From the NCBI RefSeq assembly GCF_012271785.1, contig NZ_JAAWVT010000009.1, positions 62,001 to 126,000 of the forward strand: 64,000 nt of DNA, written 5' to 3'. Positions within the stretch are counted from its first letter, which is position 1. Each line of letters opens with the position of its first letter. The translations under genes and the position numbers were made by a program. The DNA is from Paeniglutamicibacter terrestris. Lineage in GTDB: Bacteria; Actinomycetota; Actinomycetes; Actinomycetales; Micrococcaceae. The notes under the pieces are model-generated. The model had not been told where the DNA came from. It was given only the letters and a program-made list of their open reading frames with translations, and searched no databases. Below, one piece after another: positions 1 through 64,000 of the stretch.

Positions 1-1391
1 GAGGGCATCTGCGCCCGCTCATCGTTCGATTTCTGGTACATCTCGGCGGCCCAGCAGCGCAGCACAATGGTGGGCAGCGGTGAGGACGGCAGCGAGGCGC
101 CGGTTGGGATGACCCTGACGCCGGCCAGCATCAGGAACTCCGCCGGAAGGAAACCGGCTGGACCCAATACCACCAGCCGGAGCGCGCCAGAATTCAGTAG
201 CGGAAGCCATCTCACGATGGCTGCCCGCAGCACTGGTCCCCACGTCGTCTCGGTGCCCTTGAACCACACCCCACGTCCGGGAGGCAGACGCAACAGCACC
301 GGGGAATCGGACAGGACCCCGGGTTCAATGGCCATCGAAGAATCGGTGGCGAGCGCTCGCCGAACATGATCCTGCCGGCGTTTTCGCGCCCGACGCTTCG
401 CCCCGCGCCGGTGAGAGGCCTTTGGCGGTGGGGGATCTGCACCACCGGTGGTCTTCAACCAGGCGCTGCCCCTGCCGCGACCGATCACCAACGCGGGAAG
501 CTTATCGGTGCCCACTGCGCTGGACCCAGCAAGGCCTGCCGCCACGGCGCCGACCGGCGGTGCTAGATCCTCACGTCGTGTGGCATCCATCAGCGTCGCG
601 GCGATCCACGCCCGACGAAAGCGTTTCCGCGCACTCAAAATCATGAGCGCGGGCAAGCCTCCGGTCAGCAGCGAGATGGCCGAAAAAGCCAGAAAGAACA
701 CGCTATGCGTCATCAAAAATAGCCCGACGCCCAATCCCAGAGGAGCCAACGCGCCAACCAACAACATCGCTAAACGACTTCCTGGTTCGGTTGCGTCGAT
801 CACTACGGGTTCCGGCGGCCACCGCGGATTTCCCTCGGGCATACCGCGTGCCGGAAGTACGGCAAAGCTGCTAGTTCCGGCGGTGAAGGTGTCTCCCAGG
901 AGTATCCGTCGTTCGGTGATGGGCAACTGGGCGAAAAACACCCCGTTGGCCGAACCCTCGTCGCTGAGCACGATGGAGGTGTCATTCACCCGCAGCAAAG
1001 CGTGTCGGCGCGAGAGCTGGAGGTCACCAACGGATAGATCAACCTCGCCCCGGCCCAGCGCATAAACACCGCGGCGCAGGTGCAGCGAACCTCCCGGGTC
1101 GGGACCGCGCAGTACCACCAGCACCGGGGAACTACCCCTACGCAGTGACATTGATCCGCGGACCGCTGCCGGGTCCATCGGCGCATCACCGAGCAAGATC
1201 CGGCCCTGGAGCGGCAGCCGCTCTACCTGCTCGAGGTTCCGATCCGACCAAAACCAGCGCACCGTTGGCCAGCGGCGGTGAAGTTCCGCCGCCAACACCG
1301 CCCCGGCAACGGGCTCTGCTGCCGCTACCTCAAGGAGCAACGGCATCCCCAGAACGGGGGAGACAAGCTGGATGTACAGTACTTTTCCCAT
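1..1391 (-). CDS. FHA-domain FtsK/EssC-like membrane protein (3' end outside window)
   Basis: The minus frame stays open from an ATG at 1391 to the window edge (463 codons seen). No alternative start lies between this ATG and the upstream in-frame stop. Residues about 85-160 form a forkhead-associated domain with the usual GRG, LSRRHA and NG signatures, so it should bind phosphothreonine. Residues about 205-252 hold two adjacent membrane segments, followed by a basic cytoplasmic stretch. This order (FHA, two membrane helices, then by inference FtsK/SpoIIIE ATPase domains beyond the edge) is that of EssC/EccC-type secretion ATPases and of actinobacterial FHA-FtsK proteins. The ATPase part is not visible, so the family call is an inference. 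It is divergent from the pilus genes to its right. Confidence 0.75.
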   Translation of the reverse strand, partial: MGKVLYIQLVSPVLGMPLLLEVAAAEPVAGAVLAAELHRRWPTVRWFWSDRNLEQVERLPLQGRILLGDAPMDPAAVRGSMSLRRGSSPVLVVLRGPDPGGSLHLRRGVYALGRGEVDLSVGDLQLSRRHALLRVNDTSIVLSDEGSANGVFFAQLPITERRILLGDTFTAGTSSFAVLPARGMPEGNPRWPPEPVVIDATEPGSRLAMLLVGALAPLGLGVGLFLMTHSVFFLAFSAISLLTGGLPALMILSARKRFRRAWIAATLMDATRREDLAPPVGAVAAGLAGSSAVGTDKLPALVIGRGRGSAWLKTTGGADPPPPKASHRRGAKRRARKRRQDHVRRALATDSSMAIEPGVLSDSPVLLRLPPGRGVWFKGTETTWGPVLRAAIVRWLPLLNSGALRLVVLGPAGFLPAEFLMLAGVRVIPTGASLPSSPLPTIVLRCWAAEMYQKSNDERAQMP

Positions 1392-1824
1392 GGCCTTCCG
1401 CGCCCACTGTTCCTTCCCTGGCTGCCGCGGGCTATCGCTGGTGGGCCAGTTGTTGATCTGCTGCTGAGTCGCCGGGGTGTTCTCGAGTTTTGACCCGCGA
1501 ACGGGCGGATTTCACGTTGTGCGGCAGGTTTCTAATGTAGGGGTGAGCCGGGGTACCGACCGGGTCACGGGTGCGCGGCTGTGGATCGATGAGGGCTTCA
1601 TCGTGATGACTTCTCCACAGATGTGGCTGGAGCCTTGATGCTGCGGCCGTGCGCGAGTATGGTCACGGTACTGCGCACTACAGCTAACTGGATATCGCCG
1701 ATCGCCAGCACCAACGGGAACCGAACATGCGAGGCAGGCACCCCGTCCCACCCTTCCCGTCCGCTTCGTCGAGCGGCTCCGTTTCCGACCTACCCCGGAA
1801 GCGGTTTACGGGCGGAGAAGCACC
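1392..1824. other. Intergenic region between FHA/FtsK-like gene and tadA
   Basis: This 433-bp divergent spacer must hold the promoters for both neighbours. No convincing small gene is visible. A purine-rich ribosome-binding site (GGCGGAGAAG) lies just before the tadA start. Confidence 0.5.
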
Positions 1825-3054
1825 ATGTCAGAAGGATTGGCGATCGTCGAGGATGAGGTACGTGAACTCATCCGCAGGCGGGGACTAGATCCCGCCACAC
1901 AGATTGCCGAGGTCCGCCGACTGATCGATGACGTCGTCGGTGAATACGACCAACGTTCCTTGCTGGGTGTTCTGCCCGCGCTGGGGGACCTGTCATTGGC
2001 TCGCCGGCGGGTGATGGATACGGTGGCCGGGCTGGGGGCCTTGCAGCCGTTACTTGATGACGACGAAGTGGAAGAAATCTGGCTAAATTCGCCGCATGAG
2101 GTCTACGCGGCACGCGGTGGAACCAGTGAACTGACATCGGTTCGGCTCTCCGAAGCCGAAATTCCGGCTTTGGTGGAACGCATGCTGAAGTCCTCGGGGC
2201 GTCGGCTCGATCTTTCTCAGCCGTTTGTCGATTGCCAATTGGTCGATGGATCACGATTACACGTGGTGATCCCGGATATCACTCGAAAGCACTGGGCGGT
2301 AAACATCCGCAAGTTCATTGCTCGGGCCAGCCGACTCGAGCACCTGGTGGAGCTCGGCTCCCTTAGCCGGCAAGCAGCCCACTACCTGGACGTTGCCGTC
2401 GGGGCAGGACTCAACGTTCTCGTTTCGGGTGCTACCCAATCGGGAAAAACCACAATGCTCAACTGCCTGGCCTCCTCCATCGGAAGTCGTGAACGCGTTG
2501 TCACCATCGAGGAGATTTTTGAGCTGCAAATTAATCTTCGCGACGTGGTGGGGATGCAGACACGGCAACAGAATCTTGAGGGCACCGGCGAAATTAGCAT
2601 GCGCAAGCTGGTCAAGGAAGCGTTGCGTATGCGTCCAGACCGCTTAGTCATCGGCGAAGTTCGTGAGGCCGAAGCACTGGACATGTTGATCGCCTTAAAT
2701 TCTGGGCTGCCCGGGCTCTCAACGATTCACGCGAATTCTGCCCACGACGCGGTCACCAAAATCTGCACCTTGCCACTCCTCGCCGGAGAAAATATTTCCG
2801 CGGCCTTTGTGGTTCCCACGGTTGCTGCGTGCATCGACCTGGTGGTTCATTGCCGCCGCGACGCCACCGGGCGCCGATTTGTTGGGCAGATCATGGCGCT
2901 GGGCAGGCGCGTAGAAAACGGTGCGATCGAAACAACCATTCTCTTTGACCAATCCGATGGAACACTGCGGCTTCAACCCGCGGCGGACCTCGCACATCAG
3001 AAGTTGATCGATGCCGGGATCGACATCGCCGAACTCGGGCGGCTTGTGGCATGA
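1825..3054 (+). CDS. tadA: Flp pilus assembly ATPase TadA/CpaF
   Basis: This 409-residue protein is a secretion ATPase of the TadA/VirB11-like family and powers pilin polymerisation at the cytoplasmic face of the Tad machine. Walker A is GATQSGKT at residues 202-209. It is followed by the TIEEIFELQ Walker-B/Asp-box region, the RPDRLVIGEVRE segment and a histidine-box motif (LSTIHANSA). The first 190 residues are the usual CpaF N-domain. GGCGGAGAAG precedes the ATG. It overlaps tadB by four bases (ATGA), so the two are translationally coupled. No TadZ/CpaE-like gene is seen upstream inside the window. Confidence 0.93.
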   Translation: MSEGLAIVEDEVRELIRRRGLDPATQIAEVRRLIDDVVGEYDQRSLLGVLPALGDLSLARRRVMDTVAGLGALQPLLDDDEVEEIWLNSPHEVYAARGGTSELTSVRLSEAEIPALVERMLKSSGRRLDLSQPFVDCQLVDGSRLHVVIPDITRKHWAVNIRKFIARASRLEHLVELGSLSRQAAHYLDVAVGAGLNVLVSGATQSGKTTMLNCLASSIGSRERVVTIEEIFELQINLRDVVGMQTRQQNLEGTGEISMRKLVKEALRMRPDRLVIGEVREAEALDMLIALNSGLPGLSTIHANSAHDAVTKICTLPLLAGENISAAFVVPTVAACIDLVVHCRRDATGRRFVGQIMALGRRVENGAIETTILFDQSDGTLRLQPAADLAHQKLIDAGIDIAELGRLVA

Positions 3055-3902
3055 GCATCATTCTGGGCCTCACTTTAGGGTTCGGGCTGCTGCTTGTTTT
3101 CAATGCCTTTAGCCCGCGAATCCGGCCCATCGTTGGCGCGTCGCCCGGCCGCATTGAAAATCTGCTGCTGCATGCGGGGCTGGACAAGGTGAGTCGCGGT
3201 GGATTCATTTCTGCCTCGCTCACTTCGGGGGTCATCGTGGGGCTCATCGTCTTGATCTTGACCGCGGCACCGCTGATCTCCCTGACCTTCGCCGGATTTG
3301 GCATATGTGCGCCGTGGATGTTGGTCTCGCATCAGGCGGCAAAGCGTGCGGCGAACCTTCGCGAGCAATGGCCCGATGTCGTTGACCACCTGCGCTCGGC
3401 TATTAGGGCGGGAATGTCCTTGCCGGAGGCGCTGACCCAACTTGGTCAACAAGGTCCGGAGGCTCTACGCCCGGCATTTTCCGACTTCGGCCTCGACTAT
3501 CGCGCCACCGCTCGTTTTAACGACTCGTTGGAACGCTTGGCAGCACGGCTTGCGGATCCGGTGGCCGACAAGATTGTTGAAGCCCTGCGCATCACCCGCG
3601 AAGTCGGAGGCACGGACTTGGGAGAAATGCTGGGGACCCTGAGCTCCTTCCTGCGCGACTCGGCCCGGACCCGCGGCGAACTCGAAGCTCGGCAATCTTG
3701 GACCGTCTCGGCAGCCCGGCTAGCGATCGCCGCACCGTGGGTCATCCTGCTGTTGCTCGCCAGCCAACCTGCCGCCGTCTACGCTTACTCCACCTTCAGC
3801 GGAATGCTTGTCCTGATCGGGGGGCTGGTGGTGTCGTTCATTTGCTACCGAGCCATGATGCGCATCGGCCAATTGCCCGAGGAAGAGCGGGTATTCAGAT
3901 GA
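3051..3902 (+). CDS. tadB: Tad pilus inner-membrane platform protein TadB
   Basis: This 283-residue protein has N-terminal membrane helices, then a cytoplasmic type II secretion F (GspF-like) domain (about residues 90-220; AIRAGMSLPEAL and REVGGTDLGEMLGTL are typical), and C-terminal hydrophobic helices. TadB forms, with TadC, the membrane platform on which the TadA ATPase acts. The gene starts inside the tadA stop and ends inside the tadC start, both with ATGA overlaps. This indicates a tightly coupled operon. Confidence 0.88.
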   Translation: MSIILGLTLGFGLLLVFNAFSPRIRPIVGASPGRIENLLLHAGLDKVSRGGFISASLTSGVIVGLIVLILTAAPLISLTFAGFGICAPWMLVSHQAAKRAANLREQWPDVVDHLRSAIRAGMSLPEALTQLGQQGPEALRPAFSDFGLDYRATARFNDSLERLAARLADPVADKIVEALRITREVGGTDLGEMLGTLSSFLRDSARTRGELEARQSWTVSAARLAIAAPWVILLLLASQPAAVYAYSTFSGMLVLIGGLVVSFICYRAMMRIGQLPEEERVFR

Positions 3903-4840
3903 GTGGCACCATGATTCTTGCCCTAGTACTGGGACTGGCTTTGGGCAGCGGCCTGTGGCTGGTCTTGGTACGCATTCCACAGATGCGCCCGGTGACGTTT
4001 TCCCAACGTGTGGCTCCGCATTTGCGGGCTGGCCGTAACGGGTCACGAATGCTCGGCGAACCCTTCAGCGCACAAACGCCCTTTGGGCCACTCGGCCGTA
4101 TCCTCGGCCCCGTGCTTGGCGACCTGGCCAAGATCTCCCAACGCTTTAATCCCAGCAGTGAGGCACTTGCCCGGCGACTTTTGCGGGCGGGACTGCGAAT
4201 GAGCGTGCTCGACTTCCGTGCCCAACAGCTGTTGTGGTCGGCGGGGATGACCTTGGTAGGGGCGGTACTGATCGGCGTCAACATGGCCGCGGGACGGTTC
4301 AATCCGATGCTGGCCCTGGTGGTGTTGATCTTCTGCGCAGTCGGAGGCTACCTACTGCGTGACTGGTATTTGGGACAGCAAAGTAGCAAGCGCAGTAGAC
4401 GGATCCTTAACCAATTCCCGACGATCGCCGAACTGATGGCCTTGGCGGTCGCCGCGGGCGAAAGCACCGTCGGATCCATCGAGCGGGTGGCCCGCACCTC
4501 CAAGGGAGCGCTGAGCGAGGAATTTTCGTTAACCTTGGCGCACGTGCGGGCGGGGGCGACGCTTGCCGAAGCGCTCGCCGAGATGGCGGACAGAATCCGG
4601 CTGACGGCGATGACGCGGTTTGTTGACGCGATCACAGTGGCCAGCGAACGCGGAACCCCCATTGCCGCGGTCATGCGCGCGCAGGCTCAGGACGTACGAG
4701 ATGCAGCAAAGCGCGAGTTGATGGAAACGGCCGGAAAAAAGGAGATTGGCATGATGGTTCCCATTGTCTTCGGCGTACTTCCCCTGACCATCGTTTTTGC
4801 CGTTTTCCCGGGCCTCTCGCTGATCGATATGAACTACTAA
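3899..4840 (+). CDS. tadC: Tad pilus inner-membrane platform protein TadC
   Basis: The product is 313 residues from the ATG that overlaps the tadB stop. A farther upstream in-frame start (3698) would run through the tadB coding region and was rejected. It has an N-terminal membrane helix, a central pair of helices around residues 105-150, then a GspF/T2SSF domain (NQFPTIAELMALAVAAGES, ERGTPIAAVM) and a C-terminal helix. It is the second platform subunit and is smaller than many TadC proteins. A 260-bp spacer follows before the pilin gene; nothing convincing is coded there. Confidence 0.87.
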   Translation: MSGTMILALVLGLALGSGLWLVLVRIPQMRPVTFSQRVAPHLRAGRNGSRMLGEPFSAQTPFGPLGRILGPVLGDLAKISQRFNPSSEALARRLLRAGLRMSVLDFRAQQLLWSAGMTLVGAVLIGVNMAAGRFNPMLALVVLIFCAVGGYLLRDWYLGQQSSKRSRRILNQFPTIAELMALAVAAGESTVGSIERVARTSKGALSEEFSLTLAHVRAGATLAEALAEMADRIRLTAMTRFVDAITVASERGTPIAAVMRAQAQDVRDAAKRELMETAGKKEIGMMVPIVFGVLPLTIVFAVFPGLSLIDMNY

Positions 4841-5100
4841 TGACTTACAGCCTAGGAGGCCAACCTGCACTAACACCAGTAAACGAAGCCCACACATGGT
4901 TTCTACAAAGCAGCAGCTGCGCCCGAGCTGGACGTGGCGAACAACGGTTCATCCAGGAGTCAGAAGCGAGAACTGACCCAGCTGGAGCAACGGTCCGCGG
5001 AACGTGAGGAATCCCGGGGACAGACAGAATAGCATTCACGCATCACGTGTCTCGGTGTGAGTTCTACGCACGGGGACGCAAACCAGCAAGGAGAAGGATC

Positions 5101-5334
5101 ATGAGGATTGCACGGCAGGTGGGGATGTTGGTAGCCGGAATGGGGATCTGGCTGAGCACGAGTTTCATGAGGTTAGCCGGGCGCATTAAACGTAATGAAC
5201 GTGGCGACGTTCCCGGCTGGGTCATGATCACTTTGATGAGCGCGTTGTTGGTTGCAGCTCTCTTGGCGGTAGCAGGGCCCCGTCTGGAGGAACTCTTCAA
5301 CCAAGCCATCGACCGCGTAGCAGGCATGGGCTAG
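5101..5334 (+). CDS. Short Flp-type pilin (DUF4244-like)
   Basis: The product is 77 residues. The start at 5101 is chosen because a strong ribosome-binding site (AAGGAGAAGG) sits four bases upstream; an in-frame ATG at 5047 lacks one. A basic leader of about 45 residues ends in RNERGDVPGW and is followed by a single hydrophobic helix and a short amphipathic tail. This matches a prepilin cut after a glycine by a TadV/type IV prepilin peptidase. By position and shape it is the major Flp fibre subunit. The long leader is unusual for a Flp pilin, but similar forms occur in actinobacterial Tad loci. Confidence 0.75.
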   Translation: MRIARQVGMLVAGMGIWLSTSFMRLAGRIKRNERGDVPGWVMITLMSALLVAALLAVAGPRLEELFNQAIDRVAGMG

Positions 5335-5343
5335 CGAGTCATC

Positions 5344-5751
5344 ATGCCTCGGCCAGCACGGTATTCCAATGAGGGCGCCGAGGACAACGAACGTGGATCC
5401 GCGGTTGCCGAATTCGTGATGGTCTCTGCGCTGCTCATTGCCGTGTTTCTAGCCATCCTGCAGCTCACCTTTGCCCTCCACGTTAGGAATACTCTGCTTG
5501 ATGCAGCGGCGTCCGGCGCCCGCTACGGCACGCTGGCCGATCGGGGGCCGGGCGATGGGATCTATCGCACGCAGGAGATTATCCGTGGGGCGCTTAACGA
5601 CCGATTTGCCTCGGATGTTCAGGCCACGTCCACCACTGTTGGTGGAACACCGGGGCTACGCATTACCGTGCGAACAGCGATACCGGTTTTTGGACTGTTC
5701 CCATTCGTGGGTGAATTTATTGTTCACGGGGAATCGGTGCGCTATGGATAA
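5344..5751 (+). CDS. tadE: TadE-like pseudopilin
   Basis: The product is 135 residues. The motif ERGSAVAEFVMVSALLIAVF (residues about 17-36) is the TadE signature: a Glu-containing helix following a processing site. The remainder is an extracytoplasmic domain. TadE-family pseudopilins are thought to assist pilus assembly or anchoring. It lies 9 bp after the pilin gene and overlaps the next pseudopilin gene by eight bases. Confidence 0.82.
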   Translation: MPRPARYSNEGAEDNERGSAVAEFVMVSALLIAVFLAILQLTFALHVRNTLLDAAASGARYGTLADRGPGDGIYRTQEIIRGALNDRFASDVQATSTTVGGTPGLRITVRTAIPVFGLFPFVGEFIVHGESVRYG

Positions 5752-6169
5752 TGCCCGAACGGAGGAACGCCAAGAAGGATCCTCAATAATCGAGTTCATT
5801 TTCTTGGTAGTGCTTCTACTGGTGCCGTTGGTCTATTTGGTTGTCGGCGCCGCATCCATTCAGGCTGCCAGCTACGCGGCGGTGGGGGCAGCCGATCACG
5901 CAGCTAAGGTGTTTGTCACCGCCGAAGAAGAAGGACAGGCTCAGGCCCGCGCGTCAGATGCCGTCCGTCGTGCAGCGGCGAACATGGAGATCAGTGCGGA
6001 TCGAACCAACTTTAGCTATAGCTGCAACGGTGTTTGCTTGTCCCCGGGTAGCACTGTGACCATCCAAGTGAGCATCGAGATTAATCTTCCGTTGCTTCCC
6101 GAGGGCTGGGGCTGGCGCACTGGCAATGTGTCATCGAACGCGACGCAGAGAGTTGACCTGTATGGATAG
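5744..6169 (+). CDS. Second TadE/TadF-like pseudopilin
   Basis: The product is 141 residues from the ATG at 5744, inside the end of tadE. Starts further upstream only extend into the tadE frame. A short N-terminus with QEGSSIIEFIFLVVLLLVPL is again the TadE-type processed helix, here with a Ser-Ile-Ile-Glu core. Two cysteines (YSCNGVC) may form a disulphide outside the cell. It is the second of three consecutive pseudopilin genes and overlaps the next by eight bases. Confidence 0.78.
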   Translation: MDNARTEERQEGSSIIEFIFLVVLLLVPLVYLVVGAASIQAASYAAVGAADHAAKVFVTAEEEGQAQARASDAVRRAAANMEISADRTNFSYSCNGVCLSPGSTVTIQVSIEINLPLLPEGWGWRTGNVSSNATQRVDLYG

Positions 6170-6662
6170 GTGCCAGGAACTTCAGAATCGGATGCTTACG
6201 CGAATCCGACGGTTCGGCGCTACCCAACGCCGGGGTGAGCCTGATGCTGGGCAGTCTATGGTGTTAATTATTGGGATGATCGCCATAGCGTTGTTGGCCA
6301 TCAGTGTGATGTTGGCGGCTACTGCCGTGAACGTGCAGGCCCACAAGCTATTGTCCCTGGCCGATGGGGCAGTCACCGCTGCTGCTGACAACTTCGAACT
6401 CACGGCCGGTGGCGACCAAGTTGCCACTCTCCGGTTGAATTCTGCGGAAGTCAGACGCGCAGCGGAGAAGTACCTCACGGATGTGAGCGCCGGAGCAGAC
6501 TTCGCTGATCTTCAGATCATCAGCGCCGGTGCCGAGCCCGACACGGTGACGGCGCATGTGAGACTGGGCGCGGTGGTTCATCCGCCAATTATCGGTTGGC
6601 TTGTCCCGCGCGGGGTTTCCATCCATGTGGACTCCTATGCTCGTACCTTGCTTTCTCGGTGA
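6162..6662 (+). CDS. TadG/TadE-like secreted protein (helicase-secretion-neighbourhood type)
   Basis: The product is 166 residues from the ATG overlapping the previous stop; a start at 6192 is also possible. A basic N-terminus with GEPDAGQSMVLIIGM leads into one hydrophobic helix, then an extracytoplasmic domain with alternating acidic and hydrophobic stretches. This resembles the actinobacterial secreted TadE-like proteins that close Tad operons. It is the last gene of the cluster; 185 bp separate it from prfB. Confidence 0.7.
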   Translation: MDRCQELQNRMLTRIRRFGATQRRGEPDAGQSMVLIIGMIAIALLAISVMLAATAVNVQAHKLLSLADGAVTAAADNFELTAGGDQVATLRLNSAEVRRAAEKYLTDVSAGADFADLQIISAGAEPDTVTAHVRLGAVVHPPIIGWLVPRGVSIHVDSYARTLLSR

Positions 6663-6847
6663 CGTACGGATTCGACGACTCGCACCATCGTGCAGTTTGT
6701 CCTCCGAGCGAACGCTGGCCTGAGCATCGGCGCTCGCCGAAAACGCTGAAAAATATGATGCGTGCCAAAGTCATGTTCGGATCAGGCTGGCTAAAATGCG
6801 CGCTGGGGCAAAGCGTGGTGCCGTAAATGTCGTAGGCTGGAACCACC

Positions 6848-7963
6848 ATGGCCTCAACTGACTTTCCCGCCGAAATCCGTTCACTGCGCTCCACCTATGC
6901 TTCGATTGAAGAGGTTTCCGATGTGCCGCGCATCCGCGCGGACATCGCAATGCTCTCCGAAGAAGCCGGAGTCCCCGATCTTTGGGATAACCCGGCAGCT
7001 GCTCAAATTGTCACGTCGAAACTCTCACACCGACAATCTGAACTTGAGCGGCTGACGACGATCGGTACTCGTATCGAGGACTTGGAAGTACTTGTCGAAC
7101 TCGCTGAGATGGAGGACGACGAAGACACTTTGCAGGAAGCCGAAACTGAGCTCAAGTCTGTGCGAAAGTCGTTGGCTGATCTTGAAGTGGTTACGCTGCT
7201 TTCCGGTGAATACGATTCCCGTCACGCAGTTGTCACGATTCGGGCGGGTGCTGGCGGCGTGGACGCTGCTGATTTCGCTGAGATGCTGATGCGGATGTAT
7301 CTGCGGTGGGCTGAAAAGCACGGTTACTCAACGCAGGTTATGGACACTTCCTACGCGGAAGAAGCGGGTCTGAAGTCCGCAACGTTCGAAGTCAACGCGC
7401 CATATGCCTTCGGTACATTGTCCGTAGAAGCTGGTACACACCGGCTGGTACGAATCTCGCCCTTCGATAACCAGGGCCGTCGCCAGACTTCCTTCGCCGC
7501 GGTAGAAGTGATTCCGCTGATTGAACAGAACGATTCCGTCGAAATTCCGGAGAACGAAATCCGAGTTGATGTGTATCGCTCCTCGGGTCCGGGTGGGCAA
7601 TCGGTCAACACCACGGACTCGGCTGTTCGAATGACGCACATTCCTACCGGAATCGTCGTTTCGATGCAGAACGAAAAATCGCAGATCCAAAACCGCGCAG
7701 CCGCCTTGCGGGTGCTGCAATCACGGTTGCTGTTGGTGAAGAAGGCCGAACAGGATGCACAGAAGAAGCAGCTGGCCGGTGATGTGAAGGCATCATGGGG
7801 AGATCAGATGCGATCCTACGTGCTCAATCCGTACCAAATGGTCAAGGACCTTCGCACCGAACACGAAGTTGGAAACACCTCCGCGGTGTTCGACGGTGAA
7901 ATCGATGACTTCATCGATGCTGGCATCCGTTGGAGAGCCTCCCAACGTCGTCCAACGGACTAA
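6848..7963 (+). CDS. prfB: Peptide chain release factor 2
   Basis: The product is 371 residues. RF2 recognises UGA and UAA and triggers peptidyl-tRNA hydrolysis. The stop-codon-reading SPF motif is at residues 204-206 and the catalytic GGQ at 249-251 ([15 protein letters not shown]). The reading frame is continuous, so the autoregulatory internal UGA frameshift found in many bacterial prfB genes is absent. The order prfB-ftsE-ftsX is a conserved actinobacterial arrangement. A strong terminator follows. Confidence 0.97.
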
Positions 7964-7977
7964 ACAGCCAAGCCGTG

Positions 7978-8030
7978 ATGGGTTACTCGAAAACGTTTCA
8001 GTACGTTTCGATGTAACCCATTTCTGTTTT
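7978..8030 (+). terminator. Rho-independent terminator of prfB
   Basis: A long hairpin pairs ATGGGTTAC plus TCGAAAACG with CGTTTCGA plus GTAACCCAT around a short loop. It is followed by a T-rich run (TTTCTGTTTT). Confidence 0.85.
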
Positions 8031-8556
8031 GGGGCTGTTTTAGGCCAGCGAGACCATTGATGGGCTCTCGAATGAATGAATGGATGGCGTTCGTTCTGTG
8101 GGTGTTGCTGGGCAATTTTCGGTGGCTGACGAAGCGTTTCGATAGCGGAAAACCACCAAAGAAGCCGTTGGCTAGATCACAGGCATTGGCTTCTTTTCGA
8201 AAATAAGGATTGGAACGCTCCCAAAGCCAGAGCGAGCTGGATCATCCTCAGCGAGGAATGAGGTGAAGGTTCGTTCCTTCGTCCCAAGTCGTGGCACAAC
8301 TACGTTGATTCGTAGTTGGGCCAGCGCTTCTGGTGGGTAGTGGCCGAGCGGCAGCAAAACAGAGAATAGTCTGCATACCTCCGTGTATAAACGAGAACAG
8401 CTGCCTTTCATCCGGCTCACAGAATGGTGACACACCCCCGCTTTGTGTCGGGTGGTGCTGTTCGGGCGGATAGAGTTCAAGTGCTGGCTATGCAACTTCC
8501 TCAAACCAAGTCCCGTGCCTGGATCACGCGCCGGCGATCCTGCGGGCAGAGCTGCG
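8031..8556. other. Intergenic region before ftsE
   Basis: About 525 bp separate the prfB terminator from the ftsE start. A possible second hairpin (AAGAAGCC paired with GGCTTCTT, then TTTT) lies near 8158-8198. A 135-codon minus frame crosses this region and the ftsE start but has no recognisable features. The ftsE promoter is expected here. Confidence 0.4.
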
Positions 8557-9384
8557 ATGATTAGATTCGAAAACGTCACGATGGTCTATGACCAGAAGTC
8601 ACGCCTTGGCTCGGAAAACGCGCGCCCCGGTCTTGACGACGTAACCATTGAAATTGACCGTGGCGATTTTGCGTTTCTTGTGGGGGCTTCTGGCTCCGGC
8701 AAATCCACGTTCCTTCGCCTCATCCTGCGCGAAATCGTTGCCACAGGTGGAGCCGTCCACGTTGCTGGACAGAATGTTGCCCGCATCCCATCTTGGCGCG
8801 TGCCCAAGTTGCGTCGTGGCATCGGAGTTGTCTTCCAAGACTTCCGCCTCCTGCCGCAGAAGAACGTTTTTGAAAACGTGGCCTTTGCTATGCAGGTCGT
8901 CGGAGAGAGCCGAAGTGCCATCCGTGACCATGTCCCCGAGATCTTGAAGCTTGTTGGGCTCGAAGGCAAAGAGAAACGACGCCCGGATGAACTCTCCGGT
9001 GGCGAACAGCAGCGAGTGGCTATTGCCCGTGCTATCGCTAACAAGCCTCAGATACTCCTCGCCGATGAGCCGACCGGAAACTTGGATCCGGCCACCAGCG
9101 TGGGCATCATGAACGTCCTAGACAGGATTAATCAAAACGGAACCACAGTTTTGATGGCCACGCATGATGACGGCATCGTCAATTCAATGCGCCGCCGCGT
9201 TGTGGAATTGTCACTGGGCAAGATTGTGCGAGATGAAACCGCCGGTGAATACACCTCGATGATTCCGGTAATCAACCAGGACGGCACGCGCGAATTGCGA
9301 CAGGCCGACCACAGCACCTGGCACAAACCGCAGACCGGCAGCCAGGCCTTTGCGCCGTTCGACACTGAGGACGACTTGCCATGA
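8557..9384 (+). CDS. ftsE: Cell division ABC transporter ATP-binding protein FtsE
   Basis: The product is 275 residues from the ATG at 8557; the frame extends 38 codons further upstream, but [11 protein letters not shown] is the family N-terminus. Walker A GASGSGKS is at 43-50, the ABC signature LSGGE at 146-150 and Walker B ILLADE at 166-171, with an H-loop in MATHDD. FtsE dimerises under FtsX and couples ATP hydrolysis to activation of periplasmic peptidoglycan hydrolases at the division site. The C-terminus is about 40 residues longer than in Escherichia coli, as in other actinobacteria. It overlaps ftsX by ATGA. Confidence 0.95.
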
Positions 9385-10295
9385 AAATCGGATTCATTCT
9401 CGGCGAAGTAGGCTCTGGCCTCCGTCGAAACCTCTCCATGGTGGTTTCTGTTGTCTTGGTAACCTTCATCTCGTTGACGTTCGTAGGCACCGCAGCACTC
9501 ATGCAGATGCAGGTCACGCAGATGAAGGGCTACTGGTACGACAAAGTCCAGGTGGCCATTTACCTGTGCGGCGAACATAACGAAGGAACGAATTGCACGA
9601 CTGGCGCTGTCAGCGAAGGACAACGCGGCGAAATTGAATCGATGTTGGGTTCCTCTGCCGTCAAGCCCTATGTGGACAGCTTCGAGTACGAATCAAAGGA
9701 ACAGGCAGTAACGCATTTCCGCGAGCAGTTCTCAAACTCATCGATGATTGACACCGTTACAGCTGATCAACTTCCTGAGTCGTTCCGAGTTTCACTCGTT
9801 GATCCTGAGAAGTACCAGATCATCAAGGAACTTTTCTCGTCCATGGACGGGGTTGACGTTGTTGTGGACCAACGAGAACTGTTGGAGAAGGTGTTCTCCA
9901 TCATCAATATCGCATCCGTTGTGGCCATTGGAATTGCAGGTGTCATGATCCTGTGTGCTGTCCTGCTGGTTGGCACTACGATCCGCCTTTCGGCCTATTT
10001 GCGGCGACGTGAAACAGGCATCATGCGGCTCGTTGGAGCCTCGAAATCTTCCCTGCAGCTGCCCTTCGTCTTAGAGGGAATCGTCTCAGCGCTCATCGGT
10101 GCGCTACTAGCCGGCGGCGTCCTGTGGGCGGCGGTTAAATTCCTCATCGATGGCAAGCTAGCGTTGGAGTATAAGGACACCGCATTCATTTCTACGGGGG
10201 AGGTCTTCATGGTCGCTCCGTGGCTGATCTTGCTCGGCGTAATTTTGGCTGGTGTATCGTCATTGGTAACCTTGCGCCGCTACCTGAAGGTTTAG
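9381..10295 (+). CDS. ftsX: Cell division membrane protein FtsX
   Basis: The product is 304 residues. Helix 1 is at about 20-42, a large extracellular loop at about 43-170 carries a cysteine pair ([12 protein letters not shown]), and three C-terminal helices follow. This is the FtsX/MacB-like fold. In actinobacteria the loop binds and activates a coiled-coil peptidoglycan hydrolase (RipC in mycobacteria). Here the next gene encodes exactly such a protein, so a complete FtsE-FtsX-hydrolase unit is present. Confidence 0.94.
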
Positions 10296-10347
10296 TGCGT
10301 CGTATTTCTGCATCAAATTCAGTTCTCGTCAGACTAGAAGGACATTT

Positions 10348-11802
10348 ATGTTAGCGAAAGCAGTATGGAGTCGCGTTGCGCGAACGAGTGCCGTGGGTGC
10401 GTTGTCAATCGCGCTCTTGGTTTCCGGAACCGCAGCTATCCACGCCGATGAGCTAGATGACCGCAAGGTCGAAATTGAGCAGAACATCGATCACCTCTCC
10501 GAAGACCTTGAACTCCTTGGTGCGGATATCAAGGAAGCCGATGCGAAACTCCGTGGACTGCAGGCGCAGCTACCCGCTGCCGAACAAGCCTTGGCCGAGG
10601 CACAAGGCAAGGTTAAACAAGCCGCGGACGAAGCGGCAGATCTCGCGCAAAGGGTTCAGGCCGCTCGTGAATCACGAGATCAATTGAACGTGAAAATTGC
10701 CGAGGATAAGGCAAAGCTGGAAGATTCAAAGGAAATCATCGGTCAGATAGCAACCGAGGCCTACAAGCGCGGAGGCGTTTCCTCCGATCTTTCGCTGTTG
10801 CTCAGTGCGAGTTCCGACGGCAATTTGGCCGCAGGCATGGATATGGCCGATCAAGCGATGCGTTCACAGAACGCGGCACTTGACGCTTTGTCGGAGCAAT
10901 CCGCCACCGACGCCAACTCGAAGCTCAGACTAGCTGCAGTGGAAGCGGAGATTACAGACCTCAAGGCAGCTGCCGACGCTGCCCTTGCCCGCGAGCAGGC
11001 TGCCCGCGATGACGCCGAGAACAAGAAGCGGGATCTGGACGGGATCATCGCTCAGACTGACGCGCTTAGTGCCGAACTTCTTGCCCAACGACCGCAAATT
11101 CAGAAGAAATTGGCGGCGAACGAGACGGCACAGGCCAGCGTCAACGCTGAAATCAAGGCTCGGCAGGAACGGCTGATCCGTGAAGAAGCTGAGCGCAAGC
11201 GCAAGGAAGCCGCCGCAGAGGCGAAGCGCCAAGCGGTAGCCAAGGCAAAATTCGAAGCTGAAGAGGCGGCCCGGGCCAAAAAGGCTAGGGAAGCTGCCGC
11301 TGCGCAAAATAAGAGAGACACCTACGTCGAGTCGAAATACGTTGCTCCGAAGCCGCAAGCAGAGACACCCCGCTCCAGCTCATGGGGTCTTATCAAGCCT
11401 GTGTCCGGTGGACACCAGACCTCTAGCTTTGGCTGGCGTCCCACACCCGCAGGAACCATCGACTATGGCGGACGCGGTGGTTACGTACACGCCGGCGTTG
11501 ACTGGGGCTTTGGCGGGCAATGCGGTACTCCAGTTTATGCAGCAGCAGATGGCGAAGTCTGGATGGCCGGCTGGGGTGGAACCTCGGGCAACAAGGTGAC
11601 CATTAGCCATGGCGTGATCGGTGGCAAGGCACTTGCTACCAATTACCACCACATGCAGAGCATCGTGGCGCGCGTCGGCCAACATGTCACTCAGGGGCAG
11701 GTCATTGGCTACGTGGGTACTACCGGAAACTCCACCGGTTGCCACATGCACTTTGAGACAATCGTTAATGGCACAGCAGTCAACCCATTGGGACTTCTCT
11801 AG
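10348..11802 (+). CDS. Coiled-coil M23 peptidoglycan endopeptidase (FtsEX partner)
   Basis: The product is 484 residues. A signal peptide (to about residue 33) is followed by a long Ala/Glu/Lys-rich coiled coil (about 36-325) and a C-terminal LytM/M23 zinc endopeptidase domain. Zinc ligands are visible as H381-x3-D385 (HAGVD) and H466-x-H468 (HMH). The arrangement is that of EnvC/PcsB-type hydrolase activators, but with the metal ligands intact, so it is probably an active enzyme. It lies 52 bp after ftsX on the same strand. Confidence 0.9.
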   Translation: MLAKAVWSRVARTSAVGALSIALLVSGTAAIHADELDDRKVEIEQNIDHLSEDLELLGADIKEADAKLRGLQAQLPAAEQALAEAQGKVKQAADEAADLAQRVQAARESRDQLNVKIAEDKAKLEDSKEIIGQIATEAYKRGGVSSDLSLLLSASSDGNLAAGMDMADQAMRSQNAALDALSEQSATDANSKLRLAAVEAEITDLKAAADAALAREQAARDDAENKKRDLDGIIAQTDALSAELLAQRPQIQKKLAANETAQASVNAEIKARQERLIREEAERKRKEAAAEAKRQAVAKAKFEAEEAARAKKAREAAAAQNKRDTYVESKYVAPKPQAETPRSSSWGLIKPVSGGHQTSSFGWRPTPAGTIDYGGRGGYVHAGVDWGFGGQCGTPVYAAADGEVWMAGWGGTSGNKVTISHGVIGGKALATNYHHMQSIVARVGQHVTQGQVIGYVGTTGNSTGCHMHFETIVNGTAVNPLGLL

Positions 11803-11858
11803 CGGTAGGCTGTAAGCTCGCTTGATGAAGAAACCACTTGTGGAGAGGAGGTGCCAAA

Positions 11859-12341
11859 GTGGCTAAGAAAGACACTGATGAGCGCATTATTGCGAGCAAT
11901 CGTAAGGCCAGGCACGATTTTGAGATCCTCGATACCTTTGAGGCCGGAATGGTTCTCAGCGGAACGGAAGTAAAGTCGCTGCGCGAGGGCAAAGCGTCGC
12001 TGATTGACGGGTTCGGCCAGTTCTATCGCAACGAGCTCTACATCGAGAATGTTTATATTCCCGAGTACCTTAACGGTTCCTGGACGAACCATGCTGCCCG
12101 TCGCCGTCGCAAGCTGTTGCTTCACCGCGCGGAACTCTTGAAGATCGAACGCAAAATTAACGAGTCCGGTCTCACGATCGTTCCGTTGAGCTTGTACTTC
12201 AAAAAGGGTCGCGCAAAGATTGAGATTGGCGTAGCTCGAGGCAAGAAAGAGTACGACAAGCGACAAACGTTGCGTGAGAAGCAGGACAATCGTGAAGCGC
12301 TTCGCACCATGCGCGAACGCAACCGCGGGGTCCGCGAATAG
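11859..12341 (+). CDS. smpB: SsrA-binding protein SmpB
   Basis: The product is 160 residues starting at a GTG 7 nt after a perfect GAGAGGAGG ribosome-binding site. An in-frame ATG at 11838 would lie before that site and was rejected. SmpB is an OB-fold protein that binds tmRNA and carries it to stalled ribosomes. ARHDFEILDTFEAGMVLSGT and GTEVKSLREGK are family hallmarks, and the C-terminal basic tail (YDKRQTLREKQD) enters the mRNA channel. It lies directly upstream of ssrA, a common pairing. Confidence 0.96.
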   Translation: MAKKDTDERIIASNRKARHDFEILDTFEAGMVLSGTEVKSLREGKASLIDGFGQFYRNELYIENVYIPEYLNGSWTNHAARRRRKLLLHRAELLKIERKINESGLTIVPLSLYFKKGRAKIEIGVARGKKEYDKRQTLREKQDNREALRTMRERNRGVRE

Positions 12342-12510
12342 TTCCTCGGTCGTCGTCCACTGTTGCTTTGAAGCGGACGCATCATCGGACTATCGTGAGT
12401 ACACGTTGGTCGCGGGAATGCATGCGGCGCGAATGTGCGTTAGACTATAAACACGTGGATTTATTTCACGTGGTTGGGGTGGCGAAAGTTGCTCATTGAC
12501 AACAAAATAC

Positions 12511-12881
12511 GGGGATGATCGGTTTCGACGGTGTGAGTCGCGACATGTGAAGCGGGCCGAGGATGCAAAGTTATCTCGTTAACGCTCTTTGCAAAACAAT
12601 AAGTGCCGACTCAAAGCGCACTGACTTCGCTCTCGCTGCCTAAGCAGCCAGACCAGTCCGTTAGCCAGGGGATGCTATCGCCCCTGATCCTAACGTCATT
12701 TAGATAGCCACTGCGGGAAGTTAGTGTTACCGGAACGACCTGCAAAATTTAGGTAACTGTGCCCGGACCAGCCGCTTGTTTGCATGACGGCTGGGGCAGA
12801 GAAAATCCAACGCAGACTGCGCCCGGAGAAGACCTGGCAACACCACATCGGACGGGAGTTCAATTCTCCCCATCTCCACTA
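12511..12881 (+). ncRNA. ssrA: tmRNA (SsrA)
   Basis: The acceptor stem pairs GGGGAUG (12511-12517) with CAUCUCC (12871-12877), and the T-arm GGGAG-UUCAAUU-CUCCC ends at 12870. The tag frame starts at GCC 12605 and ends with TAA 12641-12643, encoding ADSKRTDFALAA. CCA is not encoded in full. TTAGACTATAAAC near 12440-12460 could be the -10 region. The gene is intact but has a prophage inserted exactly at its 3' end; the last 21 bp of the repeat are shared with attR. Confidence 0.95.
12859..12879 (+). repeat. attL core (21-bp direct repeat with attR)
   Basis: It covers the T-arm 3' half to the 3' end of tmRNA (TTCAATTCTCC...CATCTCCAC). The identical copy is at 59915-59935. Flanking bases differ on both sides, which defines the repeat length. 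Confidence 0.93.
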
Positions 12882-12913
12882 AACTGGCCCTAGAAATAGG
12901 GCCAGTTTTGTTT
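12881..12913 (+). terminator. Prophage-supplied terminator for ssrA
   Basis: A perfect hairpin AAACTGGCCCTA-gaaa-TAGGGCCAGTTT is followed by TGTTT. It replaces the original host terminator, which is now beyond attR at 59940-59980. Confidence 0.88.
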
Positions 12914-12974
12914 AAGTTGGCAGAACCGCCTTATTTGTTGGCAGAAAACGCGACAGACAAGGAAGCGCACGGTT

Positions 12975-14105
12975 ATGGCAAGCATCCGAACGAGAGCAAA
13001 GAAGGACGGCACCAGTACCTACACGGTCAACTGGCGCGACCCTGACCTTGGTCTAAAGTCGCAGTCATTCTCCGACCACGACAAAGCGATCAACCTCAAA
13101 AACTTCCTCGACGCCAACGGCAACAGCCACAAGATCGCCAAGGAAGCGAAGCTGCGCAAGGACTCCACCGCACCAACCGTCAGCGAAACCGTGAAGCGGC
13201 ACATTGATCTACTCCGAAAGCCTCAACCCGGGACTATAGATAAGTACCGGCGCATGGCATCCTCACACATTTATGGCACAGACTTTGGGGCAACGCCCTC
13301 TGATCAGGTAACGACGGAGCGCGTCACCAAGTGGTTCGACGGGCTCACTGTCAGCCAGGGTGCCAACCAGACACCGGGCAAGCCACTAGCTCGCAAGACC
13401 AAGCAGACCGTCCACGCCATCGTCTCAGCAGCATTCAAGCGCGCCACCGAAGAAGGCAAGATGGCAGGCAACCCCGCCAAAGGAATTGGTGACGCTGACC
13501 TTCACGACGCACGCGAGCCCGTGTATCTATCCCCAGAAGACCTCGACAAGATTGCCGACGCGATGCCGAAGGAGTATCAGCTCTTCGTTCAATTCCTCGG
13601 GGGGACAGGCCTGCGCTATTCGGAAGCCACTGCTCTGCGCCGACGTGATGTTGTCACGAGCGCCGGCCGCTGCGTCGTTCGCGTGACTCGGGCATGGAAG
13701 TCCATCGGGGGAGGGGAAGAGATCGGCCCTCCTAAAACAAAGAAGGCGTTGCGTAACGTGACCTGCGGTGTCACCTTATCGGCGGCGCTAACCGAGCACA
13801 TGAAGGATCTTCCACCCGACGAGCTAGTATTCAGGCGACCGGGAGGACAGTACATGCGCAACGCAATCTTCCATAAGGAAGTTTGGCAGCCGGTCATTGG
13901 AACCCTGGTTGCCGGGGGAGCGCTGGACAGAGCGCCTTGGATTCACGAGATACGCCACGCTCACACGACGCACCTACTCCAGAAGAATGTGCCCGTGCAT
14001 ACCGTGCAGGCTCGGTTAGGGCATGAAGATCCACAGACGACGCTCAAGGTCTACGCTCGGCTCGCCTCTGGCGATGACCTAGCCGCCGCCGACGCACTGG
14101 ACTAG
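12975..14105 (+). CDS. int: Tyrosine integrase
   Basis: The product is 376 residues. It catalyses site-specific recombination between phage and the ssrA 3' end. The catalytic set is visible: R214 (GLRYSEA), a lysine in the KTKK region (about 254-257), H324-x2-R327 (HEIRHAH), H350 (LGHED) and nucleophile Y360. Residues 1-60 look like an arm-binding domain and 70-165 a SAM-like core-binding domain. AAGGAAG precedes the ATG. Being adjacent to attL, in the circular phage it would lie next to attP, downstream of the cI-immA pair. Confidence 0.95.
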   Translation: MASIRTRAKKDGTSTYTVNWRDPDLGLKSQSFSDHDKAINLKNFLDANGNSHKIAKEAKLRKDSTAPTVSETVKRHIDLLRKPQPGTIDKYRRMASSHIYGTDFGATPSDQVTTERVTKWFDGLTVSQGANQTPGKPLARKTKQTVHAIVSAAFKRATEEGKMAGNPAKGIGDADLHDAREPVYLSPEDLDKIADAMPKEYQLFVQFLGGTGLRYSEATALRRRDVVTSAGRCVVRVTRAWKSIGGGEEIGPPKTKKALRNVTCGVTLSAALTEHMKDLPPDELVFRRPGGQYMRNAIFHKEVWQPVIGTLVAGGALDRAPWIHEIRHAHTTHLLQKNVPVHTVQARLGHEDPQTTLKVYARLASGDDLAAADALD

Positions 14106-14151
14106 CCGCAACATTTGCCTGACACTTCAACTTCCCGGTTACGCTAAGCCC

Positions 14152-14835
14152 ATGAAGAAATCACTCGCACTGACAACCCTTTCACTCGCCCTTCTACTGA
14201 CCGCTTGCGGTGGAGGTAGTGCTCCATCATCCAATCCGACGCAGGTTCCGGCCGCAACGGAAACATCACCGTCGGCGGAAGCGACCGTGGAGGCCGCACT
14301 GGAAGAGTCTCCTTCCCTGTCGTCGTCTCCGACTGAGTCGGCTATCGGAAACGTCCCCATGTCGAAATACGCGACCTCGGATCGGGGGCTTACTGTCTAC
14401 GAAGTTGGTGACGCCATTGACTTCTACGCGTCAGACAGTCAGGCCATTAGCGGAACGATGACGATCAACAAGGTTCGTCCGAGCGTGAAGTGTGACGCAA
14501 ACGAGATGATTGTTGACGATCCCGAAAACGGTCGCTTCGTTGGTATTGATGTTTCAATCGTGACTCCGAAAGCCTCAAGTGAGGGTAGCGGCGACTTTAG
14601 CTTAAACACGAGTGCATTTTCAGCTGTTGCCGAAAACGGAACCACCATGAACGGGGACGCGTGGTCTTTCGCGGCCTACACCTGCATGGAAGAAAATATT
14701 AAGACCAGTCTTGGCCCGGGTCGAAAGGCTACCGGAACGCTGATCCTGGATATTCCAAAGGGTGATTCTGTGGTGACCTACGAAGATTTCTACAATGGCG
14801 GTGGCGGCTGGGAGATTGCCGTTCCGGGCAAGTAA
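14152..14835 (+). CDS. Prophage lipoprotein (DUF4352-like fold suspected)
   Basis: The product is 227 residues. The signal peptide ends in a lipobox (LLTAC, Cys19), followed by a Ser/Thr/Pro/Glu linker (about 25-65) and a compact beta-rich domain to the C-terminus with two cysteines. Domains of this type on lipoproteins resemble the DUF4352 immunoglobulin-like family, but that call is by eye. A possible -10 (TACGCT, 14140-14145) lies 6 nt before the ATG with no Shine-Dalgarno sequence, so a leaderless transcript made in the lysogen is likely. A surface lipoprotein next to int suggests lysogenic conversion or superinfection exclusion. Confidence 0.75.
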   Translation: MKKSLALTTLSLALLLTACGGGSAPSSNPTQVPAATETSPSAEATVEAALEESPSLSSSPTESAIGNVPMSKYATSDRGLTVYEVGDAIDFYASDSQAISGTMTINKVRPSVKCDANEMIVDDPENGRFVGIDVSIVTPKASSEGSGDFSLNTSAFSAVAENGTTMNGDAWSFAAYTCMEENIKTSLGPGRKATGTLILDIPKGDSVVTYEDFYNGGGGWEIAVPGK

Positions 14836-14845
14836 CGCTTAACGC

Positions 14846-14894
14846 AAAGAATGCCCCCGAGCTGTCCATTTTGGATAACTCGGGGGCATTCTTG
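14846..14894. terminator. Bidirectional terminator between lipoprotein and lysis genes
   Basis: A strong inverted repeat (AAGAATGCCCCCGAG paired with CTCGGGGGCATTCTT) stands between the convergent lipoprotein (+) and holin-like (-) genes. It can serve both strands. Confidence 0.85.
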
Positions 14895-14911
14895 TGCGGC
14901 GCGCAGGGCGC

Positions 14912-15280
14912 CTACTTTTCGTATTGCTCAGGTTCGTACAGCAGCTGTTCTTCTGCGCCAAGGTCCAGCGTGGTGCCGGGGATTGACTCGGGTTCGTCGG
15001 GCTCAGCGTCGGGCTCGGCTCGGCCTGCTGCGGACAGCCACGGCACGAAACGCACTAGGAACGCGTCTACCGCGGGCACAGCCAGCACGCGGGTAAGCGC
15101 GCCAGCGATGCCAAGCGCGACCGCTGCACCCCCAGTAGCTCCGCCGGGATCACCCTGCGCGATAGCCGCGTAGATAACCTCAGCGGTTGCGGCCAACGCG
15201 ATAAGCGCGACCAGCACGGTTCGGAAGGTAGCGCGCCACGGGTGCGCGCCTTGAGTGGTATTTGCGATGTGCTTAGACAT
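14912..15280 (-). CDS. Holin-like membrane protein
   Basis: The product is 122 residues. Residues about 18-40 form a hydrophobic helix (FRTVLVALIALAATAEVIYA), a second weaker segment is at 50-75, and an acidic C-terminal tail follows. AAGGAATC precedes the ATG. Directly downstream of the endolysin gene on the same strand, it fits a holin letting the endolysin reach the cell wall. There is no sequence motif that proves it. Confidence 0.6.
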   Translation of the reverse strand: MSKHIANTTQGAHPWRATFRTVLVALIALAATAEVIYAAIAQGDPGGATGGAAVALGIAGALTRVLAVPAVDAFLVRFVPWLSAAGRAEPDAEPDEPESIPGTTLDLGAEEQLLYEPEQYEK

Positions 15281-15289
15281 GAAGATTCC

Positions 15290-16675
15290 TTACCAGGCCT
15301 TTGCAGCCTTGAGATTACGGATGAGCTGATCGTTCACGGTGGAGCCGGTGCCCCAGCCTTGTCGCTCGTTGGTGTACTTGATCCACTTCTTGGAGGTGGC
15401 TCCAATGAAGCCGTCCGACTTCCAGTTGTCGGGGACGCCCTTCATTCGCTTGATGGCGTTTTGCACGGAGCGGTTCTCCACGAAAACGGCTTGAGTCTTG
15501 GCACCCCACACGCCGTCGTCCACGAGGCCGTGAGCGCGCTGGAAGACCTTGACGCCAGCCTTCTGCATCGGGCCGTCAACGCCGTTCGCCAGACCGACAT
15601 TGATGCCCATGGCATTGAGAGCCTTCTCAATGGCAATGTTGTCGGCCCTGCTATTGACGCTCGAGCTTGGCTTGGGCATCACGGTGGGCTTCGTGGCAGG
15701 CGCAGGCGTGGCGACCGGCTGCACGGAACCGACCGTCAGCGGTGCAGTGCGGCCCGGGAAAACACCCTTGCGGTTCAGCCAGTCACGGAAGCTGATCCAT
15801 TCACCGTTGCAGCGCATGCCGCCGTGCAGGTGCATCCCGGTTACGTTGCCGGTAGCTCCCATCCAGCCGATGATTTGCCCGGCCTTGACCCTGTCTCCGA
15901 CCTTGACGGTGATCGATTTCAGGTGACCGAAGTTCGACACCATATGATCGGACCCGTACTTGTCCTTGAGCTTCCCGTGATCGATGATCACGATGCGGCC
16001 TGAATGCCATGCCAGCACCCCAGTTCCGGCCGCGGTCACAATGCCGTCAGCGGGCGCAGTGATTGGGGCGCTCACCCCGGCGATGGTGGGTGCCCAGTCA
16101 TCGCCGAGGTGCGGGGCGGTAGCCCCGTTTAAGGTACGAGCCTTCGAGAACCCGCTTGTGAATCGAGCCCCTACAGGAACGGGGGAAGAATATCTGGTCA
16201 CGGGTGCCTCCTGAGGGCTTGGGTCGGTGAGGTTGAGGAATTCTTGCCATCGGCCGGTGGCTCGCATGACGGTTGGGCAGTCTTTGCCGGTCCAATGCGC
16301 ATGGTCATAGACCTTGCTGCTCGGGATGCCGTGCTTGGCTCGGAGGCTGGCAACGACTTCGGCGGCACGTTTGAACGCGGCATCGTAGTCGCTGTCAGAG
16401 TTCACGCAGATCTCCACGGCGATACTCGACTCAGCGCCCTCACGCGTGCCGGCGTGCCAGCACTGTGCGGTATCGGAGTAGGAACGAATCGCTTCGGTGT
16501 CGTCGACTGTGATGTGCCAGGATGCTTGACGAACGTTGCCGTTGCTTTGCAGGTTGGCGTGCGCTTGAGCGCCGGCGCCGCGGGATTGATTAGCGGTTTC
16601 GTGAACCGTGATGCTGGTGCACCGGTTGGTGCCGCCATAAGTTTGCGCGGCGCTCGTGACTAGTTGCTCTCGCAT
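15290..16675 (-). CDS. Endolysin: amidase plus M23 endopeptidase plus wall-binding repeats
   Basis: The product is 461 residues from the ATG at 16675, chosen for the GAAAGG site just upstream; an earlier in-frame start lies before that site. Residues 1-145 are an N-acetylmuramoyl-L-alanine amidase (Amidase_2: H25 in VHETAN, H127 and C133 in HWTGKDCP). Residues 170-300 are an M23 endopeptidase with H189-x3-D193 and H282-x-H284. A Pro/Ala linker (315-340) leads to a peptidoglycan-binding domain (345-461). It should cut both the amide bond to MurNAc and peptide cross-links. Two catalytic domains in one lysin is less common than one. Confidence 0.9.
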   Translation of the reverse strand: MREQLVTSAAQTYGGTNRCTSITVHETANQSRGAGAQAHANLQSNGNVRQASWHITVDDTEAIRSYSDTAQCWHAGTREGAESSIAVEICVNSDSDYDAAFKRAAEVVASLRAKHGIPSSKVYDHAHWTGKDCPTVMRATGRWQEFLNLTDPSPQEAPVTRYSSPVPVGARFTSGFSKARTLNGATAPHLGDDWAPTIAGVSAPITAPADGIVTAAGTGVLAWHSGRIVIIDHGKLKDKYGSDHMVSNFGHLKSITVKVGDRVKAGQIIGWMGATGNVTGMHLHGGMRCNGEWISFRDWLNRKGVFPGRTAPLTVGSVQPVATPAPATKPTVMPKPSSSVNSRADNIAIEKALNAMGINVGLANGVDGPMQKAGVKVFQRAHGLVDDGVWGAKTQAVFVENRSVQNAIKRMKGVPDNWKSDGFIGATSKKWIKYTNERQGWGTGSTVNDQLIRNLKAAKAW

Positions 16676-16693
16676 AGGTCTACCTTTCGGGCA

Positions 16694-16722
16694 ATAAAAG
16701 AGCCCCGACATGATGGCGGGGC
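16694..16722 (-). terminator. Stem-loop with U-tract before the endolysin ribosome-binding site
   Basis: On the minus strand GCCCCG and CGGGGC pair and are followed by TCTTTTATT, then GCCCGAAAGG and the endolysin ATG. It is one of several such modules in the prophage. Confidence 0.7.
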
Positions 16723-16865
16723 GAAATATGAACCGTTCAGGGCAGAATGGTTCTTGGTCTGTTGGTTTCTAAAAATAGATTCTGCTGATAAAAACGGGGA
16801 TCAGATCAAATGACCGTGCGGGAATCCTCCCGGTGCCAGAACCCTAAATCGAAAGGCGGTATCAC

Positions 16866-17852
16866 GTGCTGACTATGGCAGCCGCAACCGTAGAAGCCGC
16901 TGATCCGACGCTCCAGATGGTCACATTGTTCGTTTCTTCTATCGCAGCTCTAAGCGGTATCACAGCAGTTGTTATCGGATCTCGGATGTCATCCCATGAA
17001 TCTAAAAATGTTTGGCTCCGGGAAGAGCAAATTCGATCCTATGAAAGCTTCACTGCGGCAGCGTGGGCCGGTCTCGACGAAATTGCGGGAGGGGCCACGC
17101 AAGCTGCCCTTGACCATCCGGAGTTTTTGGGGCTAGGAGAAGCCCGTGTGAAAGTCGCTTCACATACGTCTTCAATCATCGATGCCTACCGGAAGATTTT
17201 GGTTGTGGGCGGTGAAAAAGTAGTTTCAGCTGCTGGCCAGTATTTCTCGGATTGGAGCCACATACATGGTGCTGCGGTGCCATTGCCCGGGACGGCTCAT
17301 GAGATGGCTCTTCACCAACGCCTTTCAGTCATTACTCAACTCACCCTCGGACTAAGGCAGCTTTCGACGGTGATGCGCGACGATTTGAAACTTTTGAACA
17401 AGAAGCAACGAAAAATACAGCGCAAACAACCTGATGGCACGCAATTTGTTGGATTTCCCCGGACTGACTTCAGCGAGGCGATGCCGGGCGAAGCGAACGC
17501 AATTCTTCAACAGTGGCTAGTCAGGACATGGGATGGTGTCGGCAACTCGATTGGACCGAGCTACGTCAGAAACGACACCCCTTGGGGTCTTCTGAAGGTT
17601 AGACACCGACGATTGCTCCAACCCTTGATTGCGGTCCTTCGCAAGAGTGGAGACCGCCCGTGGATGCTCGCGATCGACTCAGCTCTAACACTGAAACAAA
17701 TTGACCTGGTCGAACGAGACGCGGCGTCCATAGTGGTGAGTCACGGTCATGGTCCGACTACGCATTTCGGCGGGAATCAGTGGTTGCCCGGAGAAACCAC
17801 TGATGAACGGCTCTACTGGTGGACGCTAGCCGAGGCGCCACCCTCAAATTAA
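16866..17852 (+). CDS. Plus-strand membrane-anchored protein of unknown function
   Basis: The product is 328 residues from a GTG preceded by AAAGGCGG. One membrane helix lies near the N-terminus (about 18-40), followed by a mostly helical cytoplasmic region with no motif I recognise. It sits alone on the strand opposite to the lytic operon, between lysis genes and a minus-strand tail-region gene, as a moron would. A role in exclusion of other phages is possible, but that is inference only. Confidence 0.7.
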   Translation: MLTMAAATVEAADPTLQMVTLFVSSIAALSGITAVVIGSRMSSHESKNVWLREEQIRSYESFTAAAWAGLDEIAGGATQAALDHPEFLGLGEARVKVASHTSSIIDAYRKILVVGGEKVVSAAGQYFSDWSHIHGAAVPLPGTAHEMALHQRLSVITQLTLGLRQLSTVMRDDLKLLNKKQRKIQRKQPDGTQFVGFPRTDFSEAMPGEANAILQQWLVRTWDGVGNSIGPSYVRNDTPWGLLKVRHRRLLQPLIAVLRKSGDRPWMLAIDSALTLKQIDLVERDAASIVVSHGHGPTTHFGGNQWLPGETTDERLYWWTLAEAPPSN

Positions 17853-18006
17853 GCTGACCATCATCACCATCCGCACCCTCTTTCACCAATAACCTGGCCA
17901 TTTGTGGCTCGCACCAGTGGAACTCGACGTGCTCTTCCGGCATTGCAGGACCACAACAATTTGGGTGGACGGCCGATTTCGATTCGGTCGGGTCACTTGG
18001 GTTCAT
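17758..18006 (-). CDS. Possible small protein, uncertain
   Basis: An 82-codon frame with GGGGAAAG before its ATG. It lies after a terminator of the gene to its right, and its 3' end overlaps the opposite-strand 16866 gene by 95 bp. Three cysteines and three histidines cluster in the first half. No family is recognised, and the overlap makes it doubtful. Confidence 0.3.
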   Translation of the reverse strand: MNPSDPTESKSAVHPNCCGPAMPEEHVEFHWCEPQMARLLVKEGADGDDGQLNLRVAPRLASTSRAVHQWFLRATTDSRRNA

Positions 18007-18032
18007 TTTCTTTCCCCGCCTTCAAGATAATG

Positions 18033-18064
18033 AGAAAAGCCCGGACCAGTTGGTCTCGGGCTTG
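18033..18064 (-). terminator. Terminator after the 18079-18525 gene
   Basis: The minus-strand hairpin AGCCCGAGACCA paired with TGGTCCGGGCT is followed by TTTTCTCATT. Confidence 0.8.
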
Positions 18065-18078
18065 GGTTCTGGGTGGTG

Positions 18079-18525
18079 CTATTCGGTATCGACGTATTTG
18101 GACGCGAGCTGACTTACTTGCCGGGCGGTTTCTTCCTGCTCGGCATCCTTGGATTTACTGATCTTTATGTGTTCTGTCAGCTTCCCGGCAGTCTGGAGGC
18201 CCTCAGCTTCCACTCGCTTGATTCCCTCTTCCACACGCTTGAGTCCGTCATTCATGGACCCGCCGTGGTTTGGGGTTATCTCGTGGTGGATCTTCGCGGT
18301 TTTCTCTTCGAGGGTCTTGATCCGGAAAGCGACGCCGGGTGATCCCTCATCGGTCTCATTGCCTTGGGCGTCTTTCTTCGAAGGCTTGCCGTTCCATTCG
18401 ACAAGGAATCCATCGACCTTTCGGAGCACCCGCCAAATTTTGATGAAGAGGACTAATGCGGCGCCACCCCAGACGGTGGTCAGCCAGATTTCGCCGAAGA
18501 CGAGATTCGTGAGCCATTCAGGCAT
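18079..18525 (-). CDS. Phage membrane protein with coiled coil (DUF2746-like)
   Basis: The product is 148 residues from the ATG at 18525, placed by the GGAAGG site 8 nt upstream; a GTG start at 18534 overlaps that site. One N-terminal membrane helix (about 10-30) is followed by a charged helical region (EGIKRVEAEGLQTAGKLTEH). Proteins of this layout near actinophage lysis genes are usually annotated DUF2746 and may aid lysis or sit in the tail. The function is not established. Confidence 0.65.
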   Translation of the reverse strand: MPEWLTNLVFGEIWLTTVWGGAALVLFIKIWRVLRKVDGFLVEWNGKPSKKDAQGNETDEGSPGVAFRIKTLEEKTAKIHHEITPNHGGSMNDGLKRVEEGIKRVEAEGLQTAGKLTEHIKISKSKDAEQEETARQVSQLASKYVDTE

Positions 18526-18559
18526 GGGCGGCACCTTCCGGAGCTTGAGGGTTGGTCAT
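18518..18559 (-). CDS. Tiny upstream reading frame (13 codons)
   Basis: It encodes MTNPQAPEGAAHA, is preceded by GAAAGGA, and its stop overlaps the first codons of the 18525 gene. It could be a leader peptide coupling translation, or the remnant of a longer start region. Confidence 0.35.
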   Translation of the reverse strand: MTNPQAPEGAAHA

Positions 18560-18618
18560 GGTTTCCTTTCGGTTTGGGGCCTGACAGGCCATGAAGCGAT
18601 GGCACCCGGCGTTGGCTT

Positions 18619-18626
18619 GATACAAT
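18619..18626 (+). promoter_or_regulatory. Extended -10 promoter of acyltransferase 1
   Basis: TGATACAAT is an extended -10 (TGnTACAAT) 7 nt before the ATG at 18634. No Shine-Dalgarno sequence fits between them, so the transcript is probably leaderless. Confidence 0.6.
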
Positions 18627-18633
18627 CCGGGGT

Positions 18634-19209
18634 ATGTCATCGATTGAAGAGCAGCTCGCGACACTGACAGACCGTGTCCAGAAACTTGAAAAAGCTAATA
18701 CGGATCTACGGAACCGCGTGGCTCGGGCCTACCCGCTCCACTTCATTGCCCCAGAAGGCGTAACTGTTGGTGAAGGGGCGAGAGTGCATCCGACGAGTCA
18801 GCTATTCGCATCTGACGGACGTGACATAAAAATCGGTTCGAAGACGCTGATTCGTCGAGGCGCGGAAATAGTTGGTCCGGTTTCCATTGGTTCAGGATGT
18901 TCATTCAATCGAGACTTGTACATGCGGGCGAATGTCACGATTGGCAACAACGTAAACGTTGGGGCTTTCGCTAAGTTCGTCACCGACACTCACGCAATCG
19001 CAAGTAGTGAACGTCGCGCCGGCCAGTGGACATTTCCTGCCATCACGGTTGGAGACGGTGCATTCATCGGTATCAACGTGACCATTCTGGGTGGAGTAAA
19101 TGTAGGCGCAGGTGCTGTTATTGCAGCCGGCTCGCTGGTCACGAAGGATGTGGAACCCAACTCCATGGTTGGCGGCGTACCCGCAAAGAAGATCAAGGAC
19201 CTGCCGTAG
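18634..19209 (+). CDS. Hexapeptide-repeat acyltransferase 1 (left-handed beta-helix)
   Basis: The product is 191 residues. An N-terminal coiled coil (1-30) precedes a left-handed beta-helix built of imperfect hexads (VTVGEG, ITVGDG, VNVGAG) and ends in SMVGGVPAKKIKDLP, the usual C-terminus of O-acetyltransferases of the CysE/LacA/WbbJ group. By family it would transfer an acetyl or similar group from CoA to a sugar or small metabolite. A paralogue of the same design lies at 21848. It is on the plus strand in a minus-strand phage block, so it is probably expressed in the lysogen. Confidence 0.8.
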   Translation: MSSIEEQLATLTDRVQKLEKANTDLRNRVARAYPLHFIAPEGVTVGEGARVHPTSQLFASDGRDIKIGSKTLIRRGAEIVGPVSIGSGCSFNRDLYMRANVTIGNNVNVGAFAKFVTDTHAIASSERRAGQWTFPAITVGDGAFIGINVTILGGVNVGAGAVIAAGSLVTKDVEPNSMVGGVPAKKIKDLP

Positions 19210-19284
19210 TCGTCCATTTGAAATTTGATCTTCGCTATTCGTAGTGGACAATGAACGGGTTGTCTGCGTACAAGGAGTCTCACG

Positions 19285-20268
19285 ATGGCTATCCACCCGA
19301 TTTACAAGAGCGACGTGATCCACCTGGATTCGCTCGATTCGTTTCAGCCGAAACCTGGCGATGAAGAGCGAATTCATACAATCAACATTGGCGATGGAAT
19401 GGAACTTGGCCTCATGGTCGGGATGCCTACCACCGAGAGCGATGTGCTCCGGGTTGGCTTTCATGCCGCCAAGTCCGCCAAAGACCCCAGAGTACATATG
19501 TTCTCTCCGCTCGCATTATCGCGAGAGTCAGAAGACCCATACATACTCTTTTCAGACCCCACTTTGACCCTTAGTGATTCCACGATCCTCTCTTGGTACC
19601 TGGGCACACCTGAAGTTGACCCTGACGATTGGATGGAACTGCTCGTCCGCCGGATGATGGAAGCCACAGGTGCGAAGTATCTGCTGGTCGAAGGTTCGTC
19701 AGCTGGCGGGTTCACAGCTATGCGGTTCGCTGCGCGATTCCGATTCGCCGTTGCGGTCCCTAAAATCCCGCAAACCGACTTGTTCCGATACCGCGAAGGG
19801 CCCTTAGCTAATACCATGCGCGCCGCAGGCTGGACTGGCATGGGCTATGAACGCGTTATGGCTGAATGCCCTCAACGGTTTCGCACTGCGGACATCTACA
19901 ACGACCGCAATTGGAACAGGGGAAACATCGTTCAGTACGTCCAGAATGTGGGTGACACCTGGCACGTTAACGACCATCTGACACCATTCCTGGCTGAACT
20001 CGGCGCCAGCCGTCCAGACGTGTTCTCAGCCGCCAAGGGCCAGTTCGCTATTTCAAGGCCATTCACAGGCGCTGGCCACGTCGGGATTCCGAGGCCGCAC
20101 TGGGTAGCCGAGGCAAAGTTCGCGCTGAACAGGCTGAGAAAAATGCGACCACTTCCCGAACCTGAATCGCCTTGGGAAAAGCCCTCTACATTCGTTCTGC
20201 CTGCGAATCTGCACGCGGTTCGGGAAGCGAATATCCGTGCCCACTCAATCGGAAACGTGAACTGGTAA
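19285..20268 (+). CDS. Alpha/beta-hydrolase-like protein in the cargo block
   Basis: The product is 327 residues, with AAGGAG before the ATG. The nucleophile elbow GSSAGG is at 137-142 (Ser139), and a candidate catalytic His265 lies in GAGHVG; the acid residue is not certain. It fits a serine esterase, acyltransferase or lipase fold. It follows acyltransferase 1 by 75 bp on the same strand and ends 3 bp from the convergent PP-loop gene. A joint role in modifying or trimming acyl groups on a surface glycan is inferred from the neighbours only. Confidence 0.7.
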   Translation: MAIHPIYKSDVIHLDSLDSFQPKPGDEERIHTINIGDGMELGLMVGMPTTESDVLRVGFHAAKSAKDPRVHMFSPLALSRESEDPYILFSDPTLTLSDSTILSWYLGTPEVDPDDWMELLVRRMMEATGAKYLLVEGSSAGGFTAMRFAARFRFAVAVPKIPQTDLFRYREGPLANTMRAAGWTGMGYERVMAECPQRFRTADIYNDRNWNRGNIVQYVQNVGDTWHVNDHLTPFLAELGASRPDVFSAAKGQFAISRPFTGAGHVGIPRPHWVAEAKFALNRLRKMRPLPEPESPWEKPSTFVLPANLHAVREANIRAHSIGNVNW

Positions 20269-20270
20269 CT

Positions 20271-21407
20271 TTATTCGCCCCGGAGTAGCCTCATGACCTT
20301 GGCGGCCTCGAACCAATCTTTGCGGTCGTAAGGCATGATGTTGTTTTGCGTTAGACGGTTGTACCAATCGCCCAGCACATGTTTGTCCACGCCGTGGTAA
20401 GCCTGCGGGTTCACCTTCGACATGAATGAGATGTCGATTTGCTCGAGGGCTTCAACGACGTTTGCCGGGATACCTTCGACGTAGGACGGTGAAATGTAGT
20501 CGACACCCATCGTCTTGATGACGTAAAGGGAAGACAAATCAGTGGCAAAAGATCCGCCCCAATTTATCTTCGTACTGCGATTGAGAATTTCTGGGAGCTG
20601 AGTCGGGATGTTTAAGTCGGTCGAGACGGCTTCAACCATCTGATATTTTCGCTGGAATTTGTCTTCATGCGGCAACGCAACAGACATGAGTGCATCAACT
20701 AGAAGCCCAGGGTGGTTCTTGGCAACTATCTGCAGAGCTCCGATTTCCGTCACGCCGGTCACAGGATTTTCTAGCTTCATCCCCAGCGCGTTCGCAACAG
20801 GAATGCCGCCCGTGCTCTGGTCGAGTGGATGGGAGAACAGGCGTGGCAAAGATCCCGCAAGGATTGACCCGAAAGAGTACGATCCAAGCTGCAGTTCGTC
20901 ACGCAGCAGTATGGAACCGATTCCCATGAACTGCCACCCATAGGTGTTCAGTTTGAGCGCTGTCATATTAGTGCGGATCGTAAACGGGTTGAAGCGCTCG
21001 AAGAAATTACGTTCGCGGCTAAAGTTCCCGCCGAAATCGAGAGAGATCAGGTTGGCGTCTTTCAAGATTTCCTTGGCAGCAAGGGAATCGAATCCGCCCG
21101 AGAAGTTTAACCCACGTTGAGTGCCCGGCCGGTGCCGAGTGCCAAGCCCGTGAAGATGAATCAGCTTAGCTTGTAATGCTTGCTCGATTGTCTTCACCTG
21201 CTCAGGGCCAATCGGGAGCGCAATCTCTACTTCGTCGAATGCCTGTCCGCAGAGCGAAGCATAGGCAGCTGCAATAAGATCCGGGGAAGGGACGAATGAG
21301 TAGGGAAGTTGAATTCGAAACTCTTCCGTTGTTTCGCGAGTTACGTTGCAACGTATCCAGCCGTCAGCCGACACATCAATATCAGTAAACGCAATTCGTT
21401 TTGTCAT
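20271..21407 (-). CDS. PP-loop (adenine nucleotide alpha-hydrolase-like) protein
   Basis: The product is 378 residues from the ATG at 21407; an in-frame TTG 12 nt upstream is possible. SGGFDS at 103-108 is the PP-loop that binds ATP pyrophosphate in asparagine-synthetase-like, tRNA-thiolation and ExsB-like enzymes. Such enzymes adenylate a carboxyl or carbonyl. The N-terminal 95 residues are not recognised. It is the only minus-strand gene of the cargo block and could belong to the same pathway, for example by making an amidated or adenylated intermediate. Confidence 0.7.
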   Translation of the reverse strand: MTKRIAFTDIDVSADGWIRCNVTRETTEEFRIQLPYSFVPSPDLIAAAYASLCGQAFDEVEIALPIGPEQVKTIEQALQAKLIHLHGLGTRHRPGTQRGLNFSGGFDSLAAKEILKDANLISLDFGGNFSRERNFFERFNPFTIRTNMTALKLNTYGWQFMGIGSILLRDELQLGSYSFGSILAGSLPRLFSHPLDQSTGGIPVANALGMKLENPVTGVTEIGALQIVAKNHPGLLVDALMSVALPHEDKFQRKYQMVEAVSTDLNIPTQLPEILNRSTKINWGGSFATDLSSLYVIKTMGVDYISPSYVEGIPANVVEALEQIDISFMSKVNPQAYHGVDKHVLGDWYNRLTQNNIMPYDRKDWFEAAKVMRLLRGE

Positions 21408-21512
21408 CCAACATCCCAATCTAGTTGTAGCCCAAGTGAAGATGATACGTGTGAACGGCTACAATCTGAATCTACAGCCCAATATTTTCACCTCTTCATA
21501 CAAGGACGCCCG

Positions 21513-21761
21513 GTGAACCAAAGCGATTCTGATGCAATCGATCCTGCTGTGGAAATGATGCTCTCGACGTTGGATTCCATTTTCGAGGAAGACCCAACTC
21601 CGGATCCACAACGCCAACGCCTTACCCGGCGTCACTCTTCGCTATCAATAGAGCTTGAAGCATTCGACAATGACCCCAGCAATTCGTTGAACCGGATCCG
21701 CTCGGAGATCGTTGCGGATTTGCGGCGCGTCATCGAAGAGATGCAAGGTGGGCACGACTGA
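21513..21761 (+). CDS. Small acidic helical protein of unknown function
   Basis: The product is 82 residues from a GTG preceded by AAGGAC. An in-frame ATG at 21309 would run antisense through the PP-loop gene and was rejected. It is rich in Asp, Glu and Arg, with a predicted helical C-terminus (RSEIVADLRRVIEEM). No family is recognised. Confidence 0.55.
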   Translation: MNQSDSDAIDPAVEMMLSTLDSIFEEDPTPDPQRQRLTRRHSSLSIELEAFDNDPSNSLNRIRSEIVADLRRVIEEMQGGHD

Positions 21762-21847
21762 TTGCTGCTGTCACTCGCTAGGCAAGATGCGTATTTGATG
21801 GCGCTTAGATTTTAATTCACACACGTCCGACAACTAGACTGCAGCCC

Positions 21848-22405
21848 ATGTCCACTATTGAAGATCGTCTCGCTGCCTTGGAAGAAGTTGTGCAAGAGTT
21901 GAGGGCGGAGGTTGCGAGGCTTCGTCCTCCCCGATCTTGGGTCCCCGTTGAAGGTGTCACAAAAGGCCAGGGCGCTCGGATACACCCGACCTGCGCGATG
22001 ATTACAGGTGCAGGGCGAGAAATATCTGTCGGAGAAAGGACGAGCGTTCTCCGTTACGGTGAATGGGTTGGCCCGATCAGCATTGGCAAACATTGCTTTA
22101 TTAATCAGAAGTCTTACATTCGGGCTAATGTCTCGATCGGCGACAACGTCAATATTGGTCCGTTCGTAAAACTTGTCACCGATGGGCACGTTCAAGGCCC
22201 GGCTTCTCGACGCGCAGCAGCAAACACTTTCGAGCCGATCTCCATCGGCTCGGGTACCTGGATCGGGGCAGGTGTCATAGTCACGGCAGGTGTCACGATT
22301 GGTGAATCGTGCATAATCGCCGCTGGATCAGTGGTAACGAAGGATGTGCCGCCAAATACCATGGTTGGCGGAGTTCCAGCTAGGAAGATAAAGGATTTGC
22401 CCTGA
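21848..22405 (+). CDS. Hexapeptide-repeat acyltransferase 2, paralogue of 18634
   Basis: The product is 185 residues with the same layout as the 18634 protein: an N-terminal coiled coil ([20 protein letters not shown]), hexad beta-helix turns (ISIGSG, VTIGES) and the C-terminus [15 protein letters not shown]. The shared closing motif and N-terminus point to duplication of one ancestor and possibly a mixed trimer. -10 TAGACT (21835-21840) is 7 nt before the ATG and TTAATT lies 17 bp further up, so a leaderless mRNA is again likely. The acceptor substrate is unknown. Confidence 0.8.
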
Positions 22406-22496
22406 CAGCCTAGGATCAAGCGAAATTGGTTGCGGCCTAAGGTAACCCTGCGTCGAATGAAGTGGAAAACTCTCTCACGTCTTACGGTAGCGGCGG

Positions 22497-22645
22497 TCAC
22501 CAATTATCTGAATGGGCAAGTTGCCAGCTTTCGCAGGCTTCGTCTCCGCAGTCGCACCCGGTCACGGATTTTCCGTGGCTGAGTAAAAATTCTGGGCTGA
22601 CGCCTGAACGTTTCGCGTAGCAGCGAGGAATTCGGCTGCAGTCAT
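22497..22645 (-). pseudogene. Frameshift-broken small tail-region gene
   Basis: From an ATG at 22645 (after a stem-loop and AGGATCC) the frame begins MTAAEFLAAT, then loses sense and stops. A second frame continues as AKRSGVSPEFLLSHGKSV and then TGCDCGDEACESWQLA to a stop at 22497. Joined, they give a protein of about 48 residues ending in a CxC...C...W segment that looks like a short actinophage tail-region protein. There is one frame change near 22615. The rest of 22406-22722 shows no other gene. Confidence 0.5.
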
Positions 22646-22672
22646 TTCGAAGGATCCTATCGGGGGGACGAG

Positions 22673-22710
22673 GCCGTGTGGAGGGCATAAAAAATGCGCC
22701 TCCACACGGG
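22673..22710 (-). terminator. Inverted repeat downstream of the tail operon
   Basis: CCGTGTGGAGG pairs with CCTCCACACGG around a T-rich loop. It ends the minus-strand tail transcript, or heads the broken gene to its left. Confidence 0.65.
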
Positions 22711-22722
22711 CGCTCATTATGG

Positions 22723-22941
22723 TTATTCGGTTGGTGAATCCGCCGGTGGGTCGATGGCCGGAGGAGTCTCTGCCTTCGCTGTTTGTAGATCTTCAACATC
22801 CCCTCCACCGTCAACATACTTAGCGGTGAGGTCCCGGATCTGGTCCGGGATAGTAGCGAGTGCCTGCCTGCGTTCCCGCTCCGCTAGGACAGCATTCAGG
22901 TGTTCGTATAGTTCGTCGTCAGTCATGGTCTTGAGGTCCAT
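22723..22941 (-). CDS. Small acidic tail-region protein
   Basis: The product is 72 residues, with an ideal AAGGAGCACCC leader before the ATG. The N-terminal half is helical (MTDDELYEHLNAVLAERER) and the C-terminus is Pro/Ala/Asp rich. It lies 9 bp after the fibre gene. Similar short genes follow tail fibres in many actinophages; the function is unknown. Confidence 0.65.
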   Translation of the reverse strand: MDLKTMTDDELYEHLNAVLAERERRQALATIPDQIRDLTAKYVDGGGDVEDLQTAKAETPPAIDPPADSPTE

Positions 22942-22950
22942 GGGTGCTCC

Positions 22951-24870
22951 TTAGTTGGGGATTGTTCCGACAGCAGTTCCGGGAAGGGACGTGGGCCAAG
23001 CCTGCTGTGTTGACCAGCTGACCTTCCCGCGGTAGAAGTCGCCGGGCACTGGCGAAAGGTACACCGGGACCCAGCCCGATGAGGCGACACCAACCCGTCG
23101 GAGGCCCGGGGGCCCATCGACCCCGTTGTACCAATGCGTGATGGGTGGTCGAAATCCGACGGGGATGCCGCCTGCTGCGAGCATGTCGTAGGCAGACCCG
23201 GTGGCTCCACTCATGGCAACATCAGAAAACACGAGCGAAACCTCGTCCCTTGACCGGGACAGGTATAGCTTTCCCGACGTGACATTTGGGGCCAGTGCGG
23301 TGATATCCCGAAGCCCGGATTCTCCGTAGACGAGCTGCTCGCGCCCGTTGACGTAGTCCCAGATCCTGACCGCACGTCCTGCCGTCTCCGAAACGGTGTA
23401 GCGCTGCCCTGTATCCAGAATCGCGCCAACGGCTGCAGAAGCGAACCTTGCATAACCAGCGCTGCTCAGGTGAATATCAACGGTCGAAGCCGACCACCGC
23501 TTATCTAGCTGCTTCCCGTTTGGGTCGGTAATTGCCTCGGCGGCATCCAAGACCATGAGAGCACCACCGGGAAGGGTGTCTTTGATCCACTTATTGAGCT
23601 GCTGGCGTACCGTCTCCTGAGCTGCGGACGCATCGTGTCGTGGAAGGCACGTCAACATCACAACGTTCTTAGTTGTCACCGATGAGATCAGTGGGAACGT
23701 GGTGTTGAATCGAGTGATGAGGTTCGCCAGGGTTACGCCTGCGGCAAACACATCGTTGGACCACATGTCCCAATACAGGGTCGTGGGTCGGGCAATCTTG
23801 TAGAGACTACTAATGTACTTGTTGAACTTCCACGCCAAGGTGCTCGTCCACTCAGTCATGGCGGTGCCCGAATGCGCGTAGAACATGGGGATCGCACGAT
23901 TGGCTCGGGCATGCCGAGAAGCCCAAGAGTCGTAGACCGGTAGGGCGGCCGACTGGCCCACAGTCAGCGATGTCCCGAAATAGGCGTGCACCGGAGTGTT
24001 CTCCGGAACTTCGACTTCGATCCATACGTCCAGCGGGGATTCCTGGACCTGCGTCATCGGCGGGTTGGGTGTATTCACTGCGACGGAGCCGCCGGTAAGT
24101 GACCAGCCGCCGCCTTGGGCTAGATGGTTGTTCTGTGCCGCGGACGTGTATCCGTATCGAATAACATAGTCTCTTTCGATTTCCAGCGGGTAGTCATCGA
24201 CCCATGGTGTGACGTATTCGGAACCTGTCGAGGGAGTTTGGATCCCGCTGTTGCCGACGATGTTCTTGCCGGTACCGGTCAGGAAGGCTCCAAACGCATC
24301 ACCGTTTGAGATGCGAACCATCTCCCCGATACTGATGCCCATGATGGTCAGTGCGCCCGTGTAAGCGACACCGGAACGGTCATTGTAGTTACGGAAGTGA
24401 ATGCGCCAGCGAGGTACACGGACAGCTGTTGTGTACGGCAGGGCATGGCCCACGTCGATGGCAGTGGTGACACCGCCGCCCTGAGCGCATGTGAGTGCAG
24501 TGCCCACGCGCTTGGCCTGCGGCCGGAGCTTCCACCCGCTCGTGTTGGCTGGGACAGTGGAAATGGTGCGTTCCCACGTGCGGCCAAGATCGCCAAGCTC
24601 TGCCCAAACGACGGTGCTCGTCGTTGAACCGACGGGCGTGATAGTTACCTGACCGGGTCCCGCACCGTAGGGCCGCTCAGCGATCCCGTCAACGAAAGCC
24701 TGCGTTGGTAGGCGGTAGATTCCGTCGTTGGCCAGCCCGGTCCAAGTGGTCAGGGCGCCCGCTGGCACGGAATTCTTGAACTTGAGCGCGTCTTCGGCGC
24801 CGGTCCCCGAGTCGCCTTTGAGGCCACGGGGTCCGCGATTGTTTCCTACGATGATGTAATTTGCAGCCAT
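22951..24870 (-). CDS. Tail fibre with SGNH-hydrolase domain
   Basis: The product is 639 residues. A short collagen-like start (GPRGLKGDSG, residues 13-22) is followed by beta-rich fibre sequence. Residues about 290-490 contain an SGNH/GDSL esterase: Ser301 in FGTSLTVG, Asn372 in WSND, and the Asp465/His467 pair in DIHLSS. The last 150 residues are again beta-rich. By family it would remove acyl groups from a cell-surface polymer during adsorption. Its presence in a phage that also carries two acyltransferases is notable. Confidence 0.82.
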   Translation of the reverse strand: MAANYIIVGNNRGPRGLKGDSGTGAEDALKFKNSVPAGALTTWTGLANDGIYRLPTQAFVDGIAERPYGAGPGQVTITPVGSTTSTVVWAELGDLGRTWERTISTVPANTSGWKLRPQAKRVGTALTCAQGGGVTTAIDVGHALPYTTAVRVPRWRIHFRNYNDRSGVAYTGALTIMGISIGEMVRISNGDAFGAFLTGTGKNIVGNSGIQTPSTGSEYVTPWVDDYPLEIERDYVIRYGYTSAAQNNHLAQGGGWSLTGGSVAVNTPNPPMTQVQESPLDVWIEVEVPENTPVHAYFGTSLTVGQSAALPVYDSWASRHARANRAIPMFYAHSGTAMTEWTSTLAWKFNKYISSLYKIARPTTLYWDMWSNDVFAAGVTLANLITRFNTTFPLISSVTTKNVVMLTCLPRHDASAAQETVRQQLNKWIKDTLPGGALMVLDAAEAITDPNGKQLDKRWSASTVDIHLSSAGYARFASAAVGAILDTGQRYTVSETAGRAVRIWDYVNGREQLVYGESGLRDITALAPNVTSGKLYLSRSRDEVSLVFSDVAMSGATGSAYDMLAAGGIPVGFRPPITHWYNGVDGPPGLRRVGVASSGWVPVYLSPVPGDFYRGKVSWSTQQAWPTSLPGTAVGTIPN

Positions 24871-24874
24871 CGTG

Positions 24875-25372
24875 TCACCACCACCTTGTGATTATGTCGC
24901 CCAAAGTGAGCTCGGGGATTGGTCCGGTTTCCCGGTCTGGGTCTGCGGGGTCGAGGTAGTTCCAGATGTATCCGCGAGCTGGGGGCGGGGTGAGTCCTAC
25001 CCACCAGATCCATGGGTTGGCTCCACCGCCGGGGCCGCTACCTATGCCGGTAAGATTGGCCAGCTCGGATAGGGTGCCACCGCCAGCGGGGACACGGATC
25101 TGGAAGTCCAAGTAGGCGATCAGGTTGCCCTCTTCGTCGAGCCACTCGATCCGGACTGTGTACCAAGCATCGCGAAGCATGCTCACGGTCGGTTCGAGGT
25201 TCGTGGAGAACGTCCCATCCGATCCGGGGGTCACCGTCTGCGTATTCTCAGGTCGGATTCCGCCGCCGGACGCGGTGATATTTCCGGCGTTGAGGGTGAA
25301 CTTCACAATCCCATTACGGTTAGCCATCGCTACCCCGCCAATGTCTTTCAGGTTCCCGGTCACGGTCGCCAT
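24875..25372 (-). CDS. Minor tail protein with Ig/carboxypeptidase-like fold
   Basis: The product is 165 residues, with AAGGAGCACCT before the ATG. The sequence (IRPENTQTVTPGSDGTFSTN) resembles a carboxypeptidase-regulatory or Ig-like beta-sandwich, followed by a Gly/Pro-rich linker and a Trp-rich tail. It sits 4 bp before the fibre gene and may join fibre to baseplate. Confidence 0.65.
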   Translation of the reverse strand: MATVTGNLKDIGGVAMANRNGIVKFTLNAGNITASGGGIRPENTQTVTPGSDGTFSTNLEPTVSMLRDAWYTVRIEWLDEEGNLIAYLDFQIRVPAGGGTLSELANLTGIGSGPGGGANPWIWWVGLTPPPARGYIWNYLDPADPDRETGPIPELTLGDIITRWW

Positions 25373-25387
25373 AGGTGCTCCTTAAAA

Positions 25388-25415
25388 GCGAAAGCCACCG
25401 GGTGAGCGGTGGCTT
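25388..25415 (-). terminator. Stem-loop between small tail gene and minor tail gene
   Basis: The minus-strand AGCCACCG-ctcacc-CGGTGGCT is followed by TTCGCTTTT and then directly by AAGGAGC of the next gene. A near-identical stem-loop occurs at 48247-48269. Confidence 0.7.
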
Positions 25416-25424
25416 GGTGAGTGG

Positions 25425-25598
25425 TTAGCTGGAACGAGGCGGGCCGGGCTTGGGTGCCCGTTCGGCTTCGAGTTCTAGGATGCGTCGGTCGCGTATCTTG
25501 ACCAGGGCATTCGCCTTGGCCAGAAGGAACTGAGTGTCAGCCAAAGCTTGCCGGTACTCATCAACAACACTCTGAGCTGTTATTTGTTCGTCGGTCAT
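25425..25598 (-). CDS. Small helical tail-region protein (57 residues)
   Basis: It starts at an ATG with AGGAGCACCC upstream and is mostly one charged helix (VVDEYRQALADTQFLLAK, then RDRRILELEAERA) with a Pro-rich end. It probably forms a coiled coil. It is in line with the tail operon, between the repeat-bearing fibre-like protein and the Ig-like protein. No family is recognised. Confidence 0.65.
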   Translation of the reverse strand: MTDEQITAQSVVDEYRQALADTQFLLAKANALVKIRDRRILELEAERAPKPGPPRSS

Positions 25599-25606
25599 GG
25601 GTGCTC

Positions 25607-26491
25607 CTATGCGGTGACTCGATAGAAAATGCCGTTGGAATCGACGTGGACGTTGGCGGTGGCCACGGTCGTGTTGGGTAAGCTCCCGACGCGAAGGCGG
25701 TTTTGGGATAGCTCTGTTGTCGCACCTGCTTTGATGGTCCCTGTGACTACCAAGTTTCCGTTCACGCTGGTCTGCGGAGCGTTGAGGTTGATGATGGTTG
25801 ACTCAAGGGTCACCTTGCTTTGCCCGGAGACTTGCACAGTGTCGTGATTCAGCGACATGCCCAGTGCGTTGCTCGCACTGATAGCCCCGCCTGGAACGTT
25901 CATCTGCGCCGTTCCTGCGCCCTGATTCTCAAGGACCAAACCCCCGAGGATGATCTTCTTGGAAGGGTCCACGGTCAGGTTGTTCTTGAGAGTCGTCGGC
26001 CCATCGATGGACAGTGAGCCCTTGGAGACCAGATCGCCGTTGGCAGCAATGTCGAACAGTCCGAACTTCGCGCTCCCGTCCGGGTTCAACTCGAACGATC
26101 CCGCCGCTAGCGTCCCATCTGGCGAAATGTCCAGTCCGCCAAACGTGGCCGAACCATCCGGCCGTATCTGTGAATCGCCAGCAGTGAATAACCCGCCTGA
26201 GACAATCGCAAAGTTTCCCGCAACGTCAGTCGGGCCAGTTAGGTGGTTGGATCCACTTAGGTTGTTCGTGCCCGAAAGATTATTCGTCCCAGAAAGGTTG
26301 TTCGTTCCGCTTCCATTGAGCGTGCCCGTGACATCAAGTACACCGTCAATAGCAACATACGATTCGTTCATCCAATGAGTACTGCCCCGGTCGACCACCG
26401 TTGAAGATAGGTCAGTCTTGGTGCCGTACTGCCGATCCTTACGCTGCTGCCGAGTGACATTCTCCCCGGTCAGGTCTACGGTTCGCGCCAT
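25607..26491 (-). CDS. Repeat-containing minor tail or fibre protein
   Basis: The product is 294 residues. Residues 58-85 are tandem NNLSGT hexapeptides (18-bp DNA repeats at about 26236-26315). They are followed by beta-helix-like repeats with recurring PDGSATF, PDGTLAA and PDGSAKF units, a pattern typical of phage fibre shafts. GGGAGGGTGACGC precedes the ATG. It likely forms a trimeric fibre near the baseplate. Confidence 0.7.
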   Translation of the reverse strand: MARTVDLTGENVTRQQRKDRQYGTKTDLSSTVVDRGSTHWMNESYVAIDGVLDVTGTLNGSGTNNLSGTNNLSGTNNLSGSNHLTGPTDVAGNFAIVSGGLFTAGDSQIRPDGSATFGGLDISPDGTLAAGSFELNPDGSAKFGLFDIAANGDLVSKGSLSIDGPTTLKNNLTVDPSKKIILGGLVLENQGAGTAQMNVPGGAISASNALGMSLNHDTVQVSGQSKVTLESTIINLNAPQTSVNGNLVVTGTIKAGATTELSQNRLRVGSLPNTTVATANVHVDSNGIFYRVTA

Positions 26492-26494
26492 GCG

Positions 26495-27598
26495 TCACCC
26501 TCCCTTCGGCTGGAATTCGATCTTCACAAAGTCATCTGTAATGTCGCCCGAGTATTTGAGCACCCGCCATTCACGCCAGCCGGTAGTGAAGTATGGGTCG
26601 TCGCTGATGTACCAGCGAACAATCGTTCCCGGACGCAGCTCCCACAAGTTACCGAGAATTGGAGAGTCGAGCTTGAGCTCGAAACCTGCCTGCCGAACTG
26701 CGTGGTTATTGGCGATCAGCGCGGAAGACGCCTGTTCGTACAGCTCGTCACCCTTTTTGATGTTCTTGAACTGTTCGGTGCGTTCCAGTGCTGGATAGTC
26801 AGCAATGTTCGATGACGCCGATTCGCGCACCAGCATGCCGGGGCTTTTCGCCGTTCTCTGCCCGGACCCTTCGCCGACCGCAAACATCTGCGTCGCAACT
26901 TCGCTTGCGTCGGTCTCGATCCACAAGCCACTCGCTGGCGTCTCGGGTGCTGAGAAGTTCACCTCTATGGTGTTCAGTGAAAGGTCGCCTGTGCGTAGGG
27001 TGAAGCGAATTCCTCCGGCGCCGTCCCACTCCGGACGGAAATCAACATCAGGGCCATCGGAAAGATCCATGATCTCTTCCATGGCATCCAGCGCCGTGTC
27101 CATGTTGTACCCGTAGTAAGTACGAGTGCGGCCGCCGGTGTAGTCGTCCTCGTAGACCATGGGGACGTTGCGACCAGAACCGGCAACTGCCAGCTGGATG
27201 ATCCGCTTGATGATCGTGTCGTACTCCAAACCGGAGTACGTTTTCTTCCAGTTCACAATGTTCTGATCGCGCACTTCACTGATCAGCCGAGCGTCCCACA
27301 GGGACCAGATGTCCTCGTGGGTAAGGCTGAGGGCCCGTGTATCACGAACGTATCGTGCCCTCCGAATGAGCCCGGCATACACCACCACATCGTCATAATC
27401 GACAATGATGAGGCGCTGCGCCGGGTACGTATCAGTCAGCCCCGCGGTTGCGGCGACATCCGGATCGGACAGGACCAGCGAGGTTGACCCGCCGAAGACG
27501 TGATTGAATCCCCGCTCCCACGGCGAGGATTGCGGCTTGAGCTCTACCCGGTCAGACCACGTCTTAGAAGACAAGCTCCACACTCTGTAACCAGACAA
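26495..27598 (-). CDS. Baseplate/tail-hub protein (Gp37-like)
   Basis: The product is 367 residues from a TTG with a strong TAGGAGGCG site. It lies after the distal-tail gene, where siphoviruses encode the hub or tail-associated protein; the fold is rich in beta-strands (VVVYAGLIRRARY, IRFTLRTGDL). It resembles the ReqiPepy6 Gp37-like group of actinophage minor tail proteins. That assignment rests on position and general appearance. Confidence 0.7.
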   Translation of the reverse strand: MSGYRVWSLSSKTWSDRVELKPQSSPWERGFNHVFGGSTSLVLSDPDVAATAGLTDTYPAQRLIIVDYDDVVVYAGLIRRARYVRDTRALSLTHEDIWSLWDARLISEVRDQNIVNWKKTYSGLEYDTIIKRIIQLAVAGSGRNVPMVYEDDYTGGRTRTYYGYNMDTALDAMEEIMDLSDGPDVDFRPEWDGAGGIRFTLRTGDLSLNTIEVNFSAPETPASGLWIETDASEVATQMFAVGEGSGQRTAKSPGMLVRESASSNIADYPALERTEQFKNIKKGDELYEQASSALIANNHAVRQAGFELKLDSPILGNLWELRPGTIVRWYISDDPYFTTGWREWRVLKYSGDITDDFVKIEFQPKGG

Positions 27599-27606
27599 GG
27601 CGCCTC

Positions 27607-28383
27607 CTAGATATACGTGTCGTTGAATGCGACCTTGACGGTGCCAGTTCCGGGAGTACGCGCAACGCTGTAGAAGTTCTGCGGCATGCCCGGTGCGATC
27701 TTGAACAGCTCGGAGTAGACGATGCCTCCACGGTCAACCGCGCCACCAACTCGCAAGATCCCCGTGCGCATGTCAACTACGTGCGGTGAACCCGAAGTGA
27801 CAGCGCGCTCCACCGTCACCAGACGCCCGCCCAGAAGTAGCTCATAGCCACCAGGCAACGACCCGGTAACCGTGACCGTCGCAATGGCCGGGACGGTTCC
27901 ACGCTGATACACGTCGAACCCTTCACCGACCGCAGCGGAGAATGACCGAGCCTCCCCGTACTTGAACGGGTCAATCGCTTCCAATGGGATCTGGAAACGC
28001 AGCATATTTTCAGTCAGGAACTCAGTGTCAACCTCGGAGCCCGGACGCGGATCAACCATCGCCCACTGCGTCGCACCATGACCAGCAACCAACAACTTCA
28101 CATTCCCGCGAAACCCTGCCGCATTAATCCGCTCCACAGCCTGATGCAAATAGTCATGGTTCGAAGACTCCACCAAACCGTTGATAGTGATCTGGCGGGA
28201 ACCATACTCAACCGGAGTACGGAACCCGCCATCCCCAATTACGCGGGGCTCACTGCGAGTCTTAGGCGACGGTCTGTTGAACCATCCAGGCATAGGTGAC
28301 TGAACCGTCCATAGCCCATCGCGAGTTCGTCCCGACAGCGGAAAGCCATCAAGGGTTACTAGTTCAGATGCCAACGCGCACAC
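27607..28383 (-). CDS. Distal tail protein (Dit-like)
   Basis: The product is 258 residues from a GTG with GGAGGGG upstream, starting 20 bp inside the tape-measure gene end. LDGFPLSGR at the start and ITINGLVESS in the middle fit Dit/phage tail family N-domains, followed by a C-terminal beta-sandwich (TVTVTGSLPGGYELLLGGR). It forms the hub at the tail tip that holds baseplate and fibres. Confidence 0.75.
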   Translation of the reverse strand: MCALASELVTLDGFPLSGRTRDGLWTVQSPMPGWFNRPSPKTRSEPRVIGDGGFRTPVEYGSRQITINGLVESSNHDYLHQAVERINAAGFRGNVKLLVAGHGATQWAMVDPRPGSEVDTEFLTENMLRFQIPLEAIDPFKYGEARSFSAAVGEGFDVYQRGTVPAIATVTVTGSLPGGYELLLGGRLVTVERAVTSGSPHVVDMRTGILRVGGAVDRGGIVYSELFKIAPGMPQNFYSVARTPGTGTVKVAFNDTYI

Positions 28384-31300
28384 CTACCCCTCCAAGAGCT
28401 TTCCTTAGCTCGTCACGGAAACCCGCAACGGCCCTGTCTGCGTCGCCGGCGCCATCTACCGTGACGTAAACATTCACCGGTCCTGCTGCCTGCGCCTGCG
28501 CTGCATGCTGCCTAACTTCACGAGAAGGTGGCACGGACAGTCTCGGAGAATTGCCCGGACGCCCACCGCCAGCAAAATCTGCAAGGTGGTGGATGCGAGG
28601 ATCGTCGTTGTTGATCATCCCCAAAGCCGTGTCGTACTTCTCTGACTTGGGCTCCGAAATAACCCACTCGCCGTCGTCCACGTTTGCAGTAGGGCGACCG
28701 TCTGACCCGACGCCAAGAATCATGTCCCGGCCCAAGCCCGTATATGGAAGCCGGCCACCATTCTCATATGAACCAACACGCCCGCCCTGCCAGTGATCAA
28801 GCTGACCACCGCGGCCGCCGGGACCAGTCGATACTTGCGAGCCACCATTGACTACACGTTGCTTGATGAGCGCAGTGCGAGTCCTAGCCGCGTGAGCCAA
28901 ATCGACCTCAGCACCATAGGTGTTCGCGGTCGCCAAGATTTGAGCCTGTCGATGCTTGGCCGCTACGGCATCAATCTCTTTTCCGGTAGCGCTGGCCGTC
29001 CCATTGTCGGTGACTTTGATCCTGCCGTCGGGCAACTCTTCGACCTTGTACCCAAGGTCTTCCATCGCCTGTCGAACCTCGGGTGAGTTGTCGTCAATCG
29101 TGATCGACTTATCCGGGGTTGCTTTGATCGCATCAGCTAGGTCATGGATTCGTTCGCCAAGATCATCAACATTCGAATCAAACTCAGTGAACACCGCGCC
29201 GGGGATGAGGTTCAGGCTGTCCGCAAGAGCCGCGGCCTCCGTCTTGCCCATGCCCATTGAGATCGCGGTCTTGATGAACTCTTCACGTCCTGCAGACATG
29301 GTTGCCGCAAGTTCGGCCATGGTGCCCCCAGCTTGACGCTGCGCTTCCATAGCGGCCATCGTTGAGGACTGCACACCATCGAGAGCGCGACCGTTGGCGC
29401 GCCCCTTCTCCGTGGTGTCATCAAGCGTCTTGCCGTTCTTCGTGGCAGCTTCAGCAGCAGCATCGAACGACTCTTCCAGACCGCGCAATGCCTCGCGCTC
29501 GGAGATTGCGATGGCACCAATGTTGACCAGCGCATCGTAGAAGTCGTCAACCTTCTTCTGGGCATCCTCGGCAGCTTGGGCGGCTTCTTCGATTCCCATG
29601 GCCGCAGTCTCGCCACCAGCACCCGCGGCACCAGCAGCAGAACCGACACTATCCAGTGCCCCGGCAGCATCGGGAGCGGACGTCTTGATTCGTCCCAATG
29701 CCAAATCCACTAGACCCAACTCGTTATCCGGGTCAATCTGCAAGCCCTGCTCAGTCGCGATACCCATCAAGGAATCCTTGAGTGCCGGCACGTTGTTGAT
29801 CAGCGTGGCAACTTCTTCGTCGGTAAGCGCGAGCTGTTCCGCCATGTCAGCGAACCCCTGCTGGGCCATATCAATCTCGCCCATTTCAAACGCCCGCCCG
29901 AGCGAACCCATGGCAACCTCAAGCTTGCCAGCGTCATTCGTCATGTCGCGCACTGTGAACATGCCAAGGTTTCGGGAAACCCAGTCCATGCCGGGGAGCT
30001 TAGCCATGCCAATGTACTCAATGGCGCGTTTGGCCGCCGCAGCCTCGGTGGTTACGTCGCCAAGGCTATTTGCATAATCCTTGAGCATCCCCGTGGAGAG
30101 CGCATTGCCCTCGCCAAGATCTAGGCCGCTTACAACTCCGGCACCGCCGCCAGTGGTAAGTAGATTGAAGTATTCTTCAAGGTCTGTCTGACCGGACCGT
30201 GCGGCCTCGTTGATGCCCTCGATGATGGACTTGCCAGCAGCTAGTGCCGCGCCAACTATCACCGCGCCAGAGATAGCTTTGGAGACCTTGCCAATGGCAG
30301 TGTGAGCACGCCCGCCCGTTCCCTGAATAGCTGAGAATGCTTCACTCAGCTCAGCGGTCTTCTTTGCGATGTTGAACAACGCGGTAGTCGCGAGAAGGCC
30401 AGTGCCAGCAACGCCAGCCAGGATAGTAAGGAAAGTCTGTATCGGCTTCGGGATCGCACCGAACCAATCAGCCAGACCGGCCGCACCCTCCGCAAGGTTT
30501 GCCAAGATCGGCAGCAGCACGCCGCCAGCCTCAATCGCCGCATCCTTGATGTTGTTCCAAGCAATGGTGATCTTCGCTTCGGTGGTTTCGTAACGCTTCT
30601 GAGCTTCCTCGGCTAGTGCCGAGTTCTCTTCCCAAGACGATGCGCCAAGATCTAGGGACTCGGACAGCAGGTCGCCGGCGCCAGCGAGACGCAGGAGCGT
30701 TCCCACTTCCTCGGTGCCCTTGATGCCCAGATCCTTCATGGTGTCCACGACATTGCCGCCGGACAGCTTCACGCCTTCGAGGCCCTTCACCATCATGTCG
30801 ATGGCGCGCACCGGGTCGTTCTTGAAAGCTTCGGAGAATTCCTCAGATGAAACGCCGGCAACCTTAGCCAGTTCCTCAAGCCCTTCGCCGCCAGTCTGCA
30901 CGTCGGAATACATGCGAGTCATGACACGAGTCATCACACCGCCGCCCAGCTCGGCCTCAATGCCCACAGAAGACATTGCATTGGCCAGTGCCAGAACATC
31001 AGCTTCCGACGCGCCCACGAGCTTGCCAGCACCAGATAGACGCGTGGCCATGGACATGATGTCTTTCTCGGTGGAGGCTCCATCGTTGCCGAGAGCCACG
31101 AGAGAAGAACCGAGCTCGTCAACCTTGTCACCGGATGTGCCCATGACGTTCATGAATTGAGCCATCGACGTTGCAGCCTCATCGGCGGACAAGTTCGTGG
31201 TCTCGGAAAGGTCGATCATCGTCTTGGTGAAGTCCGCAACGTCTTCGCGTGCGACACCGAGCTGACCGGCAGCCTCAGCGACACCCGCAATCTCAGCGTG

Positions 31301-31627
31301 AGTCGCGGGCAAAGTCTTAGCCAGGCCGCGAAGGGAACCCTCAAGGGCGTCCATCTGCTCGGGCGTGCCATCAACCGTCTTGGTGACGCCCGCCCAAGCG
31401 GACTCCCAATCAATCGCAGCTTTAGCCGCAAGCCCCAGACCGGCTGCAATGCCCAGCCCAGCTTTCCCAGCAGCGTCCCCCAGAGTGTCGAGGTTCTTTT
31501 CATTCTTCTTGCGCCATGACTCAAGGTCGCGACCAAAGTCCTGAGTGGCTTTCTTGCTGGTTTTGAGTTTATTTACAAGCCCGTCAACTTTGGCGTCCAA
31601 GACGAGCTTTACGGTACGAATTGCCAT
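28364..31627 (-). CDS. Tape measure protein
   Basis: The product is 1087 residues and the longest gene in the window. The N-terminus is a TP901-type tape measure domain (about 70-400). Central hydrophobic segments lie at about 380-450, with Ala-rich helices after them and a Gly-rich region near the end. Length sets the tail length in siphoviruses; at roughly 1.5 Angstrom per residue the tail would be about 160 nm (inference). GGAG lies 5 nt before the ATG. Confidence 0.93.
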   Translation of the reverse strand: MAIRTVKLVLDAKVDGLVNKLKTSKKATQDFGRDLESWRKKNEKNLDTLGDAAGKAGLGIAAGLGLAAKAAIDWESAWAGVTKTVDGTPEQMDALEGSLRGLAKTLPATHAEIAGVAEAAGQLGVAREDVADFTKTMIDLSETTNLSADEAATSMAQFMNVMGTSGDKVDELGSSLVALGNDGASTEKDIMSMATRLSGAGKLVGASEADVLALANAMSSVGIEAELGGGVMTRVMTRMYSDVQTGGEGLEELAKVAGVSSEEFSEAFKNDPVRAIDMMVKGLEGVKLSGGNVVDTMKDLGIKGTEEVGTLLRLAGAGDLLSESLDLGASSWEENSALAEEAQKRYETTEAKITIAWNNIKDAAIEAGGVLLPILANLAEGAAGLADWFGAIPKPIQTFLTILAGVAGTGLLATTALFNIAKKTAELSEAFSAIQGTGGRAHTAIGKVSKAISGAVIVGAALAAGKSIIEGINEAARSGQTDLEEYFNLLTTGGGAGVVSGLDLGEGNALSTGMLKDYANSLGDVTTEAAAAKRAIEYIGMAKLPGMDWVSRNLGMFTVRDMTNDAGKLEVAMGSLGRAFEMGEIDMAQQGFADMAEQLALTDEEVATLINNVPALKDSLMGIATEQGLQIDPDNELGLVDLALGRIKTSAPDAAGALDSVGSAAGAAGAGGETAAMGIEEAAQAAEDAQKKVDDFYDALVNIGAIAISEREALRGLEESFDAAAEAATKNGKTLDDTTEKGRANGRALDGVQSSTMAAMEAQRQAGGTMAELAATMSAGREEFIKTAISMGMGKTEAAALADSLNLIPGAVFTEFDSNVDDLGERIHDLADAIKATPDKSITIDDNSPEVRQAMEDLGYKVEELPDGRIKVTDNGTASATGKEIDAVAAKHRQAQILATANTYGAEVDLAHAARTRTALIKQRVVNGGSQVSTGPGGRGGQLDHWQGGRVGSYENGGRLPYTGLGRDMILGVGSDGRPTANVDDGEWVISEPKSEKYDTALGMINNDDPRIHHLADFAGGGRPGNSPRLSVPPSREVRQHAAQAQAAGPVNVYVTVDGAGDADRAVAGFRDELRKALGGVGVRVGI

Positions 31628-31668
31628 GGAATCTCCAAAATGACTAAGGCCCCGATAAGATCAAAGGC

Positions 31669-31950
31669 ATGACTAATAAGCGGGCAATTCCAGCGCAAGA
31701 AATAATCAGTAAATCCGGTGACAGGCTGGAAATAACAGGCATTGTCATTTCGTTTCTCTGCTTAGCCATTGGCGTGGTCTCACTCTTCAATGGCGGCAAT
31801 GGAATACCACTAGTGGGCATCGTGCTCGGCCTGCTGCTGATGATCACCGGCTACGCGAAGAAGACGTCAGCGGCGACGATGGCGATGTTCATCATGCAGT
31901 CCGTTGACCGCGAGCTAGCCACTGAAAACAAGGCGAGTACTCAGCAATAA
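31669..31950 (+). CDS. Plus-strand two-helix membrane protein between tape measure and chaperone
   Basis: The product is 93 residues with two hydrophobic segments (about 22-42 and 48-65). It stands alone against the strand of the tail operon, and its 3' end overlaps the chaperone extension by 36 bp. -10 TAAGAT (31656-31661) is 7 nt before the ATG, so a leaderless transcript in the lysogen is likely. It may be a membrane exclusion protein, but this is a guess. Confidence 0.65.
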   Translation: MTNKRAIPAQEIISKSGDRLEITGIVISFLCLAIGVVSLFNGGNGIPLVGIVLGLLLMITGYAKKTSAATMAMFIMQSVDRELATENKASTQQ

Positions 31951-32274
31951 CGCGCCCGTATTCTTCCGCTGATCCCAGTCCTCAGTCGCAACAATCTGCG
32001 CCGTGGTCTTGTGGCAGCGGGTAGGCGGGTCCGTCTTGTACTTGCCCTCATTGGCCGGGTCCGTGCACTCGGAGATAGGCCCGCCGCACTTCGGGCACAA
32101 TGAATCCTCATAGACCTTGAGTGCCAGCATCTTGTCCTGCTCAGAATCTGACCATTCGGACTCGGCAGGATCACCCGGCATCCATCCGCGGAACTTGCGG
32201 TGAGAGATGCCGAGCGACCTAGCTACTTCGACTTGCCGGCGGAACCCTGGCTCGTCTTGAATGCGGCGTGCGAA
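31915..32274 (-). CDS. Tail assembly chaperone C-terminal extension (gpGT-type, by -1 frameshift)
   Basis: This frame has no good start of its own. It is entered from the upstream chaperone by a -1 shift on CCCTTTT, adding 119 residues to the first 167 (286 in all). The extension opens FARRIQDEPGFRRQVEVAR, then LGISHRKFRGW, and carries a CPKCG...C...C zinc-ribbon-like segment. An LG-x(5)-F-x-GW pattern and a cysteine cluster are usual in the T part of actinophage tail chaperones. The longer product is thought to load the tape measure. Confidence 0.82.
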   Translation of the reverse strand, partial: FARRIQDEPGFRRQVEVARSLGISHRKFRGWMPGDPAESEWSDSEQDKMLALKVYEDSLCPKCGGPISECTDPANEGKYKTDPPTRCHKTTAQIVATEDWDQRKNTGALLLSTRLVFSG

Positions 32275-32774
32275 AAAGGGATTTCATTGTCCCCGCGGTT
32301 CAGTGTGTTGACCGCGTTCTGGAACTCGACGTACTGAGAGCGGGACATCTCATCGCTGAGCGCCTGCCAGTCGGACGGCTTGAAGTCCTGTGCAACACCC
32401 TCGGAGTCGGTCACGCGAACAATCGCGGTCGGCTTCTCATGGGACATAGCAGCATCGAAGATCGTGGCAATATTGAAGCCAGCATCAGCGTCGAGTTCAT
32501 TCTTCTCACGCGGCTTATGAGCGGCCACCAGAGCGTCCCAATCGACACGAGGCAACGCACGTACAACGAACGTCACGGACGCGTTGCGCTGCGCCTCAAA
32601 GAGCGCGTGAACTTCCTTCTGGATCGCCGCCACCGGACCATTCAGGCGGCCGTCAACCGACTGCTTGCGCATCGCTTCCTTGAGGCGCGCATCCGCATCT
32701 TCATACTTCGCGAACAGCTCACCATCGAGGCAAAGAGTTACACGTCGTTCAGCACGCTTGATTGAAATAGCCAC
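32223..32774 (-). CDS. Tail assembly chaperone (gpG-type, unshifted product)
   Basis: The product is 183 residues from a GTG with TAGGAG upstream; the frame is open further up but without a site. It is a helical, charged protein lying directly between the tail tube and tape measure, the fixed place for the G/GT chaperone pair. Translation in frame ends at 32223; a fraction of ribosomes should shift at 32274-32280 and make the long form. Confidence 0.85.
   Translation of the reverse strand: MAISIKRAERRVTLCLDGELFAKYEDADARLKEAMRKQSVDGRLNGPVAAIQKEVHALFEAQRNASVTFVVRALPRVDWDALVAAHKPREKNELDADAGFNIATIFDAAMSHEKPTAIVRVTDSEGVAQDFKPSDWQALSDEMSRSQYVEFQNAVNTLNRGDNEIPFSHAAFKTSQGSAGKSK
32274..32280 (-). promoter_or_regulatory. 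-1 ribosomal frameshift site CCCTTTT
   Basis: Read in the chaperone frame as C CCT TTT, this fits the X XXY YYZ rule with exact re-pairing (CCT to CCC, TTT to TTT). Downstream, only the -1 frame gives the conserved T-like extension. Confidence 0.85.
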
Positions 32775-32875
32775 GAGGACTCCTAAGTTTTGAGGGTGGG
32801 TTTCAGTGGGGTGAAACCGCGTGCGCCCTGCACCCCACCAGGGCAGAGCGCACGCGAGATTGTGGAGCGGTGAAG

Positions 32876-33373
32876 CTAGGCGGCCATGACCACGTCGAGC
32901 GCCGGGGAGCTGATGATGAACAGCTTCCACATGCTCTTGATGGTCGAGTTCGCCTCGTGAGGAACATCAACCTTGGCGCCGACCTTGATGCGGTAGATGC
33001 GCACCGTGTCACCGACTGCCAGCGGGGCGTCGAACGCCTTGCCGCGGCGAATCAGGATGTCCATGACGGCGCCCTCAGTGAGAGTTTCAACCGCTAGGTT
33101 GAACTCCGCCTCATCCGGGCTGTTCGTGTTGTCGATCGCAGTGACGGACAGCGAGTGAGTCTTGCGCCCTGGCTGCTCGAAAACATCGGTGGTGCACAGG
33201 CGCTCATCAGTGATCGTTGCCTGATCCAAGCCAACGTCCAGAGACGTGATGTAGCAGGACAAGTCATCCTGAGCAGTAGCCTCGGTGAGCTTGGGAGCCT
33301 TCATGTTCGCGAAAGTCGCAACAGCCAAGACAAGCTGATTACCATCGGACGGTGTTGCTGGAATGTCAGACAA
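32876..33373 (-). CDS. Major tail (tube) protein
   Basis: The product is 165 residues, beta-rich with alternating charged strands (GLDQATITDERLCTTD, AVMDILIRRGKAFDAP). Its position just before the chaperone pair and after the connector genes is that of the tail tube subunit. It overlaps the preceding small gene by eight bases. Confidence 0.75.
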   Translation of the reverse strand: MSDIPATPSDGNQLVLAVATFANMKAPKLTEATAQDDLSCYITSLDVGLDQATITDERLCTTDVFEQPGRKTHSLSVTAIDNTNSPDEAEFNLAVETLTEGAVMDILIRRGKAFDAPLAVGDTVRIYRIKVGAKVDVPHEANSTIKSMWKLFIISSPALDVVMAA

Positions 33374-33581
33374 TGTCTGCCTCCTTCTTTTCTGCCGCCA
33401 CGGACGGCTTAGGTGTCACACCTTTTGATGCGACAAAATGTTTCGGCTTACGAGGCTTGATAGCCGGCGGGTACTTGTCCGACTTGATGGCTACGTAAAA
33501 GCCAGAGGCAAGGCGCTTGCTCGTCTCGGGCACGTCGAATTCGTGCCTCGTTTTGGGATCGCGCACGCGAATAAAAAGCAT
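33366..33581 (-). CDS. Small head-tail region protein
   Basis: The product is 71 residues from the ATG at 33581 with AGAAGG upstream. It starts MLFIRVRDPKTRHEFDVPE and has a basic Lys/Pro-rich C-terminus. Short proteins with this opening (a DPxTxHEFDVP pattern) are common between connector and tail tube genes in actinophages. The function is not known. Confidence 0.65.
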   Translation of the reverse strand: MLFIRVRDPKTRHEFDVPETSKRLASGFYVAIKSDKYPPAIKPRKPKHFVASKGVTPKPSVAAEKKEADIV

Positions 33582-33644
33582 GAGGAACCTTCTTTCGGGC
33601 ATAGAAAAAGACGCCCCACGAGAGAGCGCCTTAGGTGAATTGGA

Positions 33645-34034
33645 TTAGGTGGACAGTCGCCATTCAAGGACGGCGTAGTGAGGATGTGCGCCGCCAAAGG
33701 TCACGTCCATGTCCTCAGTGATCGGCAAATCATTCGGGATCGCCTCAAGCCGCTGCCCCTCAATACGTGCACCCTCAAGATCCGCCACAACTTGATTAGC
33801 AATGATGAACACCGAGGCGGCCGTCATGCTCGTGACTGTCGTGCGCCACTTCGTGCCCCGCATGTGGGGAGTTCGATTCAACGACCGAGCCTCCACGCGA
33901 GGAACAAACGGAGTCACGAGAACATATGGCATCACGAGCACTGGAAAGGGTGGAGTGTCATCGGCGTCCGGAACCACGCTGTCGTATGCGTTATGGTCGG
34001 CCAGCAAAGCCAAGAAATCAGAGTGAAGGCTCAT
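33645..34034 (-). CDS. Tail terminator-like protein
   Basis: The product is 129 residues from the ATG that overlaps the previous stop (ATGA). An alpha/beta layout with VLVTPFVPRVEARSLNRT and a closing HYAVLEWRLST fits the tail terminator/completion proteins that cap the tube. The call rests on position as well as shape. Confidence 0.6.
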   Translation of the reverse strand: MSLHSDFLALLADHNAYDSVVPDADDTPPFPVLVMPYVLVTPFVPRVEARSLNRTPHMRGTKWRTTVTSMTAASVFIIANQVVADLEGARIEGQRLEAIPNDLPITEDMDVTFGGAHPHYAVLEWRLST

Positions 34035-34423
34035 AGCTTGTCCACCCACCCGTCGACAAGTTTGTTGATCTGCTCATATGTCTTCGGCGCCTCACGCATC
34101 AACGGCCCTTCGAGATCCAAGGTGCCGCCGCCGCGAGACGTTCCGAAGTAGGCAACGTTCCCGATGCCACCACCCTTGCGCGCCTTATCCGGGCCGATAG
34201 CATAAGCGACAGATCCGGCGCCATATTCGGAGTCATAGCTGATCGCAGGAGCTAAGCCCTTGAAGTGCTTCGATGACTTGGCGCCAGCAACAAGATCCTC
34301 CTTGATGTTGAGCGAGCCCTTTTCAAGCACCGCATCAACCTCTGGAAGCGCCTTGCTTGCGATCTTGCCGAGCTCGACACCAAACTGGTTTAGTTCGTCA
34401 AGGCCCACTATTTGGACGCCCAT
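34031..34423 (-). CDS. HK97 gp10-like tail/connector component
   Basis: The product is 130 residues. It starts with an amphipathic helix (GLDELNQFGVELGKIASK) followed by a Gly-rich middle (KARKGGGIGNVAYFGTSRGG), matching the HK97 gp10-like family at the head-tail joint. It is coupled to the next gene by ATGA. Confidence 0.7.
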   Translation of the reverse strand: MGVQIVGLDELNQFGVELGKIASKALPEVDAVLEKGSLNIKEDLVAGAKSSKHFKGLAPAISYDSEYGAGSVAYAIGPDKARKGGGIGNVAYFGTSRGGGTLDLEGPLMREAPKTYEQINKLVDGWVDKL

Positions 34424-34816
34424 TTACTTCACCACCAGTTCGACGTTCCAGCGGTCGGCCGTGCGGAATGTTCCCCGCGCCAACTCGACCAGTCGGAACT
34501 TTGAGCCGACCAGATCCGGGTCCATCGTTGAAGCCGTGATCGTGGCAATGTCATCGATCCGCAGTTGAGACGAAACCGGAAAGTGAAGTTGCAAGGATTC
34601 GATAACGTACGCATGACCGCCAGCCTCAGGATTCGCCGCCTGAGCCGTCGCGCCTTGGACCTTGCACGCACCGCTATAGACCGGCGTGAGACTGGGAGTC
34701 ACCGCGCCGGTTATAGGGTCCGTGACATTGGGGCCCGGACGGGAGGCCATGCAGGAGTCGAGCATCAGGGACTCGGCTAGGGCACGGCCATCAGTCGTGA
34801 TCTGCTGAATGTCCAT
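34424..34816 (-). CDS. Head-tail connector protein (DUF6093-like)
   Basis: The product is 130 residues, mainly beta (LHFPVSSQLRIDDIATITAS, FRLVELARGTFRTADRW). This pattern is typical of the actinophage head-tail protein annotated DUF6093. Its start overlaps the previous stop (TGATGG). Confidence 0.65.
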   Translation of the reverse strand: MDIQQITTDGRALAESLMLDSCMASRPGPNVTDPITGAVTPSLTPVYSGACKVQGATAQAANPEAGGHAYVIESLQLHFPVSSQLRIDDIATITASTMDPDLVGSKFRLVELARGTFRTADRWNVELVVK

Positions 34817-35214
34817 CAGGCATACCCCGGAGTGGCAACCAGGCGAATCGAGAACGAGTCGCCAGACGATGCAGGCAGCAGGTCATCCCAGTCATCCTCA
34901 GACAGCTGCAGCTTCCCCGAACTGCCCGTGGTGTCCACTGTCTCTGTCTTCGAGTAATCGTCAACAGAGACAGTGGACTGCCGCAAACCTTTCGGGTTAT
35001 CCAAGACGCGCTTGATCGCCCCCGCAATGACGCGCTTGACGGTCTTCGCAAAATCCTCAGACGCCGCAACTTGTGCATCCACATCAGAAATCCGCTGGCG
35101 AACATCTGCCGACAAATCGCCAATCCAGACGCCCACCGTGACCTGCTGTGGCGCAGTAAGAGTGCGGTCCAAGAGTCGATCCTGTACATCCTGCCAAGTT
35201 GCTAGATCAGCCAT
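34816..35214 (-). CDS. Head-tail adaptor (Gp19/Gp15/Gp42-like)
   Basis: The product is 132 residues from the ATG at 35214 with GGAGGG upstream; an in-frame GTG six bases earlier is too close to that site. A helical N-domain (WQDVQDRLLDRTLTAPQQ) and a C-terminal segment ending SIRLVATPGYA fit the Gp19/Gp15/Gp42 adaptor family, which joins portal and connector. Confidence 0.7.
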   Translation of the reverse strand: MADLATWQDVQDRLLDRTLTAPQQVTVGVWIGDLSADVRQRISDVDAQVAASEDFAKTVKRVIAGAIKRVLDNPKGLRQSTVSVDDYSKTETVDTTGSSGKLQLSEDDWDDLLPASSGDSFSIRLVATPGYA

Positions 35215-35229
35215 GGCCACACCCTCCTT

Positions 35230-35607
35230 CTACTCGGTTACGAGTGCCTTGATGTCTTCGCGCTTGAGATCCGCAACAGCGTCCGACTCGTGGCCCTTCT
35301 GGACCGCGTAGGCGCGCCATTCCTCGACGGAAGCGTTGCCCTTCGGCTCGAAGAGTTCCGCGCCGGGAGCGACGTGCTCGTTGTCCGCGGGCGGCGGAGT
35401 ATTGCCGCCGTCGCCTGAATCCTTTTCCGGAACGGCGGGTGGGGTTTCGGGAACCGCCGGGGTGGCCTCGGGAACAACGACGCCCATGTGAGCGAACCCG
35501 CGCAACCGCTCGATGACTTCCGGATCCGAAACATCGGACTTGCCACCACTGAACTTCGTCAGCCCGTTGAGCCGAAGCTCCGGGTACTTCTTGCTGAGAA
35601 TCAGCAT
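35230..35607 (-). CDS. Small head protein with Pro/Glu-rich linker
   Basis: The product is 125 residues from the ATG at 35607 (GGAG upstream). A short N-domain (LSKKYPELRLNGLTKFSGG) and a C-terminal helical domain (VEEWRAYAVQKGH) are joined by a Pro/Glu/Thr-rich linker. The C-terminal part resembles short Rho-N/SAP-like modules, but this is weak. It lies right after the capsid gene. Confidence 0.6.
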   Translation of the reverse strand: MLILSKKYPELRLNGLTKFSGGKSDVSDPEVIERLRGFAHMGVVVPEATPAVPETPPAVPEKDSGDGGNTPPPADNEHVAPGAELFEPKGNASVEEWRAYAVQKGHESDAVADLKREDIKALVTE

Positions 35608-35666
35608 GAAAACTCCAATCAATGAATGAGTGGGGCGCTCGAAAGCACCCCACTCAAACGGGCTAG

Positions 35667-36632
35667 TTAGACGGTGCGGAGGGTTAGCTTGCCGTGCTTC
35701 TTTTCGTTGCCGTAGTTCAGGCCGATTTCGCCGTAGATCTGAACTTTGTCAGCGGCGCCGGTCTTGGCCAGTGGCTCGGCGAAGAAGTGACCCTTGCCCG
35801 GGATCTCCAAGAAGGCGGGGCGCAGATCCTCAAGGGATGCCACGATCAGGGTGTCAGCCGGGATGTATCGGGACAGCATGATGTTGGCGCGACCGAAGTC
35901 AGTCTCAAAGGTCTGCAGGGAGACGCCGCCGACATCGCGGGTGTCTTCCTTGTAGCCTGCATCCTTGATGAAGATCTTGGTGAGCTGGCGCTTGAGCGCA
36001 GCGTTCACCATGACGGTGCGGGTTTCGCCTTCCTGAATGCCGCCGTTCTCCCAAGCGTCTTGGAAGAGGTTCATGACATCGTCTTCGGACAGGACGCCAA
36101 TGGCGGAGGTGACGCCCACGTTGGTGGTGATCGCTTCCAGCAGACCGCGAGTCTTACGCGGGGTCGCGTTGGTGGTCGGCTTGGAGTAGGTGCCGGTGAT
36201 GAAGGTCTTCTCGATATCGAAGGCCTTCTGCTTGAACTGCTGCGCGAGCTGCCAGGCCAGTTCGTCCGCGGGGAGGACGGTGCCGCCCACGGTCACTTCC
36301 GGCTGGCCGGCGGTTGCGCGCTGGCCGGTAGCGGCCTGCTTGGTGTAGGAAATTTCCACCGCTTCCTGGTGGATTTCCAGCACGTTCGACGCGTTGTAAC
36401 GCACGCGTTCTTCACCTGCAGGCGCATTGGCACCTTCGAGACGCTGGCGAGAATCCTCACCGGCGCGCAGGTCGTAGCCCTGCCACTCGAAGAAAGTAGC
36501 TCCCACAGATTCGCCGCCGGTCAGGCCGCCAATCGAAGAGAGCAGCGGGGTGTCTTCCGGGGTAGCTGCGAACAGCTCACCCACGTAGTTCGGCAGGTTG
36601 TAAGTAGTGCCCTGCCCGGTAATTCCAGCCAC
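35667..36632 (-). CDS. Major capsid protein
   Basis: The product is 321 residues from a GTG. It has the features of the SU10-type HK97-fold capsid proteins: an N-terminal arm with NYVGELFAATPEDTPLLSSI, the long spine-helix region around residues 80-150 and a P-domain-like C-terminus. No N-terminal delta domain is present, consistent with a separate scaffold gene upstream. It is the shell subunit. Confidence 0.88.
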   Translation of the reverse strand: MAGITGQGTTYNLPNYVGELFAATPEDTPLLSSIGGLTGGESVGATFFEWQGYDLRAGEDSRQRLEGANAPAGEERVRYNASNVLEIHQEAVEISYTKQAATGQRATAGQPEVTVGGTVLPADELAWQLAQQFKQKAFDIEKTFITGTYSKPTTNATPRKTRGLLEAITTNVGVTSAIGVLSEDDVMNLFQDAWENGGIQEGETRTVMVNAALKRQLTKIFIKDAGYKEDTRDVGGVSLQTFETDFGRANIMLSRYIPADTLIVASLEDLRPAFLEIPGKGHFFAEPLAKTGAADKVQIYGEIGLNYGNEKKHGKLTLRTV

Positions 36633-36647
36633 AATGGCCTCCTAAGT

Positions 36648-37220
36648 TTAGGTTTGGTTATTTGCCAGAGCGCCGAGCTGCTGTGCTTTCAACACAGCAA
36701 CTGCGCTCTTATCGCCAGCCTTCTCGGCAGCAGCGATCTGCTCCGCGAGAGTGCCGGTCTTTTCATTGCGAGGCCCACCGGAGGGGTCGGGCTTCGGGGT
36801 GCCAGGGGCCGCAGCCGTAGCGAGTCGAACAGCAAGCCGTTCCATGGCCGCTTCGTCACCAGCAGTCGCCAGCAGCTCAAGATCGTCCGCATCGGTGATC
36901 TTGTGCTTGGCCGCCACCTTGTAGCGGGCAAGTTCGGCCTTCGCCTCAGCAGCTTCCTTTGCGCGCTCGGTCGTCTCGGCCTGTGCGCGCTCAATGTCGC
37001 TCAACTTGGCCTTCTCAGCCTCAGCCTCGCGATCCTTGAATGCAGCCAGTTCCTTGCGCACTTCTGCCAGATCAGCCAAAACGGCATCCTTGGATTCCTT
37101 CGACTTGAATCCGCCAGCATCTTCATCCGGCTTCACAGCTTCCGGTGTCGCACTCGGGGTAACTTCCGCGCTCTCGTCGGGCTTTACCTCTGTCACAACA
37201 GGATTCACATTTGCAGGCAC
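36648..37220 (-). CDS. Capsid scaffold protein
   Basis: The product is 190 residues from a GTG with GAAGGGG upstream. A disordered Pro/Glu N-terminus is followed by a long charged helix (about 45-130, coiled coil) and a low-complexity tail. This is the usual make-up of scaffolding proteins, encoded just before the capsid gene. Confidence 0.8.
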   Translation of the reverse strand: MPANVNPVVTEVKPDESAEVTPSATPEAVKPDEDAGGFKSKESKDAVLADLAEVRKELAAFKDREAEAEKAKLSDIERAQAETTERAKEAAEAKAELARYKVAAKHKITDADDLELLATAGDEAAMERLAVRLATAAAPGTPKPDPSGGPRNEKTGTLAEQIAAAEKAGDKSAVAVLKAQQLGALANNQT

Positions 37221-37303
37221 AATCGCACCCCTTCATTTCTTGGCCGCGTCTCACGGCAAATAACCCCACACGCGTCTCACGCGCAGGAAAAATAGTTGAT
37301 AAA

Positions 37304-38536
37304 TCAGCGGGCGAACTTCTCCCCGCCAGTGGAAAGCCAACGTCGGAAATCGTCCTCGACCTTGGCTGCAATCTCAGGCGTGAGTGGCTTCTTGCTGCTG
37401 TATGGGTAGCGGCCCTCGCGGACGGCATCCCAACGCAACTGGGCATCGAACAACCTGCGCTCGGCTTCCGTCATCGTGTATCGCGAACCATCACGCACAC
37501 CAGTGTTGCGAGCCTGCTCAACAGCACGCCGCGCACCAACACGAGTACCGCCGCGGGCAAGAGCGCCAAAGCCCTCACGCTGGCCGCGGATAGCGCCGAG
37601 AGGATCCTGACCGCCGGGCAACAGGTACCCGTTCGACTCCAGCAACTTGAGTGACTGCTCGCGTGGGAGATTCTGCGAGTAGATACCCTCTGGCGTCAGT
37701 CGCGGCCTGCGGCCCGTGCCGTAGTTCCCGCGGCGAGTAGTCCCCTCAGTGGTCACTAGCCCGCCCGGCTTCATGCCGCGGCGGCTGTTGACTACTTGGA
37801 AGAGGTCGCCACCGTCACGAATCGCCTGCGCGCCAGAAGCCGTGTAGATCTTGTTCTGCTCGCTCTCCGAAAGGCTCTGGAAGTATTCGTAGGGGTCATG
37901 GATAAGACCTTCAGAAGTAGCCGCATCAGCGCCTTTCGATGGAACGTGAACACAATCGCAACCGGGATGCCGACGAAAGCCAGCGTTCCAGCGGTAGAAC
38001 TTGCCAGCCAGCACCGAACAGCGCGAGCACGACGGAGGGTTGAGCATTCGGACATACCCGACGCCAGGACGTGAAGCTAGGTCCACACCGGCAGCGCCGC
38101 GGCCAGCATCAGCCACGGTCGTCTTGACGATGAGCTCGAGGAACTTCCCGCCCGACGCCTTCGCGGCCAGCGGATCCCAGCCTTCCTTGATGCGCTCCTT
38201 CGTGCGCGGCACCGGAGACCAAAGAATGCCATCCAGCGAGCGACCGTCAGCCGCAACACCCGCAAACCCAGCAGGATTCACGAACGCTTCCGGGGCCTCG
38301 TAGTCACCTTGCGCGGCCAACGAGCGCGCCCCATAGGATGCGCCCGCAGTAGCGGCCTCGAGCTGCAGCGAAGACACCTCGTCAACCAGCCCAGTGTTCC
38401 GCAGGATCACCGCCCACGAGTCAGTCAGTAGGCCAACCTGAACCTGCTGCCAAGCCTTACGCGCCTTGAGCTGACCAATCGCCTGCAGTCGTTGCGAAAG
38501 CTTGTACTGCTGAACAACTGCCGCGGGCATGGACAT
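37304..38536 (-). CDS. MuF-like minor head protein / possible capsid maturation protease
   Basis: The product is 410 residues. A helical N-domain is followed by a MuF-type region with a cysteine/histidine cluster (NPPSCSRC...HPGCDCVHVP, about residues 180-215), typical of actinophage MuF proteins. The long C-terminal part may be a separate domain. MuF proteins are packaged with portal and may be ejected with DNA. It directly follows the portal gene. Confidence 0.75.
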   Translation of the reverse strand: MSMPAAVVQQYKLSQRLQAIGQLKARKAWQQVQVGLLTDSWAVILRNTGLVDEVSSLQLEAATAGASYGARSLAAQGDYEAPEAFVNPAGFAGVAADGRSLDGILWSPVPRTKERIKEGWDPLAAKASGGKFLELIVKTTVADAGRGAAGVDLASRPGVGYVRMLNPPSCSRCSVLAGKFYRWNAGFRRHPGCDCVHVPSKGADAATSEGLIHDPYEYFQSLSESEQNKIYTASGAQAIRDGGDLFQVVNSRRGMKPGGLVTTEGTTRRGNYGTGRRPRLTPEGIYSQNLPREQSLKLLESNGYLLPGGQDPLGAIRGQREGFGALARGGTRVGARRAVEQARNTGVRDGSRYTMTEAERRLFDAQLRWDAVREGRYPYSSKKPLTPEIAAKVEDDFRRWLSTGGEKFAR

Positions 38537-39876
38537 CAGACAACCTCCGCAACCTGCTTCTCAAGGGAATCCAAAGCCATGCGAGATTCTTTCTCGATGC
38601 GCTCCCACTCGCGCTTCTTCTTCGCCTCAGACCAGCCAAGCTCGTCCCAGCTAGATTCACGCGAAATCAGCCCATCACCATTGGCGTACATCTTCGTGAC
38701 AGCATCCGCAGTCTGCGCTTGCGTCGGAGTCGCGGGGTTGTACCACTCGGTAGCGATCCTGTTACCCTCGACCCATTTGCCAGTACGGAAACGCTCATAC
38801 AAGCCCATGACGTGGCCCCAACCGGCGCCATCCTCAGTGTTCTTCGCCTCGACGTTCTGAATCAGTCGCGACTCATCGGCCACAATCGCACCCTCAGTGG
38901 GAGGATTCGCCGAATTCTGACCGAAGTAACGGATCGGAAGACCAGTAATACCCGAAACGAGCTGGCCATAATGGTTCGTCGTGTCGTGGAAATTCTTCAA
39001 ATCCGACGCCGTGAACTGGCCAACCTTCGCATCCTTGTTCTGGTTAGCCCAGATCGCAGTGAAGTAGGCCTCCCACGCAGGGATCGGGTTGTTGTTCTTG
39101 TCCATGAAGTCTTCCTTGGACATGCCCAGGACGTACTTCTGCGGAACGGAGTGCGTCTCGCCCGCGATCTGCAAGTTCGTCAGCGTGCGAGCAGCCGCAT
39201 CCACAAACGGGATAACGTCCTTCATCTCCGAAACACCCTGCCAGCGACCAACACGACGCCGATTCAAGAACATCACCAGCGGCACACGACCAAGCTTGTG
39301 ATCGTCACGATCAACAATGACCCAGCCCTTCGGGCCACGCTCCAACCACAACGTCTGATCCGGGAAGTACAAGGTCGCAGCCTTCGCCGGCCCGCCATAC
39401 GCCGGGCGATCATAGAACCGCGCTGCAGCGTCCATGCGCCGGAAGCGCCGATTGACGATGGCCACGATCTCCGTTGCCGACTCAACCTGAATAAGAGGGT
39501 GATCGGGATCTTCCTCGTTGGATCCGACCGACACGAAGCCGCGGCCAAGAATCAGCTTCTCTTTGCCCAGAATCTGGGACTCAGAGCCAAGGTTGTTGGC
39601 GTCCCAGCCTTCCATCAGATCCTCAGAAGCAACTTCCTCGCCCGGGAGATAGAACGCTTTCATCTTCTGCCGGTTGGCCACCGCATCAACAGTTGTACGG
39701 CACCAGTTGGCCGCCGTCTCAAACCGTCGAAGCTCTGGAGGGACAGCGAGCCCTATATGCTCAAGGCGCTGCGACCCCTCGTAGTAGCGATCATTCAGAA
39801 CGTCAGCAGCCGAAGTGGCCGCCAGCTGGCTCTCCAAATAATCAACGGAGGACTGAACTTCACTGGTCAAAGCCAT
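38536..39876 (-). CDS. Portal protein (SPP1 gp6-like)
   Basis: The product is 446 residues. The order ANWCRTTVDAVANR, RPAYGGPAKAATLYFPD, LPIRYFGQ and the acidic helical C-terminus match phage portal proteins of the SPP1 gp6 type. The dodecameric portal is the DNA gate and the terminase dock. It is encoded between terminase and MuF, as expected. Confidence 0.9.
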   Translation of the reverse strand: MALTSEVQSSVDYLESQLAATSAADVLNDRYYEGSQRLEHIGLAVPPELRRFETAANWCRTTVDAVANRQKMKAFYLPGEEVASEDLMEGWDANNLGSESQILGKEKLILGRGFVSVGSNEEDPDHPLIQVESATEIVAIVNRRFRRMDAAARFYDRPAYGGPAKAATLYFPDQTLWLERGPKGWVIVDRDDHKLGRVPLVMFLNRRRVGRWQGVSEMKDVIPFVDAAARTLTNLQIAGETHSVPQKYVLGMSKEDFMDKNNNPIPAWEAYFTAIWANQNKDAKVGQFTASDLKNFHDTTNHYGQLVSGITGLPIRYFGQNSANPPTEGAIVADESRLIQNVEAKNTEDGAGWGHVMGLYERFRTGKWVEGNRIATEWYNPATPTQAQTADAVTKMYANGDGLISRESSWDELGWSEAKKKREWERIEKESRMALDSLEKQVAEVV

Positions 39877-39897
39877 TGGCCCTCCATTTCCGCGGCA

Positions 39898-40476
39898 CTA
39901 CAAGCACCACATACGGTTATCGGTCTCTTCGCCCCAGCCATCAAGGCGAGCGTCGGACGCTGCAGTGTGCGCAAGGATCCGCGCCATAGCAACGTCTATC
40001 TTTTGGTGCTGCGTAGGCTTTCCCAGCACGTACTTCTGGCCAGGCTTCGCAATCTTGCGAGCGTTCGCAAAGCTGATACCTGCGATCGGGCAGCCATCGT
40101 GCGTGACGCGACGTTCCTTGAGATCGACCTCAAAACGCTTGATTTCGTCGTACATCTTGGAAATGCGCGAGGTATTCCACTCGAAAACTTTCTCGTCGCC
40201 ATACTTCAACGACCAGTCGCCAATCTCGGAATACCAATCGTGCGGATCGCAATAGAAGCGACGAACCTTGAATTTCTCCATGAGCTCGTCAACGGCCGCG
40301 GAAACCTCGCCGCGGGGAATGTTCCCATTCCACTCGGCAGGATTCCAGATCGTCGGCCGGCGGTCTGGCCCATACCGCGGGGTGAACGTCAACCCACCGA
40401 TGGTCTCAGCCTGAATTGCAGTCCAGTCGTCCGAATCCGAACCGTCGAACCCAAGACAAATCTGAGTTCCATCGTC
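39898..40476 (-). CDS. terL: Terminase large subunit, C-terminal nuclease half (separate frame)
   Basis: The frame continues the terminase after a +1 shift: starting at GAC (40476) it reads DDGTQICLGFDGSDSDDWTA, the first acidic motif of the RNase-H-like nuclease. DPHDWYSEIG and IDVAMARILAH are later nuclease motifs. In isolation it could start at 40524 or 40500, but neither has a ribosome-binding site. Joined to the N-terminal half it gives 550 residues, the normal terminase length. It is either a frameshift mutation, a base-call error or a programmed shift. Confidence 0.85.
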   Translation of the reverse strand, partial: DDGTQICLGFDGSDSDDWTAIQAETIGGLTFTPRYGPDRRPTIWNPAEWNGNIPRGEVSAAVDELMEKFKVRRFYCDPHDWYSEIGDWSLKYGDEKVFEWNTSRISKMYDEIKRFEVDLKERRVTHDGCPIAGISFANARKIAKPGQKYVLGKPTQHQKIDVAMARILAHTAASDARLDGWGEETDNRMWCL

Positions 40477-41551
40477 AGGCTGTGGCAGCCAAGGCATTGG
40501 CGTAAGCAGCATCCCAAAGACCATCCTTCAACCACGCACCAGAGCCAGAAACTAGACGGTTCCCAAAGAACCGCTCAGCCTCGGCAGGATCCAGCTCCAT
40601 CAGCTCGGCAGCCTCAGCCTCAATGGAATTCAGGTCAACGTGAGTCGAACCCGCGTAGCCATAGGCGTGCATCTTGGCCCGGTCTCGCCGGTTCTTGTAG
40701 GACAGTTCCTTCGGCGGCTGCCGGAAGAACTTGAACACGTCCTGCGCCTGAGATTCGAACGTCTGCTGAGCCGTCGAGTTCATCGCCGGATCCCAGGCGT
40801 TCGTCGTCTCAATCGTTCGTCCACCCATGCCGGCGGCGCCACGGCGCTGAACTTGCGCGACTGTCACCAACTTGTTGGTCTTGGTGTAAAGGCCCGACTC
40901 ATCTTGGAAAGCAAACGAGATCGGATTACCAAGTCGAGACTGAGCATTGGACGACACTGCGTCGATCCGGTCCATGTCGTCGTCGCCCGAGTCGCCAAGA
41001 ATGCGAATGAAACCCTCGCGGACCTTCATCAGCGAACCAAGCGGACCCAACCGAATCATGGCCTTGAGCGGGCGCATGATGTTGTCAACTTGATCCTCAG
41101 ACGTTGCCAACAACTGGATCAGCGGCGAGGGATGGCGGATGCCCATCGGCTCACCGGGCAGGTACTCGTATACCCAACCGCAGCTGCAGCCGAATTTGGC
41201 ACACTCGTATTTGTCGCCAGCCTCAGCCCAGCCCCCGAAGATGGTGGGGCCAACGGCCTCTGCAGCAGTGACGGCAGCGGACCAAGGGCCCTTGCCCGTC
41301 TTCTGCGGTGCAACAATCTGCGAACGCCGGTACACGAACGCCTGGTTGAGCAACGGCTGCTCTTCATTCCAGTAAGCCTCTGGGCGGATCCGGTAGTGAT
41401 TCGCCGTGCACCAGAACTGCCAGTCGTACTGACGGAAAGCCTTGCCGCGGGAGAACCCGTCCGGGACCATGCAATGCTGCTCGATCCACGCATCAATCAC
41501 GTCACCAAGCGTCGGGAAATCGACTACATAACCAAGATCAACCGTCGCCAT
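40475..41551 (-). CDS. terL: Terminase large subunit, N-terminal ATPase half (ends early in a TGA)
   Basis: The product is 358 residues. It carries the packaging ATPase: APQKTGKGPWSAAVT is the Walker A region (about residues 80-95), ISFAFQDESGLYT the Walker B/catalytic Glu region, and TTNAWDP the coupling motif. It then runs into TGA at 40475-40477, exactly where the linker to the nuclease domain should be (GLWDAAYANALAATA-stop). The start overlaps the end of terS by 14 bp. Without the nuclease half it could not cut DNA. Confidence 0.88.
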   Translation of the reverse strand: MATVDLGYVVDFPTLGDVIDAWIEQHCMVPDGFSRGKAFRQYDWQFWCTANHYRIRPEAYWNEEQPLLNQAFVYRRSQIVAPQKTGKGPWSAAVTAAEAVGPTIFGGWAEAGDKYECAKFGCSCGWVYEYLPGEPMGIRHPSPLIQLLATSEDQVDNIMRPLKAMIRLGPLGSLMKVREGFIRILGDSGDDDMDRIDAVSSNAQSRLGNPISFAFQDESGLYTKTNKLVTVAQVQRRGAAGMGGRTIETTNAWDPAMNSTAQQTFESQAQDVFKFFRQPPKELSYKNRRDRAKMHAYGYAGSTHVDLNSIEAEAAELMELDPAEAERFFGNRLVSGSGAWLKDGLWDAAYANALAATA

Positions 41552-42086
41552 TTACTGCTCGCATCCGGCGGACCGGAGCGGAAATAGCTTTGGGAGCCTC
41601 GGCTGCCTTCTCAGTTCGCTTCACATCAAGTTCACTTCGCGCTATTGCCCAACCGTTCCCCGCGAGACCTGCTGGCGTGAGTCCGATCTGATCAGCGAAC
41701 CGGTGGAGAGAGTTCTTATCCGCGGCCTGAGCATCAGCGGACTCGCAAATGGCGGCTGTACGAACCCACATGGCAACCGAGTGCCAACGCCAAGACTCCA
41801 ACGCCCAAGCGCAAGCCTGCGGGGTTGACCAAGCCCACTCCCAAAGCTCCTGCTCGCGCTCTTGGCGACCAGCAGAAGCGCCGGGATCCGTCTCCTTGAT
41901 CTTGGCTTTAGTCTCCGTATCGAAATACTCGTTGAAGACCATTGCTGGGGACAAAGGGAAGTCAGGAACGGCGCCATCGAATCCGCTGGCGGGAAGAGTA
42001 TCAAATGACACGCCGCGGAGATCCGACCGACCCGAAGTAGGATCAGCAGGCGGGCCACTTCGGGCCCGAGATCCACCACTACCCAT
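41538..42086 (-). CDS. terS: Terminase small subunit
   Basis: The product is 182 residues from the ATG at 42086 (AAGGGG upstream). The N-terminus (GRSDLRGVSFDTLPASGFDG) and the tryptophan-rich helical middle (ELWEWAWSTPQACAWALESW) are typical of actinophage small terminases, which recognise packaging sites. The frame is open to 42212, but that extension is antisense to a neighbouring plus-strand gene. Confidence 0.8.
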   Translation of the reverse strand: MGSGGSRARSGPPADPTSGRSDLRGVSFDTLPASGFDGAVPDFPLSPAMVFNEYFDTETKAKIKETDPGASAGRQEREQELWEWAWSTPQACAWALESWRWHSVAMWVRTAAICESADAQAADKNSLHRFADQIGLTPAGLAGNGWAIARSELDVKRTEKAAEAPKAISAPVRRMRAVNGDG

Positions 42087-42107
42087 GAAGCACCCCTTAG
42101 GAGAAAA

Positions 42108-42293
42108 ATGATGACAGAAGCAGAGCTCAATGCCGCCCGTGACGAAAAGGAAAGACTCAAGCAGGAAGCCTGCGCCCACGAGCATTTCCGAAAGGAAATC
42201 TATATGGGACAAAGGTCGGGGGATTATGAATGCAGCTCATGCGGCCTAGTAATTTCTAAGAGCAAATTCGAGGCACGCAAAGCCAATATCTGA
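42108..42293 (+). CDS. Small zinc-ribbon protein A
   Basis: The product is 61 residues; the second ATG (42111) may be used. A charged helix precedes CAHEHF and YECSSCGLVI, which together offer Cys/His ligands for one zinc. AGGAGAAAA precedes the start. It is divergent from terS with only 21 bp between the starts, so both ribosome-binding sites share that gap. The role is unknown. Confidence 0.65.
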   Translation: MMTEAELNAARDEKERLKQEACAHEHFRKEIYMGQRSGDYECSSCGLVISKSKFEARKANI

Positions 42294-42301
42294 TGTGGCC
42301 A

Positions 42302-42333
42302 GCGGAGGGTTTGAAAACTTTTGAACCCTCCGC
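42302..42333 (+). terminator. Hairpin after zinc-ribbon protein A
   Basis: GCGGAGGGTT pairs with AACCCTCCGC around a short A/T loop, 9 bp past the stop codon. There is no long T-run after it. Confidence 0.55.
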
Positions 42334-42394
42334 GAGGTGCAGCGACCTCACCGGCGGTCTGACTTGGCGGGTTTTTAGGCCCCCTCCCGTGGGG

Positions 42395-42426
42395 TTGTCC
42401 ACAGGGTTATCGACAGGTTATGCACA
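42395..42426 (+). promoter_or_regulatory. Cluster of three DnaA-box-like nonamers
   Basis: TTGTCCACA (42395), TTATCGACA (42407) and TTATGCACA (42418) follow one another with 2-3 bp gaps, close to the consensus TTATNCACA and to the actinobacterial form TTGTCCACA. A GC-rich stretch (CCCCTCCCGTGGGG) precedes them. Being between HNH and terminase genes, this could be the phage origin, the cos region, or both. Confidence 0.5.
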
Positions 42427-42448
42427 CTCCGAAAATAGGTTGTGTGGG

Positions 42449-42781
42449 TTAGCTTTCGAGCTTTGGGTGAGCCCGTTTGCCGCCGTCCGAGGTGTTGCAG
42501 TGCGCGTGCTCGGGGCCTTTGTAGTCGGTGCGGTCGTCGGTGTGTCCGAGGTGCCACTCTGTGCCTGGGTGGATTGGCTTGCCGCAGGTTGCGCAGTTGA
42601 CTCCGCCTCGTTGCACCTTGATGTCCCATTGTTTGCGGAGTGCATTGTGCCTGTGGTCGTAGCCTCGTTTGGTTGAGCTTCCTCTGTCTGCTTCGTACTC
42701 GCGCTCGTGCTCTGTGCAGTAGCGCTTGTTGACGATGCGTGGACAGCCTCGCTTGGGGCAGATGCGCTTGGCTCTAGGCAA
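42449..42781 (-). CDS. HNH endonuclease
   Basis: The product is 110 residues. Two zinc-binding parts are seen (CPKRGCPRIVNKRYCTEH near the N-terminus, CATCGKP later), followed by the HNH core WHLGHTDDR...EHAHCNTSDGGK. HNH proteins beside terminase genes assist packaging cleavage in HK97-type cos phages. It lies on the same strand as terS, across the DnaA-box-like cluster. Confidence 0.88.
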   Translation of the reverse strand: MPRAKRICPKRGCPRIVNKRYCTEHEREYEADRGSSTKRGYDHRHNALRKQWDIKVQRGGVNCATCGKPIHPGTEWHLGHTDDRTDYKGPEHAHCNTSDGGKRAHPKLES

Positions 42782-42810
42782 TAGTCAGCGCTCCTTGCTA
42801 TGGTCTGCTC

Positions 42811-43098
42811 ATGTCTAAAGGCGTGGAGTTGCGTTGGTCGAACTTGACCAGCGGTGGTGTTTTCAATGTTTCGGGTGCGACCTTGTATGAGGTACGAGCG
42901 AAGCTTGAAGGCGCGGGGGCGATCTGGGGTAGGCGTACGTGGGTGGATGAGGTGCGTGTTCTTCATCCCTCGGAGTACATCAAGTTTGGTCAGCTCACTA
43001 AGGCGGGCCTTCAATCTGATGACCCGCCTCGCTTGGTGGTCACGTATCGGACTGAGATTGGCGGGTCCATTCAGTTCGTTGAGTTGCCACTGGTGTAG
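42811..43098 (+). CDS. Plus-strand protein of unknown function
   Basis: The product is 95 residues with mixed alpha/beta character (VELRWSNLTSGGVFNVS, PRLVVTYRTEIGGSIQFVE). There is no Shine-Dalgarno sequence, but a -10-like TATGGT (42799-42804) is 6 nt before the ATG, so the mRNA may be leaderless. A terminator follows at 43212. No family is recognised. Confidence 0.55.
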   Translation: MSKGVELRWSNLTSGGVFNVSGATLYEVRAKLEGAGAIWGRRTWVDEVRVLHPSEYIKFGQLTKAGLQSDDPPRLVVTYRTEIGGSIQFVELPLV

Positions 43099-43211
43099 GT
43101 GACGATTCGCTCCAACCTATTGGAACCGGCAGGATATGCAGGTTTAATGCTCATGTGAGAGCTTGATCCTGCACGCTTCTACTAGATCGGCAGGATCTTG
43201 CCGCATAGCAT

Positions 43212-43244
43212 AGCCCGCCCTCACGTTGGTGAGAGCGGGCTTTG
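43212..43244 (+). terminator. Terminator after the 42811 gene
   Basis: AGCCCGCCCTCAC and GTGAGAGCGGGCT pair around GTTG, then TTTG. It also covers the end of the convergent minus-strand gene. Confidence 0.75.
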
Positions 43245-43484
43245 TTGGCTGGTTCGGCTGTCGAGGAACTCTAGCCTGTCCGTTGCGTACATCTTGATTT
43301 CGCCAGTTGCTGCGATGTAGACATAGGACACTGGGGTGTATGTATTGTCGGAAGTTTCTAGAGAGTGACCGTTTGATGCACCTCTGAGCGCAATGGTGCC
43401 GAGTTCTTTTGTGGCCTTGATTCTGACCCTGGCGTGCCTGGACCCGGGTTGGGGTCCGAGTTCTTCTGTGGTCATCCGCGGCAT
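43221..43484 (-). CDS. Small basic protein of unknown function
   Basis: The product is 87 residues from the ATG at 43484, chosen for GAAGGAC upstream. MTTEELGPQPGSRHARVRIK is followed by beta-strand-like sequence (VSYVYIAATGEIKMYATDR). It could be a small OB- or SH3-like protein, but no family is recognised. The 260 bp to its right, to 43744, hold no gene I can support. Confidence 0.55.
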   Translation of the reverse strand: MPRMTTEELGPQPGSRHARVRIKATKELGTIALRGASNGHSLETSDNTYTPVSYVYIAATGEIKMYATDRLEFLDSRTSQQSPLSPT

Positions 43485-43744
43485 GGTTTGTCCTTCGTTG
43501 GCGTTGGCGGTTGGTTCCGCTGGTGCCTTGATCAGACCATGTCGCGTCCGTCTTGCATAGGTTAGTTGGCATCGACTCACTCGCTCGCATCGAACGTGGG
43601 TCGAGGGTGATGCCTAGATCGCGACTCGCGGTGGAAGGCACGCGAGCCAAGTTGTGTGTGGTGGAACGTATCTGTGGGTAGCCTCTGCGATACTCACTTC
43701 GTTGGGTGTGGTGGCACGCCTCTTAGCGATTGGAAGTATTTATT

Positions 43745-43909
43745 ATGATGGCGCGTCTGTCGGCTTGCCCAATTTGCGGATCTGAGAATGATCTGTCGCT
43801 TGTATCTCATCCACTTTGGGGGGAATTCATGACCATCTATGTGTGGCGCTGCAATGCTTGCGACCAGTATGTTGATGCCGATGGTCCTGTTGATCCGATG
43901 AAGGACTAA
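43745..43909 (+). CDS. Small zinc-ribbon protein B (54 residues)
   Basis: It starts at either of two adjacent ATGs, with GGAAG upstream. The sequence holds a CPICG knuckle, a histidine and WRCNACDQY, a complete four-cysteine zinc ribbon, with an acidic tail. It is the second of two unrelated tiny zinc-ribbon genes on the plus strand near the packaging genes. The role is unknown. Confidence 0.65.
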   Translation: MMARLSACPICGSENDLSLVSHPLWGEFMTIYVWRCNACDQYVDADGPVDPMKD

Positions 43910-43945
43910 TGCGCTTGTATCGCTGGTGAACTTGGATCGGTTAAC

Positions 43946-43988
43946 GAAAGGATGCGCCCAACCTTTCGGCGGGGCGCATCCTTTCGGG
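43946..43988. repeat. Strong inverted repeat
   Basis: CGAAAGGATGCGCCC pairs with GGGGCGCATCCTTTCG. It may terminate the zinc-ribbon B transcript; there is no T-run on the plus side. Confidence 0.55.
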
Positions 43989-43989
43989 C

Positions 43990-44024
43990 AACAAAAAAGC
44001 ACCTGCCGTATGGCTAGGTGCTTG
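43990..44024 (-). terminator. Terminator of the 44089-48184 early transcript
   Basis: On the minus strand AAGCACCT and AGGTGCTT pair and are followed by TTTTG. It lies 65 bp after the last gene of the block. Confidence 0.85.
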
Positions 44025-44088
44025 GGAGTAGATCCAATGATCCCCTCGCTTTGAGTCACTTTACATGATTCTGGGTCTGATTAAAAGC

Positions 44089-44697
44089 TCATGCTTTGAT
44101 CCTTTGTGTGTGGAGTTCGATAACTTCGTGTGGCCAGTAGGTCGGGAGTGGGTCGCGTGTGACTGGTGCGAGTTTCCCGCGTTGCGCCCAGTTGTTGATG
44201 TCTTTGGACTTGACACTGATCCTGGCGTTCTTGCGTAGGAACTTCACGAGCTGCCTTGTGGGCAGTGGGGGTGCTTCTTCCTTGACTCGTTTCTGGTTGG
44301 CTTCGTGGTCTACTTCTTCTACTTCGGGTCCGTAGACGGCGTTGCGTGCGTTGCCTACCCAGATCCTTGCCATGTGGAGGGTTTGCCCTGCGTTGGGGTT
44401 GTCGCGGGCTTCTTTGTAGGCGTTCTTGGGTAGTTCCCAGAGTAGGTAGCGGAGTTGGCCGGTGTCGGTGGTTGGTGGTCGGCTGCCTGCGCTCTTGGTT
44501 CCATTGCCGCCTTCTTGTCCTCCTGCTTTCTTGGTGACTTTTCCGGCTTGGATGTTGGGGTCGAGGTTGACGATGAGGAAGTCAACGTTGTCCAGCAGGT
44601 CGGCCAGCTCTAGTCGGTGTTCTTCGCAGAGGTGCAGTGTCGATGCGGTGTCGCAGTCAGGCAGGGTGCATTTGCTAGCTGTCTCGGTAGCGGTCAC
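44089..44697 (-). CDS. Probable DNA-binding regulatory protein
   Basis: The product is 202 residues from a GTG with GAGGAGAC upstream; the frame is open further up, but that extension is inside the next gene. The N-terminus has a small Cys/His cluster (CTLPDCD...CEEH), and the C-terminal 60 residues look like a helix-turn-helix domain (RQLVKFLRKNARISVKSK, then DINNWAQRGKLA). As the last early gene before the structural block it could be a late regulator (inference). Confidence 0.55.
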   Translation of the reverse strand: MTATETASKCTLPDCDTASTLHLCEEHRLELADLLDNVDFLIVNLDPNIQAGKVTKKAGGQEGGNGTKSAGSRPPTTDTGQLRYLLWELPKNAYKEARDNPNAGQTLHMARIWVGNARNAVYGPEVEEVDHEANQKRVKEEAPPLPTRQLVKFLRKNARISVKSKDINNWAQRGKLAPVTRDPLPTYWPHEVIELHTQRIKA

Positions 44698-45046
44698 GTA
44701 CTGTCTCCTCGGTTTCGATGGTGGCCTTATGGAGTAGCCCCAAGGTTGTGTGCATGGGCTGGTTTGGCGGGACTTCTTTGGAGTACCAGCGCTCGCCGTC
44801 GTGGCAGTCTGGTGCGATGGCCGTTGCATAGACGACCCACTCAGTGACCATGCCTTGGGTTTCGTCGGTTACGTGCGCACTAATGGCATCCTCGAGCGTC
44901 TCGCTGGTCTTGGCGATCATGACGAACCACGGGACTTTAGATCGGGCGGTCTTGTAGCCCTCTTGCCACGGGAACCGCTTGGTGATCCAATTGCTGCTGG
45001 CCACGATGATCTTGGGACTGTCCGGGTGCCACATATTGAGGCTCAT
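44675..45046 (-). CDS. Early-region protein of unknown function
   Basis: The product is 123 residues. It shows mixed alpha/beta sequence with several tryptophans (SSNWITKRFPWQEGYKTA) and no motif I recognise. The start overlaps the previous stop by ATGA and the end overlaps the next gene by 23 bp. Confidence 0.6.
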   Translation of the reverse strand: MSLNMWHPDSPKIIVASSNWITKRFPWQEGYKTARSKVPWFVMIAKTSETLEDAISAHVTDETQGMVTEWVVYATAIAPDCHDGERWYSKEVPPNQPMHTTLGLLHKATIETEETVRDRYRDS

Positions 45047-45198
45047 TTCACTTCTCCTTCTGGGATGACGACCACAACGTTGTCCCCGTACGAAAGATCA
45101 ACTTCGCCAGGGATCTGGACAACGACTTCTGTCATGCCGGGTCGGCGTGCTGGCTCGTAGCTAGCGCGGGTGACTCTGGCGTGGAATTCCTTGCTCAT
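45043..45198 (-). CDS. Small early protein (51 residues)
   Basis: Both ends overlap neighbours by ATGA, which fixes the frame. The middle is beta-like (TEVVVQIPGEVDLSYGDNVV). No family is recognised. Confidence 0.65.
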   Translation of the reverse strand: MSKEFHARVTRASYEPARRPGMTEVVVQIPGEVDLSYGDNVVVVIPEGEVK

Positions 45199-45515
45199 GA
45201 GTAGTCCTTCCATGGGGTCTTCGGTTTGACGGGTTTGGGTGCGGGTTGTTTTGGACTGATTTCGTAAAGCACGTCAACATGGACGGGGCTCACGGTTACG
45301 TCGTTGGCGTGCATCTGGACTCCGGCACTGTCGTCGACGTCAGGCAGGAACGTTCCCCGGTGCCGACTCGTGCGCCGGAACCATCCCTTGGTTCCTGCTG
45401 GGTAGATTTCCGGGGGCAGCGGCTCAATATCCGGAACGATGACATCAACGACGGTGACCGCCTCATGCCACGCGATCAGAAGCGAATCGTGCTCGAGGAT
45501 CCGCGGCGGGATCAC
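45195..45515 (-). CDS. Early-region protein of unknown function
   Basis: The product is 106 residues from a GTG that overlaps the previous stop (GTGA). The frame is open to 45545, but that extension enters the gene upstream. Beta-rich, with VVDVIVPDIEPLPPEIYP and a basic Pro-rich end. The function is unknown. Confidence 0.6.
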   Translation of the reverse strand: MIPPRILEHDSLLIAWHEAVTVVDVIVPDIEPLPPEIYPAGTKGWFRRTSRHRGTFLPDVDDSAGVQMHANDVTVSPVHVDVLYEISPKQPAPKPVKPKTPWKDYS

Positions 45516-45715
45516 TTGGCGGCATCCAAGTATTCGATTTCCCACGTGGGGTGGAAGTACCCGAACGTTCCATCATCGAATCGAACCTTGAGGTGCGCGC
45601 CTCTGACTGCGCTGACGATGGACCCAACTTTGTTTTCGCCCATTCCCGTGTACCGGATGCGTGCACCACGCTTGGCAGGAACTGCGTAGCGTTGGCGGAT
45701 GTATTGCATGCTCAT
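45512..45715 (-). CDS. Small SH3/KOW-like early protein
   Basis: The product is 67 residues, coupled by ATGA at its start. It reads as a five-strand barrel (GARIRYTGMGENKVGSIVSA, LKVRFDDGTFGYFHP), resembling small KOW or SH3-like folds. The role is unknown. Confidence 0.62.
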   Translation of the reverse strand: MSMQYIRQRYAVPAKRGARIRYTGMGENKVGSIVSAVRGAHLKVRFDDGTFGYFHPTWEIEYLDAAK

Positions 45716-46275
45716 CGGGTTTCCTCCATTGCGTTTGCGGTGTCGGTGAGTAGTTTGATGACGGCGGTGGTGACGCTGTATCCGCCGACCGGGTAATCGT
45801 TTTTGATGTTGCGGGCGGCGGTTCGCATGAAGTGGCCTTGCGAGTGGAAGCCCGGATGCGGGATGTGAGGCATCGGCACGGTCACGCTTTCCGGGACTGG
45901 GAATGCCTGCACTTGGTGGTCAAAGCACATGACGGGCTTGCGGCGAAGATGGAAGGCCACGAGCCATACACGGTTGGTTTCGCATGGCAGGAAGCAGTTC
46001 GATTCAGGCCATGACTCGTCGTAGGTGAGGCCTTGTGCCATCGTGCGACTGCCAACGATTACACCCTCAGTCGCGGTCGTTTCCGTTTCGATGAGGCTGG
46101 TTCGCAGCATTCCGTCATGCCCGTTGTCGGGCATCGCTTTGAGTTCCGGCCAAAGCTCTTTGACTTCCGTGGCAACCATGTTGCTGTTCCGTGGTGCGAA
46201 TTTGATGCGGTCACGGTGCCTCTCGGTGGTGCCAGTGATCTTGACGCGCTGGCCTAACTTGAATGTGGTGCTCAT
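45712..46275 (-). CDS. Early-region protein of unknown function
   Basis: The product is 187 residues preceded by CCCAAGGAGAAACACC. The start MSTTFKLGQRVKITGTTERH is barrel-like, and a His/Pro-rich stretch (VTVPMPHIPHPGFHSQGH) lies near residue 140. No catalytic motif is recognised. It is coupled to rusA-like and barrel-protein genes by overlaps. Confidence 0.6.
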   Translation of the reverse strand: MSTTFKLGQRVKITGTTERHRDRIKFAPRNSNMVATEVKELWPELKAMPDNGHDGMLRTSLIETETTATEGVIVGSRTMAQGLTYDESWPESNCFLPCETNRVWLVAFHLRRKPVMCFDHQVQAFPVPESVTVPMPHIPHPGFHSQGHFMRTAARNIKNDYPVGGYSVTTAVIKLLTDTANAMEETR

Positions 46276-46688
46276 GGTGTTTCTCCTTGGGTGATAGTGA
46301 GGATGATGCGGGGTTCGCCCTTGCCGCCGTGGCGGTGGTCCGGCCCGATGACGTGTTTGAAGCTGTCGTCCTCGAGTAAGCCCGAGTCCACGAGCCCATC
46401 GACAATGGCTTTCGTGGTGTCGGCGAGGTTATTGGGGTCGTAGCGCCCATTCCTGGCTTTCCAGATGTGTGCGACGATCCGCACCGGTGTGGCCATGGGT
46501 TCAAGTCCGCGAGCTGCCACGCAAGCCGCGGCACGCCACTGCTTCGTCAGGTTCGCCTTGGCCATTCGATGCATTCGGACGTTCGTGTTGATCCATCCAC
46601 ACGGCGCCGGGACCACGATGGTCACGGATCCCGTCAGCAGGTCGAGCACGTCGGCCTGCCCTGGCAGCAATTCGATGTCGTCGCTCAT
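46272..46688 (-). CDS. rusA: RusA-family Holliday junction resolvase
   Basis: The product is 138 residues. RYDPNNLADTTKAIVDGLVD with Asp84 and Asp98, followed by LLEDDS (Asp107/108), is the RusA metal-binding signature. It would cut Holliday junctions or branched DNA during replication, recombination or packaging. It overlaps the methyltransferase gene upstream and the unknown gene downstream, both by ATGA. Confidence 0.9.
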   Translation of the reverse strand: MSDDIELLPGQADVLDLLTGSVTIVVPAPCGWINTNVRMHRMAKANLTKQWRAAACVAARGLEPMATPVRIVAHIWKARNGRYDPNNLADTTKAIVDGLVDSGLLEDDSFKHVIGPDHRHGGKGEPRIILTITQGETP

Positions 46689-48184
46689 GCCGCCGCCAAA
46701 GAATGCGCGGCCACCATGATCAGATCCCGGGCCGCCGGCGGCGTGACCGCGTTGCCTGCCTGCTTGACCTGCTCCCGCTTGTTCCCCGTCATGATGTAGC
46801 TCTTGGGGAATGCCATGCCCGCGCTGATCTCGTGGGGCTCAAGCATCCGGAACTCGCAGTCTTCAACCTCGGGCACAGACCATTCGGTGAGGCCCGCGTG
46901 ATTCCCGCCTGCGCTGATCGTGCGCAGCGGATTTGAGATTGGTGCGCTGGCCCCTTGGATCTGTTCCGGCGCGGTGCCGCGCATGGTTGTGATCATGGCG
47001 AAGCGGTCCACGGTCGGGATCGTTGGGATCGCTTTGCTCGTCGGGTGCATGACTCCATTGCCGTAGTACTCCATCAGCATCGACGTCGGGGGCGTGAGTA
47101 GCCCAGTCTCATTGCGGGTGGTCTGGGTTCGCATGAGCCCTTCGACGGGCGTGGCAACCTTCCCTTCGCGTCCTTCGACAGGAACGAGCAGGGACCGTGT
47201 GTAGCTGGTTGTCTGTGTCGGGAATGGCTCGGATTCCACCGGTGCGATGATCTGCGAGCCACGCACACTGTCGATGCTGACCGCCTGCTTGCCGTACTTC
47301 TCGAGCCCGGCCCGAATCCGCGCCATTGTCTTCTCAACGAGGGGCTTCTTCCTGTCACCGATGCGCTGGCCCTTGATGGTCCAGTCGATGGCCGCGGCCG
47401 CCGGCAACCATCCGGGCTCGATGATCTGGTTCTTGCACTTCGTGTTGGGGCAGCGGAATACGTACTGGGCTTTGTATCGGCCCCACCGGTAGTTCGGGTT
47501 CTTCCATGACTGCACGCAGCGCACTGTCTCTTCGCAGGTGGAGCAGTGAGCCAGAGGCATGAGCAGGTCGAAGTCCGGGCGGCGGTTGCCCTTGAGCCAG
47601 AACATCACGTACATGCGGTCTCGGGACTGAGGTGCGGGAGCGCCGCCGAGCTGGGCGTGCATGCTGTTCATGTAGACGATGTGGTGTTCGTATCCGAGCG
47701 CTGTCATGGCCAGCAGCCAGGCATCAAACATGATCCACTTGGCCGCGTCCACGACGTTCTCGGTGATGATGAGTTTGTACTTGTGGACCTCGGCGAAACG
47801 GGGCACGTCCCACATGGTGGCGCGGGACCGCTCTGCAGATTCGTCGGCGATGCTGTCTCCGAAGAGGTCGGGCTGGTTGGAGATCCTTTTCTTACCCTTG
47901 GCCACCGAGTGGTTCGTGCATTCGGGGCTGGCCCACAGGATGTCGCTGGTGGCGATGTAGCGCGGGTCAGTTACTTGGATGTCCGCGCAGACGTGCTCGG
48001 TTTCGGGGTGGTTGGCGTTGTGGGTTTCGATGGCGCGGGCCCAGTGGTTCATGGCCGTCTTGACGGTCATGCCGGGAATGCTTTGGGCTCCGGTGGAGGA
48101 TCCGCCGGCGCCGCAGAACATGTCGGTGAGGCTGAGTGCGGGAAAGTTTGCGGGGTTGATGCGTTCGAGGGTTGCTGTTGGCAC
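46685..48184 (-). CDS. DNA (cytosine-5) methyltransferase with zinc-ribbon insert
   Basis: The product is 499 residues from a GTG after AAGGAGAAA; the frame is open 17 codons further up through terminator stems. Motif I is DMFCGAGGSS (21-30), motif IV ASPECTNHS with nucleophile Cys89, motif VI ENV (142-144), motif VIII QSRDRMYV (186-193) and motif X QAGNAVTPPAA near the end. Between VIII and IX lies a Cys cluster (CSTC at 214-217, CPNTKC at 245-250) that looks like an inserted zinc ribbon, perhaps in the target-recognition part. No restriction enzyme gene is nearby, so it is an orphan enzyme, probably protecting phage DNA. Confidence 0.92.
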   Translation of the reverse strand: MPTATLERINPANFPALSLTDMFCGAGGSSTGAQSIPGMTVKTAMNHWARAIETHNANHPETEHVCADIQVTDPRYIATSDILWASPECTNHSVAKGKKRISNQPDLFGDSIADESAERSRATMWDVPRFAEVHKYKLIITENVVDAAKWIMFDAWLLAMTALGYEHHIVYMNSMHAQLGGAPAPQSRDRMYVMFWLKGNRRPDFDLLMPLAHCSTCEETVRCVQSWKNPNYRWGRYKAQYVFRCPNTKCKNQIIEPGWLPAAAAIDWTIKGQRIGDRKKPLVEKTMARIRAGLEKYGKQAVSIDSVRGSQIIAPVESEPFPTQTTSYTRSLLVPVEGREGKVATPVEGLMRTQTTRNETGLLTPPTSMLMEYYGNGVMHPTSKAIPTIPTVDRFAMITTMRGTAPEQIQGASAPISNPLRTISAGGNHAGLTEWSVPEVEDCEFRMLEPHEISAGMAFPKSYIMTGNKREQVKQAGNAVTPPAARDLIMVAAHSLAAA

Positions 48185-48208
48185 GGGGTTTCTCCTTGGT
48201 TTTGGGCA

Positions 48209-48298
48209 CAAAAAAGGCCGCGGTGTCGCGGCCAAGGCATGAAAAAAGCCACCGGGTGGGCGGTGGCTTGGGGCAAAAGAAAACCGCCCGAAGGCGGC
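48209..48298 (-). terminator. Three tandem intrinsic terminators
   Basis: In minus-strand order: GCCGCC-ttc-GGGCGGT-TTTCTTTT, then AGCCACCG...CGGTGGCT-TTTTTC, then GGCCGCG...CGCGGCC-TTTTTTG. The last ends about 25 nt before the methyltransferase start codon. Confidence 0.85.
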
Positions 48299-48316
48299 GT
48301 GGGTACGGCTAGTTGG

Positions 48317-48895
48317 CTATGTCCAGCATGGTCCTATATCCGAAAGGAATCCTCCCTTGTCTGGGTCTCGCTCATAGGTGCGCCCGAGGGAATCTTCGAA
48401 ACTGAGATGGACTGGAATGATCTCGCTAGGTTTGTACATGCGGGAATCGGCAGCCAGCGAGGTGTCCAGCATCGTCCTGGGCCTCATGATTGGGAGCTCC
48501 CATTTTCCGTCGGGCAAGCCATCGTTAGTGACGGTAATCTTGTAGATGGCGTCATCCGAGGCATTCTCAATGTAGACCCTAGGATTTTGCGTTCCGGCGT
48601 CAATCTCGGTCCAAGCAATGACTCGTGATGCTTGACGATACCGATCGTCTTGGTGGCGCTGGTCCAGTAGTTCGTTGGCTTTAGCCGCGGTTTTATTGGC
48701 CTGTTCAGCTGCGTCGCCAGCACTCTTCGATTGAAAAAGCGCAACGGCAACCGCTACGAGTGTCGCTAATGCTGCAATTGCTTGCCAGAAAGCAGGCCAG
48801 AATTCGGATTGCACCGGCATCTCGCAAGACAGTTGGAACACGGTCTGGGCATCCGCGATGGAGCCTGCACAATTCAAGGTTTCTGAGAGGATCAT
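48317..48895 (-). CDS. Membrane-anchored protein of unknown function
   Basis: The product is 192 residues; a start at 48820 is also possible. A membrane helix (about 34-55, AIAALATLVAVAVALF) is followed by a short coiled coil (AEQANKTAAKANELL) and a beta-rich domain (about 90-190). It resembles the helix-plus-domain proteins common as phage cargo. It is isolated from the early operon by three terminators, so it is likely a separate unit. Confidence 0.6.
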   Translation of the reverse strand: MILSETLNCAGSIADAQTVFQLSCEMPVQSEFWPAFWQAIAALATLVAVAVALFQSKSAGDAAEQANKTAAKANELLDQRHQDDRYRQASRVIAWTEIDAGTQNPRVYIENASDDAIYKITVTNDGLPDGKWELPIMRPRTMLDTSLAADSRMYKPSEIIPVHLSFEDSLGRTYERDPDKGGFLSDIGPCWT

Positions 48896-48904
48896 CCGTT
48901 CATC

Positions 48905-49071
48905 CTATGAGGTTTCGGGGATGCGCTCTATTTGGTCGGGTGCTTCGTGGGTGATGGTGCCGTTGTCCCCAAGCACTCTGTAAAAGCTCTCGATGGTTTG
49001 GGTGCGGTCACGCCGAGCTTGTCGCGGATGCTGACCTGTCGAACGCGAGTGTGGTCGGGGATAATTCTCAT
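48905..49071 (-). pseudogene. Possible frameshifted small gene
   Basis: From an ATG at 49071 one frame reads MRIIPDHTRVRQVSIRDKLG. After about 25 codons protein-like sequence continues in the -1 frame (TIESFYRVLGDNGTITHEAP, then DQIERIPETS) to a stop at 48905. Joined they give about 55 residues. Neither frame alone looks complete, so it is either a broken gene or chance. Confidence 0.35.
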
Positions 49072-49080
49072 CGCCCTATT

Positions 49081-49635
49081 TTACTGAGGAGCCGGGATTA
49101 CCATTACGACTGCCCCATCCGCTTCGGTTTTTGCGATGGTCATTAGGCCGCGCATTCTGCCTAGCGTCGCGGATTCAGGTTTGAGATTGCTTTCCCAGAC
49201 GTCAACTGAATCGGCGACGTCGTTGGCGAATGTGCGGACATCTAGCTGCAAGGTCGTATGGATGCTGTTGCAATGAGCACTTTTGCCGTTCGGAGGGGAC
49301 GCAGTGAACATGAATTCCCGGAAAACTCGATCGATTTCGTTTTTCATGTGCTTGGTTGTGTCGAACGATCCTTCGTGGAGGACGGCGCACCTGAGCGCGT
49401 AAAAGTCTGTCCCGCTGATCCAGATCATTTTTTCATCGGACAGCAGACCTGGCATAGGTGATGTGTACTTTGGCGTGAAATTCTTGTCGACCCATTCAAC
49501 AAAGCGTGGGCCCGGTTTTGCGTTCGGCCGAGCGAGCTTGCTGCAGATATCTGGCATCGTCAGTGCAAGTGTCAGGGCGGAGTACCAGTTTTGTTGAGTT
49601 GCAGCGCTTCGGATGGCGTCTGTTAAGTGCTTCAT
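49081..49635 (-). CDS. Early-region protein of unknown function
   Basis: The product is 184 residues, helical at the N-terminus (DAIRSAATQQNWYSALTLAL) with ALRCAVLHEGSF in the middle, a segment seen in HEPN- or DUF-type phage proteins of unknown role. It overlaps the upstream gene by ATGA. No function is assigned. Confidence 0.6.
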   Translation of the reverse strand: MKHLTDAIRSAATQQNWYSALTLALTMPDICSKLARPNAKPGPRFVEWVDKNFTPKYTSPMPGLLSDEKMIWISGTDFYALRCAVLHEGSFDTTKHMKNEIDRVFREFMFTASPPNGKSAHCNSIHTTLQLDVRTFANDVADSVDVWESNLKPESATLGRMRGLMTIAKTEADGAVVMVIPAPQ

Positions 49636-50099
49636 GGGATGAAGCCTATGGCCTCAGAATAGGGTTTGGTGCGCGCCTCGCTTGGGCTTGGAACGGTTTC
49701 GGCTTGCCGCCAGCCCTTTGGCGGCGGTTGTGGTTTGCACAGTTTGGGCTTCCCTTTGCCGACTTGATCGGAACGGCGTTCCCCTACGAGAACATCGGCT
49801 AGGCAGGCTCGGCAGTGGTGCGCGGCTTCCCATTCGTGATCTGGGCACGGGTCGGCTTTCGGGGGCTCAACTTTGAACGTCTCGAATTGCCAGTGCTTGC
49901 CGGGCAGGAAGATCCCGGATGGTGATTTGATCGCGGGGTCATTCGCAGCGCGGATTGCAGCTTCGGCGATGACTGGGAAGGGGTGCGGGTCGTCTCGGTG
50001 CTCGGCAAAGAGGCTGAGTGTTTGATTGGGTCGCCAGTTGCCGGGGCGCATGAGTGCCAGGAGTGCGGCGAGAACTTCGGCTTGCTGCTTGTGGATCAT
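49632..50099 (-). CDS. Zinc-finger-like early protein
   Basis: The product is 155 residues with GAAAGGA upstream. The N-terminal half is helical (IAEAAIRAANDPAIKSPSG). The second half holds CPDHEWEAAHHCRAC, a possible zinc site, then a Pro/Lys-rich tail. It may bind nucleic acid. No family is recognised. Confidence 0.58.
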   Translation of the reverse strand: MIHKQQAEVLAALLALMRPGNWRPNQTLSLFAEHRDDPHPFPVIAEAAIRAANDPAIKSPSGIFLPGKHWQFETFKVEPPKADPCPDHEWEAAHHCRACLADVLVGERRSDQVGKGKPKLCKPQPPPKGWRQAETVPSPSEARTKPYSEAIGFIP

Positions 50100-50343
50100 C
50101 GGATGAATTCCTTTCGTCGATTGTTGGATTGGTTCGCGTTAACTTAGGTGACGATTCGACGAAAAATCTTTCCCCGTTCTTCTTTAAAAGATGAGTAGAA
50201 ACCTAGGTGAGACAAGCTCCCAAGGAGCTTGTTGGTTAATGGTTACTGGTTAGTTCGATTCTGCTTGGACTTTGCTTGAAGCAGAGCGTCAACAAAACAC
50301 CGTTCTGCTACAAGCAGCTGCTTGGATTCTGCTTGGACTTGCT
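50100..50343. other. Non-coding spacer with short direct repeats
   Basis: ATTCTGCTTGGACTTTGCTT (from about 50258) and ATTCTGCTTGGACTTGCTT (from about 50325) are direct repeats, and a hairpin CAAGCTCC-caa-GGAGCTTG is at 50212-50231. No gene is seen. It could hold a promoter or replication-related repeats. Confidence 0.45.
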
Positions 50344-50760
50344 TCACTGTTCTTCGTCCGGTTCGGCGCCCGGGCAGTCTTCGCAGTTGGGGTCGATTAC
50401 TCCCTTGTTGACGTGGTTTCTGATGTGCGATGACTTCATTCCGCCGCGGCGTCCAGCTTCTTTTTTGTCACTCATGTGTTGCTCGATTTCAAGCTTCGAC
50501 TTTTGGTGACTGAGGTAGTCGTGCATGGCGTGCTTGCCGTTGGACTTGGTCATGAATCCGACTGTGAGCATTTCTTCGATTACGTCTGGTGCATAGCGAC
50601 GAACGAGGCCCGCTGGTACTTTCCCGTCCGTCTTGCGTCGGTTGGAGTAGCACCAGAGTTCAACGACTGCACGGAATGCGGCATCGGAAAGCTCGAGGGT
50701 CTTTGGGTGCTCGGGGAATTCGTCGGCGACCGTGATGTATGCCCGAGTGTCCTTTGCCAT
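50344..50760 (-). CDS. Replication-organiser-like DNA-binding protein
   Basis: The product is 138 residues. The winged-helix-like N-domain (LELSDAAFRAVVELWCYSNR, YAPDVIEEMLTVGF) resembles the first domain of phage replisome organisers, followed by a basic linker (KKEAGRRGGMKSS) and an acidic tail with CEDC. No helicase loader or polymerase gene is seen in the prophage, so this is the best candidate initiator. GAAAGGA precedes the ATG after a large stem-loop. Confidence 0.55.
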   Translation of the reverse strand: MAKDTRAYITVADEFPEHPKTLELSDAAFRAVVELWCYSNRRKTDGKVPAGLVRRYAPDVIEEMLTVGFMTKSNGKHAMHDYLSHQKSKLEIEQHMSDKKEAGRRGGMKSSHIRNHVNKGVIDPNCEDCPGAEPDEEQ

Positions 50761-50827
50761 CTAGTGGGGTCCTTTCGGGATGGGCGGCGCGCACCCCGGG
50801 CTGGGATGGGGGTGCGCGCCGGTGGGG

Positions 50828-51727
50828 TTAGAAGTTGCCGTCTGCGACTTGGAAGACGGTGAGGCCGATTGCTCGCCACATCTCTACGACTTGGTTGCGG
50901 TCATCGAAGACGCCAGCGACGTTGTAGCGGCTGCGGATGTGTTGGTTGAACAGTTCGTGCTTCACGATGTCGTCGCGGCGCTTGTCGCCGGCGGGCCGCA
51001 TGTATACCCGGGGCCAGCCAAAGCCGTTGGCCAGCAGCCAGTCTTCGGTGACTTGCCGGTGGTCTTCACTGCGTCCGGTCATGAAGATGACTTGGCCGGG
51101 GAGGCCAAGCACGATGCGGGCTACTTCCTTGTTGAGGGTGTCGAGGTGGGCTTTGGATCCGTCGTAGATGTCTCGTTCTCCGCAGAGTGCCACGGTGCCG
51201 TCGATGTCCACGAGGTAGACGTCGTGGAGTCCTGGCGTCGGTTCCCATGGCTGCCATTCCTCGGCGGTGGCCACGTCGGCAGTCGGGTGAGGTAGCGGCC
51301 CGGAGTTGAGGAACTTCATGTGCATGTTCTTGATGACCTCAGCGGGCACGCGCTCTTGCTCTGGGCGCTTTTCGTTTCGGTTGAGGCAGACACCGAGTGC
51401 GCATCCGGTGAAGTCCTGGACCTCGAGTTCGGCGCCGGTAACGTGCGCGAGGGTGGCCCATGCTCGTGCGTTGCGCTGCCGGAGGTTGGTGTCGTCCACG
51501 ACAACGTCTTGCCCAGCGCGCAGGTAGCTGCGCACGAGGTCCGCGCAGGCCTTGGTGATGACTTGCTCGGTCAGGTGGGTTGCGGCCCGCTGGTCAAAGT
51601 GGAGCATCTTACGCATGGAGTCTCGGTTGACGCGTACTCGGCTCTCGGGATCTTCGGCGACCCATGCTTGGGCCCAAGTGGTTTTGCCGGATCCGGGGAG
51701 ACCTCGAGTGATTATGAGCTTAGACAA
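50828..51727 (-). CDS. pnkp: Polynucleotide kinase-phosphatase (T4 Pnkp/PseT-like)
   Basis: The product is 299 residues. The N-terminal kinase has P-loop GLPGSGKT (9-16) and VVDDTNL. The C-terminal HAD-type phosphatase begins near residue 170 with DIDGT (Asp174, Asp176) and has FMTGRSEDHR later. It would add a 5' phosphate and remove 2',3'-cyclic or 3' phosphate from broken RNA ends. It overlaps the RNA ligase gene by 8 bp, forming a two-step repair unit. Confidence 0.93.
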   Translation of the reverse strand: MSKLIITRGLPGSGKTTWAQAWVAEDPESRVRVNRDSMRKMLHFDQRAATHLTEQVITKACADLVRSYLRAGQDVVVDDTNLRQRNARAWATLAHVTGAELEVQDFTGCALGVCLNRNEKRPEQERVPAEVIKNMHMKFLNSGPLPHPTADVATAEEWQPWEPTPGLHDVYLVDIDGTVALCGERDIYDGSKAHLDTLNKEVARIVLGLPGQVIFMTGRSEDHRQVTEDWLLANGFGWPRVYMRPAGDKRRDDIVKHELFNQHIRSRYNVAGVFDDRNQVVEMWRAIGLTVFQVADGNF

Positions 51728-52769
51728 GGGATGCTTCTTTCTGTGTGGTGGGGCGGATCTGCTTCCATGCCCAGGCGTGGATGTCTTTGCCGTCGAGCAG
51801 GGAGAAGATGGCCGGGCGCAGTGGGTGCTTGGATGCTTCGAGGGCGAAGTCTTTGCGGTCGAAGTCGGCGGGCAGCACGTACTCGGTGAGGGTGCGGTAT
51901 GCGGTTTCGGCTTCGTCTACGAGGTTGTTGTGCTGGTCGAGCAGCTGCTTGCCGATGTTGTCGGCCCAGCGGTGGAATTCGTCGGGTAGGCCCGCGGTGA
52001 GTTCTGCGAGCGATTCCCCGGCGGCAAGGTGTTCCCAGACTGTGCGTTCATTCCATCCGGTGACGATGCGGTGGAGGCGCACGTAGTCGTCTTGCTTGAT
52101 CTTCACGCGGGTGTCGGTGCCGTGGAAGTGGACGACGAACCCTTCTGCGTTCTTGCGTGCCGGGGCATCGAATGCTTCGGCCAGAGTTTCAAAGGGGAAG
52201 ACCGTGGCCCGGTCGCCCGGCCACTCAATCTCTGCCGGGGTGACGCTGGTCCCGGTTTCGATGTCGATGGCGCCGAGCAGGATCAGGGCATCGAGTGGTC
52301 CGTAATCCACGACGATGCGATTTTCGGGGTAAATGATTTCGAAGAGGACCGTTATGCCGGCGGGCGGCATCCAGTCGGGGTATCGCTTGTTGAGCAGTCC
52401 GGTCGCGTGGATGGCCTGCTCGCTACTCATGGATCCGCGGGTGGCGATGCGGACCTTGCCGCCGATGACGTAGGCGATTCCGAGCGAGCCGTCGAGTTTG
52501 TCCGTCACCGTTACGGGTGCAGTCAAGTCGAGGATGGCTTCGGGTTCACCGGTGTTGAAGAACTTCGGGAACGGTCGGGCGATGACCTGGCCGTTGGGCT
52601 TGACGATGAGGCCGCGGCACTGGGTAGTGATCAGGTTCCAGTGGCGGTCGTACTGCGCTTTGTCGGTGTAGTTGAGGATCGTCAGCTCGTTGAGCTTTTG
52701 GGCGCGGACGTATCCGGCGGCGATCTCGTTCTTGAGTTCGGTCGGATCAAGCAGGTCTTGCAGGTACAT
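51720..52769 (-). CDS. RNA ligase (T4 Rnl1-like)
   Basis: The product is 349 residues from the ATG at 52769, placed by AAGGAGAAGCC. Nucleotidyl-transferase motif I is KLDGS (91-95, Lys91 the AMP-accepting residue); CRGLIV lies before it, and EGFVVHF and VKIKQDDYV supply motifs IV and V. With the Pnkp downstream it would seal RNA whose ends Pnkp has healed, most likely tRNAs cut by host anticodon nucleases. Confidence 0.92.
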   Translation of the reverse strand: MYLQDLLDPTELKNEIAAGYVRAQKLNELTILNYTDKAQYDRHWNLITTQCRGLIVKPNGQVIARPFPKFFNTGEPEAILDLTAPVTVTDKLDGSLGIAYVIGGKVRIATRGSMSSEQAIHATGLLNKRYPDWMPPAGITVLFEIIYPENRIVVDYGPLDALILLGAIDIETGTSVTPAEIEWPGDRATVFPFETLAEAFDAPARKNAEGFVVHFHGTDTRVKIKQDDYVRLHRIVTGWNERTVWEHLAAGESLAELTAGLPDEFHRWADNIGKQLLDQHNNLVDEAETAYRTLTEYVLPADFDRKDFALEASKHPLRPAIFSLLDGKDIHAWAWKQIRPTTQKEASLV

Positions 52770-52791
52770 GGCTTCTCCTTGGGTATGCGAA

Positions 52792-52816
52792 GGGCCGCTC
52801 ACAAATGTGAGCGGCC
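52792..52816 (-). repeat. Stem-loop before the RNA ligase ribosome-binding site
   Basis: GGGCCGCTCAC and GTGAGCGGCCC pair around a 3-nt loop. ACCCAAGGAGAAGCC and the ATG follow. Confidence 0.7.
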
Positions 52817-52829
52817 CGGGTGAGGGTGG

Positions 52830-53015
52830 TTATGCGAGAATGCGCAATTGCTTGGGATCGGCGGCGGATTCGATGGACTTCTTCATTTCCCCGCCGTTGT
52901 CCATGCGGATGTGCACGGTGTGTTCATCTACCTTTTCGGCGGTGCCGAAGTATCCGAGGTAGATGCTGCGTTTGTCAGTGACCTTGATGCGGTCACCTTG
53001 TTTGAGTGCGTTCAT
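52830..53015 (-). CDS. Small KOW/SH3-like early protein
   Basis: The product is 61 residues. The fold reads as a small beta-barrel (GDRIKVTDKRSIYLGYFG, EHTVHIRMDNGGEMKKS). Its ATG overlaps the upstream gene's stop. It resembles the 45512 protein in design. The role is unknown. Confidence 0.62.
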   Translation of the reverse strand: MNALKQGDRIKVTDKRSIYLGYFGTAEKVDEHTVHIRMDNGGEMKKSIESAADPKQLRILA

Positions 53016-53359
53016 CGTTCGCCCTTTGGTCCGTTGCCGACGATGCGGTCGATTGCGGCGGTGAGTTCCTGTTGGGTGCTTTCGATGTGGGCGGCTTTGG
53101 CTTGCGGGTAGTCGTGATCGTGTGGGGTTACGTCGAGGCCACCGTGTGCGAGCGTCTGGGTGTTGTCGTTGAGTTGGTCGATGCGCTCGTGGATCGCGAG
53201 TGCTTCTTCGAAGGTTGCCTCGGCTACTCGGTGCCCAATGCGTGCCCCAAGATCGAGCACGATGGTTTCTTGGCCGGGAGTTTCGACATACTGGCCGAAG
53301 TGTTTGTAGTAGGTCTCGACGGCGGCGCGAGTATACGTGCGGGCCTCGTCGCGGGTCAT
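53012..53359 (-). CDS. Early-region helical protein
   Basis: The product is 115 residues, helical and charged (RDEARTYTRAAVETYYKHFG, FEEALAIHERIDQLNDNTQT). Coupled by ATGA at both ends. No family is recognised. Confidence 0.6.
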   Translation of the reverse strand: MTRDEARTYTRAAVETYYKHFGQYVETPGQETIVLDLGARIGHRVAEATFEEALAIHERIDQLNDNTQTLAHGGLDVTPHDHDYPQAKAAHIESTQQELTAAIDRIVGNGPKGER

Positions 53360-53529
53360 GGTCGATTCCTTCGTTCGGTGAGGTTGCGGATCGCCGTGTC
53401 CGCGGTCGGATCCCGATGTGTTTTGTTTTCGTACTTGAGGTTCTTTTCGGAACCGCGTTTATGGCAGTCGCAGTAATGCCAGCGGCAGATCTGGAGTGCG
53501 CCGCGGCATCGTTGGCAGCAGGGGTCCAT
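53356..53529 (-). CDS. Cysteine-rich small protein (57 residues)
   Basis: The ATG has AAGGACA upstream and the stop overlaps the next start by ATGA. The first 25 residues contain six cysteines and two histidines (PCCQRCRGALQICRW, HYCDCHKRG), enough for one or two zinc sites. A basic tail follows. It looks like a small nucleic-acid-binding protein (inference). Confidence 0.65.
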   Translation of the reverse strand: MDPCCQRCRGALQICRWHYCDCHKRGSEKNLKYENKTHRDPTADTAIRNLTERRNRP

Positions 53530-53602
53530 GTGTGTCCTTGAGGATGGGTACGAACGCCGCCAGTTGGGAGGCTGACGGCGTTCGCGGAAATGGGGTGGGT
53601 AG

Positions 53603-53947
53603 TTACTTTGCGGGGGTTGCTTCTACGACGTTTGGCATCCACGACAGGAACGGGACGCGCCAGCCTGTCGTGATTAGGTCGTACGTCTCGCCTTCGTGCA
53701 GTGATGCGTAGACGTCGGCGGATTCGAAGTGCATCCGCCAGATGGTGTCTCCAACCTTGAGCACGCCGCACTCTTCTGTGAAGACGCGGTACTCGTGGCC
53801 CTTTTCCTTGGCAATCGATTCCTTGGCGGTAATTGTGCAGGTCGGGTGTTCCTCGTGGAGGTTCTTCGCAATGCCAATACCGGCCGCGCCGACCAGCAGA
53901 GCGCCAATGACTACTAGCGAGCAGCCAAAGGGGAAGTCGTTACTCAT
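53603..53947 (-). CDS. Small membrane-anchored early protein
   Basis: The product is 114 residues. One membrane helix (about 8-27, GCSLVVIGALLVGAAGIGIA) precedes a beta-rich outer domain with two cysteines (PTCTITAKES, EECGVLKVGD). It starts after a stem-loop with TTTTTT and AGAAAGAGG. The function is unknown. Confidence 0.62.
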   Translation of the reverse strand: MSNDFPFGCSLVVIGALLVGAAGIGIAKNLHEEHPTCTITAKESIAKEKGHEYRVFTEECGVLKVGDTIWRMHFESADVYASLHEGETYDLITTGWRVPFLSWMPNVVEATPAK

Positions 53948-54004
53948 GTGAGCCTCTTTCTGGGCATGAAAAAACCCGCTCTGTGGCGGGCTTAGGATTG
54001 GGTG

Positions 54005-54151
54005 GTGAAAATTAGTTCAGCAGTAGAAATTGATGGCGACTTCCTAACCGTGGAAGCAGAGGGAGCCACCTACGAGGAAGCTCGTGACAAGCTCGATGCC
54101 CTCGTGCCAGAAGGCGGGAAGCTCGTCGGCATCATCGTGGATGGAGACTAA
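54005..54151 (+). CDS. Plus-strand small protein (48 residues)
   Basis: It starts at a GTG (54002 or 54005). -10 TAGGAT (53993-53998) is 6 nt before 54005, so the mRNA may be leaderless. The sequence is a compact alpha/beta unit (FLTVEAEGATYEEARDKLDA). It overlaps the convergent gene by 4 bp and is alone on this strand within the early block. Confidence 0.55.
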   Translation: MKISSAVEIDGDFLTVEAEGATYEEARDKLDALVPEGGKLVGIIVDGD

Positions 54152-54705
54152 TCGGGCAGGCTGTTGAGACTCGCCTGAATGTGCTCGATGATGTGCGCCG
54201 GTGCGTTGTTCGTGTTCGCGTACTCGAGGTAGTCAGCCAATGTGCCCGCTTCCATTGCTTTGGCGATGGTTGCCAACACTTCCGCGGGGATGGTGAGGTC
54301 AACGGGCTGCGGGGCTGACTCCTTGAGCGGCATGATGACGTGCTCAGCCTTTGTCTTCTGAGTCGCAGTGAGCACAAGAACTCGACGTTTCTCAAGGTGC
54401 GACATGTGGCTGATCTTGATGCCACCAACCGCAACGCCGCCAAACATCACTGAGGGATCGCAATACAAAGTAAATCGCCGCCCGGCGTACTGCGTCGAGT
54501 CCTTGCCCCAGATCGCCACCAGTACACGCCGCATCGTCTTTGAAGGCCTGTACGGTTTGCCCGGAGCCTCCACGAGATACACATTGACCGGCTGTTCGCG
54601 ACTACCAGGGGACACGCTATCGATGGTGAATGTGCGTGGCCCTGAAAGATAATCAGCCGCGTTCTGCTGATCGGATTTGGCAATGATGCTCTCCGATAAG
54701 TCCAT
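54148..54705 (-). CDS. Conserved-looking recombination-module protein
   Basis: The product is 185 residues. It starts with a helical segment (SIIAKSDQQNAADYLSG) and a beta core (RRFTLYCDPSVMFGGVAVGG) and ends with helices. Genes of this kind accompany YqaJ-type exonucleases in actinophages, perhaps as an annealing or single-strand-binding partner, but no motif proves it. It lies 2 bp after the exonuclease gene. Confidence 0.55.
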   Translation of the reverse strand: MDLSESIIAKSDQQNAADYLSGPRTFTIDSVSPGSREQPVNVYLVEAPGKPYRPSKTMRRVLVAIWGKDSTQYAGRRFTLYCDPSVMFGGVAVGGIKISHMSHLEKRRVLVLTATQKTKAEHVIMPLKESAPQPVDLTIPAEVLATIAKAMEAGTLADYLEYANTNNAPAHIIEHIQASLNSLPD

Positions 54706-54707
54706 GA

Positions 54708-55505
54708 TCAGAACTCCATTTCTTCAAAGTGGTCAATGCGCTCGGCAATGGGCGCATCCTTGGTTTCTTCGAGGTAGTCAGAAATCATCTGGGTAGCGCT
54801 GGCTTCAAAGAGCTTGGCCGCTTCGATGATTGCCTGCTGCCACGCGGGGTCCGGGAACACGCGCTTGACGTACAGCGCCATGCCGCCCGTGTAGTCCACG
54901 TAGTCGCACCACTTGCGGCCCATGACCAAGATCCCGGTCTGCATCTGAGCCATATTCTCGGCAGGGACGTCATCCTCAGCGAGCACTACTTCGACGTGTT
55001 TCTTCTGGGCCCGTGACTTGATTTCGATTAGACCGTCGTCTCCGACCAAGCCGTCTGGAGAATAACCAATCTGGAATCCGGCGAACGTGCGGATCATGAA
55101 CCCAGCAGTGGCAGCCGGCGCATGAGTCTCGGAATAGAGATCTCGTGCATATGGCTCGTCTAGATTCCCGCGCTCCATGTCCCTGCTGGTCGCGGTCGGC
55201 TCGGTGTAGTTGGTGATCCGTTCGGCCGCAAGTAAGCGGTGAATGCTCTTTGCCGTTTCGCCGGTGGACACGTTGAGCGTGGTGCTCGAAATGAGTGCAT
55301 GCATGACCGACGCAGTAACGATCCCGCGCCGGACAGCGTGCCACTCTTCTGTGCCCTGATCGACGTTGAAGACTTCCAGCGTTGTGCCGGTAAGGTCTAC
55401 GGGCTCAGCGCGTGCAGGATTTTCGGGCGGCACGTAGGTCTTGGATATAGCGACTGGCGGTGTCTCCTGCTTCGGAGTTTCCTTTCGTGCGCCGGTCTTG
55501 ATCAT
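54708..55505 (-). CDS. YqaJ/lambda-exonuclease-type recombinase nuclease
   Basis: The product is 265 residues. The nuclease core shows EEWHAVRRG at residue 53, then GYSPDGLV (Asp151) and IEIKSR (Glu161, Lys163), the RecB-like metal-binding triad. An N-terminal 45-residue extension is not recognised. It would resect double-strand ends for recombination together with the downstream partner. It overlaps the ATPase gene by ATGA. Confidence 0.88.
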   Translation of the reverse strand: MIKTGARKETPKQETPPVAISKTYVPPENPARAEPVDLTGTTLEVFNVDQGTEEWHAVRRGIVTASVMHALISSTTLNVSTGETAKSIHRLLAAERITNYTEPTATSRDMERGNLDEPYARDLYSETHAPAATAGFMIRTFAGFQIGYSPDGLVGDDGLIEIKSRAQKKHVEVVLAEDDVPAENMAQMQTGILVMGRKWCDYVDYTGGMALYVKRVFPDPAWQQAIIEAAKLFEASATQMISDYLEETKDAPIAERIDHFEEMEF

Positions 55506-56698
55506 GCAAGTTCTCCATCTACGAGGCGGAATTCGTGGTCTTCGGAATCGCTGACGAACTCAACGAATGCTTGGAACTCGTTGTCTTCGCACATCGACTG
55601 CAGGACCTGCAAGGATGCTTCGTCCATGACGTTGCCGTTGCGGATCACCATGGTGCGAACCTCAGGGTTGGTAGCGATGATCATGGCCGCGCTGACGATG
55701 ATCTGTTCGGCGCCGGATGCCCGTGAGAATGGGATGCCTTGGTAGAGGACGCCATCTTCATCGAACGACAGGCCTTCAACGGGCATCTCTGCCGTTGCGA
55801 GTCCGTCTGCCTTGCGCTGCTGGACTGCTTTTATCTGCGAGTCGAATGTGTTCCATTCCTTGAGCAGTGCCGCCTTGCGTTCGGCCTGTTCGCGAGCAGT
55901 GTTGTTGGACCGGATCGCCGCGTTCGAGGTCTCGGCCCCGTCGATCTGCTCTTGCAGCCATACTGGGTCTTCGCCAAGCGGCAGGGCGGTGAGGTTTTTC
56001 TCAGCTTCGACGGCCTTTCGTTCTGCATCGGCCAACTCGTGCTTGAGACGTTCAGTCTCGGACTTCCAATGCTGGACAGCGCGGGTCATGTTGCTGCGTT
56101 GAGTAACCGCTTCCTGCGCTTCGCGATGCCGCCCGAGTAGGTCATTCAGGCTTACTTCATCGGTCGGTAGGCCATTGTCTACGTTGAAGTCGCCAATCGT
56201 CTTACCTTGCTGCCCGGCCAACAGTCGCTTGGCTTCGAGTGCCTTGATTTCTGCATCCAACTCGGCAGGAACGAACGGCAGCTTCACGATGGACAGCAGA
56301 ATTTCGAGCTGCTTCTTCTCGCCAACAGTAGTGAACGCAGAAGCATCAACTCCGAGCATGCTCATTGCCTGGTCAAGATCCCGCTGCCCCAGCTTGCCGC
56401 CGTCCGGTTTCGTACCTGCGAGCGTCGGGCCGGAAGGGGTGAACTTCTGATGCAGGAACGTGCCATCGGTCAGCTTGATCTTGATGTCAGCGCGACCGGA
56501 TCCGTCCTTGATGGGACGCTTGATGAACTTCGCATTGAACTTGCAGAAGCCGGTTTCGATGGCGTCGAGGACGCTGGTCTTGCCCTCGCCGTTTTGGCCG
56601 AACAGCATGATGACATTGTTTGTCGGTTCAATCTTCACGGCGCTGACTCGCTGGAAGTTGACGATTTCGAGTGATTCGATGGTTCCTGCGATGCTCAT
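55502..56698 (-). CDS. SMC/RecF-like ATPase
   Basis: The product is 398 residues from the ATG at 56698 (GAGGAAC upstream). Walker A GQNGEGKT is at 34-41. A coiled-coil middle (about 165-320, RLKHELADAERKAVEAEKN) and a C-terminal part (SGAEQIIVSAAMI, VIRNGNVMDEASL) resemble the signature and Walker-B regions of Rad50/RecF-type proteins. It forms a nuclease-ATPase pair with the exonuclease downstream, like the SbcCD or RecF pathway (inference). Confidence 0.82.
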   Translation of the reverse strand: MSIAGTIESLEIVNFQRVSAVKIEPTNNVIMLFGQNGEGKTSVLDAIETGFCKFNAKFIKRPIKDGSGRADIKIKLTDGTFLHQKFTPSGPTLAGTKPDGGKLGQRDLDQAMSMLGVDASAFTTVGEKKQLEILLSIVKLPFVPAELDAEIKALEAKRLLAGQQGKTIGDFNVDNGLPTDEVSLNDLLGRHREAQEAVTQRSNMTRAVQHWKSETERLKHELADAERKAVEAEKNLTALPLGEDPVWLQEQIDGAETSNAAIRSNNTAREQAERKAALLKEWNTFDSQIKAVQQRKADGLATAEMPVEGLSFDEDGVLYQGIPFSRASGAEQIIVSAAMIIATNPEVRTMVIRNGNVMDEASLQVLQSMCEDNEFQAFVEFVSDSEDHEFRLVDGELA

Positions 56699-56910
56699 TT
56701 TTTGTTCCTCTTCTGTGTGGCGAGATTGCCAATGGGGTAGGTGGGTTTGGGTGGCAGGTCTGACTTGGCCCATGCGTCGTTGGGGCGGTCGGGTGGGTTT
56801 AGCGCGGCCAATGTCCCCGGATAGGCAGTACGTCGCACGGGGTCCCATGCGGCTTCCATCGCCGTGTAGGACGGGTGCGGGTGGAACGTTGCTTCGACAT
56901 TGTTGCTCAT
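56695..56910 (-). CDS. Small early protein
   Basis: The product is 71 residues from an ATG overlapping the previous stop. Rich in Pro, Ala and Trp (MEAAWDPVRRTAYPGTLA), with a basic tail. No family is recognised. Confidence 0.55.
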   Translation of the reverse strand: MSNNVEATFHPHPSYTAMEAAWDPVRRTAYPGTLAALNPPDRPNDAWAKSDLPPKPTYPIGNLATQKRNKK

Positions 56911-57056
56911 TGGGTCATCACTCCTTGGTGTGTCACGTGGTTCTGTCGGAGCGCTAGGGCTCCCACGTATTCGGGATCGTCGGTCTTGTATCGGGCTATG
57001 CATTCGGGCTGGCCAAGTGCTGCCATGACTTTTTGGCCGACCTCGATAAACGTCAC
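56907..57056 (-). CDS. Small early protein (49 residues)
   Basis: It starts at a GTG overlapping the previous stop (GTGA) and is coupled at its end by ATGA. TFIEVGQKVMAALGQPECIA suggests a helical N-terminus. The function is unknown. Confidence 0.5.
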   Translation of the reverse strand: MTFIEVGQKVMAALGQPECIARYKTDDPEYVGALALRQNHVTHQGVMTQ

Positions 57057-57187
57057 TCCGCTACCTGCTCGGCGCGGGCTGCGTTCCGGCGGGCGTCGCG
57101 CCGTTCTCCCCATGCCGCTACGGCGAGCACGAGGACGATAAGGGCGAGGTCTGCGCCATTGAACACTGAGTCGAGAAGCACGCTCAT
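57053..57187 (-). CDS. Small single-helix membrane protein (44 residues)
   Basis: Coupled by overlaps at both ends. One membrane helix (ADLALIVLVLAVAAW) is followed by a charged amphipathic tail (GERRDARRNAARAEQVAE). The shape is that of many small phage membrane proteins. Confidence 0.6.
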   Translation of the reverse strand: MSVLLDSVFNGADLALIVLVLAVAAWGERRDARRNAARAEQVAE

Positions 57188-57444
57188 TTCCCAGCCCCCG
57201 GATTCGACCCGGCAGCGCGACACAAGGAACCGAACACGCTGGACATCGCGTCCGAGTGCTTCATCGTCACCGTCTGGCCGTCGCTGTACACGCCAACCCA
57301 GTGACGCGCACCCTGACCCTCAACCGGCGTACACGAGATTGGTGTGGGCGCGACAGTCGATGCAGCAGCGGCAGGAGCAGCCACAGCAAGCGCGATGACC
57401 GGGACTGACCAGACACTGGCCTTGAGTGCGGTGCGGCGGTTCAT
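57184..57444 (-). CDS. Exported small protein with twin-arginine-like signal
   Basis: The product is 86 residues. MNRRTALKASVWSVPVIALA with the following AAPAAAAS reads as an RR-type signal peptide with an AxA cleavage site at about residue 28. The mature part of 58 residues has two cysteines that could form a disulphide. The signal is of the type seen on host actinobacterial surface proteins, so the gene may derive from the host. It is unusual in an early phage operon. Confidence 0.65.
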   Translation of the reverse strand: MNRRTALKASVWSVPVIALAVAAPAAAASTVAPTPISCTPVEGQGARHWVGVYSDGQTVTMKHSDAMSSVFGSLCRAAGSNPGAGK

Positions 57445-57653
57445 GACCAACGCCTATTGATTTCGGCCATGCGACGCTTGTGATCAGCGTCGATTTGCTC
57501 CATGGTGGCGCGGTGCCTGATGTCCGCGAAGATCATGTAAATAGCAATGACGATGCCGACCAGCGAGAATACCCAGCCGAACGATCCGACACTGAGGCAC
57601 CAGACCGCGATGGACGTGTTCATGAGCAGTAGGAATATTGCAAAGTAACGCAA
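57441..57653 (-). CDS. Small two-helix membrane protein
   Basis: The product is 70 residues from a TTG with CCAAGGAGAA upstream; the frame is open further up but only through a terminator stem. Two hydrophobic helices (LRYFAIFLLLMNTSIAVWCL, FSLVGIVIAIYMIFA) are followed by a charged helix. The role is unknown. Confidence 0.6.
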   Translation of the reverse strand: MRYFAIFLLLMNTSIAVWCLSVGSFGWVFSLVGIVIAIYMIFADIRHRATMEQIDADHKRRMAEINRRWS

Positions 57654-57676
57654 GTTGTTCTCCTTGGTTTTGGGTA

Positions 57677-57702
57677 CAAAAAAGGCCCGCATGTTGCGGG
57701 CC
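57677..57702 (-). terminator. Terminator-like stem-loop before the 57653 start
   Basis: GGCCCGC-aacat-GCGGGCC is followed by TTTTTTG, then TACCCAAAACCAAGGAGAA and the TTG start. Confidence 0.75.
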
Positions 57703-57719
57703 GGGAATGGGGTTAGAAG

Positions 57720-58010
57720 TTAGGGTGTGCGGTCCTCGTGCTCAATGACTTGCTTCCACTGCCAGATAAGACCGCCGCGGCGAGACTTCGAACGCGAGAG
57801 CATCGGGCCGGCCTTCACGATGCGCCCCTGAGCGCTGGCCGCATTGAACAATGCACCCCACCAATTCGGATGCGCCGGCGCCGGAACCTTGCCGCGCAAA
57901 TCATCGGCCGAGAAAAGATGCTGCGACTCAATCACCACATCCAGCGCCTCATTCGCCAGGACGAACCAATCCACCTTGTCATCCAGCGAGATAGCCATTG
58001 GGGTGGTCAT
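57720..58010 (-). CDS. Early-region protein of unknown function
   Basis: The product is 96 residues from the ATG at 58010 (GAGGTGGG upstream). A helical segment (VDWFVLANEALDVVIESQHL) precedes a winged-helix-like region (LRGKVPAPAHPNWWGALFNA, GRIVKAG). It resembles small phage DNA-binding proteins. Coupled to the upstream gene by ATGA. Confidence 0.58.
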   Translation of the reverse strand: MTTPMAISLDDKVDWFVLANEALDVVIESQHLFSADDLRGKVPAPAHPNWWGALFNAASAQGRIVKAGPMLSRSKSRRGGLIWQWKQVIEHEDRTP

Positions 58011-58174
58011 CGGACCCACCTCAGCTTGCGGATGGCATTGAAGTGGGCGATGGAGTTGTCGAGTCGATCCCACAACGTCTCATCAGTCGCCCGCCTCATG
58101 TACAGCGTGGCGAGGTTAGGCTGATTCGTGCGCAACGCGGCCTCAGCCCGTGCGATCAAATTCTTGGCGTTCAT
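58007..58174 (-). CDS. Small early protein (55 residues)
   Basis: Both ends overlap neighbours by ATGA. Helical throughout (MNAKNLIARAEAALRTNQPN, ETLWDRLDNSIAHFNAIRK). No family is recognised. Confidence 0.6.
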   Translation of the reverse strand: MNAKNLIARAEAALRTNQPNLATLYMRRATDETLWDRLDNSIAHFNAIRKLRWVR

Positions 58175-58410
58175 GCTGGGATGCTCTCTTTCTGGTTGAT
58201 GCGCCTCAGCGCGTTTGCCGTCATAACGTTCTTCACTGCCGTTTCGCCCGTCTCGTCCCAGAAGTGCAGGACATACGCCAGAGGATCAACATCGCGGTAG
58301 GAGTCGAACCGCTTCTCTAAGCGGCGTGCGATCTTCTTGGCCTGCGAGAAGCTGAGGTCTTGGCCCTTCGACTCGGCAGTGGTCAGGACGATTGGCAGTA
58401 AATTGGGCAC
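58171..58410 (-). CDS. Early-region protein of unknown function
   Basis: The product is 79 residues from a GTG with a weak GGAG site. Helical and basic in the middle (FSQAKKIARRLEKRFDSYRD), with an aromatic segment (PLAYVLHFWDE). The 116 bp before it show no gene and may contain an early promoter. Confidence 0.55.
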   Translation of the reverse strand: MPNLLPIVLTTAESKGQDLSFSQAKKIARRLEKRFDSYRDVDPLAYVLHFWDETGETAVKNVMTANALRRINQKESIPA

Positions 58411-58526
58411 GCTAAAGGCCCCGATCTCCGCGCAAAAAACACGCAGGTAGTGGTGAGGTAATAAAGGGGGTGTGGTGGCCAGACTGTGGGCCGGGGAGAT
58501 GCTTGGTACAAACGGTGGTGCGGTGC

Positions 58527-58760
58527 TCAGGCGAAGGGGTCGTAATCCTCAGCCTTGGCAGCTTCCTTCTTGGCTTCGATCAGGTGAGCGATCATGCGCT
58601 GCTTGTCATCCTCAGTAAGAGTGATCCTGCCGCGCTCTAGGCGGGTGCAGATGCCAGTCTCTCGGCAGAGGCGGCGGAGAGTGGTGGGCTTGAGCCCCAG
58701 CTCTGGCGCCACCTCTTCCGGAGTGCGGAAGAATGCTTCGACTACTTCCTCGACGCTCAC
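58527..58760 (-). CDS. Excisionase-like or MerR-type helix-turn-helix protein
   Basis: The product is 77 residues from a GTG inside the previous stop. RTPEEVAPELGLKPTTLRRL is a helix-turn-helix that fits excisionase and MerR-like proteins; an acidic helical tail follows. Being the second gene of the lytic transcript it could be Xis or an early regulator. Confidence 0.65.
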   Translation of the reverse strand: MSVEEVVEAFFRTPEEVAPELGLKPTTLRRLCRETGICTRLERGRITLTEDDKQRMIAHLIEAKKEAAKAEDYDPFA

Positions 58761-59017
58761 GCCGCTAGCTCGGTGCGGTCGGGTAGTTCGAGTGCGATTT
58801 CGGCCCGCTTTACCAGCTCTGCGAGCGTGAGCCCGAGCCAGTTTGCGGTGGTGAAAGTTTCGTCCCATCCCATGGCGCGCTGTCCGTTGAGTCGGTAGCT
58901 TGCGGCTCGTTGGGACATCCCGAGGACTTGACCTAGTTCGGTTCCGCTTTTCTTCTGCCGGGCCATCTCTGCGCGGATTTCAGAGATGATCTGGTCGGCG
59001 ATGTTCTTAGTGGGCAT
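58757..59017 (-). CDS. Cro-like repressor
   Basis: The product is 86 residues. An XRE-type helix-turn-helix (TELGQVLGMSQRAASYRLNG) fills residues 26-45. It is the first gene of the leftward lytic transcript and is divergent from the CI-like gene with 77 bp between, the standard Cro position. It would repress the lysogeny promoter. Confidence 0.8.
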   Translation of the reverse strand: MPTKNIADQIISEIRAEMARQKKSGTELGQVLGMSQRAASYRLNGQRAMGWDETFTTANWLGLTLAELVKRAEIALELPDRTELAA

Positions 59018-59094
59018 GCATTCAATCTAGAAGTTTTCTTTTAGGAACGCAAGTCGTTCTTGTTGTTCTGTCGGAATTGTTCTAAAGTAGTCGC
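59018..59094. promoter_or_regulatory. Immunity switch: divergent promoters and GTTCT operators
   Basis: GTTCT occurs at 59056-59060, 59065-59069 and 59079-59083, and its near-inverse AGGAAC at 59043-59048 pairs with the first (AGGAAC...GTTCT). TTGTTG (59060-59065) and TAAAGT (59083-59088) with a 17-bp spacer form a promoter for the CI-like gene, overlapping the GTTCT sites. The ATG is 6 nt after the -10, so the CI-like mRNA looks leaderless. Confidence 0.65.
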
Positions 59095-59424
59095 ATGACC
59101 ACTAAGAAGCTCTCCGACATTGAACTAGCTATCGCTGCCGTAGTCAGGGTGGAAATGGCCAAGCGCCGGCTGAGCGCCAATAAGTTCGCGAAAGCCCTAG
59201 GAATCTCACAGCCTTCACTTAGCGCAAAACTGCGTGGGGACACCAAGTTCTCCATCGGAGAGATCGAATCCTTCGCAAGCGAAATGGGCTTGTCACTTAG
59301 CTGGGTCATATTGGAAGCTGAGCGCCAGCTAGTGTCTGACCCTTCCGCTATCTTCGGACTTGCTGCTGATGATCGCACGGAAGATTCCATGCGCCAGCAG
59401 GAGATTGACCAAGAACTGCCATAG
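59095..59424 (+). CDS. CI-like phage repressor
   Basis: The product is 109 residues. An XRE helix-turn-helix (NKFAKALGISQPSLSAKLRG, about 25-45) is followed by a helical dimerisation part. It has no LexA-type protease domain, unlike lambda CI. The immunity switch would then depend on the metallopeptidase encoded next, as with ImmR-ImmA of ICEBs1. Confidence 0.82.
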   Translation: MTTKKLSDIELAIAAVVRVEMAKRRLSANKFAKALGISQPSLSAKLRGDTKFSIGEIESFASEMGLSLSWVILEAERQLVSDPSAIFGLAADDRTEDSMRQQEIDQELP

Positions 59425-59431
59425 GGGGAAA

Positions 59432-59791
59432 GTGCTCGCTTTATTAGAGCTTGCAGAGCGCCGGGGGATCCGCGTTCTGTATGGACACCTTGATGGACGC
59501 AACGGCGTCTACTATCACGAGCTCGGAATGATCATTCTCGATCAAGGGCTCTGCGAATCGACCGAACGCTTCACCCTGGCTCACGAACTAGGGCACGCTC
59601 ACTATGGCCACCTCGACAGCAGCCCCGCCAATGAGATGAAAGCCGATGAATATGCTGCACGCCTCCTAATTAGTCACGAGCGTTATGCGCAGGCGGAGAG
59701 TCTCGGGGACAGTCACAATTTCATCGCTCAGGAGCTAGGTCTTCCACTCAGGGCGATTGAAGCGTATTGCCGAGGTTTGGTAAGGAAATAA
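59432..59791 (+). CDS. ImmA/IrrE-family metallopeptidase
   Basis: The product is 119 residues from a GTG after AGGGGGAAA; an earlier ATG (59360) overlaps the repressor gene. HELGH at 51-55 and the downstream ADEYAA (Glu74) give the full gluzincin-type site. It likely cleaves the upstream repressor when the host is stressed, starting induction. It lies 7 bp after the repressor gene. Confidence 0.85.
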   Translation: MLALLELAERRGIRVLYGHLDGRNGVYYHELGMIILDQGLCESTERFTLAHELGHAHYGHLDSSPANEMKADEYAARLLISHERYAQAESLGDSHNFIAQELGLPLRAIEAYCRGLVRK

Positions 59792-59914
59792 GCTGCCAAC
59801 AGTGTTGGCCACGCCAACAGTGGTCCCGAATGATGCGCACGGATGCATTAAAGATCCGCATGATCTCGCGGGGGAGCGATATGGGATGTGACGTAATAAT
59901 GTGCTGTACGGGTT
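59792..59914. other. Prophage right-end spacer
   Basis: This stretch holds CCAACAGTGTTGG and a second CCAACAGTG nearby (59794-59821), possible integrase arm-binding repeats. No gene is seen. Confidence 0.45.
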
Positions 59915-59935
59915 TTCAATTCTCCCCATCTCCAC
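59915..59935 (+). repeat. attR core (21-bp direct repeat with attL)
   Basis: It is identical to 12859-12879 and is a truncated copy of the tmRNA 3' end; the rest of ssrA is not present here. Confidence 0.93.
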
Positions 59936-59939
59936 ATTG

Positions 59940-59980
59940 AAGGCCCGACGGATCAATTTGATCCGTCGGGCCTTTCTTGG
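59940..59980 (+). terminator. Original ssrA terminator, now displaced to the right of attR
   Basis: AGGCCCGACGGATCAA and TTGATCCGTCGGGCCT pair with almost no loop and are followed by TTCTTGG. Its position just after the tmRNA end copy shows it once terminated ssrA. Confidence 0.85.
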
Positions 59981-60083
59981 TTTAAATCATCAGTGGTCCG
60001 TGGCCTTGAATTTTAGTGATCATTGCACCATCTGCTCATGACCGATGGAAACGGGCTGCGACCGCAGGGCCGCGGAGGTGGAG

Positions 60084-61883
60084 CTAGAACAGCCGTGGAT
60101 TCGTCTGGCTTTCATGTTGCCAGTGCGCGTTTCTGCGAGGTAGCTGCTCGGAGTCCATATAGTTTGGCAAGATGACCGCGGGCAGGCCGTTGTCGTCCAG
60201 TACTAGTCGGATCTTTCCTGAATGAAAATCATGGTGGTGGGCGCTACACCCCGGCCCGATGTTGGTCACGCTGGTGGAACCGCCATCTTCCCACGCAACG
60301 ATATGGCACATCTGGCAATGCTCCGGGGACTCGGTACAGCCAGGAACCAAGCAGCCGCCGTCCCTCGCGAGAATTGCTTGCCGCATATATTCGGGGACGA
60401 ATCGTTGCTCCCTACCGATGTCCAAAATCTGGCTCTGACCGCTGAAGACCACCGGCAGGACGCCGGAATCACATAACATTCGTCTGAGTTCGCCGGGGCT
60501 GATACTCAGCCCATGTGCACTGATACCGGCCCGTTCGGCCAGCCCAAGCAACGTTTCGAGTTGGCAATGGACCACCAAGGTCGCTTTCGCCAGCGCCCCG
60601 CTCTCCTTCTGTTTGGTGCCCTTGACGCTTCGTAAAACGTTGAGAATCGTTTGGAGGCGCCGACGAGCCGGGGAGAGCCCATCTTGCCCTGGGTCGTTGT
60701 CCAGAAAGTTGAACGAGGACAAGTCAGGTGGTGTTGTGTCCCTGCCGCCCTGGGGACGGTTGACATGAGCTGCAGCAAGACCGACGTCGTTGTATGTCGA
60801 CCGCGGGAGCTGATCCTTGGGCGTCTCGGGATCTGCTGCCCAAGCTGGGAGTCTAGGTGCATCAGCATCAGCATCAGCATCCATATTCGCTGCTACTGGC
60901 TTCTCGTCGTCGTTGCTCGGCTCGACCGAAAAATCTGGTGACGTGGCATCCCGGGCCAGTTTCTCTCGATTTCCGGCCGCCGTGCGGGGATTGTCGGCGT
61001 TGGCGAAATGGGACAGCAGCACCTCTGCCTCGATATTGAGCATGCATAGGCTGAAATAGCTGAAGTGTTCCGTGCGCCGAGTCAGGAAGATGCCGGTCTT
61101 GGAAGCGATCTCCTCGTCGCTGGGTTCGCTGGATGCGGTGTCCTCCAATGAGGCCCGCCAGGACGCAATCATTTTATTGGTGGCTGCGGGGCCCTGAGTA
61201 TGAAGTGAATCGAGGGCTTGCTTTTCGATGGTGGTGGCCAAGGATGCGGCGTCGGGCCTGGACTGGATTTCTGGTGCCGCTGCGTCAAGCTTTTTTGCTA
61301 CCTGAATGGCCTGCTTGGGATCGATAGTTCCGGCCTTGGCATCGGCCGATAGCCGTGGGTACCGAGCTGGGTGCTGGATCCCGTTGACATCCGTATGGGG
61401 CAACATGGCGGTTCCCGCCCGGACCCGGTCGCGGCTCTCGAAGTACCTGCAGCCCAGCAGATGCTGGAGAAATTCGGTGGTGTTCTTGTGGGGGAGTCGG
61501 CCAGGGGGATGGGTGGCCGGGTCTTCTGGGAGCCGTGCGTCGGTGGCTAGGAAGTCCTCGGGGCGAGCCAAAGCATCGCTGAGTACCTCGAGGATGGTAA
61601 GGGGCAATTCGTGGGCCAGCGTCCGCTGTGCGGCTTGTGCGGCAAGTACCTGAAGGTAGCTCGTTTGCCGGTGCGCCCGCTCGATCACCAGAGCCAGCGC
61701 TGCGGCCTCCGTTGGTGACTGGGTTTCTGCCGCCAATTCAGCGGCGGCGGTGATGAAAAAGTCTTCTGCGGCAAGCAGCGCACGGAAACGCTCGGCCCCT
61801 CTCGCGTGGAGATCGGGCCCCGAGGACGGGCCGGTGTACCCACGGTCATCTCTCTGGTGCTGGTTGGACTCTTGCTTGCTCAT
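60084..61883 (-). CDS. DUF222 / HNH endonuclease (13E12-repeat type)
   Basis: The product is 599 residues from the ATG at 61883; an in-frame ATG at 61895 is equally possible. The N-terminal DUF222 (about 40-330) is followed by an Asp-Ala repeat (DADADADA) and a Pro-rich linker. The C-terminal HNH nuclease (about 500-575) shows CLVPGCTESPEHCQMCH and CSAHHHDFHSG. Such genes are numerous and scattered in actinobacterial chromosomes; their function is not known. It lies outside the prophage, in the host chromosome. Confidence 0.88.
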   Translation of the reverse strand: MSKQESNQHQRDDRGYTGPSSGPDLHARGAERFRALLAAEDFFITAAAELAAETQSPTEAAALALVIERAHRQTSYLQVLAAQAAQRTLAHELPLTILEVLSDALARPEDFLATDARLPEDPATHPPGRLPHKNTTEFLQHLLGCRYFESRDRVRAGTAMLPHTDVNGIQHPARYPRLSADAKAGTIDPKQAIQVAKKLDAAAPEIQSRPDAASLATTIEKQALDSLHTQGPAATNKMIASWRASLEDTASSEPSDEEIASKTGIFLTRRTEHFSYFSLCMLNIEAEVLLSHFANADNPRTAAGNREKLARDATSPDFSVEPSNDDEKPVAANMDADADADAPRLPAWAADPETPKDQLPRSTYNDVGLAAAHVNRPQGGRDTTPPDLSSFNFLDNDPGQDGLSPARRRLQTILNVLRSVKGTKQKESGALAKATLVVHCQLETLLGLAERAGISAHGLSISPGELRRMLCDSGVLPVVFSGQSQILDIGREQRFVPEYMRQAILARDGGCLVPGCTESPEHCQMCHIVAWEDGGSTSVTNIGPGCSAHHHDFHSGKIRLVLDDNGLPAVILPNYMDSEQLPRRNAHWQHESQTNPRLF

Positions 61884-62167
61884 GACATCGAGCATGCCCG
61901 TCGGAGCTATGCCGGTGCCATAGGGCAGGTGAAAGCTGTGGAGAACCGCTGCGGATGATGCCCATCGGCCCTGTTGCTGGGGCCTGAAGGGCTTAGTTAT
62001 TGTGCGGGGAAGTGGGTGCGGTGAGCGCCGGGCGCACGTCAGGGGGTGCGCCGGATACAGAAATGCGGCGCGTGCCCCCGGCATGATGCCGAGCGTACGC
62101 GCCGCACTTAGGGATCGTTATGGACAGCGACAGCGCTGCCCCGATCCGATGCTGCTGGGGTGAAGGA

Positions 62168-62914
62168 CTACTCCGAGGTGCCGGTGGTGAGCGACGGGGC
62201 GGACTTCGGGCCCTTCAGGGCTGCCAGGCGGGCTTCAATCTCCGTCTGCTCGCCAAGATCCTCAAGAGAGTTGAACTGGGCATCGAGCGAGGATGAGGCA
62301 AGTTCTGCAGCACCGCGCACGCGAGCCTCTTCGCGGCGGATCTTTTCCTCGAAGCGACCGACCTCGCTGGAGGGATCCATGATGTCGATGGACTTCACGG
62401 CCTCCTGCACCTGGTTCTGAGCCTGAGCTGATTTGGCTCGGGCCACGAGTTCATCGCGCTTGGAAACCAGTTCCTGACGCTTGGACTTCATGGCGTCCAG
62501 CCCGGTCTTGAGCTTATCCACGACGTCGCGCTGCGAGGTGATGCTCGGTTCGGCGCTCTTGGCTTCGGATTCGGACTGCATCTGACGCTGGATGGCCACC
62601 TTAGCCAGCGAATCAAACTTGTCTGCATTCGCGGTGTCGCCAGCGGAACGGAATTCATCGGCCTTGCCGGAGGCGGCGAGGGCCTTGTTGCCCCAGTCGG
62701 AGGAGGCCTGAACGTCTTCGTCGTAATCTTCCTCGACCATACGAAGGTTGCCGATGGTCTGGGCCACTGCGGTTTCTGCCTCGGCGATGTTGTCCGTGTA
62801 GTCGCGCACCATCTGGTCGAGCATCTTCTGGGGATCTTCCGCCGAATCGAGCATGGCGTTGATGTTGGCCTTGGCCAGCTGGGCGACACGACCGAAAATA
62901 GACTGCTTTACCAC
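62168..62914 (-). CDS. pspA: PspA/IM30 family envelope-stress protein
   Basis: The product is 248 residues from a GTG after GAAAGG. It starts with an amphipathic membrane-binding helix (SIFGRVAQLAKANINAML) and continues as a long coiled coil (20-230), the ESCRT-III-like PspA fold. It protects membranes under envelope stress. It is followed by no partner in the window, but a TPM-domain gene is upstream on the same strand, an association often seen. Confidence 0.92.
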   Translation of the reverse strand: MVKQSIFGRVAQLAKANINAMLDSAEDPQKMLDQMVRDYTDNIAEAETAVAQTIGNLRMVEEDYDEDVQASSDWGNKALAASGKADEFRSAGDTANADKFDSLAKVAIQRQMQSESEAKSAEPSITSQRDVVDKLKTGLDAMKSKRQELVSKRDELVARAKSAQAQNQVQEAVKSIDIMDPSSEVGRFEEKIRREEARVRGAAELASSSLDAQFNSLEDLGEQTEIEARLAALKGPKSAPSLTTGTSE

Positions 62915-63051
62915 GATGAGACCTTTCGTTGACTGACTAGTGAACTACCTATGTGTGCACCTCCCGTGAGGAAAGCGCGGTACAACAATCTGGGGTTCCG
63001 GGGACCCGGGATGTGCTCCCGGTGCACCGGAACGTGCGGGTGGGGTGAGGG

Positions 63052-64000
63052 TTAGAAGTTGCCTCCCGCGCCGTCGCCGAAGCCGCCGAATCCGCCGCCA
63101 CCGCCGCCATCTCCACCGAAGCCGCCGAAACCGCCGCCGCCGAAGATGCCACCGCCACCGGAGTTTGAGCCGCCGCGCAGAATGGAATCGATGAGGATGC
63201 CGCCGAGGATGGCACCGCCGAGGCCATTGTTACCGCCTCCGCCGCCGCCAAAACCGCCGCCACCGCCGAAACCATTAACATCGTTTTCTGCCTCGCGGGC
63301 GGCCTGGTCGGCCAGCGCCGCGGCATGCTCGGCGAAGGCGAGCGCATTGACCGGGTCAGAGGGGGCCATGCGCAGGGCCTCATCAAGGTTGCGCTGGGCC
63401 TCGGCCAACCGTGTGCGGGCCGTGGCTCCGACACCGCCGCGGCGGGCACGGATAAAGTCATCGGTGCCGCTGATTTTCATTTGTGCGCCACGGATGGCCG
63501 ACGCCAGCTGATCTGTTGCCCGTCGGTTGCGTTCTTGGGTGTCGCGGATCTGGTTCAGCGCCTCATTCAGGGGCCGGTGTCCGGAATCAACTTCGGCCAG
63601 CAGCGCGACGGGATCCACGCGACCGCTGCCCACCTGCGTCGCAACGGAGGCGAGCGCGGGTTCCAGTGCTGCCACCGGACCAGCAAGTTCAGGATGTGAG
63701 CCGTCGGCTACCAGGGCCCGGCCCTGAGCCAGATCCTGCGCGGCGGTGGAGACCATCGACTCAAGATCGGTGCGAGCCTTGGCCAGATCGTCACCGGCAT
63801 GGGCCACCGCGTCAAGCAGCACCGTGGCCTGGTGCACAGCATCTTCACCGGCACGTACGGCAACGGCTGCCTCGGCGGTCTGCGCGGCGGTGATCTTTGC
63901 CTCGGCGGTGGATACTGCCGTATCGGCGAAGTCCAGCCGGTTGGTGGCTTCGGCGATGTTGGTGTGGACCTGATTCAGCGCCGTGTCGGTGTACGTGGTG
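63052..64000 (-). CDS. TPM-domain protein, C-terminal part (start outside window)
   Basis: The frame is open to the right edge (315 codons seen). The part inside the window is a long helical region rich in Ala, Asp and Arg, then a glycine-rich tail (GGGGGFGGFGDG) with a short hydrophobic segment. This is the C-terminal layout of actinobacterial TPM-domain (Psb32/YgcG-like) membrane proteins. The TPM domain itself should lie beyond the edge, so the name is inferred from the tail and the PspA neighbour. Confidence 0.7.
   Translation of the reverse strand, partial: TTYTDTALNQVHTNIAEATNRLDFADTAVSTAEAKITAAQTAEAAVAVRAGEDAVHQATVLLDAVAHAGDDLAKARTDLESMVSTAAQDLAQGRALVADGSHPELAGPVAALEPALASVATQVGSGRVDPVALLAEVDSGHRPLNEALNQIRDTQERNRRATDQLASAIRGAQMKISGTDDFIRARRGGVGATARTRLAEAQRNLDEALRMAPSDPVNALAFAEHAAALADQAAREAENDVNGFGGGGGFGGGGGGNNGLGGAILGGILIDSILRGGSNSGGGGIFGGGGFGGFGGDGGGGGGFGGFGDGAGGNF

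Follow-up and report, generated by a model that had tools for sequence, protein, structure and literature searches.

NeuO, the left-handed beta-helix (LbH) polysialate O-acetyltransferase of Escherichia coli K1 prophage CUS-3, is encoded by a phage, and the O-acetylation it carries out is reported to protect from a K1 phage (PMC13001214). The O-acetyltransferase of the serogroup A meningococcal capsule, CsaC (SacC), has an alpha/beta-hydrolase-type fold and is reported to acetylate a polymer of ManNAc (PMC7501274), and Asp2 of the accessory Sec system is described as a triad-based enzyme that acetylates GlcNAc (PMC5578698). In the window, by which we mean the whole 64,000-nucleotide stretch analyzed here, five uninterrupted ORFs lie at 18634-22405 within a prophage of a soil-type actinobacterium (Table 1), and every ORF of the cargo block described in an earlier note on this DNA was found. 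Judging from sequence, we consider it probable that this block is lysogenic-conversion cargo that alters the acylation, and perhaps the further decoration, of a host surface polysaccharide.

Table 1. Features of the prophage and its cargo block (positions in the window)
Feature	Position	Strand	Remarks
tmRNA gene	12511-12879		3' end is the left prophage repeat
Prophage	12859..59935	.	21-bp direct repeats at ends, 47 kb
Integrase-like ORF	12975-14105	+	Inside prophage
Holin-like/membrane gene	18079..18534	-	Slot border; phrog_9869 3.4e-7 (unknown function), holin phrog_15431 8e-4
-10-like hexamer TACAAT	18621..18626	+	7 nt ahead of acylT1 ATG
acylT1, LbH (hexapeptide) acyltransferase	18634..19209	+	Pfam Hexapep; N-terminal coiled-coil-like segment
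Alpha/beta-hydrolase-type gene (GSSAGG)	19285..20268	+	Ser139-Asp224-His265; family profile near Asp2, SacC/CsaC
PP-loop-type gene (SGGFDS)	20271..21404	-	TTG start at 21419 possible too
Small acidic ORF	21513..21761	+	82 aa from GTG; no family; weak member of set
-10-like hexamer TAGACT	21835..21840	+	7 nt ahead of acylT2 ATG
acylT2, LbH acyltransferase	21848..22405	+	Pfam Hexapep; N-terminal coiled-coil-like segment
Small gene after tail fibre	22723..22941	-	phrog_7100; other slot border
Tail fibre	22951..24870	-	Last large tail gene ahead of cargo

A repeat search of the window placed the 21-bp direct repeats at 12859-12879, the 3' end of the tmRNA gene, and at 59915-59935. GC within the prophage is lowest in the two 2-kb bins that hold the cargo block (0.543 and 0.529). 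The genes had been described as mostly opposing the lytic strand, which holds for acylT1, the hydrolase gene, and acylT2, all of them opposite to the late genes, but not for the PP-loop gene, which is on the late strand. As had also been proposed, both acyltransferase genes have a -10-like site that would suit leaderless expression: a TANNNT hexamer lies 7 nt before each ATG, and that of acylT1 stands in the context TGaTACAAT, an extended -10. Over both strands of the whole window, TANNNT occurs exactly 7 nt before 11 of 1989 ATGs and at a spacing of 6-8 nt before 26 of 1989, both acylT genes being included in each count; by this post hoc statistic, a chance origin of the hexamer at two out of two acylT genes is unlikely. 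The hydrolase gene, unlike the acylT genes, has AAGGAG ahead of its ATG, and for this reason it is plausible that it forms one operon with acylT1. The start of the small acidic ORF is likely GTG 21513, since TTG 21309 would overlap the start of the PP-loop gene; this ORF, with no significant match in Pfam, PHROG, and further family searches, is the weakest member of the set.

Sequence comparison assigns acylT1 and acylT2 to the LbH enzymes, with Pfam Hexapep matches at E = 4.6e-18 (64.5 bits) and 9.1e-19 (66.7 bits) against a cut-off of 27. The C-terminus of one of the two reads GGVPAKKIKDLP. In the LbH alignment, a His is kept in all 22 rows and D-x-H in all 15 rows of the subfamily; by analogy with the described family, in which the catalytic His sits in a loop (PMC3046976), this is the putative catalytic residue. 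An acetyl-CoA-using subgroup of LbH enzymes has a Trp opposite the catalytic His (PMC3046976). Both His and Trp (WIG) are kept in acylT2; acylT1 keeps the His and has FIG in place of WIG, the sole Trp exception among the 22 aligned rows. The WIG column is presumably that of the NeuO Trp. The subfamily of the two enzymes forms its own clade of 15 rows (support 99/97) in the 22-row tree, and 7 of its 11 loci encode a hydrolase relative, either fused to the acyltransferase or no more than about 9 kb away, compared with 0 of 20 other LbH loci (Fisher 1.3e-4). Scanning viral contigs with acylT2 as a single protein gave no relative, and a four-row acylT alignment gave 330 matches in viral contigs, of which the best 80 were kept.

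For the second enzyme, the label of alpha/beta hydrolase given to it earlier is better replaced: it is more likely an Asp2/CsaC-type enzyme that O-acylates a glycan. Residues S139, D224, and H265, the putative triad, are invariant in all 22 rows of the family alignment, and the family profile is closest in the PDB to Asp2 (4.6e-8) and then SacC/CsaC (9e-4), a remote kinship seen with the 22-row family profile as the query. The window hydrolase alone has only below-cut-off Pfam matches, and its AlphaFold model, from a 2-row alignment, has a pLDDT of 41. At E<=0.1, Pfam Asp2 is matched by only one of the 22 family members, six match Hydrolase_4, and the member from the related prophage G421 is above the Peptidase_S9 cut-off. 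Within the surface-glycan reading, the protein could also be an esterase that trims acyl groups set by the LbH enzymes and so edits the acylation. Its fold and triad are common to esterases, ordinary hydrolases, esterases among them, come soon after Asp2 and SacC in the PDB profile list (from E=0.0025), and gene fusions couple the hydrolase to an LbH transferase, but both of the solved proteins that rank highest by profile are O-acetyltransferases, and we regard this variant as rather unlikely.

The PP-loop protein matched no Pfam or NCBIfam family over cut-off, its profile found nothing in the PDB up to E=1, and its predicted model (pLDDT 87.6) had no Foldseek match in the PDB at E<=0.001. 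The SGGFDS loop is invariant in 14 of 14 PP-loop rows; the PP-loop genes L046 and L047, which read in two frames, were left out of alignment A5. Relatives lie among surface-glycan genes in 11 of 14 loci, as judged by eye, and none occurred in the phage records, viral contigs, or plasmids scanned.

Paralogues of the cargo families in the host genome are, on sequence grounds, located in surface-glycan regions. An acylT paralogue (56%) at C6:80711-81268 has a hydrolase+LbH fusion (C6:81273-82778) as its neighbor; genes of the UDP-GlcNAc 2-epimerase family (C6:60673-61704) and the UDP-sugar dehydrogenase family (C6:62509-63039) lie roughly 19-20 kb away, and a PP-loop paralogue on C12 is, by eye, near a GT2-like gene. 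A 609-aa neighbor in C6, considered as a glycosyltransferase, has no Pfam match. On co-occurrence the result is divided: none of our searches found the complete set anywhere else, but acylT and hydrolase genes do occur together and the hydrolase family is present in G159, G421, and G465, 3 of the 17 other related prophages examined; a rough Poisson estimate puts the expected number at about 0.025. The same prophage region carries DUF6270 in two prophages (G465, G129) and EpsG in one (G219), so that G129 and G219 are two further prophages with glycan-type genes; in 12 of the 18 related prophages no recognized glycan gene is found there. A scan of viral contigs with the G465-type hydrolase gave one match, the G465 copy also being in an IMG/VR contig; the window hydrolase had no relative in the viral-contig scans or among phage records.

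The mechanism that we envisage would begin in the lysogen, with the acylT genes transcribed from their own leaderless-type promoters. Their products would load a cytoplasmic glycan, or its precursor, with acetyl or another acyl group taken from CoA, the Asp2/CsaC-like enzyme would O-acylate the polymer via a Ser-acyl intermediate, and the PP-loop protein may spend ATP on activating a carboxylate, e.g., of a ManNAcA-type uronic acid, for further modification. Phages that recognize this glycan, relatives of the prophage included, would adsorb less well once it is altered; in many of these relatives the tail fibre has an esterase- or deacetylase-domain match. The interpretation in the earlier note is supported in part: prophage cargo that modifies a surface glycan is favored by homology, gene context, the fusion, and the recurrence of one family in related prophages.

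Other explanations were also considered. Host glycan genes may have been inserted by chance at a permissive prophage site, with no selection for benefit to the phage; the exact set is unique in our searches, the block has the low GC noted above, and most related prophages have no recognized glycan gene there. We nevertheless find this improbable, given the excess of the hydrolase family over expectation in three other prophages, the uninterrupted ORFs, and the other glycan-type genes at that position in two further relatives. It is also conceivable that the substrate of the set is a small molecule that diffuses, with CatB/Vat-like LbH enzymes and an esterase detoxifying or building a compound and the PP-loop protein as a ligase. 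PP-loop enzymes often carry out ligations, and the acylTs also score with the chloramphenicol CatB and Vat models, but these scores are far under the cut-offs (for acylT1, 53.5 versus 350 and 50.6 versus 300), although those of sugar-acetyltransferase models in the same list are likewise, and the genomic neighbors of the three cargo families are mostly glycan-type genes. An antibiotic-type acyltransferase (CatB/Vat) was rejected on these scores, and the wider small-molecule explanation seems to us very unlikely. The position of the block directly after the tail fibre gene would suit enzymes whose target is the virion, either tail fibre or capsid glycan, and not the host surface; this we judge extremely improbable, as three of the four enzymes are encoded opposite the late-gene strand, promoter-like sites precede both acylT genes, and homologues sit in cellular glycan clusters. 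A defence system was rejected as well, the five cargo proteins having no match to PADLOC models at E<=0.01.

Returning to the surface-glycan reading, some relatives carry different surface-sugar genes in the corresponding region, which suggests that phages of this kind may give their hosts a new coat. We tentatively propose, as a possibility on which we would not yet rely, that in Micrococcaceae prophages of this lineage the fibre-to-integrase stretch is an exchange site for surface-polysaccharide genes like those of cellular glycan clusters, each such prophage conferring a different surface type on its host and excluding relatives with fibres that recognize or trim the previous one. Its gene kinds would be LbH acyltransferases, Asp2/CsaC-like O-acyltransferases, DUF6270, EpsG/Wzy-type polymerases, a glycosyltransferase, and PP-loop enzymes, the PP-loop protein here representing a new class of ATP-dependent glycan-modifying enzyme. 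The window tail fibre has a weak GDSL/SGNH (esterase-type) Pfam match (Lipase_GDSL_2, E=4e-4, 21.3 bits, cut-off 32.9). Fibres were scanned in 17 of the 18 related prophages (one G154 prophage, L071, was left out), and 14 of 17 match an esterase, deacetylase, or glycosidase at E<=0.05, seven of them above the Pfam cut-off. Such a match is present in all six prophages with glycan-type cargo: GDSL in the window (below cut-off), G159 (above), and G421 (below), polysaccharide deacetylase in G129 (above) and G465 (below), and phosphodiester glycosidase in G219 (above). It is also present in 8 of 11 without such cargo, with GDSL in G291 and G124 (above) and in G223, two G268 prophages, and G154 (below) and deacetylase in G201 and G275 (above); G446, G122, and G145 had no such match at E<=0.05. 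An obligatory pairing of a cargo acylase with a tail-fibre deacylase is therefore unsupported, the fibre domain being common with or without cargo. Of 80 loci in IMG/VR contigs with an LbH gene, 50 were searched, and only 2 of these 50 records have a GDSL match.

To our knowledge, the phage receptors of Arthrobacter-type bacteria are little studied, and the block names concrete genes expected to shape surface glycan and phage sensitivity. It also draws attention to a PP-loop-like family, found in glycan clusters, that no Pfam or NCBIfam model matched here. If our reading is correct, the idea behind NeuO, capsule O-acetylation by a prophage, would reach actinobacteria with a different catalytic fold.

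Among described systems, five actinophages (Clark, Sekhmet, Gorpy, EvePickles, and Peas; 5 of 23 matched records) resemble the block in that an LbH acetyltransferase gene, on the other strand from the late genes, lies past the end of the tail genes, toward the integrase. Adjacent to or near this gene, Clark and Sekhmet have GDSL matches, Gorpy and EvePickles polysaccharide deacetylase matches, and Peas matches to a glucanase-like beta-helix and an AT3-SGNH protein. Their acetyltransferases nonetheless belong to other LbH lineages and fall outside the 15-row subfamily, and, unlike the block, no phage record has a match to the hydrolase or the PP-loop protein. Asp2, the best PDB match of the hydrolase family profile, differs from the cargo protein in belonging to a protein export system. 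CsaC shares the Ser-Asp-His triad and is reported to act on ManNAc, and the host genome of the block holds the UDP-GlcNAc 2-epimerase-family gene; the similarity is remote, however, the triad of CsaC has a Gln extension, and CsaC is a capsule-locus gene and not prophage cargo. NeuO is likewise an LbH acyltransferase carried by a prophage: acylT2 matches the CUS-3 neuO record (27.7% over 82%, E=1e-6), and both NeuO and the acylTs have a segment ahead of the LbH domain. NeuO has a phase-variable heptanucleotide repeat, whereas the acylT genes have no variable tandem repeat, the only one that TRF found in 18000-23000 (21 bp, 1.9 copies, at 18207-18246) lying outside the acyltransferase genes. The block further differs in its two LbH genes, its alpha/beta-hydrolase-type enzyme and PP-loop protein, and its actinobacterial host; by analogy, it is best read as NeuO-like in its predicted effect, with a different toolkit.

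The window corresponds to C31:62001-126000 of the own genome. The structural genes of the prophage lie on the minus strand, and the block, which contains two left-handed beta-helix (LbH) acyltransferase genes (acylT1 and acylT2), an alpha/beta-hydrolase-type gene, a PP-loop gene and a small open reading frame (ORF), occupies the slot between the tail fibre and holin-like genes (see table). For the product that the earlier note labelled a hydrolase, S139, D224 and H265 are invariant in a 22-row alignment of the family, but a plain hydrolase is not what a family profile found at the head of its matches among all PDB sequences. The first was Asp2 of the accessory Sec system (4.6e-8) and the second SacC (9e-4 and 1.3e-3), another name for CsaC, which O-acetylates the capsule of serogroup A meningococci. 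Asp2 O-acetylates GlcNAc (PMC5578698) and CsaC, which has an alpha/beta-hydrolase fold, acts on ManNAc (PMC7501274). The rival reading is a trimming esterase, and general hydrolases and esterases do come next in the same list, from 2.5e-3; by Pfam the family is vague, with Hydrolase_4 matching 6 of 22 members and Asp2 a single one (E ≤ 0.1). With Asp2 and SacC leading, we read the protein as a probable glycan O-acyltransferase.

Coordinates of features in the window (bare positions), on contigs of the own genome (C6, C12) and at fetched loci (L numbers)
Feature	Position	Strand	Remarks
Prophage ends	12859-12879 and 59915-59935		21-bp direct repeats; the first is the tmRNA gene 3' end
Putative lipoprotein gene (by eye)	14152-14835	+	Adjoins integrase; possible extra cargo; NCBIfam matches only, all far under cut-off
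Further opposite-strand ORF	16866-17852	+	328 aa; lies between the endolysin gene and the holin-like gene; hydrophobic N-terminal segment (by eye); no above-cut-off Pfam match and no PHROG, NCBIfam or PADLOC match
Holin-like gene	18079-18534		Borders block
acylT1	18634-19209	+	
acylT2	21848-22405	+	
phrog_7100 gene	22723-22941		Borders block, other side
Fibre gene	22951-24870		Same side as phrog_7100 gene
tRNA-like ARAGORN call	26076-26164	-	In tail gene; anticodon undetermined; probably spurious
Minor tail protein	26495-27598		
UDP-GlcNAc 2-epimerase-family gene	C6:60673-61704		One in own genome
UDP-sugar dehydrogenase-family genes	C6:62509 and C12:106261		Two in own genome above cut-off
Glycosyltransferase-like gene near C6 epimerase	L032:3791-5617		No Pfam match
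Hydrolase-LbH fusion	C6:81273-82778 (L032 8274-9779)		501 aa; Asp2/CsaC-like domain joined to LbH acyltransferase
Gene gp30 of Arthrobacter phage Peas	L157 4496-6613		Annotated 'thioesterase'; AT3 acyltransferase fused to SGNH domain (Pfam); adjoins LbH acetyltransferase gp31
G124 slot gene	L228 8117-9694		525 aa; opposite strand; weak Asn-synthase/NAD-synthase similarity
Genes flanking G465 DUF6270/hydrolase pair	L230 5045-5914 and 7615-8727		Second: weak below-cut-off RES-domain match; first similar by eye

Both acylT products have strong Hexapep matches, and the top solved proteins for their profile are hexapeptide, maltose and galactoside O-acetyltransferases. When this profile was searched in 295 genomes of the family, a linked hydrolase relative (hydrolase-profile E ≤ 1e-5 inside the fetched stretch, up to about 9 kb each side) was present in 7 of the 11 best loci outside the own genome (at least 160 bits): fused to acylT in G291, G201 and G154, adjoining it in G312, G167 and G309, and about 5 kb off in G008. 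Flanks of the same extent held none in G011, G143, G244 and G144, the last with one flank only, its match lying at a contig start. None was linked in the 20 next-ranked ordinary LbH loci fetched, G222 being left out at a contig edge (Fisher 1.3e-4 versus 7/11), a comparison in which the choice of acylT loci is not wholly independent because one of the four profile rows comes from a fusion. The G312 pair, which adjoins integrase-like ORFs (by eye), is probably in another mobile element. Contig C6 of the own genome carries a further fusion, of the kind seen in G291, G201 and G154, with an acylT gene as its neighbour. In a 22-row tree, acylT1, acylT2, the stand-alone C6 paralogue and one G167 protein form one group (94/91), nested in a 15-row subfamily (99/97); the acetyltransferases that actinophages Clark, Gorpy, Peas, Sekhmet and EvePickles encode fall outside it. 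The tree thus places the two prophage genes among cellular ones and assigns the enzymes of the five phages to different LbH lineages. At the WIG-type motif, 21 of the 22 rows keep Trp, and acylT1 alone reads Phe.

The earlier note had proposed co-occurrence of the set in other prophages as a check. A search of 395 genomes with the minor tail protein located related prophages at 19 places, spread over 16 genomes, and 18 of these places, the window included, were examined with a simple gene caller and with phage ends unmapped. The hydrolase family did recur, in four of the 18: the window, G159 (opposite strand, straight after the GDSL fibre gene), G421 (beyond the lysis genes, its product also above the Pfam Peptidase_S9 cut-off) and G465 (next to DUF6270, with the integrase on one side and the lysis genes on the other; an IMG/VR contig 53,575 bases long, its start near the integrase, carries this copy too). 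A rough Poisson estimate expects 0.025 hydrolase relatives in an equal amount of sequence [P(≥3) = 2.6e-6], to an order of magnitude only, as its background is 31 rows of a single-protein search versus a more sensitive profile for the observed count, and it assumes a guessed 16 kb per prophage. Among 50,697 phage records the PP-loop protein, like the window hydrolase, had no tblastn match, nor had the G465 and G159 hydrolases or the G465 DUF6270 protein; the PP-loop protein had no relative among 72,556 plasmid records, and less sensitive conserved-peptide scans of IMG/VR found neither it nor the window hydrolase.

Counting above-cut-off Pfam or hydrolase-profile matches, a glycan-type gene is present in 6 of the 18 prophages, and none was recognised in the other 12 among the part of their genes scanned. 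G219 has an EpsG-family gene (2.5e-47) on the late strand between fibre and holin-like gene; G129 has a DUF6270 gene straight after the fibre and, farther on and perhaps outside the prophage, a rhamnosyltransferase-like gene. DUF6270 is called glycan-type from its neighbours: a hydrolase gene is no more than about 5 kb away in loci L030 (Pfam), L031 and L075 (both by eye). We found no publication on DUF6270. Two further matches stay below cut-off: G446 has a Wzy-like gene, and G124 has one resembling Asn-synthase/NAD-synthase, perhaps a second PP-loop-like cargo gene. The G291 slot holds an opposite-strand gene without a family. Outside the 18, a phage-like locus of G007 carries DUF6270, and in G011 a hydrolase relative, possibly outside the prophage, adjoins an integrase near fibre-type genes.

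Of 99 genomes searched, three carry a PP-loop relative, counting the own genome; the GTDB species set has 14 such loci, whose neighbours were judged by eye from translations within about 4.5 kb. Glycan-type genes lie nearby at 11 of these and were not seen within that distance at L039, L041 and L046; a UDP-GlcNAc 2-epimerase gene adjoins at five (L035, L038, L040, L042 and L047) and a UDP-sugar dehydrogenase gene at seven (L034-L038, L040 and L047). Hydrolase-family relatives fall in the 10-kb flanks of three loci (E ≤ 1e-5): L047 (strong), L043 (partial) and L042 (9e-11), where the gene is the second upstream of the PP-loop gene and matches Pfam Asp2 just under cut-off (2.5e-6). The PP-loop genes of L046 and L047, from an Oscillospiraceae MAG and Kocuria marina, read in two frames (possibly a frameshift or sequencing error). 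AlphaFold gave a confident model of the PP-loop protein (pLDDT 87.6), for which Foldseek found no credible PDB match, and no Pfam or NCBIfam family was above cut-off; judging from the SGGFDS loop alone, the protein may use ATP. In the host, the C6 epimerase and dehydrogenase genes sit among glycosyltransferase-like genes (by eye), about 19-20 kb from the C6 acylT/hydrolase paralogues. We infer that the substrate would be a ManNAc/ManNAcA-type glycan.

Fibres of this prophage lineage have a GDSL, polysaccharide-deacetylase or glycosidase match in 14 of 17 scanned (7 above cut-off), with or without glycan cargo, and because of these domains host-glycan acylation is probably relevant to adsorption; cargo that altered it could keep out other phages. 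We found no publication describing the block, judged by title and abstract start, under Arthrobacter prophage acetyltransferase/O-acetylation, actinophage acetyltransferase with tail hydrolase, or prophage O-acetyltransferase with tail esterase. Acetylation and deacetylation have already been proposed to shape phage-phage competition in PMC13123978, which showed that two Klebsiella prophage tail fibres with SGNH domains are esterases. The precedent is NeuO, which like acylT1 and acylT2 is a prophage LbH enzyme and matches acylT2 weakly; O-acetylation by NeuO shields E. coli K1 against a K1 phage (PMC13001214, PMC3046976).
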